NCBI RefSeq assembly: GCF_900142415.1
Contig: NZ_FRAU01000011.1
Coordinates: forward strand, 1-35,598
DNA length: 35,598 nucleotides
Reading direction: 5' to 3'
Source: Rhodothermus profundi
GTDB lineage: Bacteria > Bacteroidota > Rhodothermia > Rhodothermales > Rhodothermaceae
The notes beneath the pieces were generated by a model. That model was not told where the DNA came from. It was given only the letters and a program-made list of their open reading frames with translations, and ran no database searches. Made by a program: the position numbers and the translations under genes. Positions 1 to 35,598 of the stretch are shown here, in pieces; within the stretch, counting starts at the first letter, position 1, and each line of letters starts with the position of its first letter.

Positions 1-1
1 G

Positions 2-97
2 ATTTATCCGGTGGCGATGGAGGAGGGGTTGCGTTTTGCGATTCGCGAGGGGGGGCGGACGGTCGGTGCCGGCGTCGTCACGAAAATCCTCGACTAA
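2..97 (+). CDS. tuf: Elongation factor Tu, C-terminal end (partial)
   Basis: The window opens inside this gene; the first complete codon begins at base 2 and 31 residues remain before a TAA. The fragment contains [18 protein letters not shown], the nearly invariant C-terminal strand of domain III of EF-Tu, the GTPase that brings aminoacyl-tRNA to the ribosome. The position just upstream of tRNA-Trp, secE and nusG matches the tuf-trnW-secE-nusG order common in bacteria. The 5' part and promoter lie outside the window. Identification rests on this short but very characteristic tail. Confidence 0.93.
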
Positions 98-117
98 AAC
101 AGTGCGCTGGTAATACT

Positions 118-159
118 CTCCGGGATCTTGAGGCCCCGTGGGCGTACAAGGACCCGGAG
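118..159 (+). other. Structured spacer hairpin between tuf and tRNA-Trp
   Basis: The spacer folds into an extended stem: CTCCGGG at 118-124 pairs with CCCGGAG at 153-159. Inside it, CTTG pairs with CAAG and GCCC with GGGC around a short loop. No T-tract follows, so it is not a good intrinsic terminator. Being directly upstream of the tRNA in a likely co-transcript, it may be an RNA-processing or stabilising hairpin. The pairing is read directly; the role is inferred. Confidence 0.4.
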
Positions 160-165
160 GGACTC

Positions 166-238
<73 letters not shown>

Positions 239-252
239 CTCTGTTTAATGCA

Positions 253-290
253 AGGAAGGGCGAACCGGTGTTCGCCCTTCCTATTTGTCT
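253..290 (+). terminator. Hairpin between tRNA-Trp and secE (terminator or attenuator)
   Basis: A perfect 12-bp stem (AGGAAGGGCGAA at 253-264 with TTCGCCCTTCCT at 271-282) closes a 6-nt loop. It is followed by a short T-rich run (ATTTGTCTTG). It could terminate the tuf-trnW transcript partially, letting some polymerase continue into secE-nusG, or serve as the 3' processing boundary of the tRNA. The T-run is weak, so full termination is unlikely. Confidence 0.6.
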
Positions 291-321
291 TGCCCGGACC
301 GTCAATCAGCCAGAGCCGGTC

Positions 322-510
322 ATGTTTGCAAAAATTCGCGCATACCTGCAGGAAGTTTTCCGGGAGATGCAAAAGGTGAGCTGGCCCTCGCGTCAGGAAC
401 TCATCAATAATACGATACTGACGCTGGTCGCTTCTGCAGTGCTGGCGCTGTTTATCTTCCTGGCCGATCGGGTGATCGCAACGGTGCTGGAATTTATCTA
501 TTCAGTGTAA
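322..510 (+). CDS. secE: Preprotein translocase subunit SecE
   Basis: A protein of 62 residues, the usual size of the short single-span bacterial SecE. It has an amphipathic N-terminal helix, the conserved motif EMQKVSWPSRQEL (residues about 15-27) and one membrane segment (about 32-57, TILTLVASAVLALFIFLADR). SecE clamps SecY in the SecYEG channel of the inner membrane. The reading frame is open further upstream, but that part is the tRNA gene, so the ATG at 322 is the real start. No strong Shine-Dalgarno is visible. It is followed after 31 bp by nusG, the standard pairing. Confidence 0.95.
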   Translation: MFAKIRAYLQEVFREMQKVSWPSRQELINNTILTLVASAVLALFIFLADRVIATVLEFIYSV

Positions 511-541
511 CGAGCGTACGCAAGCTGAGCGAATCAGGGCC

Positions 542-1102
542 ATGGCCGAAGAAAAAAAACAGGAAGGGGTGCGTAAGTGGTATGTGCTGCGCACCTTTTC
601 AGGACATGAAAAAAAAGTCAAGCAATATCTAGAACGTGAAATTGAACGGCTGGGCCTGCAAGACCGCGTCGGAGAGATTTTAATTCCGACCGAAACCGTT
701 TTTGAACTGCGCGGCGGCAAGAAGCGAACCCGTGAGCGCACCTTTTTTCCGGGCTACATTTTGATTGAAGCGGTGCTCGACCGGGAGCTTCAGCACTTGA
801 TTTCGAATATGCCGTCGGTGGTGGGGTTTCTAGGAACCGGTGACCAGCCCACGCCGCTGCGCCCGGAAGAAGTTCGGCGCATTCTCGGAAAGGTAGACGA
901 GGCGCGGGAGCTGGGCGAGCAGCCCGAGATTCCCTTCAAGCCCGGTGATGTGGTGCGCATCATTGAGGGACCATTTAATAACTTTACAGGCGTCGTAGAG
1001 GAGGTCTATCCCGACAAGCTCAAGCTCAAGGTGATGGTCTCCATCTTCGGGCGGAAGACGCCCCTGGAGGTTGATTACCTGCAGGTAGAGCGGGAGTCAT
1101 AG
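542..1102 (+). CDS. nusG: Transcription termination/antitermination factor NusG
   Basis: A protein of 186 residues, typical for NusG. The N-terminal NGN domain starts with KWYVLRTFSGHEKKVKQYLE (about 12-31) and includes FPGYILIE; it binds the RNA polymerase clamp. The C-terminal KOW domain (about 128-180) begins FKPGDVVRIIEGPFNNFTG and ends IFGRKTPLEVDYLQVE; it contacts Rho or ribosomal protein S10. NusG raises elongation rate and couples transcription to translation or to Rho. The gene follows secE and precedes the L11 operon, the canonical layout. Confidence 0.97.
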   Translation: MAEEKKQEGVRKWYVLRTFSGHEKKVKQYLEREIERLGLQDRVGEILIPTETVFELRGGKKRTRERTFFPGYILIEAVLDRELQHLISNMPSVVGFLGTGDQPTPLRPEEVRRILGKVDEARELGEQPEIPFKPGDVVRIIEGPFNNFTGVVEEVYPDKLKLKVMVSIFGRKTPLEVDYLQVERES

Positions 1103-1198
1103 GCTTTCTGTGAAAAACGCACGGGACGGTCCGAGGCGGAAACCTTCGTAGAAGCGAAGCATAGAGAAGGCGCTCTGTCCATTTTGCACGGACGGAAT

Positions 1199-1236
1199 CC
1201 GCGGGAGCCTGACTCAGAGACAGGCGATTGGACCGC
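1199..1236 (+). promoter_or_regulatory. Ribosomal protein L1 target structure, copy 1 (rplK leader)
   Basis: The leader contains GCGGGAG, an inner stem GCCTG/CAGGC, then GATTGGACCGC. GCGG and CCGC form the outer stem, leaving GAG opposite a purine-rich strand in an internal loop. From memory, this is the layout of the L1 site in 23S rRNA helices 76-77 (GGUGGGAG ... GAAAUACCACC) and of L1-repressed mRNA leaders in other bacteria. It lies just ahead of the rplK ribosome binding site, so L1 binding could block translation of rplK and of coupled rplA. The structure is seen; regulation is inferred from known L1 autorepression. Confidence 0.7.
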
Positions 1237-1250
1237 AAAAAGGAGGTGCT

Positions 1251-1691
1251 ATGGCAAAGAAGGTCGAAAAGGTCATCAAGCTGCAGATCAAGGGCGGACA
1301 GGCAACGCCAGCTCCGCCAATTGGTCCGGCGCTCGGTCAGGCGGGCGTCAATATCATGGAGTTCTGCAAGCAGTTCAATGCGGCCACGCAGGATCGTATG
1401 GGCGTGGTCCTGCCGGTCGTCATTACCGTTTACTCGGACAAATCCTTTACGTTTGTTGTTAAAAGTCCGCCGGCAGCCGAGCTGCTCAAAAAAGCGGCAG
1501 GCATTGAGAAGGGGGCCAGTGATCCGCTGCGGCAGAAAGTAGGGAAGGTAACGTGGCAGGATTGCCTGGAGATAGCCAAGCAGAAAATGGCCGACCTGAA
1601 CGCGTACGATCTGGAAAAGGCAGCCTCCATGATTGCCGGAACCGCGCGTTCCATGGGAATTGTGGTGGAAGGAAAGCCCGAGCATCTCTAA
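1251..1691 (+). CDS. rplK: Large-subunit ribosomal protein L11
   Basis: A protein of 146 residues, about the family norm of 141-147. It starts [20 protein letters not shown] and contains the conserved [22 protein letters not shown] (about 21-42). The C-terminal RNA-binding domain has [18 protein letters not shown] and ends [13 protein letters not shown]11 forms the GTPase-associated stalk base on 23S rRNA and recruits elongation and release factors. A strong Shine-Dalgarno (AAAGGAGG) sits 4 nt before the ATG at 1251. The leader carries an L1-type RNA element, and rplA follows after 59 bp. Confidence 0.98.
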
Positions 1692-1698
1692 GATTTTG

Positions 1699-1734
1699 CC
1701 GCGGGAGTCTGCGCTGCGCAGGCGATTGAACCGC
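1699..1734 (+). promoter_or_regulatory. Ribosomal protein L1 target structure, copy 2 (rplA leader)
   Basis: The rplK-rplA spacer repeats the element found ahead of rplK. It has GCGGGAG, an inner stem CTGCG/CGCAG, then GCGATTGAACCGC, with GCGG/CCGC closing the outside. The two copies agree in the outer stem, in the GGGAG strand and in CAGGCGATTGRACCGC. They differ in the tip of the inner hairpin, although pairing is kept. That pattern is what a conserved protein-binding RNA would show. The likely ligand is L1, made by the gene that begins 16 nt downstream. Function is inferred. Confidence 0.68.
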
Positions 1735-1750
1735 TTAACCTGAGTGAGCC

Positions 1751-2461
1751 ATGCCCAGAAAACGAGGAAAACGGTATCGGAAAGCGCTTGAGATTATTCA
1801 GCAGGCCGGCAACGGTCCCTTTTCGTTAGAGGAGGCGGTTGATCTGGTCAAAAAGACCGCGCTGGCCAGGTTCGACGAGTCGGTCGATATTGACGTGCGG
1901 CTGGGGGTGGACCCGCGACATGCCGACCAGATGGTGCGGGGAACAGTAGCCCTGCCGCATGGCACCGGAAAGAAAGTGCGCGTATTGGTGCTGGCCGACG
2001 AAGGGCGATGGAAGGAAGCGTTGGAGGCAGGCGCTGACTATGCCGGCCTGGATGAGTACATTGAAAAGATTCAGGGCGGCTGGCTGGAGTTTGACGTGGT
2101 GATTGCCACGCCCCAGGTAATGAGTAAAGTGGGCCGGCTGGGGCGCATTCTGGGGCCACGGGGACTTATGCCCAACCCCAAGAGCGGGACGGTGACGCAG
2201 AACGTGGCCGAGGCCGTTCGAGAGGTAAAGGCTGGCCGCATTGATTTCCGCGTGGACAAGGCCGGTAATCTGCACACCTCCATAGGGAAAGCTTCGTTTA
2301 GCAGCGATCAAATTCGGGAGAATGCCGAAGCCTTCCTGCGCGAGGTGCTGCGGTTGCGCCCGCCTTCCGTAAAAGGTGCCTACGTGCGCTCCATTACCCT
2401 TTCGACGACCATGGGGCCACCGGTGCCGGTAAGCCTGAGCGTGCTGAGCACGCTCCGATGA
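1751..2461 (+). CDS. rplA: Large-subunit ribosomal protein L1
   Basis: A protein of 236 residues, the usual length. It begins [15 protein letters not shown], has [20 protein letters not shown] (about 42-61) and the signature region around [20 protein letters not shown], and ends [15 protein letters not shown]1 binds helices 76-78 of 23S rRNA, forms the mobile L1 stalk that handles E-site tRNA, and in many bacteria represses its own mRNA. Candidate L1 sites lie before this gene and before rplK. The start at 1751 follows a weak purine stretch (TGAGTGAGCC). Confidence 0.98.
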
Positions 2462-2492
2462 CATGATCGATGCGCAAAAGAGGAAGTGAGCC

Positions 2493-3023
2493 ATGCCGTT
2501 GACAAGAGCCCAGAAAGCGGCCATTCTCGAAGAGATCCGCGCGAAACTGGAGTCGGCGCCGGTTATCTACCTGACCGATTACATGGGGTTAAATGTGGCC
2601 CAGATTACGGACCTGCGGCGTCGCTTCCGGGAGGCCGGTGTAGAATTCAAGGTGGTTAAGAATACGTTGCTCCGGATTGCCCTGGAGCAGCGAGGCGGCT
2701 ACGAAGCGTTGCTGCCTGTGCTGAACGGGCCTACGGCCGTAGCCCTTAGTGAGGAGCCGGCCGCACCGGCGCGCGTCATTAAGAAGTTCATTGAAGAGCA
2801 AGGCGTCGAGCTCCCTCGGCTGAAAGCGGCTTACATTGACGGTGCAGTCTATGGAGCGGACGCGCTTGACACGCTGGCCGCACTTAAGTCGAAGGATGAG
2901 CTGATTGCAGACATTATGGGTCTTCTGCTGGCGCCGGCTCAGAACGTACTCGGCGCGCTGCAAGGGCCGGGGCAGACGCTGGCCGCCTGCGTGCAGGCCG
3001 TCGCCGAAAAAGAAGCGGCATAA
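2493..3023 (+). CDS. rplJ: Large-subunit ribosomal protein L10
   Basis: A protein of 176 residues, typical of L10. The N-terminal rRNA-binding domain reads MPLTRAQKAAILEEI and includes YLTDYMGLNVAQITDLRR and FKVVKNTLLRIAL. The C-terminal helix that carries L7/L12 dimers is Ala-rich. L10 anchors the L12 stalk on the large subunit. A modest Shine-Dalgarno (GAGGAAG) precedes the ATG. Only 31 bp separate it from rplA, which leaves no room for the long L10-binding leader known ahead of rplJ in many bacteria. Confidence 0.97.
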   Translation: MPLTRAQKAAILEEIRAKLESAPVIYLTDYMGLNVAQITDLRRRFREAGVEFKVVKNTLLRIALEQRGGYEALLPVLNGPTAVALSEEPAAPARVIKKFIEEQGVELPRLKAAYIDGAVYGADALDTLAALKSKDELIADIMGLLLAPAQNVLGALQGPGQTLAACVQAVAEKEAA

Positions 3024-3069
3024 CCCTTACCGAATATACATCGTAGCAGGTAACATCATTCCTTAATGA

Positions 3070-3101
3070 GCAGCGCAGCCCGAAGGGGCAGAGACCGCTG
3101 C
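3070..3101 (+). other. Hairpin in the rplJ-rplL spacer
   Basis: In the 100-nt spacer, GCAGCG (3070-3075) pairs with CGCTGC (3096-3101). An inner GCCC/GGGC stem is closed by a GAAG loop. It ends about 10 nt before the strong rplL ribosome binding site. It may tune rplL translation or mark an RNase cut, since L12 is needed in several copies per L10. The pairing is seen; the role is speculative. Confidence 0.35.
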
Positions 3102-3123
3102 AGGAAAACCAGGAGGAAGAACC

Positions 3124-3504
3124 ATGGCAGACCTGAAAGCACTCGCCGAACAACTGGTAAACCTGACGATCAAGGAGGCGAACGAGCTCGCCAAGATCCT
3201 GGAGGAAGAGTATGGCATCAAGCCGGCGGCTGCTGCGGTAGCCGTGGCGGCAGGTCCGGCCGGTGGTGATGGCGCTGCGCAAGCTGAGGAAAAGACGGAA
3301 TTTGATGTCATCCTCAAAGCGGTCGGCGGCAACAAGATTGCCGTGATCAAGGAAGTGCGCGCCATCACGGGCCTTGGTCTCAAGGAGGCCAAAGAACTGG
3401 TCGACAGCGCCCCCAAAGCCGTCAAAGAGGGCGTCAGCAAAGAGGAGGCCGAACAGATCAAGGCCAAACTGGAAGAGGCTGGCGCCGAAGTGGAAATCAA
3501 GTAA
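3124..3504 (+). CDS. rplL: Large-subunit ribosomal protein L7/L12
   Basis: A protein of 126 residues, as usual for L12. It has an N-terminal dimerisation domain ([20 protein letters not shown]), an Ala/Gly-rich hinge (about 36-56) and a C-terminal domain with [20 protein letters not shown], the [19 protein letters not shown] factor-binding helices and a final GAEVEIK. L12 dimers on L10 recruit and activate translational GTPases. A very strong Shine-Dalgarno (AGGAGGAAGAACC then ATG) fits the need for high expression relative to rplJ. Confidence 0.98.
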
Positions 3505-3565
3505 CTTCCTGGGAACCTACGGCTTTTGCCAGCATTCTTGCCTCGAACGTCATATGTCTACAGGT

Positions 3566-3600
3566 AAGCCGACCCCTCGGGCGAGGGAGTCGGCTTTCCC
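3566..3600 (+). terminator. Hairpin between rplL and rpoB (attenuator-like)
   Basis: AAGCCGAC (3566-3573) pairs with GTCGGCTT (3589-3596), and inside it CCCTCG pairs with CGAGGG across a bulge. A TTT run sits at its end. The stem is strong but the T-tract short, so partial termination is the best guess. A partial terminator between rplL and rpoB is well known in E. coli, where it lowers polymerase subunit synthesis relative to ribosomal proteins. The analogy is inference. The remaining leader up to the rpoB start holds no other clear element. Confidence 0.6.
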
Positions 3601-3777
3601 TGCTTGTAGCCTGCACGCCCAGCATGATGCTCTCGAAGGTTGGTACCCTCACGGAGAAACAACCTCTGTGCCAAAGCGTTACTGGGGCGTTACCCACTTC
3701 TAAAGGCGCAGGCGCAAGCTGCTCGGTTTCGGGGTTTTCGGCAACGCGTCACTCAACCATCGAAGTTGCACCCGCTT

Positions 3778-6700
3778 ATGTCTGAGTTCAACGGCCAGCC
3801 GGGCACGACGCAGCGGATTTCGTTTGCCCGCACGAAGACGGTCCTGGACTATCCCGACCTTCTCGAAATTCAGCTAAAGTCCTTCAAGGAATTTGTGCAG
3901 GATGATGTGCCGCCTGAAGAGCGGGAGGATAAAGGGCTCCAGGCGGTCTTCAAGGAACACTTTCCCATTACCGATAGCCGGGAGCGGTATATCCTGGAGT
4001 TTCTCTACTACACGCTGGACACGCCGAAGCATACCGTGGAGGAGTGTCTGGCCCAGGGGCTGACCTATTCGGTGCCGCTGAAGGCAAAGCTCCGGCTATC
4101 GATTCTGGAAGACGAAGATGAGGAAGAGGCCGGCGAGGCAATTGAACAGGAAGTATACCTGGGGAATTTGCCGTACATGACCGAACGCGGCACCTTCATT
4201 ATCAATGGAGCCGAGCGCGTCATTGTCTCGCAGCTCCATCGAAGCCCCGGGGTCTTCTTCAGCCAGAGCGTTCACCCCAACGGCACCGAACTCTACGCGG
4301 CGCGCGTGATCCCGCTGCGCGGGTCGTGGCTCGAATTTTCCACGGATGTGGCCAACGTTATGTGGGCCTACATCGACCGGCGTAAGAAGATTCCGGTCAC
4401 AACCCTGCTACGCGCGCTGGGCTATTCCTCGGATGAGGACATTATTCAGTTGTTTGAGCTGGGGGAAGAGGCGGATATTTCGACCAAGAAGAAGTTCAAG
4501 AAGTACCTGGGGCGTAAGCTGGCCTCTTCGATTACGCTGGAGCGCATCATTGAAATCGTTGATGAAGATACCGGCGAAATTATAGAGGAAAAGCGGGAGC
4601 GAGAAGTGCTCCTGCCGGCCGAGCATGAACTGCAGGAGGAGGACTACGACCGTCTCAAAGAGGCCGGTATTACCCGACTCTATCTGCTGAAGGAGGAAGA
4701 GAACGAAGAAGAGGCACTTGATAAAAGTTCGCTGCTCAACACCCTGCGCAAAGATCCGACGCATTCGGAGGCAGAGGCACTGGAATATCTGTATTTCCAA
4801 CTGCGGGGTACGGAGGCGCCTGACCTCGAAACAGCCCGTGCGCTGCTGGACCGTCTCTTCTTTAATGAAAAGCGCTACGATCTGGGCGCAGTTGGGCGCT
4901 ATCGCCTCAACAAACGGCTGCGCCTGAATATGCCCATGGATGTCCTCACGCTGACCAAGGAGGACATCGTAGCTATTGTGCGGGAACTCGTGCTGCTGCA
5001 GAACGGCCGCAGCACGGTGGACGATATTGACCACCTGGGCAATCGGCGGGTGCGCACCGTAGCCGAACAACTGGCAGCGCAGTTCTCGGTCGGGTTAGCC
5101 CGCATGGCCCGCACGATCAAAGAGCGCATGAACCTGCGGGATGCCGAAAGCTTTACGCCGCAGGATCTGGTCAATGCACGCACAATTGCCAGCGTCATCA
5201 ATACGTTCTTCGGGACCAATCAGCTCAGCCAGTTTATGGATCAGACCAACCCGCTGGCTGAGCTGACGCACAAGCGGCGCGTGTCGGCGCTCGGGCCGGG
5301 AGGGCTGACGCGCGAGCGGGCTGGCTTTGAGGTGCGTGACGTGCACTACACGCACTACGGCCGTCTCTGCCCCATTGAAACGCCCGAAGGCCCCAACATC
5401 GGGCTGATCTGCTCGCTGACGGTGCACGCCCGGGTGAACGAATTCGGCTTTATCGAAACGCCCTACCGGGTTGTGCGCGATGGCAAGGTAACCAATGAAA
5501 TTGTCTACCTCACAGCCGAGGAGGAGGACAACGCCGTCATCGCGCAGGCAAACGCTCCGATTGACGAGGAAGGCAACTTCCTCAATGAATACGTCAAGTG
5601 CCGCTATCGCGGCGACTTCCCGCTGATGCGGCCGGAGCAAATTCAGTACATGGACGTCGCGCCTAACCAGATCGTCTCTCCCTCGGCCAGCCTGATTCCC
5701 TTCCTCGAACACGACGACGCCAACCGTGCCCTCATGGGCTCGAACATGCAGCGGCAGGCGGTGCCCCTGCTGCAACCCGAAGCGCCTATCGTGGGCACGG
5801 GCATGGAAGCACGCATCGCGCGCGACTCGCGCGCCTTGCTCATGGCTGAAGGACCAGGCGTGGTCGAGTACGTCGATGCCGACCGCATCGTCATTCGCTA
5901 CGACCAGGACCCTGAAGATGCCGAGGTCAGCTTTGAAGAGCCCGTCAAGGAGTACCGACTGGTCAAGTTCCGTCGCACCAACCAGGACACCTGCATCAAC
6001 ATGCGACCGATTGTCAAGGTCGGTCAGCGGGTGGAAAAGGGGACGGTGCTCTGCGACGGATTTGCCACGGAGAAAGGGGAGCTGGCGCTCGGCAAAAACA
6101 TCCTGGTGGCCTTCATGCCCTGGCGCGGCTATAACTTCGAGGACGCCATCGTGATTTCAGAGCGTCTGGTGGCCGAGGACGTCTTTACCTCGGTCCATAT
6201 CGAAGAGTTTGAGTGCCAGGTGCGGGATACCAAGCGCGGCCAGGAAGAGCTGACGCGGGAAATCCCCAACGTCTCCGAAGAGGCCACCAAGGACCTGGAT
6301 GAGCGGGGTATCATTCGCGTAGGAGCCGAAGTAAAAGCTGGCGACATCCTGGTCGGTAAGGTTACGCCCAAGGGAGAGACGGAGCCTACGCCTGAAGAAA
6401 AGCTGCTCCGGGCCATTTTTGGCGATAAGGCCGGTGATGTAAAGGATGCGTCGCTGAAAGCGCCGCCCGGCATGAAGGGCGTCGTGATCGACACGAAACT
6501 CTTCAGCCGCCGCAAGCTGGATCCGGCCTCGAAAAAACGGGAGCAGCAGCGTCTGGCTCAGATTGACGAACAACTGCAGCGGGACCTGGCCGAACTCGAC
6601 CGCCGCTTCTGGGAGAAGTTCTTTAAGCTGGTAGAGGGACAGGTATCGGCCGGGGTGGAGACGCGCGAAGGGGATATTGTGTTGCCGGAAGGCATGCCCT

Positions 6701-7617
6701 TCACTCGGGAAGCCTTCGCGAAGATATCGCCGCTGAAGCTGAACCCGATGTTGCCCTTTACGCAGGATGAGGCCGTCAACCGCAAGGTGCAGAAGCTGCT
6801 GCGCAACTATGAGCAGATGCACCGGCGGATTACGGGGGAAGCCAAGCGGTTGAAACACCAGATTCAGATGGGGGATGAGCTGCCGCCCGGCGTCGTGCAG
6901 CTTGCCAAGGTCTACATCGCCCGCAAACGGAAAATTCAGGTGGGCGATAAGATGGCCGGTCGGCACGGCAACAAGGGCGTGGTGGCGAAGATTGTCCCGG
7001 TTGAGGACATGCCGTTCCTGGAGGACGGAACGCCGGTGGATATCGTGCTCAACCCGCTGGGCGTACCCTCCCGCATGAACCTCGGACAGATCTACGAAAC
7101 GCTGCTGGGATGGGCCGGCAAGGTGCTGGGGCGGAAGTTTGCCTCCCCGGTTTTCGACGGCGCTTCGCTCGACGAGATCAAAGCGCTGCTGCGTGAAGCA
7201 GGCCTGCCCGAAGATGGCCGCGTGCAACTCTACGATGGCCGCACGGGCGAGCCGCTTGATGAAAAGACGACAGTGGGGTACATCTACATGATGAAGCTCA
7301 ATCACCTGGTTGAGGATAAAATTCACGCTCGGTCGATTGGACCGTACAGCCTCATCACGCAGCAGCCCCTGGGTGGCAAAGCCCAGTTCGGTGGGCAACG
7401 TCTGGGTGAAATGGAGGTGTGGGCGCTTTATGCGTACGGCGCCGCCCATACGCTCCAGGAAATGCTCACCTATAAGTCGGACGACGTGCAAGGGCGCTCG
7501 AAAGCCTACGAGGCCCTGGTCAAGGGTGAAAACCTGCCCGAACCCGGCGTTCCCGAAAGCTTCAACGTGCTGGTGCGTGAGCTGCAAGGCCTCGGCCTGG
7601 AAGTGCGGCTCGACTGA
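3778..7617 (+). CDS. rpoB: DNA-directed RNA polymerase subunit beta
   Basis: A protein of 1279 residues, in the normal range. Landmarks in order are [17 protein letters not shown] near the N terminus, [19 protein letters not shown] (protrusion and fork region), the rifampicin-pocket segment [20 protein letters not shown] with [49 protein letters not shown] in the catalytic wall, and the C-terminal clamp [19 protein letters not shown]. The rifampicin pocket looks wild type by eye. The frame stays open about 46 codons upstream, but family homology begins at [20 protein letters not shown], so the ATG at 3778 is preferred. No good Shine-Dalgarno is visible. rpoC follows after 45 bp. Confidence 0.97.
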
Positions 7618-7662
7618 GACAAAGGCTCCCTCTGATCCGACACCAACCCGCCGATATACGCT

Positions 7663-11961
<4,299 letters not shown>

Positions 11962-11982
11962 GCAATCTGACGCGAGCGCATC

Positions 11983-12020
11983 AAAAGCCCTGGGGGACGT
12001 GCGTTCCCCAGGGCTTTTTT
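11983..12020 (+). terminator. Intrinsic terminator after rpoC
   Basis: AAAAGCCCTGGGG pairs with CCCCAGGGCTTTT around a GACGTGCGTT loop and runs straight into TTTTTT. It is a classical Rho-independent terminator closing the rplKAJL-rpoBC unit. Confidence 0.93.
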
Positions 12021-12068
12021 ATTACACGACGTGTATTTTATGGAGAACAGAAATCGTTAACTAACCGC

Positions 12069-14663
12069 ATGACGGCCGTGTATCGTCTACTGAACCTTCT
12101 GATCCTGGGCCTCTTGCTGTCTGGAATAGGGCTGGGATGGCCGCAGGCTGTGCAAGGCCAACCTGCTTTTCCGTTGCCGCTACCGCTGCCTTCGGAGATT
12201 TCCTATGATCCTGCGATTCCTCGACCCGAGGAAGTCATCGGCCATGTCGTAGGCACGCGGCATACGGCGCCCCACCAGATTGTAGCCTACTTTCAAGCCG
12301 TAGCCGCAGCCAGCGACCGCGTCCTCGTCGAAGAGCACGGGCGCACCTATGAAGGACGTCCGCTGATTCATGCCATCGTTTCCGCTCCAGAAAACCTGAT
12401 GCGTCTGGAAGCCATTCGCACCGCCAACATGCGGCTTTCGGAGGCTCCAGAGACCGTAAGCGATGCCGAGCTGGCACGCATGCCGGTTGTTGCCTACCTG
12501 GGCTACAGCATTCATGGCAATGAAGCCAGCGGTTCGGAAGCCTCGCTGCTGGTGCTTTACTATCTGGCGGCTGCCCGTGGGCCTGCCATCGACTCGCTGC
12601 TCGCCCAGGCCGTGCTCATTATTGATCCGATGCTGAATCCCGACGGCCGGGATCGGTTTGTAGACTGGGCCAACCGTAACCGCGGCCGCGTGCCTGTGGC
12701 CGATCCTCAGGACCGCGAGCATATCGAGCCCTGGCCTGGCGGGCGCACCAACCACTACTGGTTCGATTTAAATCGTGACTGGCTGACCGGTCAACACCCG
12801 GAGTCTCAGGGGCGGCTGCGACTCTTTCACCACTGGCGGCCGCAACTGCTGACGGACCATCACGAGATGGGCAGCGAGTCGACCTTTTTCTTTATGCCGG
12901 GCGTGCCCAGCCGAACCCATCCGCTGACGCCCGCGCGCAATCAGGAGTTGACCGCTGCAATCGCTCGCTATCATGCAGAGGTGTTCAATCAGATCGGATC
13001 CCTCTACTATTCGGAAGAGGGATATGACGATTTCTACTACGGCAAGGGATCAACGTACCCTGATGCGAACGGTGCGGTAGGGATCCTCTTCGAGCAGGCT
13101 TCCTCACGCGCCCTGCTTCGGGAAACGCGTGATGGGGTGCTTTCTTATGCCTTTACCGTCCGTAATCATTTTGCGGCCTCTCTCTCTACGCTACGCGCTC
13201 TGCGCGCCCTTCGGATAGAACTGTTGCGTTACCAGCGCGATTTCTATCGGGAGGCCGAACAGCTCGCGCGACAGCTTCCTGTCAAAGCCTATCTCATTGC
13301 CCTGGAACCAGGCCGCACGCGTGCGCAGATGTTGGCGCAGGTGCTTCGGCGCCACCGCATTCGTATCTACATGCTGGCGCGGGATGTTACGGTTGAAGGG
13401 AAAACGTTTCGGGCGGGGCAGGCCTACGTGGTGCCCGTGCAGCAGCCACAGGCCCGGATGCTGCAGGCCCTGATGGAGCGACGCACCACCTTTGAGGACT
13501 CGCTTTTCTATGACGTGTCGGCCTGGACGCTTCCACTGGCCTATGACGTGGTCTGGGCCGAATGGAAACGGAATCCATCGCCGCTGCTGGGCGCTCCGGT
13601 CGATTCGGTGAAGCTGGACGGAGGAACCCTGATCGGAGATCGCTCCGACTATGCCTATTTGATGACCTGGGATCGCTTCTTTGCACCGGCAGCGCTTTAT
13701 CAACTTCAGCGGGCAGGGGTGCGGGCGCGAATGCTCTCCAGGACGATTACCTTGCCGGTTGCAGGTACCCGTCGAACGTTCCCGCCCGGCACCGTGCTGA
13801 TTCCGGTTGTGCAACGCGATGGAAAGGGACCCGGACCCGACTCGCTGCAGGCGCTCCTGCAGCAGTTGGCGCAGACCTACCATGTGCGTTTCTATGCGGT
13901 TCAGACCGGATTAACTGAAGAAGGTCCGGATCTGGGCACGCGCGACTACGGACGCGTGTTGGAACAACCCCGGGTAGCGCTGCTGACCGGCGAAGGCACG
14001 CGCGCCTACAATGCGGGCGAAGTGTGGCATCTGCTCTCCGAACGAATGCATATGCCTGTTTCCCTCTTAGACGTGCAGCATGTCGCCTGGGCCGATCTGA
14101 GCCGCTATAACCGGCTGGTACTGGCTGGCGGATCGTATGCTGCCCTGCCGTCTGAAAAAATCAAAAACTGGGTGCGGGAAGGCGGAGTGCTTATTGCGCT
14201 GACCAGTGCAGTAGACTGGGTGGTGGCTCAGGGATGGCTTAACCTTAAAGCCAAACCCTTTGAGCTCGACTCCCTGCTTCGACCCTACCCGTATGGGCAG
14301 TTGGCCCGCGCTCGTGGCGCACAGGTCATTGGCGGTGCTATTCTGGAAGCGCGCATGGATACAACCCATCCGCTGGCTTTTGGCCTGGGCGCTACGCTAC
14401 CCGTCTTTCGAACCGAGGAAACCTTCTACGAACCGTCCGAGGTGCCAGGTGCTAACGTGGCAGTTTACACCGAACAGCCCCTGCTCAGCGGTTATCTTTC
14501 AGCGGCCCGTCGGCAACAGGCTCCGGGAGCGGCGGCTGTTGTGGCACAGCGGTATGGGCGGGGGCGCATTATTCTGATCATGGATAATCCAAACTTTCGC
14601 GCTTTCTGGCCGGGTTCGAGCCGGCTGTTCCTGAACGCCGTCTTTTTCGGTGACGCGTTCTAA
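12069..14663 (+). CDS. Secreted M14-family zinc carboxypeptidase with C-terminal GATase-like domain
   Basis: A protein of 864 residues with a signal peptide (about 1-30, hydrophobic LLNLLILGLLLSGIGLG, likely cut near VQG-QP). The M14 domain shows HGNE (His149, Glu152) as the first zinc ligands, then LNPDGRDRF, NRNRGR, FDLNRDW and the DHHEMG region with the third zinc His. EQASSR (Glu342) is the likely catalytic acid. It should cleave C-terminal residues from peptides outside the cytoplasm. From about residue 640, VALLTGEGTRAYNAGEVWHL and LVLAGGSYAALP look like the class-I glutamine-amidotransferase-like fold often fused to such peptidases; no catalytic Cys is obvious, so this part is probably structural. 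It is a single-gene unit between two terminators, without a clear Shine-Dalgarno. Confidence 0.88.
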   Translation: MTAVYRLLNLLILGLLLSGIGLGWPQAVQGQPAFPLPLPLPSEISYDPAIPRPEEVIGHVVGTRHTAPHQIVAYFQAVAAASDRVLVEEHGRTYEGRPLIHAIVSAPENLMRLEAIRTANMRLSEAPETVSDAELARMPVVAYLGYSIHGNEASGSEASLLVLYYLAAARGPAIDSLLAQAVLIIDPMLNPDGRDRFVDWANRNRGRVPVADPQDREHIEPWPGGRTNHYWFDLNRDWLTGQHPESQGRLRLFHHWRPQLLTDHHEMGSESTFFFMPGVPSRTHPLTPARNQELTAAIARYHAEVFNQIGSLYYSEEGYDDFYYGKGSTYPDANGAVGILFEQASSRALLRETRDGVLSYAFTVRNHFAASLSTLRALRALRIELLRYQRDFYREAEQLARQLPVKAYLIALEPGRTRAQMLAQVLRRHRIRIYMLARDVTVEGKTFRAGQAYVVPVQQPQARMLQALMERRTTFEDSLFYDVSAWTLPLAYDVVWAEWKRNPSPLLGAPVDSVKLDGGTLIGDRSDYAYLMTWDRFFAPAALYQLQRAGVRARMLSRTITLPVAGTRRTFPPGTVLIPVVQRDGKGPGPDSLQALLQQLAQTYHVRFYAVQTGLTEEGPDLGTRDYGRVLEQPRVALLTGEGTRAYNAGEVWHLLSERMHMPVSLLDVQHVAWADLSRYNRLVLAGGSYAALPSEKIKNWVREGGVLIALTSAVDWVVAQGWLNLKAKPFELDSLLRPYPYGQLARARGAQVIGGAILEARMDTTHPLAFGLGATLPVFRTEETFYEPSEVPGANVAVYTEQPLLSGYLSAARRQQAPGAAAVVAQRYGRGRIILIMDNPNFRAFWPGSSRLFLNAVFFGDAF

Positions 14664-14694
14664 CGAGCGGGCACAAATTGCTGGTTCAGGCTTA

Positions 14695-14730
14695 AGCGTA
14701 GCAGTCCACTGACTGCTACGCTTTTTCTTT
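14695..14730 (+). terminator. Intrinsic terminator after the M14 peptidase gene
   Basis: A perfect 12-bp stem (AGCGTAGCAGTC with GACTGCTACGCT) with a CACT loop is followed by TTTTTCTTT. It ends the peptidase transcript about 20 bp before the next start codon. Confidence 0.9.
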
Positions 14731-14749
14731 GTACTAACCGGGAGTCGTC

Positions 14750-16849
14750 ATGCCGAATCGTCTTCAGTTTGAAAAAAGCCCCTATCTGCTGCAGCACAAG
14801 GATGACCCGGTCGACTGGTGGCCCTGGTGCGAAGAAGCTTTTGCTCGGGCAAAGGCCGAAGACAAACCGGTATTCCTGTCAATTGGCTACGCCGCGTGCC
14901 ACTGGTGCCATGTGATGGCCCATGAGTCGTTCCAGGATGAGGAGGTCGCCCGCCTGATGAACGACGCGTTTATTAATATCAAGGTGGATCGGGAAGAGCG
15001 GCCCGACGTCGATCAGCTCTATATGACGGTCTGCCAGATGGTGACCGGCCATGGGGGGTGGCCTTTGACCATCATTATGACCCCTGACCGGAAGCCGTTT
15101 TTTGCAGCGACCTACATTCCCAAGCGCAGTCGGTATGGCCGGCCGGGCCTGTTAGAAATCATCCCGCGCATTCAAGAGGCCTGGCGGCAGCACCGGGACG
15201 AGATCATTGCCTCTGCCGAGAAGCTGACCGGCACGCTGCAGAAGATCATGTCGTTTGAGGCGCCCAGTCAGATCATTGATGCAGAGTGGTTGGAGATCGC
15301 CTACCGACGGCTGGATGACATTTTCGATGCCAGGCATGGCGGCTTCGGACATGCACCAAAGTTTCCCACCCCGCACACGCTCCTGTTCTTGTTGCGCTAC
15401 TGGCAGCGAAGCGGAGAGGCGCACGCGTTGCAGATGGTTGAGCACACGCTGATGCAGATGCGACTGGGGGGCATTTATGATCACGTGGGGTTTGGCTTTC
15501 ATCGCTACGCGACCGACGAGGCGTGGCGCGTGCCGCACTTTGAAAAGATGCTCTATGATCAGGCGCTGCTTACGATAGCCTATACCGAGGCCTACCAGGC
15601 CACCGGCAAGTCCTTCTACGCCCGGACAGCGCGCGAAATTCTGACGTATGTGTTGCGTGACCTGCGGGCGCCGGAGGGGGCCTTTTACAGCTCGGAGGAT
15701 GCCGATAGCGAAGGCGAAGAGGGAAAATTTTATGTATGGACGGTCGCCGAATTGCGCGAAGCGCTGGGGCCAGAGCTGGCTCCAATCGCTATCGATCTAT
15801 TTAACGTGCAGCCAGAAGGTAATTATGAGGAGGAGGCGACCGGTGAGCGTACAGGCAAAAACATTCTCTACCTGAGCAAATCACTCCAGGCCCTTGCCCG
15901 CGAGCGAGGGTGGTCCCTAGAAGAGCTGGAAACGACGCTGGCAACGATTCGGGAGCGTCTGTTTGCATATCGCATGCGCCGCGTGCGGCCGGGCCGGGAT
16001 GAGAAGATCCTGACGGACTGGAATGGCTTGATGATCGCCGCGCTGGCCCGGGCGGCGCAGGTGTTCGATGAGGCGGTCTATGCTGAGGCTGCGCAGACGG
16101 CCGCCGACTTTCTCCTGCGCACAATGCGCACGCCCGAAGGTCGTCTGTGGCATCGCTACCGAGACGGAGAGGCAGGGATTTCCGGGATGCTGGACGACTA
16201 TGCCTTTTTGAGCTGGGGATTGCTGGATCTGTATGAGGCAACCTTTGAAGAACATTACCTGGAGACGGCGCTTGCGCTGACCGAGCAGATGCTCACGCAC
16301 TTCTGGGATGCACGGGGTGTGTTCTACATGACGCCTGATGATGGAGAACCGCTCATTGTGCGACCTCGGGAAACGATGGACAATGCCATGCCTTCAGGGA
16401 ATGCGGTGGCGCTGATGAACCTGGTGCGCTTAGGACATATGACCGGCCGCACAAACTATGCAGAGCATGCGGATGCGATGATTCGCTTCTTTTCCGGACC
16501 GGTCAAACAGCAGCCGCCTATCTTTACAGGTATGCTGGTCAGTATTGATTTTGCCTTTGGGCCCATTTACGAATTGGTGCTGGCGGGCGATCTCGACAAT
16601 CCAGACCTGCGGGAACTACTGCGCACGATTCACCAGCGCTATTTGCCGCGCAAAGTGCTTATGCTGCGCCGGTCGGGCGCAGCCGGTGAGCGGCTGGTGC
16701 AGTTGGCGCCGTTTGTGGCTGCCCAGGAGCCGGTTGATGGCCGCCCGACCGTCTACGTGTGCCATGATTACCGATGCGAGCAGCCCGTTACCGATCCCGA
16801 GGAACTGGCCCGTCAGCTTGATGCGCTGCACGCTGGCGCACCGGCCTGA
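14750..16849 (+). CDS. Thioredoxin-fold DUF255 protein (YyaL/SPATA20 family)
   Basis: A protein of 699 residues, the normal size for the family. The N-terminal domain opens [20 protein letters not shown] and carries the redox motif CHWC (Cys50, Cys53) within [16 protein letters not shown], a thioredoxin-like fold. The rest is an alpha/alpha-barrel resembling N-acyl-glucosamine 2-epimerase or cellulase-type folds, with [45 protein letters not shown] and [13 protein letters not shown]. Its biochemical role is not settled in any organism known to me. A good Shine-Dalgarno (GGGAG) lies 7 nt before the ATG. It stands alone and meets the rplU-rpmA unit tail to tail. Confidence 0.93.
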
Positions 16850-16859
16850 ACAAAACAAT

Positions 16860-16893
16860 GGGGGCCGGTTCCTCTGCAGAGGAACCGGCCCCC
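16860..16893 (-). terminator. Perfect palindromic terminator between convergent genes
   Basis: Thirty-four bases form a perfect inverted repeat of 17 + 17 (GGGGGCCGGTTCCTCTG with its complement), so it forms the same hairpin in either transcript. On the minus strand it is followed by ATTGTTTTG, which makes it the likely terminator of rplU-rpmA. On the plus strand no T-run follows, but the stem may still stop or protect the DUF255 transcript. Confidence 0.85.
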
Positions 16894-16914
16894 ACGGGCT
16901 GCAAGCCGAACAAC

Positions 16915-17175
16915 TCAGGCTTCTACTGGATCGACGTGCACAAAACGCCGATCCCCGCGTCCGCGCGAGAAACGAACCACGCCGTCAACTTTAGCAAACA
17001 GCGTGTCGTCGCCTCCGCGTCCTACGTTCAGACCCGGATGAAACTTGGTCCCACGCTGGCGGACTAGGATACTCCCGGCCGTGACAAACTGCCCCCCGAA
17101 GACCTTAACGCCCAGCATCTTCGGGTTGGAGTCCCGGCCGTTCCGGGTCGATCCCATGCCTTTCTTATGCGCCAT
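16915..17175 (-). CDS. rpmA: Large-subunit ribosomal protein L27
   Basis: A protein of 86 residues, the family norm. It starts [20 protein letters not shown] and has [20 protein letters not shown] and the [20 protein letters not shown] core. L27 reaches toward the peptidyl transferase centre. The N terminus begins directly with the mature-type AHKKG sequence, with no cleavable extension of the Staphylococcus type. It lies 34 bp downstream of rplU on the same strand, the universal pair. Confidence 0.97.
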
Positions 17176-17209
17176 GACACCCTCACGAGTTGGCCGTTAA
17201 ACGAAAACC

Positions 17210-17575
17210 TTAAGCAGTTGGCTGGGCCGTTGCTTCGCTTGCAAGCGGCTGCGCATTCTGAGGCACCTCCAGGGCTTCTATTTGCACTTTCGTGTACCGC
17301 TGGCGGTGACCGCGCTTCACCTTGTAGCGTTTGCGCCGCTTTTTCTTAAAGACCAGAATCTTATCCGCCTTGACGTGTTCCAGCACGCGCGTTTTAACGG
17401 CGGCGCCTTCCACAACCGGACGGCCCAGGTACACCTGGTCGCCATCGACCACCAGCAATACACGATCAAAAGTCAACGTGTCGCCCGGCTGGGCTTTCTC
17501 ATGATAGGGAATGTAAAGGTAGCGACCTTCTTCGACGCGAAATTGCTTACCGGCGATGTCAACAATGGCATACAT
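17210..17575 (-). CDS. rplU: Large-subunit ribosomal protein L21
   Basis: A protein of 121 residues. It has the conserved start MYAIVDIAGKQFRVEEGRYL, a central PGDTLTFDRVLLV, and the C-terminal rRNA-binding part FKKKRRKRYKVKRGHRQRYT. The last 15 or so residues (ending ASEATAQPTA) extend beyond the usual end and look disordered. L21 binds 23S rRNA together with L20. The leader has a purine-rich site (AGAGGAAGCC) just before the ATG. It is the first gene of the rplU-rpmA unit, divergent from the FAH-family gene. Confidence 0.97.
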   Translation of the reverse strand: MYAIVDIAGKQFRVEEGRYLYIPYHEKAQPGDTLTFDRVLLVVDGDQVYLGRPVVEGAAVKTRVLEHVKADKILVFKKKRRKRYKVKRGHRQRYTKVQIEALEVPQNAQPLASEATAQPTA

Positions 17576-17705
17576 GGCTTCCTCTGCTTTGGGGCGCCGG
17601 GTTGGGTACCGACGCGAGAGTTCACGGATCGTTCAGGAAAAAAATCGTAGCTTCTAAAGTTAGGGAGTTTCAACGTTCAAAACCAGTTAAAGTTGTCAAA
17701 CGCTG
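17576..17705. promoter_or_regulatory. Divergent promoter region between rplU and the FAH-family gene
   Basis: These 130 bases separate two divergent genes and turn AT-rich toward the FAH side, as promoter regions often do. On the minus strand TTGACA occurs at 17699-17694, but no convincing -10 hexamer lies 16-18 bases further. TAACTTTA a little downstream resembles the Bacteroidota -7 element only loosely. Promoters for both genes must be close by, but exact boxes cannot be assigned. Confidence 0.35.
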
Positions 17706-18365
17706 ATGGAGATTGTACTGCCAGATTCAGGGCTGCGGCTGGTGCCCCGTAAGATCATCTGCGTGGGCAAAAATTACGCGCGGCATGCTGCTGAGCTGAA
17801 TAGCACGGTACCAGAAGAACCAATATTGTTTCTAAAACCTCCTACTGCCCTGATTGGTTCAGGAGGGACTGTGTTGCTTCCGCCGCAGTCGCGTGAGGTG
17901 CACCACGAGGTAGAGCTGGTGGTCGTGATCGGGCGTGAAGGAAAGCGCATTGCGGAAGAAGAAGCGCTGGACTACGTCGCAGGGTATGCGCTGGGGTTAG
18001 ACATGACAGCGCGCGACTTGCAGCAAAAGGCAAAGGAGGCGGGATATCCGTGGACGGTATCCAAGGGATTTGATACATTTGCGCCGCTGGGCCCCCTGGT
18101 GTCGGCTTCGGCCGTGTCCGATCCCCAGCAGGTACGGCTTCGGCTTAAGGTGAATGGGGTGGTGCGTCAGGACGGAACGACGGCGGACATGGTATTTTCG
18201 GTAGCACAGTTGATTGCCTACTGCTCCAAGATTTTCACGCTGCAGCCGGGCGATTTGCTGTTTACGGGGACGCCTGAAGGGGTGGGGCCTGTGCATGAGG
18301 GGGATGTGCTGGAGGCGGAGAGTGATGTGCTGCCGCCCCTGCGGGTAGACGTGCAACGGGCCTGA
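17706..18365 (+). CDS. Fumarylacetoacetate hydrolase (FAH) family protein
   Basis: A protein of 219 residues, the size of single-domain FAH enzymes such as acylpyruvate hydrolases and oxaloacetate tautomerases. It has KIICVGKNYARHAAEL, then FLKPPTALIGSGG, and the metal ligands Glu68 and Glu70 (HHEVELVVVIG) and Asp99 (GLDMTARDLQ). Lys120 (SKGFDTFAPLGP) and LFTGTPEGVGPVHEGDVLE complete the family pattern. The family cleaves or tautomerises beta-dicarbonyl acids using Mg2+; the exact substrate cannot be told. The ATG at 17706 lacks a clear Shine-Dalgarno. The gene ends 1 bp before the convergent threonine aldolase gene ends. Confidence 0.9.
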   Translation: MEIVLPDSGLRLVPRKIICVGKNYARHAAELNSTVPEEPILFLKPPTALIGSGGTVLLPPQSREVHHEVELVVVIGREGKRIAEEEALDYVAGYALGLDMTARDLQQKAKEAGYPWTVSKGFDTFAPLGPLVSASAVSDPQQVRLRLKVNGVVRQDGTTADMVFSVAQLIAYCSKIFTLQPGDLLFTGTPEGVGPVHEGDVLEAESDVLPPLRVDVQRA

Positions 18366-18366
18366 G

Positions 18367-19401
18367 TCAGACGGCCTTCCGTCCAAACAGGCGATGCAAG
18401 ACGGAAAGGGCGCGGTCGATGTCCTGCATGGATACGTCCCGATGCGTCACAGCTCGGATGGTGTGGGGCCCAAAGGGAACCATGAGGACGCCTTCGGCTC
18501 GGAGCTGGGCCAGGACCCCTTCGGCAGTGCCCTGCCGGACGTCGAAGCGCACGATGTTGGTCTGCACGCGCGTCAGATCGATTTCAAAGGCTGGTAGTTC
18601 GGCGATGCCTTCGGCCAGGCGACGGGCTTTGGCGTGGTCTTCGGCCAGCAGCGGCCGGTGATGTTCCAGCGCATAGAGTCCGGCAGCGGCCAGGATGCCC
18701 ACCTGGCGCATGCCGCCTCCCAGCAGTTTGCGAAAGCGGCGCGCTTCGGCTATGAGGTCCGCCGAGGCAGCTAGCACGGAGCCGACCGGTGCGCCCAGGC
18801 CTTTGGAGAGACAGACGCTTACCGTGTCAAAGGGCGTGGCCAGTTGGCGTTCGGGGACGTCCAGCGCGACGCTTGCATGCCAGAGTCGGGCGCCGTCCAG
18901 GTGGAGCGCCAGGCCATGACGACGGGCTGCTGTAGTGAGGGTGTCGATAACTGAGAGCGGGACGACCACGCCGCCAGCCCGATTGTGGGTGTTTTCCAGG
19001 CACACCAGACGGGAGCGAGGTTCCCAGTCGTGGCCGTGGCGAAGGGCTTGCGTTAGCGCTTCCGAGGAGAACCATCCGACCGCATCATCCAGCGGATGCA
19101 ACTGGACGCCGGAGATCAACGCCGGTGCACCGGACTCGTAGTTGAAGATGTGGCTTTCGCGCCCCAGCAGCACCTCATCACCGGGACGCGTCAGCACCTT
19201 GATGGCAAGCTGATTGCCCATGACTCCGGAGGGCACAAACAGGGCGGCTTCCTTCCCCAGCAACTCGGCTACGCGTTCTTCCAGCCGGCGCACCGTAGGG
19301 TCTTCGCCAAAGACATCGTCTCCCACTTCCGCTTCATACATGGCGCGGCGCATGCCGGGTGAAGGGCGGGTAACGGTGTCGCTACGCAGATCGATCCACA
19401 T
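18367..19401 (-). CDS. ltaE: Low-specificity L-threonine aldolase
   Basis: A protein of 344 residues, normal for this fold-type I PLP enzyme. It begins [20 protein letters not shown] and has [35 protein letters not shown] and the PLP-binding Lys200 in [27 protein letters not shown] is also conserved. It splits L-threonine or L-allo-threonine to glycine and acetaldehyde. The stereo-preference cannot be read from sequence. It lies downstream of greA on the same strand, but a strong hairpin in between argues for separate transcription. The Shine-Dalgarno is weak. Confidence 0.93.
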
Positions 19402-19439
19402 GGTATGATTCGCAGGCGTTCAGCATGACCGCAGCAACC

Positions 19440-19519
19440 GAACAAAATAAACAGGCCGGCCGGACGCCTTGCGGGCTTTCGCAGAGCTCGTAGCGTAGCA
19501 AGCGGCGTTCGGCCGGCCT
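19440..19519 (-). terminator. Long-stem terminator after greA
   Basis: AGGCCGGCCGGACGCC (19453-19468) pairs with GGCGTTCGGCCGGCCT (19504-19519) with one G-T pair, continuing inward through CTTGC/GCAAG. On the minus strand the stem is followed by GTTTATTTTGTT. It should end the greA transcript before ltaE. Confidence 0.8.
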
Positions 19520-19522
19520 TAA

Positions 19523-20002
19523 TTAACGGGAAATCTCCAGGATCTGCAACCTGACCTTACCCGCCGGTACCTTCACCTCGACCACGTCGCCTACCGAACG
19601 TCCCAGCAGCCCTTTTCCAATGGGACTGTTGACCGAAATCTTCCCTTCGTCCAGGTTGACTTCATGCGGAGAGACCAGCGTAAAGACCTGCTCGGCGCCT
19701 GTCTGTAAATTCTTGACGCGCACCTTAGAGAGAATATAGGCTTTGCTCGTATCGATTTTGTTTTCGTCCACGATACGGGCGTTGGCAATGGTCTGTTCAA
19801 TCTGCGCAATGCGCGCTTCCAGGCGGCCCTGCGCTTCTTTGGCGGCATCGTATTCGGCATTTTCTGACAGATCGCCGTGCGCCCGTGCTTCTGCGATGGC
19901 GCGGGCAATGCGCGCCCGCTCCTTTGTTTTGAGCTCGTGCAGTTCTTCTTTGAGCTTCTGGAGCGCCTCTTTGGTCAGGTAAACCGGCTTCGGGTTCTGC
20001 AT
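19523..20002 (-). CDS. greA: Transcription elongation factor GreA
   Basis: A protein of 159 residues, the family norm. The N-terminal coiled coil (about 10-75) includes KLKEELHELKTKERARIARA and the tip motif GDLSENAEYDAAKE, whose acidic residues reach into the polymerase secondary channel to trigger cleavage of backtracked RNA. The C-terminal FKBP-like domain has NSPIGKGLLGRSVGDVVEVK. It rescues stalled RNA polymerase. The acidic tip Asp and Glu are both present, so it should be an active GreA-type factor. It is bounded by hairpin terminators on both sides. Confidence 0.97.
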   Translation of the reverse strand: MQNPKPVYLTKEALQKLKEELHELKTKERARIARAIAEARAHGDLSENAEYDAAKEAQGRLEARIAQIEQTIANARIVDENKIDTSKAYILSKVRVKNLQTGAEQVFTLVSPHEVNLDEGKISVNSPIGKGLLGRSVGDVVEVKVPAGKVRLQILEISR

Positions 20003-20036
20003 AGATCTACCAGATTTTTTCTATGCGCTATAGGCA

Positions 20037-20073
20037 CAGAAAAAGAGAACGCCACGGCCTTTCGGCTGCGGCG
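20037..20073 (-). terminator. Terminator between the NlpC/P60 gene and greA
   Basis: On the minus strand CGCCGCAGCC and GGCCGTGGCG form a 10-bp stem with one mismatch and a GAAA tetraloop. It is followed by TTCTCTTTTTCTG. It fits an intrinsic terminator for the NlpC/P60 gene; greA would then start from its own promoter just downstream. Confidence 0.7.
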
Positions 20074-20139
20074 ATCCTGATCATAAGGATATTCCTAAAC
20101 TTGTGTCTTTCCAACGCCTGTTGGCGCCGGGAGATCCGG

Positions 20140-20655
20140 CTACCAGCCGATTGTAGGCTTCGGGGAGGGAGCGTACAACGGTGCTGTTTCAGGGGGGAGT
20201 ATCCGCCGAGCCATCCAGTAATGACGATGCCAGTAGGGATCATTGAGCGTGGAGATCGTAACGCCCTGCGAGCTGGAGGCGTGGACAAAGCGCCCGTCGC
20301 CCAGATAGATGCCCACGTGACGCTCCTTCCGGTTAAAGCGAAAAAATACAAGATCGCCGGCTTGCCATGCCTGTCGGGGAACGGGACGTCCTAGTTGCGC
20401 CTGTGCTTCGGTGGTGCGGGGTAAGGTCAGGCCAAAGGCTTCCTGATAAACCCGCAGGACCAGGCCAGAGCAATCAATGCCCCGGTGGTCGAGGCCACCC
20501 CATCGGTGCGGCGTGCCCTGCCAGCGGGCCACTGCGGCCATAAGGCGTTCGCGAAGGTCGGGAGGTGGAGGTGTTGGAGGAGGGGCCGCGGTGCGGCACC
20601 CCGCCAGCAGGAGTCCCCCCAGAAGAAACCACAGCCGATGGAACCGGAGGGCCAT
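20140..20655 (-). CDS. NlpC/P60-family lipoprotein, probable peptidoglycan endopeptidase
   Basis: A protein of 171 residues. Residues 1-20 are a lipoprotein signal (FLLGGLLLAGC) with lipobox Cys20, followed by a Pro-rich linker and an NlpC/P60 domain. The catalytic Cys62 (GIDCSGLVLRVYQ), His113 (ERHVGIYLGDG) and His125 (FVHASS) match the Cys-His-His spacing of E. coli Spr/MepS. It probably cuts D-Glu-diamino acid or cross-link peptide bonds in the cell wall from a membrane anchor. The frame stays open far upstream; 20655 is chosen because it gives a clean lipoprotein signal, and the ATG at 20688 (11 residues longer) is an alternative. It is divergent from the YtxH-type gene. Confidence 0.87.
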   Translation of the reverse strand: MALRFHRLWFLLGGLLLAGCRTAAPPPTPPPPDLRERLMAAVARWQGTPHRWGGLDHRGIDCSGLVLRVYQEAFGLTLPRTTEAQAQLGRPVPRQAWQAGDLVFFRFNRKERHVGIYLGDGRFVHASSSQGVTISTLNDPYWHRHYWMARRILPPETAPLYAPSPKPTIGW

Positions 20656-20704
20656 AGCTCGTATAACCTGCAGGGTAGTTGGTTGCATTGAAACGAACCT
20701 GGTT

Positions 20705-20995
20705 ATGCGTGTATCCTGGCCTGCTGCGATCTGTGCGTTTGCGGCTGGCGTGATAGCCGGCCTGTTGTTGGCGCCTAGAGCCGGGCATGAAACCCGTCGC
20801 GAATTAGCAAGCAAAGCGCGTGCCCGGCTGCATGGGTTGGAGGAGCAACTGCACCGACTGGAGACCCATTTGCAGCATCTGGAGCAGCAGCTACAGGCGC
20901 TGGGTGAGCGGTTCCGAAAAGCCGGTGAGGAGGCTGGCTGGCACCTGGAAAAACAGGACATTGCGCGTGAGCTGCCGCGCATGCCTCACGGCTGA
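20705..20995 (+). CDS. Small YtxH-like membrane protein with coiled coil
   Basis: A protein of 96 residues. A single membrane segment (about 5-23, AAICAFAAGVIAGLLLAPRAG) ends in the GLLLAPRAGHETRREL pattern typical of YtxH/gas-vesicle-like proteins. It is followed by a long charged helix rich in Leu-x-x-Leu-x-x-x repeats (LEEQLHRLETHLQHLEQQL), predicted to be a coiled coil. Function is unknown; such proteins are often linked to envelope stress. The frame is open upstream through the opposite-strand NlpC gene, so the ATG at 20705 in the divergent spacer is the sensible start. Confidence 0.7.
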   Translation: MRVSWPAAICAFAAGVIAGLLLAPRAGHETRRELASKARARLHGLEEQLHRLETHLQHLEQQLQALGERFRKAGEEAGWHLEKQDIARELPRMPHG

Positions 20996-21070
20996 GGTTG
21001 GATCTCTTGCAGACGGTGCACGTTCGAGAGCGGTAGTGCTGTCAGCTTAATCAAAACCCGGAGCGGACCC

Positions 21071-21586
21071 ATGCCCTATCCGGAGGAATTGGTGCAGCCC
21101 ATGCGTGAAGAGCTCACGCGGCTGGGCGTTGAGGAGTTGCGGGATGCGGCAGCCGTTGATGCCGCCTTTGAAGCGGCTAAAGAGGGAACGCTATTGCTGG
21201 TCATTAACTCCGTGTGTGGTTGCGCGGCAGCCAACGCGCGTCCGGCCGTGGCGATGGCGCTGCAGGCTCCCGTTACAAAGCCAGATCGCTGGGTGACGGT
21301 ATTTGCCGGGCAGGATCTGGAGGCGACGGCCCAGGCGCGGAAGTACCTGGCAGGCATTCCGCCCTCGTCGCCTTTTATTGCATTGTTCAAGCGCGGGGAG
21401 CCTGTCTACGTGCTGGAACGTCGCCATATTGAAGGCCGAAGTGCCAGTGCCATTGCGGCGGATCTGGTGCAGGCCTTCGAGAAATATTGCGGCACAGATG
21501 TCATGCCGGAGGAAGGGCCGGAGATGCCAGAGATTGACACGTACGGTGCCTCACCGCTACCGCCTACGTTCCGGTCGATTCTTTGA
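21071..21586 (+). CDS. Bacilliredoxin (BrxA/BrxB, YphP family)
   Basis: A protein of 171 residues with the family start YPEELVQPMREELTRLGVEE and the redox motif CGC (Cys49, Cys51) in NSVCGCAAANARPAV. These are followed by PDRWVTVFAGQDLEATAQAR and SPFIALFKRGEPVYVLERRH. Bacilliredoxins remove bacillithiol (or a similar thiol) from mixed disulfides on proteins; whether this organism makes bacillithiol cannot be judged here. The C-terminal 30 residues (about 140 on) exceed the minimal family length. It is closed by a strong terminator. Confidence 0.93.
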   Translation: MPYPEELVQPMREELTRLGVEELRDAAAVDAAFEAAKEGTLLLVINSVCGCAAANARPAVAMALQAPVTKPDRWVTVFAGQDLEATAQARKYLAGIPPSSPFIALFKRGEPVYVLERRHIEGRSASAIAADLVQAFEKYCGTDVMPEEGPEMPEIDTYGASPLPPTFRSIL

Positions 21587-21612
21587 TGCATCTGCTGGAA
21601 TGCCGATGCCAG

Positions 21613-21639
21613 GCCGCCTCTAAGCAGGCGGCTTTTTTT
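21613..21639 (+). terminator. Intrinsic terminator after the bacilliredoxin gene
   Basis: GCCGCCT pairs with AGGCGGC around a CTAAGC loop, followed by seven T. It separates this unit from the signalling genes that follow. Confidence 0.9.
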
Positions 21640-21716
21640 GTGCGGATCTGTTACAACCTTTAATGGTCGGTGTCTTTATCAATAAGGTAATCCTGACGAT
21701 TATCTGGGGAGGACGT

Positions 21717-23711
21717 ATGCTGTCGCGCGTGTCTTTTCGTACATTATTTTTACTTTCTGGAGGGAAGCAGGAAGTGTCCGTTCCTTCCCCCTTGTATGAG
21801 GAGTTGTCTCCTATGAAAAAGGAAGCAGTATGTTCAGATGCGCAGCGGCGTGCGCAGGTGGAGCACGCCATTGTTGAGGCGGCCCGTTTGCTGGTGGGCC
21901 CGGATCCACTGGACATGCAGGCGTTGCTGCGTCTGCTGGGGGAGGCTACGGGGGCGGCTTCGGTCTACTTTGTGGGCGTGCCCCAATCGAGGGAGCAGGA
22001 AGAAGAGTATACCTATACGGTCTGGCATCGGCGCCGGCCTCGGGTGTCGAACTGGTGGCGGGAGCTGGAGACGCGTATCCGGCAGCATTTTCCCACCCCA
22101 ACAGCGCAAGATGAAGTATTGCATCTGAGTGAAAATCTGCTGGTTGTGCCTGTCCTCTCTGCGGAGGAGCGGTTTTATGGGTATCTGGGGCTGGAGTTCT
22201 CGGACGGACTGCCGGAGGCGCGTCAGGAAGAAGCCCGGCTGTTGGAGGTGCTGGGTGGGCTGCTGGCCACGTACTTCGACCGGCAGGCAACGGAGACGGC
22301 CCGTCGAGAAAGCGAGGAGCGCTGGCGTCTGCTGGTGGAGCAGTTACCGGAGCCGATTTTGCTGGCAGCTCAGGATCGGTTGGTTTATCTCAATCCGGCT
22401 GGACGAAGGCTGCTGGGGGCTGAGGAAGAGGAGGACCTGACCGGGCGTTCGCTGCTGGACTTTTTCTCGGCCGATCAATATGAGGAGATAGCCCGGCAGC
22501 TTCGGCGGTTGGAGGCGGGGGCGTCGGTGGCGCCTTTTGAGTGCACGGTTATTCGTTTTGATGGCGAAGAGCGGGTTGTGGAGCTGACGGCCGCGCCGGT
22601 GGTTTTTGAAGGCCGGCCGGTAGTGCAGATGATTCTGCGCGATCTGACGGAGCGGCGACGCGCTGAAGAGCGCTACCGCTCGTTTGTCCGTACCATTACC
22701 GAAGGTATCTGGCGGATTGAGCTGCGCCAGCCCGTGGCCGTTACGACGCTGCCCGAATTGCAGGTGGAGCATCTCTATCGGTATGGTTATCTGGCGGAAT
22801 GCAATGCGGTGATGGCACGCTGGCTGGGAGCCTCGGACCCGGAAGCGGTTGCCGGTCGGCCGTTGGAGACGCTTCGGCATTATTTTCGTCCGCGCTATCT
22901 GCGGGAGTTCGTGCAGCGAGGCTACGAGCTCCACGGCGAGGAGTACGCGTTGCCGGGTAAGCAGGGCATGCGCTACTATGTGGTTAATGCGGTAGGGACG
23001 GTAGAGCGGGACCGGCTGGTGCGCATCTGGGGCAGCGCCATTGAGGTGACCGAGCGGGTGGAACTAGAACGCCGCATGGTGCAGACCCTTGAGGCGCAGC
23101 AGCAGGCGATCGGACGCGACCTGCATGACGGGGTCGGCCAGTTGCTTACCAGCATCCGCATGCTCAGTGAGAACCTGGCGCATCGCCTGAAAGCCGAGCA
23201 GCATGAACTGACGGAGTTGGCGCAGAAGGTGGTGCGCTTTGCGCAGGAAGCGGCTGAGGGCGTGCGCGCAATCTATCGGGGGCTGACGCCGGCCCAGCTT
23301 TACACCGAGGACCTGACGCTGGCGCTAGAAGAGCTGGCCTATAATACCAATGCATTACCTGGCATTCGCTGTCGTTTTGAAACCGACGGACAGGTATGCA
23401 TTGACGATCCGGAAGTCAAGCTGCACCTGTACCGTATCGCCCAGGAAGCGGTAAACAATGCCCTGAAGCATGCGCATGCGTCGGAGATTGTGCTGACGTT
23501 GCATCGTCGGGATGAGTTTGTCGAACTATGCGTGACGGATAATGGCTGTGGCATTGATCCGCAGCGCGCACGTGCCGATTCGCTGGGGTTAAAGACAATG
23601 TACTATCGCGCCCGCACGATTGGAGGGACCCTGCATATTCACTCCCAGCCGGGCGAAGGGACAACCATTTGCTGCCGCTGGCCTGTTGGAGGGGTTCCGG
23701 GAACAGTTTAG
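21717..23711 (+). CDS. Soluble GAF-PAS-PAS sensor histidine kinase (NarX/HisKA_3 type)
   Basis: A protein of 664 residues from the ATG at 21717, which has GGGGAGG 4 nt upstream. The ATG at 21813, with GAGGAG 9 nt upstream, is an equally plausible start 32 residues later. After about 60 residues comes a GAF-like domain (to about 190), then PAS 1 (about 205-320, RWRLLVEQLPEPILLA) and PAS 2 (about 325-450). The HisKA_3 box RDLHDGVGQLLTSIR carries the phospho-acceptor His470. The ATPase domain has the N box (NNALKHAHASEI), DNGCGID and PGEGTTICC. No membrane segment is seen, so it senses a cytoplasmic cue. Two NarL-type regulator genes follow on the same strand. Confidence 0.9.
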   Translation: MLSRVSFRTLFLLSGGKQEVSVPSPLYEELSPMKKEAVCSDAQRRAQVEHAIVEAARLLVGPDPLDMQALLRLLGEATGAASVYFVGVPQSREQEEEYTYTVWHRRRPRVSNWWRELETRIRQHFPTPTAQDEVLHLSENLLVVPVLSAEERFYGYLGLEFSDGLPEARQEEARLLEVLGGLLATYFDRQATETARRESEERWRLLVEQLPEPILLAAQDRLVYLNPAGRRLLGAEEEEDLTGRSLLDFFSADQYEEIARQLRRLEAGASVAPFECTVIRFDGEERVVELTAAPVVFEGRPVVQMILRDLTERRRAEERYRSFVRTITEGIWRIELRQPVAVTTLPELQVEHLYRYGYLAECNAVMARWLGASDPEAVAGRPLETLRHYFRPRYLREFVQRGYELHGEEYALPGKQGMRYYVVNAVGTVERDRLVRIWGSAIEVTERVELERRMVQTLEAQQQAIGRDLHDGVGQLLTSIRMLSENLAHRLKAEQHELTELAQKVVRFAQEAAEGVRAIYRGLTPAQLYTEDLTLALEELAYNTNALPGIRCRFETDGQVCIDDPEVKLHLYRIAQEAVNNALKHAHASEIVLTLHRRDEFVELCVTDNGCGIDPQRARADSLGLKTMYYRARTIGGTLHIHSQPGEGTTICCRWPVGGVPGTV

Positions 23712-23794
23712 TTGAAAAATAGGGAGTGAATATTACACATTTTGTTGTATATTGCTGATTGAAGAAGCGATACAAAAACAGGGAGGTTGCGACG

Positions 23795-24505
23795 ATGAGG
23801 CACAGGGACGTCCTTCTACGGGAAGGCCCAGGCGCGCAAAGCGACCGGATTCGCGTAGTCATTGTCGACGACCATCCGGCCATTCGGGAGGCACTTTCGG
23901 ACACGATCAACAGTGCGATGGGAATGGAGGTGGTGGGGCAGGCAAGCACGGCTGCTGAAGCGTTTCGCCTTATTGAAAAGGAGCGGCCCACGGTGGCGGT
24001 GGTCGATATTTCGCTGGAAGATGCCCACGGGCTGGATCTTGTCCAGAATATCCGGGCTCAGTTTCCTGAGGTGCTGGTGGTTATCTTTTCGATGTACGAC
24101 GAGAGCGTTTATGCGGAGCGCGCGATTCGCGCCGGTGCCGCAGGCTATCTCATGAAGAGTGAACCGACGCAGAGCGTTGTGGAGGCCATCCGTGCCGTTG
24201 TGCGGGGCGAAGTGTACCTGAGCCGACGCATGGCGTCTCGCATTCTGAGCAAGGTAGCTATGGGGCGGGCGCCGGGTCCTGGCTTTGCCATCGACGAGCT
24301 GACCGACCGAGAGATGGCGGTCTTTCAGATGCTGGGCCAGGGGTATACCATTGACGAGATTACGGAACGGTTGAATTTGAGCCGGAAGACGGTTGAGACC
24401 TATCGCCGCCGTGCCAAAGAAAAACTGGGATTTGACTCGGTGGCCGAACTATTGCAGTTTGCCGTGCAGTGGACGCACGCGCAGGGACGAGGCAGTAAAC
24501 TGTGA
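23795..24505 (+). CDS. NarL/LuxR-type response regulator 1
   Basis: A protein of 236 residues. The receiver domain (about 20-135) has VDDHPAI, phospho-acceptor Asp71 (VVDISLEDAHG), a switch Ser (FSMYDE) and Lys in GYLMKSE. The LuxR-type HTH (about 165-225) includes LTDREMAVFQMLGQGYTIDE and the recognition helix RLNLSRKTVETYRRRAKEKL. The ATG at 23795 follows a strong GGGAGG site 8 nt upstream; an upstream TTG in frame is less likely. It follows the kinase gene by 83 bp and is the likely cognate regulator. It is closely related to the second regulator at 24794. Confidence 0.93.
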   Translation: MRHRDVLLREGPGAQSDRIRVVIVDDHPAIREALSDTINSAMGMEVVGQASTAAEAFRLIEKERPTVAVVDISLEDAHGLDLVQNIRAQFPEVLVVIFSMYDESVYAERAIRAGAAGYLMKSEPTQSVVEAIRAVVRGEVYLSRRMASRILSKVAMGRAPGPGFAIDELTDREMAVFQMLGQGYTIDEITERLNLSRKTVETYRRRAKEKLGFDSVAELLQFAVQWTHAQGRGSKL

Positions 24506-24793
24506 AGAAAATTTTATGCATAGGTGTTCTGGCGCAACTTACGTTGCATATTGCGCGCATCCGAAAGGGACAACCTATGCCCCGTGGTGCTTAAGTCTCC
24601 GGCGCACCATGATGCGCTTAAACTACATACCACCTTCCGCTAAAGCTTAGAGTTAGACGGCAGCGCCTGCTATTAACTTCCCCTTGTCTCACCGAGAGAC
24701 AGATCTGGGAGGCAGAGAGGCTCGGTAGAGGGTTACCCTTGTTGCAACAAGTATTGGGGTAGAGCATTTTGACCATTTGAAGCAGGCAGGCGC
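24506..24793 (+). promoter_or_regulatory. Long spacer between the two response-regulator genes
   Basis: These 288 bases hold no convincing gene. They contain several inverted motifs. GCGCAACTTACGTTGC with a further TTGCGC lies at 24532-24556, GCGCACCATGATGCGC at 24602-24617, TGTCTC/GAGACA near 24690-24706, and the perfect 14-bp palindrome CTTGTTGCAACAAG at 24738-24751, 42 bp before the start of regulator 2. The length and the palindromes suggest a separate promoter and operator for regulator 2. No canonical -35/-10 pair is clear. Confidence 0.45.
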
Positions 24794-25522
24794 ATGATGA
24801 CATTAGAAGTGTTATTCCAGCGTTCCGATCCTGAGCTAAAAGACACGCCCCGTGTTCGGCGCACGCCTATTCGCATCTTTGTGGTAGATGATCATCCGGC
24901 CATTCAGGAAGCTCTTGCCGCAACCGTTGGGAGCGAATCGGATCTGGAGCTGGTGGGAAGCGCGCGCACAGCGGCGGAAGGGATGGAGCAGATTCGCAAG
25001 CTGCGGCCGGATGTGGTGGTAGTCGATATTTCGCTCGAAGATGCCCATGGTCTGGATCTGGTGCACCAGATCCGGTCTGAACTGCCCGAGACGCAGGTCG
25101 TGGTCTTTTCCATGTACGATGAGGTAGCCTATGCGGAGCGGGCGATCCGGGCCGGCGCTATGGGCTACGTAATGAAGAGTGAGTCGACGCAAAGTGTCGT
25201 GGAGGCCATTCGCACGGTAATGCAGGGGGAAGTGTACCTGAGCCACCGAATGGCCTCGCGTATTTTGAGCAAGGTGGTGCGCGGCCAGAGCGTGCAGCCC
25301 CATGTGCTGTCGCTGGACATGCTGACGGATCGGGAGATGGCCGTTTTTCAGTTGCTCGGGCAGGGATACTCTATTGAGGAGATTATGCAGCGGTTGAATT
25401 TGAGCCGGAAGACGGTCGAGACCTATCGCCGCCGCGCCAAAGAGAAACTGGGATTTTCATCGGTCAGCGAACTCCTGCAGTTTGCGGTGCAGTGGACGTA
25501 CCGGCACACTCGTCAGGAATAG
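24794..25522 (+). CDS. NarL/LuxR-type response regulator 2 (paralog)
   Basis: A protein of 242 residues with the same architecture as regulator 1. The receiver has VDDHPAIQEAL, phospho-acceptor Asp78 in VVDISLEDAHG and GYVMKSES. The HTH has LTDREMAVFQLLGQGYSIEE and LNLSRKTVETYRRRAKEKLG. By eye roughly two thirds or more of aligned residues are identical to regulator 1, and the recognition-helix stretch is identical in protein and nearly so in DNA. A fairly recent tandem duplication is the simplest explanation. The divergent parts are the N terminus and the inter-domain linker. The Shine-Dalgarno is weak; the ATG codons at 24794 and 24797 are both possible starts. Confidence 0.93.
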   Translation: MMTLEVLFQRSDPELKDTPRVRRTPIRIFVVDDHPAIQEALAATVGSESDLELVGSARTAAEGMEQIRKLRPDVVVVDISLEDAHGLDLVHQIRSELPETQVVVFSMYDEVAYAERAIRAGAMGYVMKSESTQSVVEAIRTVMQGEVYLSHRMASRILSKVVRGQSVQPHVLSLDMLTDREMAVFQLLGQGYSIEEIMQRLNLSRKTVETYRRRAKEKLGFSSVSELLQFAVQWTYRHTRQE

Positions 25523-25721
25523 GTACGCTTTTGGCGCAAAAAAATTAGAAAACATGCGCCATTTCTACCTCTTCTAAAATCCGCTGGCGCACTTTTGTTG
25601 GGCCACTTGCCGCCGTTGGAGGCGCTGAAACCGGACGTCCGAAAAGCTTGCCAATAGGTATCTTTTCGTAGCCTGAAGGGTAAGAAGCAGGCCTTGCTTA
25701 AACGAATTGAGACAAAGGGGT
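25523..25721 (+). promoter_or_regulatory. Spacer upstream of the exopolysaccharide genes
   Basis: About 200 bases without a gene lie between regulator 2 and the first polysaccharide gene. TGGCGCA occurs at 25532-25538 and 25585-25591, and its complement TGCGCCA at 25555-25561. The first two in opposite orientation can form a 7-bp stem across an A-rich loop. This is a candidate operator or attenuator for the downstream operon. No convincing sigma-70 or sigma-54 boxes were found. Confidence 0.4.
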
Positions 25722-26930
25722 ATGCAGGTCACAGGCGTCCGGTTGAACGGCGCGCATTATGGTAAGGAAAACGGGGATGCGGGGTGCCGGGTAGCCCTGG
25801 TGCACGACTGGCTGCCCGTCTATGCCGGCGCCGAGCGGGTGCTGGAGCAGATGCTTCACCTGTTCCCCAACGCCGATCTGTTCAGTCTGATCGAATACTT
25901 ACCGCCTGATCAGCGGGCCTTTTTGCAGGGGCGGTCGGTGCAAACGTCGTTCATTCAGCGGTTGCCCTTTGCTCGACGCGCCTACCGTTACTATTTGCCC
26001 CTGGCACCGCTGGCCATTGAGCAATTCGATCTGCGGGAATATGATCTGGTCATTTCGTCCAGCTATGTGGTGGCCAAAGGCGTGCTCACCACCGCGGATC
26101 AGCTCCATATCAGCTATGTGCATAGCCCGATTCGTTATGCCTGGGACCTGTACTTCCAGTACCTGAAGCAAGGGGGACTGGAGCGCGGGGTGCGTAGCTG
26201 GCTGGCGCGGATGATTCTGCACTACTTGCGGCTCTACGATGCCACAACCGCTACCCGACCAGATGTGCTGGTGGCCAACTCGCGTCATGTGGCCCGACGC
26301 ATCTGGAAAATCTACCGGCGACGCGCCCGCGTCGTCTATCCCCCTGTTGACACGGCCTCGTTCCAGCCCGACGGAAACAAAGAGGACTACTATGTGACTG
26401 TTTCCCGGCTGGTGCCGTACAAGCGGGTGGATCTGATCGTGCAGGCGTTCGCCCGCATGCCGCAGCGCAAGCTCGTGGTCATTGGCGACGGGCCCGAGCG
26501 GGATCGGATTGCTCGGTTGGCTGCGCCAAACATCGAGTTGCTGGGCTATCAGCCGTTCGAGGTGATGCGCACCTACATGCAGCGAGCGCGTGCTTTTGTC
26601 TTTGCAGCCGAGGAAGACTTTGGCATTGTGCCGGTCGAAGCTATGGCGTGCGGTACGCCCGTGATTGCCTATGGCCGCGGCGGGGTGCGGGAGACAGTTG
26701 TTGAAGGGGAAACAGGGCTCTTCTTTTACGAACAGACCCCGGCGGCTCTGTGCGAGGCTGTTGAGCGCTTTGAACAGTTGGAGAAGACGTTGAGCGTGGA
26801 GCGCATTTGTCTGCAAGCCGAACGATTTTCGGTAGCCCGATTTCGGGAAGCGTTCGGTCGCCTGGTGGAACAGGCCTTTCGGCAGTTTTCGAAGCGTAAA
26901 CAGAAAGCCAATCCTGAAATACCGGTATGA
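25722..26930 (+). CDS. Glycosyltransferase family 4 (GT4), probable polysaccharide glycosyltransferase
   Basis: A protein of 402 residues with a two-domain GT-B fold. The N-terminal half begins with VALVHDWLPVYAGAERVLEQ, the donor-loop region of GT4 enzymes. The C-terminal half has YYVTVSRLVPYKRVDLIVQA and KLVVIGDGPERDRI. The EX7E motif spans Glu297-Glu306 (EEDFGIVPVEAMACGTPVIA) and binds the nucleotide-sugar. It transfers a sugar with retention onto a lipid-linked intermediate on the cytoplasmic face of the membrane. The relationship looks closest to WbaZ-type mannosyltransferases, without certainty. The ATG at 25722 sits directly behind AAAGGGG; a TTG 15 bp upstream is an alternative. The stop overlaps the next start (ATGA), implying translational coupling. 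Confidence 0.88.
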   Translation: MQVTGVRLNGAHYGKENGDAGCRVALVHDWLPVYAGAERVLEQMLHLFPNADLFSLIEYLPPDQRAFLQGRSVQTSFIQRLPFARRAYRYYLPLAPLAIEQFDLREYDLVISSSYVVAKGVLTTADQLHISYVHSPIRYAWDLYFQYLKQGGLERGVRSWLARMILHYLRLYDATTATRPDVLVANSRHVARRIWKIYRRRARVVYPPVDTASFQPDGNKEDYYVTVSRLVPYKRVDLIVQAFARMPQRKLVVIGDGPERDRIARLAAPNIELLGYQPFEVMRTYMQRARAFVFAAEEDFGIVPVEAMACGTPVIAYGRGGVRETVVEGETGLFFYEQTPAALCEAVERFEQLEKTLSVERICLQAERFSVARFREAFGRLVEQAFRQFSKRKQKANPEIPV

Positions 26931-28437
26931 AGGAGCTGGTACTGACAGAGACGGGGGGAGACGGGCACAAAGGCATCTCGACAGTCCGGGTAGCGCCTGT
27001 GCGCAAGGCTACCTGGTCGCGTCCGGCACGCTACCGGCGTCTCTACCCGCGGCAGTTCCTGTCGGGACTGGCCCTGCTGGGGGCAGATTTGCTGATTTTG
27101 GGAGGCGTGACCCTGTTTCTGCAGGGATGGGGAGAGAAGGTGCTGGGGGATGTGTATCCCACGTTTGCGTTGGCTACGTGGGTAACAGCTGGCTTACTGG
27201 TGCTGGGGATTGGCATGCTGGGATGCTACAGCACGGTGGTCATGCATCCGGCTGCCGAGTTGCGGCGCCTGACAATCCTTACGGGATTGGTATATGCTTT
27301 GCCCGTAGGGAGCTTGCTGATTGCCGCGCCATTGCAGGCAGGGCATGCGACCTTACTGGGAGGAAGCTGGCTGGTGGCTGTCGTTACGGTGCCCATGGGG
27401 CATCTGTTTGCCCGGTTGCTGCTGGCTCGGACGGAATGGTGGGGCGTGCCGGTGCTGGTGATGGCGACGGGCGGCGCTGGAGAACTGGCGGTGCAAACGA
27501 TGAGGCGCTGGCCTGAATTAGGATTGCGGCCTGTTGGCGTGCTGTCTGACCAGCATGTGGTTGGGGACAGGCTGGGGGACGTTCCCGTGGTGGGACGCAT
27601 CCAGGATGCACCGCGGGCGGGCTCCGCTATGGCGTGCGCCATGCTATTGTGGCGCTCTCGGGCCAGAGCCACCGGGAGGTGCTGGACCTGCTGGAACGTT
27701 ATAGCCGCTACTTCCGGCAGCTTTTTGTGCTGCCCGAAAATCCCGGCATGATTGCCTTCTGGAGCACGGCGCGCTCCTTTGAGGGATTGCTCGGCTATGG
27801 CGTGCAGCATTCCTACTGGAATCTGCGGGCGCGGGCGCTTAAGCGGGCCATGGACATCGTGGGCGCCTCCATACTGCTTTTGGCGCTGCTGCCGCTTTTT
27901 GCATTGGTGGCCCTGCTGATCAAGCTGGATTCGCCCGGACCCGTGTTTTATCGGCAGATGCGCATGGGGCGGGGCGGGCGCTGTTTCCCGCTGCTGAAGT
28001 TTCGCACCATGTATCAGGATGCAGAGCGCCGGCTGCAAGAATTGTTGCGTGAGCGCCCGGATCTGCGGGAAGAGTACGAGTTGTTCCATAAGCTGCGCAA
28101 CGATCCGCGCGTAACCCGTGTGGGGCGCTACCTGCGGCGCTTTAGCATTGATGAGCTGCCTCAGCTCTGGAACGTATTGCGTGGCGATCTCAGTCTGGTC
28201 GGGCCCAGGGCCTACATGCCCGAGGAGCGTCTTCAGATGGATGGCATGGATCGCATCATTCTCCAGAAGCGGCCCGGGGTGACCGGCCTGTGGCAAGTAT
28301 CAGGACGTAATGGGCTTACGTTTGAAGATCGCGTGCGAATGGATGTACATTATATTCATAACTGGACGCCCTGGCTGGATCTGTACATCCTGGCCCGTAC
28401 GGTGCCGGTGGTGCTGACCGGCGAAGGGGCCTGTTAA
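26927..28437 (+). pseudogene. WbaP-like undecaprenyl-phosphate sugar phosphotransferase, split by a frameshift
   Basis: Two overlapping frames together encode one familiar polytopic protein of about 503 residues. The first frame (26927-27751) carries four membrane segments (such as FLSGLALLGADLLILGG and LTILTGLVYALPVGSLLI) and a cytosolic domain ending VVGRIQDAPRA. The homologous text then continues one frame over as LRYGVRHAIVALSGQ and runs to 28437. The break lies at 27615-27631. One extra G in the GGG run at 27619-27621 would restore a continuous frame reading APRAGLRYGVRHAIVAL. A sequencing error in a G run, a real one-base deletion and phase variation are all possible. WbaP-type enzymes start polysaccharide repeat units by moving a sugar phosphate to undecaprenyl phosphate. 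Confidence 0.8.
27634..28437 (+). CDS. Catalytic half of the WbaP-like phosphoglycosyl transferase
   Basis: This is the intact downstream frame of the split gene, 267 residues if read from the GTG at 27634. It contains the whole bacterial sugar-transferase core: the re-entrant membrane helix (MDIVGASILLLALLPLFALV), SPGPVFYRQMRMGRGG, LLKFRTM, the catalytic Asp-Glu pair in FSIDELPQLWNVLRGDLSLV, GPRAYMPEE and KRPGVTGLWQVSGR. Small enzymes such as PglC consist of this core alone and are active, so the fragment might still work if translated. No good ribosome binding site precedes the GTG, so independent translation is doubtful. Confidence 0.8.
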   Translation: MRHAIVALSGQSHREVLDLLERYSRYFRQLFVLPENPGMIAFWSTARSFEGLLGYGVQHSYWNLRARALKRAMDIVGASILLLALLPLFALVALLIKLDSPGPVFYRQMRMGRGGRCFPLLKFRTMYQDAERRLQELLRERPDLREEYELFHKLRNDPRVTRVGRYLRRFSIDELPQLWNVLRGDLSLVGPRAYMPEERLQMDGMDRIILQKRPGVTGLWQVSGRNGLTFEDRVRMDVHYIHNWTPWLDLYILARTVPVVLTGEGAC

Positions 28438-28476
28438 TCAGAGCTTGTTGACCAAGGAGTGTCCCAGGGGAAAGCT

Positions 28477-30849
28477 ATGGCACACTATCGACATCACTCG
28501 CTGATCGTCGCCCGAGGCGGGCAACGAGGGGGATTGCCGCCTGCTTCCAGCGAAACGCGCGACGAAGGGCGCATCAACTTTGCTGAAATCTGGCATACGA
28601 TCCGGCGTGGTAAATGGATTATTCTGCTGACCACGCTGGTCGTGGCCGGGGTCATTGGGGCCTATACGTACACGCTACCGCCGGTGTATGAGTCCAGCGC
28701 GATTGTTTTTGTGGACACGCGCGGCAGTGGCAATGCGCCGGTCAGCGTGGCGGCGTTTACGCCTATTGAGCGCAGGGCCCTTTCCAACGAACTGGGCATC
28801 CTGAAAAACTCGGCGGAGCTGGCCACGCGGGTAGCTAAGGCTATTGTGGCCACCGCAGAGACGGCGGGCGCAAAGGAGCGGTTTCCAATTCTGGCGCCTA
28901 CCGAAGATGGTCGGGAGCCGAGCATCCGAGAGATTGCTTTTCGGCTGCGCGAGCGGGTACGCTTCCGGCCGCTTTCTGACCAGGACATGATCGTCATTAC
29001 GGCCGAGAGTACGACGCCAGAGGAGGCGGCCGTGATCGCCAACCGCTACGCGGAAGAGTATGAGAAGTATAGCCGGGAGCGCAGCCGTGAAAGTCTGGCG
29101 GCCGCGCGGGAGTTTGTCGAAAAGCAGGTTGAGCAGCGCCGTCAGGAGCTGGAAGCGCTGGAGCGCCAGTGGGAAGCGTTTGCGCGTTCGCGCCAGGTGG
29201 TGCGTCTGGGCCCCCAGGGGGAACGTCTGGTCGCTGAAGTCGCGCAGCTTGAAGCGCAGCGGGATGCTGCTCGTTTCCAGTTGGAGCAGGAAAAGTCTGC
29301 GTTGCAATTCATCGAGCAGGAACTGCAGAAGCTGGAACCTGGCCTGGTCAACGAGCTGGTCAAAAGCCGACAGGTTGCCACGCTGGAGGCGCAGATTGAT
29401 GCGCTTTCGAAAAAGATTGCTGAGCTGAAAGTGCAGGCGGAGCAGTACTACGTGTTCAATCCGAAATTGCGCGGTAATGAAGAGAAGCTGGGAGACCAGC
29501 AGTTGGTCGAGATTGTTCGGCAGATTGATCACTTTGAAAAGCAACGGGAAGCGCTGCAGGCGCAGTTGGTCCAGGAGATGCTGGGACGCAGCGGCCAGAC
29601 GCCTGCCACAGAGCCTTTGAGCTATGTGGAGCAGCTTCGCGCCCGGCGGATCGAAAAACAACTGGCGATTCAGGAGCTTGAACGCCAGATTGAAGCGTTC
29701 AACCAGGAGCTGGCCAAGTATGAAGATCAGCTTGCCCGTCTGCCGCGTCAGCAGATCGAGCTGGAGCAGCTGGAGCGGCGCCGCGCAATGGCCGAGCAGT
29801 GGTACACAACGTTTGTGCAGGAGCTCCAGCGCATCATGATTGCTGAGCAATCTGAGCTGGGCTATGTAAAGATCGTCAGCAGCGCGTTTGTCCCGACCGT
29901 GCCGGTTCGTCCAAACCGGGCGCAGAACATTGTGCTGGGGATTCTGATTGGTCTGGGACTGGGACTGGGACTGGCCTTCTTGAAACAGGCGATGCATACC
30001 CAGCTCGACGATCCCGAGCAGGTGCGGGAGCATGGCTATACGCTGCTGGGCGTGGTCCCTGCGATGGAGCCCTATATTCGGAAGCATTTTCGGGGGCGGA
30101 AAGTTGTCGAGGTCGATAATCGACCGCGCAGCACTACGCTCATTACGCTGCTAGATCCCTGGTCGCCCATTGCCGAAAACTTCCGACTGATTCGGACTAA
30201 TCTGCAACACACGCAGGCCAACAAAGGCCGTGCGACGACGTGGCTGGTAACCAGCCCGGAGATGGGCGACGGCAAGACGGTAGTAGCAGCCAATCTGGCG
30301 GTAGCGAGTGCGCACGGAGGGCAGCGTACGTTGCTGATAGATGCGGACCTGCGGCGCCCACGGGCACACGAATTGCTCGGACTGGCCGATCAGCCAGGCC
30401 TGGCTGAGCTGTTGCTGGGCAAAATGCGGCCGGATCCTGAAAGCTGGGCTACGGATATCCCCAACCTGTATTTCTTGCCGGCTGGCGTAGTTGACCAGCC
30501 ACCACCTGAGTTGCTGGGGTCGCCGCGCATGGCGCAGTTGGTGGAGTTTTTGCGCAAGCACTTTGACGTCATCGTGCTGGACTCTCCGCCGGTGCTGGCG
30601 GTTACTGACTCGGTGCTGCTGGCGCAACTGGCTGAGGCAACGCTGATGGTGGTCTCGGCAGGGCGCACTGATATTAAAGCGCTGGATATTGCGCGGCAGA
30701 CGCTCGAGTCGGTTAATGTGTCGATTGCAGGTGTGGTGTTCAACCGCTACCGGGCTGATAAACGCAAAGGTTATGCTTATGGGTATGGCTATGGCCGCCG
30801 ATACCATAAGAGCTACGGCTACTATGCCCGGGAAGCGGCGACCGGCTAA
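28477..30849 (+). CDS. Wzc-like polysaccharide copolymerase and BY-type tyrosine kinase
   Basis: A protein of 790 residues. A cytosolic start leads to TM1 (about 46-66), a Wzz domain, a long periplasmic coiled-coil section (about 200-470, rich in Gln/Glu/Arg heptads) and TM2 (about 484-502, LGILIGLGLGLGLAFL). The cytosolic kinase has Walker A SPEMGDGKTVVAANLA (Lys600), Walker A' LLIDADLRRP and Walker B VIVLDSPP. The tail holds eight Tyr between residues 766 and 783 (YAYGYGYGRRYHKSYGYY), the expected autophosphorylation cluster. It controls chain length and couples polymerisation to export. The ATG at 28477 has AGGGG 7 nt upstream. No cognate phosphatase gene is seen in the window. Confidence 0.93.
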   Translation: MAHYRHHSLIVARGGQRGGLPPASSETRDEGRINFAEIWHTIRRGKWIILLTTLVVAGVIGAYTYTLPPVYESSAIVFVDTRGSGNAPVSVAAFTPIERRALSNELGILKNSAELATRVAKAIVATAETAGAKERFPILAPTEDGREPSIREIAFRLRERVRFRPLSDQDMIVITAESTTPEEAAVIANRYAEEYEKYSRERSRESLAAAREFVEKQVEQRRQELEALERQWEAFARSRQVVRLGPQGERLVAEVAQLEAQRDAARFQLEQEKSALQFIEQELQKLEPGLVNELVKSRQVATLEAQIDALSKKIAELKVQAEQYYVFNPKLRGNEEKLGDQQLVEIVRQIDHFEKQREALQAQLVQEMLGRSGQTPATEPLSYVEQLRARRIEKQLAIQELERQIEAFNQELAKYEDQLARLPRQQIELEQLERRRAMAEQWYTTFVQELQRIMIAEQSELGYVKIVSSAFVPTVPVRPNRAQNIVLGILIGLGLGLGLAFLKQAMHTQLDDPEQVREHGYTLLGVVPAMEPYIRKHFRGRKVVEVDNRPRSTTLITLLDPWSPIAENFRLIRTNLQHTQANKGRATTWLVTSPEMGDGKTVVAANLAVASAHGGQRTLLIDADLRRPRAHELLGLADQPGLAELLLGKMRPDPESWATDIPNLYFLPAGVVDQPPPELLGSPRMAQLVEFLRKHFDVIVLDSPPVLAVTDSVLLAQLAEATLMVVSAGRTDIKALDIARQTLESVNVSIAGVVFNRYRADKRKGYAYGYGYGRRYHKSYGYYAREAATG

Positions 30850-30911
30850 AGGGGGCGCAGGAGCGGGCAGATCGTTCGGCGTTCCGTCATGCAATGAGAG
30901 CCACAGGACCG

Positions 30912-31415
30912 ATGCGCCATAAAACAGGATGGGGGTGGTTACTGCTGAGCTGGGGAATTCTTGGAGTCGCTCAGGCCCAGCCAGTGGGCGGACTGGGCGG
31001 GACTTCGTTTGAGTTTGAGTTTTACCGGCCCGGGCGGCCCACCATGATTGTGTACATCTGGGGAGCGGTGGGGCAGCCCGGGATCTGGCGGGTGGAACGG
31101 GGGGTAGATCTGATTCCGTTGTTGTCTGCCGCAAAGGTCCCGGGAGTGGGCAGCACGCCTGAAGGCGTCCGCCAGCAATATCTGGTACGCATCTTTCGCG
31201 AAGTGGAAGGGGAACGCCGGGAGATTTACCGTGAGCGGCTGGAACGGCTGGTCAGTGGCGGGGCTCGACCCTATCCGCCGCTTCAGGAAGGGGATATTCT
31301 CGTAGTTGAGATGCGCCAGCGCAGACGCTTTGGCTGGCGCACAGCTTTTGAAATCACGCGCACCATTGCCCAGATGCTGACGCTCTACCTACTGATTCGA
31401 CGAGAATTTCGATGA
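30912..31415 (+). CDS. Small SLBB-domain polysaccharide export protein
   Basis: A protein of 167 residues with an N-terminal signal peptide (WGWLLLSWGILGVAQAQ, likely cut after AQA). It carries one SLBB-like domain (about 47-75, TMIVYIWGAVGQPGIWRVER) and a C-terminal hydrophobic helix (EITRTIAQMLTLYLLIRREF). SLBB folds occur in outer-membrane export proteins such as Wza. Unlike Wza it has no lipobox Cys and no evident poly-export (PES) domain, so it may be an accessory periplasmic or inner-membrane piece. AGGA precedes the ATG at 30912; an ATG at 30894 is an alternative. Its stop overlaps the start of the ABC exporter gene (ATGA). Confidence 0.72.
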   Translation: MRHKTGWGWLLLSWGILGVAQAQPVGGLGGTSFEFEFYRPGRPTMIVYIWGAVGQPGIWRVERGVDLIPLLSAAKVPGVGSTPEGVRQQYLVRIFREVEGERREIYRERLERLVSGGARPYPPLQEGDILVVEMRQRRRFGWRTAFEITRTIAQMLTLYLLIRREFR

Positions 31416-33247
31416 TAAAGCAGGTGACGAACGGGCTGCGTCGCCATCTCTGGCGTCAGGAAGAGGGCATGCGCCTGATTTTACAGCAACTCTGGGCGCA
31501 CCGGCGGCTATTTGTTTTGACGGTAGTGCTGACCGGTCTGGGCGCTGCTTTTGAAGGCGTTGGGCTGGGGTTGCTGGTGCCTTTTCTGGATAGTCTGATG
31601 AATCCGGAGGCCAAGGGATTCGCTACGGGATGGGCCTGGATTGATCAGCATCTGCTGCGCGTCGATGCGCCGGTCATGACGCGCCTGTACTGGTTCTCCG
31701 GATTGATTCTGCTGGCCATTCTGCTGCGGGGGGGATTGGGCTATGCGGCCCAGCAGTTTAGCATCCGCCTGCAGGAGGCCATTTTGCACCGGCTGCGTTG
31801 CCAGATTGTTGACCAGTTGCAGGCTGTTTCGCTGAAGTTCTATGCGCATCGGCGGGCCGGTGATCTGCTGAATGTGCTTACGGCCGAGATCCAGCGGTTG
31901 CGCTTTCTGTTTGGCACCTCTAGCGCGATCCTGATCAACGGATTCCTGCTCGTGGTGTACGGCACGGCGATCTTTGCGCTTTCGTGGTCGCTGGCCCTGG
32001 TGGCGATCGGGATGACGGCCGGGTTATTTGTGGTCGTGCGCGCGTTGGTTGAGCGTTTGAAACGGGAAGGAAACGCGATTACGCGCACTAATAGCTGGAT
32101 TGCCTCGCGGGCGCAGGAGCTCATTGCCGGTATCCGCACAGTGCTGACGCACGGCGCGCAGGCGTTCGAATCGGCGCGCTTCAGGCGGGTCAGTCAGGAA
32201 GCTGCCGATGTTGTCGTACAGATCAGTCGCAAGCAGGCGCTTATTGGACCCCTTTCGCAGGCGGTTGCTTCGATTGCGCTCATCGGGTTGATCATTGTGG
32301 CCGTGCAATATTTCGTGCTGCCAGGTCGCATCAGCATGGCCGTGCTCATTACGTTTCTGTTTGCCTTTTTCCGCATGCTCCCCCTTGTTCAGAACATCAA
32401 CAACCTGCGCGCTATGTGGGCCAAGCAGCGGGGGGCTGTGCAGGCTGTCGCTGATATTCTGCGGCGGGACGATAAGCCGTATCTGCCCGATGGAACCATC
32501 CCGTTTGAGGGGCTGCGCGAGGCCATTGAGTTGCGCCACGTCAGCTTTGGGTATGAACCGGGCCAGCGGGTGCTGCACGACATCAATCTGACCATTCGCA
32601 GAGGACAGACCGTGGCATTTGTGGGGGCTTCGGGCGCGGGCAAGAGCACGCTGGCTGATCTGATCGTACGACTCTACGACCCGGACGAAGGACAGATTCT
32701 CTATGATGGGGTTGACCTGCGCCAGTACCGGATCGACACCATTCGACGCCGGGTAGCGGTGGTCAGCCAGGACACTTTCCTGTTTCACGACACGATCCGG
32801 GCCAACATTGCCTATGGGTTAGAGGATGTATCTGAGGAGCGCATTCGGTGGGCGGCGGCTCAGGCCAATGCATTGGAGTTCATTGAACAGTTGCCAGAAG
32901 GATTCGATACGGTAGTGGGGGATCGGGGGACCAGGCTATCCGGGGGGCAGCGTCAGCGGATCGCGATTGCGCGGGCATTGTTGCGCGACCCGGATATTCT
33001 GGTGCTTGATGAGGCCACCAGCGCGCTGGACAGTGTGTCGGAGCGGCTGGTGCAGGAGGCGCTTGAGCGTTTGATGGCGGGGCGTACGGTTATTGTTATT
33101 GCCCACCGGCTTTCAACCATTGAAAATGTGGATCTTGTGGTTGTCTTGGAAGCTGGCCGTATTGTAGAGCAGGGAACGTATGACGAACTGATTGAGCGCA
33201 AAGGGTATTTGTGGACTTATTATCGATTGCAACATCAGCTTGTTTGA
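31412..33247 (+). CDS. ABC exporter, fused membrane and ATPase domains (probable lipid-linked glycan flippase)
   Basis: A protein of 611 residues. Six membrane spans lie within about 35-330 (such as LFVLTVVLTGLGAAFEGVGL and ILINGFLLVVYGTAIFALSW), followed by an ATPase domain. The ATPase has Walker A GASGAGKST (Lys411), the Q loop (VVSQDTFLF), signature LSGGQRQRIAIARALL (from about 509), Walker B ILVLDEATSALDS and a switch His (IAHRLST). The length and layout match MsbA/PglK-type homodimeric exporters. Being inside a polysaccharide operon next to the priming transferase, it probably flips a lipid-linked sugar; another cargo cannot be excluded. It is translationally coupled to the SLBB gene. 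Confidence 0.92.
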   Translation: MIKQVTNGLRRHLWRQEEGMRLILQQLWAHRRLFVLTVVLTGLGAAFEGVGLGLLVPFLDSLMNPEAKGFATGWAWIDQHLLRVDAPVMTRLYWFSGLILLAILLRGGLGYAAQQFSIRLQEAILHRLRCQIVDQLQAVSLKFYAHRRAGDLLNVLTAEIQRLRFLFGTSSAILINGFLLVVYGTAIFALSWSLALVAIGMTAGLFVVVRALVERLKREGNAITRTNSWIASRAQELIAGIRTVLTHGAQAFESARFRRVSQEAADVVVQISRKQALIGPLSQAVASIALIGLIIVAVQYFVLPGRISMAVLITFLFAFFRMLPLVQNINNLRAMWAKQRGAVQAVADILRRDDKPYLPDGTIPFEGLREAIELRHVSFGYEPGQRVLHDINLTIRRGQTVAFVGASGAGKSTLADLIVRLYDPDEGQILYDGVDLRQYRIDTIRRRVAVVSQDTFLFHDTIRANIAYGLEDVSEERIRWAAAQANALEFIEQLPEGFDTVVGDRGTRLSGGQRQRIAIARALLRDPDILVLDEATSALDSVSERLVQEALERLMAGRTVIVIAHRLSTIENVDLVVVLEAGRIVEQGTYDELIERKGYLWTYYRLQHQLV

Positions 33248-33268
33248 GTCCATGACTGTAAAATAAGC

Positions 33269-34120
33269 ATGAACATCCAGGCTCCGAAGGGTTCATTTAG
33301 TTATCGTGCAGTGCGGCGCTTACTGGGAGAATTGGGAATGATAAGAGTATGGGAGCAACTTTCGTCTTTTTATTTGTGGAATGCATTTCCTCTCGATGGA
33401 AAAGAAAATCGTTTGTTTCAGGTGGTAGGAGTGCCTAGATCTGGGACAACATTATTGTGTTCCATGTTGAATTCGCATTCCAAAATTATCTGTTTGAGTG
33501 AACCTTACCATCAATGGAAGTATGATGGTTTTGTTTATACAGATGAAATTTGCGAATTAGTTCATTCTAATACATGGAAAAGACATCCAGCAATTTTGCT
33601 AAAATTTCTTTTGAGAAATGTTAATGATAAACTGATAGGCTTTAAGGAAATATATTATAGTAAATATAATGGGCATTACAGTAATCATTTCTTCTTCAAA
33701 AGAAACTATCAAAAAGGTGTAGTGACTATAGCGATTATTAGAGATCCCAGAGAAGTCTGGAAATCATTAGTTCTTAAGCACCCTGAAAAAAGAGGAAGAG
33801 TTACTAGAAGATTTGTAGAATCATGGAATGATTTGGTTTGCTGGATACTTGAAAATAACATTTTTTGGGTAAGGTATGAAGATCTGGTTGACAATCCTGA
33901 GAATGAATTGTGTAAAGTGTGTGATTTTCTGGGCGTTGATTTCGAGGAAGATATGTTTATCCTTAAAGAAAGAAAAGCACGAGGTGACTTAAATGCATTA
34001 AAAGGAGGGAATATTATTGAAGGCAGAAATAAGGAATATAAAAAGGTATTATCTTTGCGCGAGATTAATTATATAGAGTTTAAGTGTGATCGTTTTATGA
34101 AGCTTACTGGGTACAAATAG
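33269..34120 (+). CDS. Sulfotransferase family protein 1
   Basis: A protein of 283 residues. The PAPS-binding 5' loop is VVGVPRSGTTLLCSML (56-61 PRSGTT) and the 3'-phosphate motif is IIRDPREVWKSLV (Arg158 to Ser166), both complete. Further typical parts are FWVRYEDLVDNPENELCKVC and FLGVDFEED. Such enzymes move sulfate from PAPS to a hydroxyl or amine; in this locus a sugar is the obvious acceptor. Base composition is unlike the neighbours: two sampled lines inside the gene gave 13/60 and 21/60 G+C, against 40/60 in the ABC gene. Lys and Asn are abundant. Recent transfer is likely. It starts 21 bp after the ABC gene. Confidence 0.88.
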   Translation: MNIQAPKGSFSYRAVRRLLGELGMIRVWEQLSSFYLWNAFPLDGKENRLFQVVGVPRSGTTLLCSMLNSHSKIICLSEPYHQWKYDGFVYTDEICELVHSNTWKRHPAILLKFLLRNVNDKLIGFKEIYYSKYNGHYSNHFFFKRNYQKGVVTIAIIRDPREVWKSLVLKHPEKRGRVTRRFVESWNDLVCWILENNIFWVRYEDLVDNPENELCKVCDFLGVDFEEDMFILKERKARGDLNALKGGNIIEGRNKEYKKVLSLREINYIEFKCDRFMKLTGYK

Positions 34121-34240
34121 ATATGTAATCGTGTAGAAGTTTATATATTAGGTTGTGCTTGTTTGATAAGGTTGTGAGTTAGTTTGTGTATAACTAGTAT
34201 TGAGAAGCAGAAAGGTAACTGTGCTATTGAGGCCGAGCTA
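33355..34240. other. AT-rich island covering sulfotransferase 1 and its downstream spacer
   Basis: Composition changes sharply about 90 bases into sulfotransferase gene 1 and recovers near 34220-34240. The spacer 34121-34301 is itself AT-rich in its first 100 bases and holds no gene. No transposase, tRNA, direct repeat or terminal inverted repeat was seen at either edge. The island looks like DNA gained from an AT-rich donor rather than a complete mobile element. The boundaries are estimates by eye. Confidence 0.7.
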
Positions 34241-34301
34241 ATTGTCTGGCGTGGATGTTTCTCGGATTATTATTGCATGTAAACTGGAAGATAGAGTGAG
34301 C

Positions 34302-35186
34302 ATGCGAACGAAAATTCAGGCTATCTTCTTTCTGCGACATAAGTGTGCCTCCATGTGGCTCAGCGCGATTGCAGAACGCGCCTGTGCTATGTTGGGGATA
34401 CCTTATGTTTATTTTTATAAAAGCACACGATGGGGGTGGAATTTTGCCGACTTTTACCAGAAAACAGATCATCCTGTCCTTGGTTGTGCCAATCCAGAGA
34501 TTGACGAAGTACGACAACTTCAGAACTTCCGAGGGGTGCATGTAGTGCGCGATCCGCGCGATCTTATTGTATCGGCTTATTTTTCGCATCGTTACAGCCA
34601 CTGGTTCAAGCCTGGAACGGAAGAATATGCCCATCAAGAACGCCTCCGTCGCGTACCCAAGGAAGAGGGGATACGGTTAGAGATTGAATTCAGCGAGCGA
34701 TATCTCCGGCCTATTGCCGACTGGGACTTCTCGATGCCTCATGTGCTGGAGCTGAAGTTCGAAGAAGTAACGGCCCGGCCTTACGAGTCGATATTGCAGA
34801 TTTTTGCCTTTCTGGGGTTGCTGGATGAAGATGATTGGACCTGGTGGCGCCAACTTATTGATACGCCTCGCTTTGTGTGGAACAGAGTGGCGCGGCGGTG
34901 GGGAGGATGGGGACGCTGGCCGCGCCGCACGATTCCAGCCGAAAAACTGCTCGGGATTGTCTACGAGTTGCAATTTGAGCGTCTGGCCCGTCGCTCCAGA
35001 GGGCAGGAAGATCCAAAAAGTCATTATCGGAAAGGGCAGCCGGGTGACTGGCGAAACCACTTTACTGAAGAACATGTGGCGCTCTTCAAGGAGCGGTATC
35101 CGGGCCTGTTGGTAAAGCTGGGCTATGAGCCAGATGACAACTGGAGTCTTACAGCGCGAGCTGTTCCCAGCGAATGTACGGGGTGA
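34302..35186 (+). CDS. Sulfotransferase family protein 2
   Basis: A protein of 294 residues. The N-terminal loop FFLRHKCASMWLSAIAE is a variant of the HHKCASTW-type PAPS loop, and VVRDPRDLIVSAYFSHR is the 3'-phosphate motif. Further along are LELKFEEVTARPYESILQI and the C-terminal YRKGQPGDWRNHFTEEHV, the classic KG-G-W-sulfotransferase end motif. The product should be a cytosolic PAPS-dependent sulfotransferase. The ATG at 34302 is chosen because the family starts there; GTG at 34296 and TTG at 34242 are in frame upstream. G+C is intermediate (27/60 in one sampled line). It is close to the next gene in sequence and probably a tandem duplicate. Confidence 0.88.
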   Translation: MRTKIQAIFFLRHKCASMWLSAIAERACAMLGIPYVYFYKSTRWGWNFADFYQKTDHPVLGCANPEIDEVRQLQNFRGVHVVRDPRDLIVSAYFSHRYSHWFKPGTEEYAHQERLRRVPKEEGIRLEIEFSERYLRPIADWDFSMPHVLELKFEEVTARPYESILQIFAFLGLLDEDDWTWWRQLIDTPRFVWNRVARRWGGWGRWPRRTIPAEKLLGIVYELQFERLARRSRGQEDPKSHYRKGQPGDWRNHFTEEHVALFKERYPGLLVKLGYEPDDNWSLTARAVPSECTG

Positions 35187-35191
35187 CACGT

Positions 35192-35598
35192 ATGCTGTAC
35201 GTTTACTTTGGCCATCATAAGTGTGCGTCCACCTGGATTCATGGAATTATTGGCCAGGTATGCCGGGAGGCCGGATTGCGCAAGCGGCTGGTGGTTGATC
35301 CGCTTACGCCGCATGCGCACGGGCCGTTGACCGACTACCTGCGCTGGGACATCCGGCGTGAGGAGCTGGGGACTTACCTGACGCGCGAGGGGGTTGATTT
35401 TGCCTGCTGCATTACGGCCGACCAGGCTCATGTGGACGGGTTGCAGGGTGTTTCGTTTCGGGGATTTCATGTGATTCGGGATCCGCGGGACATCATTGTG
35501 TCGGCGTATTTTTCGCATCGCAACAGTCATCCGACGGAGGGGTTGCCGCACCTGGCTGAGCATCGACGGCGGTTGCAGCAGGTGTCGAAGGAGGAAGG
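35192..35598 (+). CDS. Sulfotransferase family protein 3 (partial, runs off the window)
   Basis: The first 135 residues are visible. The start MLYVYFGHHKCASTWIHGII contains the canonical HHKCASTW PAPS loop, and FHVIRDPRDIIVSAYFSHRN is the 3'-phosphate motif. The latter matches sulfotransferase 2 in all but a few residues and closely in DNA, so the two are tandem paralogs. The start lies 5 bp after the preceding stop, so the genes are co-translated. The C-terminal half and whatever follows are outside the window. Confidence 0.87.
   Translation, partial: MLYVYFGHHKCASTWIHGIIGQVCREAGLRKRLVVDPLTPHAHGPLTDYLRWDIRREELGTYLTREGVDFACCITADQAHVDGLQGVSFRGFHVIRDPRDIIVSAYFSHRNSHPTEGLPHLAEHRRRLQQVSKEE

Follow-up and report, generated by a model that had tools for sequence, protein, structure and literature searches.

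Glycan clusters that carry two or three sulfotransferases (STs) have been published for Synechocystis, Vibrio, and Actinoplanes. According to the available portions of its description, the xss cluster of Synechocystis sp. PCC 6803, which produces synechan, is of the Wzx/Wzy/PCP type, contains eight glycosyltransferases and two STs of different subfamilies, and is adjoined by two-component regulators (PMC8205485). In the same account, blooms no longer formed and exopolysaccharide accumulation was suppressed once xssA was deleted, deletion of xssE left both largely unchanged, and the authors, writing in 2021, were aware of no further STs in bacterial exopolysaccharide clusters (PMC8205485). The synechan pathway is reported to have been transferred into another cyanobacterium (PMC13125312, available in part). 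The capsule locus of the marine Vibrio sp. KMM 8419, as far as the accessible text describes it, combines three STs in three separate regions with PAPS synthesis genes inside the cluster and ABC export, differs between strains of one species, and makes a polysaccharide whose structure is solved (PMC11641403). In Actinoplanes missouriensis, the wps-1 cluster is of the Wzx/Wzy type and carries two STs of different families, and a sulfated polysaccharide has been proposed as its product (PMC13390465, available in part). Excerpts of other reports describe ST genes in Cobetia (PMC11766843) and three putative glycosaminoglycan STs, one of them in a glycan cluster, in Pontiella (PMC7356697). In the sections available, papers from 2021 and 2026 treat polysaccharide sulfation among bacteria as essentially a cyanobacterial trait (PMC8205485, PMC13390465), but marine gammaproteobacterial examples exist despite that framing.

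Here we analyze a locus in Rhodothermus profundi (genome G000), located in a window of 35,598 nucleotides (C11:1-35598) that opens an 88,346-bp contig. The earlier note, written from the DNA letters alone, proposed that three adjacent STs at the end of this window sulfate an exopolysaccharide, and it guessed correctly at a marine thermophile as host, the genus being Rhodothermus. Like xss, the cluster is adjoined by two-component regulators; unlike xss, it has at least four tandem STs, places a HepA-family ABC exporter after the co-polymerase, and is known from its genes alone. Compared with the Vibrio STs, those of Rhodothermus sit side by side and are in part paralogues of one another, and a PAPS gene was found on another contig, C1. 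Actinoplanes belongs to a different phylum, no tandem paralogues are mentioned in the available part of that report, and sulfation is predicted there as well (PMC13390465). The note's description of multiple STs as uncommon was overstated, given these published clusters and the ST2/ST3 family members that other genera of the class carry close to polysaccharide genes. A multi-ST glycan cluster is a known kind of locus; what is unusual here is a tandem array that varies and is mosaic between species.

Results

The window ends in three ST genes on the forward strand, where the earlier note had placed them. ST1 (33269-34120, 283 amino acids, 35% GC) is a PAPS sulfotransferase of the Sulfotransfer_3/1 type, matching Sulfotransfer_3 (E 4e-16) and Sulfotransfer_1 (E 5e-10) above the cut-offs. 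ST2 (34302-35186 from its ATG, 294 amino acids), a PAPS sulfotransferase of the RHKCASMW type with a cytosolic-SULT-like fold, matches Sulfotransfer_1 above the cut-off (E 6e-12); its frame is also open from an alternative TTG start at 34242. ST3, a PAPS sulfotransferase of the GHHKCASTW type, is represented by its 5' part (35192-35598, 135 codons up to a run of Ns), and an earlier in-frame ATG at 35174 would overlap ST2. The Pfam scan gave no match for the ST3 fragment alone, which aligns over 135 of 135 residues with full-length genes in two relatives (91% identity in G002, 83% in G001). The G001 counterpart scores 42 bits on Sulfotransfer_1 (cut-off 22), and the Pfam class of ST3 is taken from this 83% identical homologue.

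Both PAPS-binding motifs, 5'-PSB and 3'-PB, could be read directly in all three proteins, as the note had said. They are VPRSGTT and IRDPREVWKS in ST1 (RSGTT at 33437-33451, R..S at 33740-33766), RHKCASMW and VRDPRDLIVS in ST2, and HHKCASTW and IRDPRDIIVS in ST3 (35213-35236 and 35477-35503). ST2 has in addition RKGQPGDWRNHFT at 35028-35066, and its residues K14, R83, and S91 are invariant among 11 aligned sequences. NCBIfam assigned no ST name to these genes; its sole match, NoeE for ST1, fell far short of the cut-off (28 versus 500 bits) and was rejected. Only 21 bp separate the exporter stop from ST1, bearing out the proximity to export genes on which the note had remarked, and 181 bp and 5 bp precede the ATGs of ST2 and ST3, respectively. 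A search of the ST intergenic stretches found promoter-like and terminator-like elements near expectation (5 versus 4.4 and 3 versus 4.6). ST1 to ST3 are genuine sulfotransferases within a polysaccharide cluster.

The AlphaFold2 model of ST2 (mean pLDDT 79, weaker at residues 190-203 and 226-245) retrieved sulfotransferases from the PDB by Foldseek (E down to 2e-6, TM 0.35-0.48), and comparison with PAPS sulfotransferases by VIA gave Z 12.6 and rmsd 4.2 over 214 aligned residues (residues 3-286), so that the model predicts a sulfotransferase fold for ST2. A model of ST1 built from a 4-row alignment was discarded (pLDDT 46). Among solved structures, the ST2/ST3 family is related to cytosolic SULTs, which have small-molecule acceptors, and ST1 to CurM, tyrosylprotein STs, and StaL. 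Cytosolic SULTs and the glycopeptide STs Teg12 and StaL share the fold of ST2, and their R..S and RKGxxGDW motifs align with it; they differ in being only 11-22% identical to ST2 (rows listed), which sits in a glycan cluster.

That cluster lies on the forward strand and includes a GT4 glycosyltransferase (25707-26930; Glycos_transf_1, E 4e-31), a priming polyprenyl glycosyl-phosphotransferase (26927-28437; Bac_transf, E 2e-65 on its second part), a Wzc-like polysaccharide co-polymerase/tyrosine-kinase-type ATPase (28459-30849; Pfam GNVR, Wzz, CbiA, and AAA_31), a small export-like protein (30894-31415), and a HepA-family ABC exporter for poly- or oligosaccharides (31412-33247; NCBIfam NF045513, 863.5 bits, equivalog cut-off 725). 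The same exporter scores 451.6 bits on the lipid A exporter MsbA, under the cut-off of 602. The small protein is weakly Wza/EpsE-like (TIGR03028 EpsE, 15.4 bits, far under the cut-off; no Pfam match) and has homologues in the G001, G002, G003, G004, and G006 regions. The priming transferase consists of two frames joining near 27616-27622 in G000 and of a single 503-amino-acid frame in G002, G003, G004, and G006; if this change is no sequencing error, the pathway may be impaired in G000. Orthologues of the GT4 and of the priming transferase were absent from the G001 region examined. Upstream of the cluster, Pfam identifies a PAS histidine kinase and two LuxR-type response regulators (21663-25522, forward strand), whose position suggests that they may control it. 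An MBOAT acyltransferase, downstream on the opposite strand, suggests O-acylation as well. Farther along the contig, a 481-amino-acid Wzy candidate (63127-64572) has homologues in G001, G002, and G004 (80-82%) and matches no Pfam or NCBIfam family. Contig C1 encodes a 578-amino-acid fused ATP sulfurylase-APS kinase, by which PAPS can be made in this genome, adjoining a permease that matches CitMHS and Na_sulph_symp.

The array extends past the window, as the note had surmised. A run of 1210 Ns (C11:35599-36808) abuts the window end and interrupts ST3, and 3' of it lie the final 59 codons of ST4 (EDVRSHYRKGQPGDWRNHF...) followed by GT2 and GT4 genes; if its length is true, the run would fit the remainder of ST3 and a whole ST4. 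The note had advised looking beyond 35598 for more STs and glycosyltransferases, and the contig yielded, besides these, two STs 29-35 kb beyond the edge. The one at C11:64548-65501 (34% GC) scores 21.8 bits on PF13469, under the cut-off of 27, and the one at C11:70177-71109 scores 79 bits and has heparan-sulfate 3-O-STs as its best solved relatives (E 1e-18); this distant enzyme is the only one whose relatives suggest a glycan acceptor. A seventh ST, of 287 amino acids, lies on contig C1 amid other glycan-type genes. Because genome searches with PF00685 and PF13469 overlooked the ST at 64548, more divergent STs may exist. Sulfotransfer_2 (PF03567) had no match in G000 and one each in G001, G002, and G003. 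STs of at least three sequence groups are gathered in one glycan cluster.

Across seven genomes of the genus (G000 to G006), the array is visible in five, with 2 to 5 STs each. We identify G004 as R. marinus DSM 4252, since 5 kb from the start of its 125,133-bp second contig match NC_013502.1 at 100% identity. The order is HepA-ST1-ST2-ST3-[N]-ST4 tail-GT2 in G000, HepA-ST1-ST2-another ST-ST3 type-GT4 in G001, and HepA-ST1-one ST3 type-GT4 in G004. On a single contig, G002 has HepA followed by another ST (41% GC), GT61, ST2, and three ST3-type copies. A Rhodothermus sp. metagenome-assembled genome (G006) has HepA-ST1-ST2-ST3 up to a contig end, and ST3 type-GT2 on a separate contig. In G003 the contig ends within the exporter, leaving the array site out of view, and no PF00685 match occurs elsewhere; in G005 the best HepA match is 34%, with one PF00685 match on a small contig. 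The assemblies of G000 and G006 both break inside the array, which is compatible with repeats, although the N run of G000 may have another cause. The five genes directly upstream of the array are 72-96% identical to those of G000 where found, and the exporter is 77-90% identical, so array size varies between conserved neighbors. ST2 is 84% identical in G006. ST1 homologues occupy the same locus position in G001, G004, and G006 (58-63% identical), and none was found in the G002 region; their GC content is 33-37% across the four genomes, and the remainder of the G000 window is mostly 56-64%. Neither the variability of the array nor the AT-richness of ST1 appeared in the earlier note.

At E <= 1e-10, the ST2/ST3 family profile had matches in 32 of the 244 class genomes, and at least two family genes within 5 kb occurred only in G000, G001, G002, and G006; the neighboring pair of matches in G097 looks like a single gene, and in G151 two genes lie 6 kb apart. 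Of the 27 genomes with a match outside the genus, 18 contributed one region each (5.7-20 kb); the other nine had mostly weak or partial matches. A glycosyltransferase match was present in 14 of these 18 regions and absent from 4, 8 regions contained a strongly matching HepA homologue (E < 1e-100), and 6 another ST type. Among three control stretches, window positions 1-20000 and C11:73000-88346 had no match of any of these kinds, and C1:735000-739500 had one, to GT4. In a sample of 394 genomes from the phylum, the ST1 profile had matches at E <= 1e-15 in 3, all Rhodothermus; G006 carries ST1 yet is outside those three, presumably because it was not drawn in the sample. Weaker ST1-like matches occurred in 2 of the 18 outside regions (L087 and L090).

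In G002, a relative, ST3-type copies within the array are mosaic; ST3 and ST4 of G000 are incomplete. Read in 60-base windows, the alignment of G002 copies c and d begins with 240 bases at 40-72% identity, continues with another 240 at 53-93%, and reaches 98-100% in columns 480-840; the two copies share an exact repeat of 332 bp (C1:1362638-1362969 = 1363550-1363881). Fourfold sites are identical at 20 of 39 positions in codon columns 0-150 versus 42 of 43 in 150-250 (Fisher p 6e-7). Other exact shared stretches in G002 are 77 bp (b/c), 56 bp (b/d), and 44 bp (a/d). R. marinus DSM 4252 has just one ST3-type copy, which shares a 125-base identical run with G002 b; against G002 d this copy is 94-98% identical over the last 240 aligned bases and 35-43% across most of the first part, a pattern that would match array collapse by crossover. 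A PHI test, computed with a custom script, gave a value for six ST3-type genes that 0 of 2000 permutations reached, and the result holds when any one gene is dropped. Of the four control sets, HepA was also positive (0 of 2000), unlike Wzc (1030 of 2000), ST1 (1595 of 2000), and the ST2 type (fraction 0.70), so the test is not specific to the array. We therefore dropped PHI as a stand-alone argument, and the case for recombination rests on exact repeats between divergent paralogues. By these sequence comparisons, the array gains and loses copies between species, and it recombines.

Discussion

These data support a model, which we hold with good though not complete confidence, in which ST1 to ST3 open a tandem series of four or more PAPS-dependent STs that esterify the polysaccharide made and exported by this cluster with sulfate. 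The fused ATP sulfurylase-APS kinase would activate sulfate to PAPS, which each ST would bind via its 5' loop motif and its 3'-phosphate R..S motif, and enzymes of the ST2/ST3 type also via the C-terminal RKGxxGDW motif. A sugar hydroxyl would be sulfated in the cytoplasm before export; we infer both the glycan acceptor and the cytoplasmic site. The priming transferase, the GT4 and GT2 glycosyltransferases, the Wzc-like co-polymerase, and the HepA-type ABC exporter would make and export the polysaccharide, with the STs presumably acting at different positions. A sulfated surface polysaccharide is, from gene content, the most likely product. The sulfated exopolysaccharide of the earlier note is in line with the polysaccharide context, the PAPS supply, and the additional STs past the window edge. 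Sulfation at different positions of one glycan, which the note also suggested, is a prediction, and xssE could be lost from the Synechocystis cluster with little effect on blooms or exopolysaccharide (PMC8205485). An FT-IR band at 1219 cm-1 in the exopolysaccharide (xylose, mannose, arabinose) of R. marinus DSM 16675 was assigned to sulfate esters in the part of the report available (PMC9590192), although this is a strain other than G000 and a single band is weak proof. Literature on Rhodothermus sulfotransferases contained no title concerning such genes, and the main text of PMC6801211, which mentions that the genus can be genetically engineered, has no occurrence of "sulfat."

The acceptor could instead be another surface glycan of the same cluster, such as a lipopolysaccharide O-chain or an S-layer or protein glycan, and Salinibacter ruber offers a precedent, as the available text describes ST genes in its variable O-antigen cluster (PMC6060240). 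The exporter's sub-threshold score on MsbA could be read the same way. MsbA/PglK-type exporters flip lipid-linked glycans, and Salinibacter ruber belongs to the same order as Rhodothermus. The Wzc-like co-polymerase and the HepA family nevertheless point to a polymerized exopolysaccharide or capsule, and no O-antigen ligase was recognized among the scanned proteins, with the Wzy candidate at 63127-64572 lacking a family match, so we regard this alternative as improbable. Less probable still is that the STs act on lipids or small molecules and owe their place in the cluster to chance or horizontal transfer. The nearest solved structures to ST2 are small-molecule SULTs, and the AT-rich ST1, whose profile at E <= 1e-15 matched only Rhodothermus genomes in the phylum sample, would suit a transferred gene, but the STs adjoin exporter and glycosyltransferase genes in five genomes of the genus, most outside loci also have glycosyltransferase matches, and at least three ST sequence groups have collected in this one glycan cluster.

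With sulfation of the exported polysaccharide as the preferred reading, an array that changes between species while its neighbors stay suggests that the sulfation pattern probably differs between species. We also put forward, tentatively and with more doubt than belief, that the tandem array is a recombination-driven diversity locus. Paralogues with divergent N-terminal halves, possibly choosing the acceptor, and common PAPS-binding tails would swap segments by gene conversion and unequal crossover, rewriting the sulfation pattern while leaving the backbone untouched, for example under phage predation. Among the matches listed in a search of the literature on variable or recombining ST clusters, titles and abstract openings described no such array.

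Being thermophilic and culturable, with 2 to 5 neighboring STs and an FT-IR sulfate signal, Rhodothermus is a likely source of heat-stable polysaccharide STs, and the array provides a natural variant set for mapping the part of the enzyme that chooses the acceptor. If the array does generate diversity, sulfate decoration would have to be counted, alongside sugar composition, among the surface traits that evolve fast.

The first sulfotransferase gene of the array, ST1 (window 33269-34120), and a further sulfotransferase gene beyond the window edge on the same contig (C11:64548-65501, or L004:11549-12502) have GC contents of 34 to 35%, against mostly 56 to 64% in the window, and ST1 homologues in three other Rhodothermus genomes (G001, G004, and G006) are similarly low, at 33 to 37%. 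R. marinus DSM 4252 (G004) carries a second ST1-like gene at C1:2493346. Also low in GC (37%) is a gene at C11:39173-40168 (L003:6174-7169) encoding a 331-aa protein that gave only a weak RimK/ATP-grasp match (16.3 bits versus a cutoff of 21) and had no match across five fetched genus regions, two of them short.

The polysaccharide genes are preceded by genes for a PAS histidine kinase and a pair of similar response regulators of the LuxR type (21663-25522), an arrangement that recalls the regulators adjoining the synechan (xss) cluster of Synechocystis. The priming glycosyl-phosphotransferase (26927-28437) is read as two overlapping frames, with a junction near 27616-27622; its counterparts in G002, G003, G004, and G006 are single 503-aa frames. 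Either a sequencing error or a genuine change could account for the split, and according to Pfam the second part alone retains the entire Bac_transf domain.

Outside the genus, the ST2 homologue shares its region with another sulfotransferase type in 6 of 18 regions (L079, L087, L088, L089, L090, and L093), most of which also contain glycosyltransferase matches. Within the genus, a GT61 glycosyltransferase gene (L036:9276-10382) is inserted in the sulfotransferase array of G002, so sugar-adding genes, too, can be part of this variable segment.
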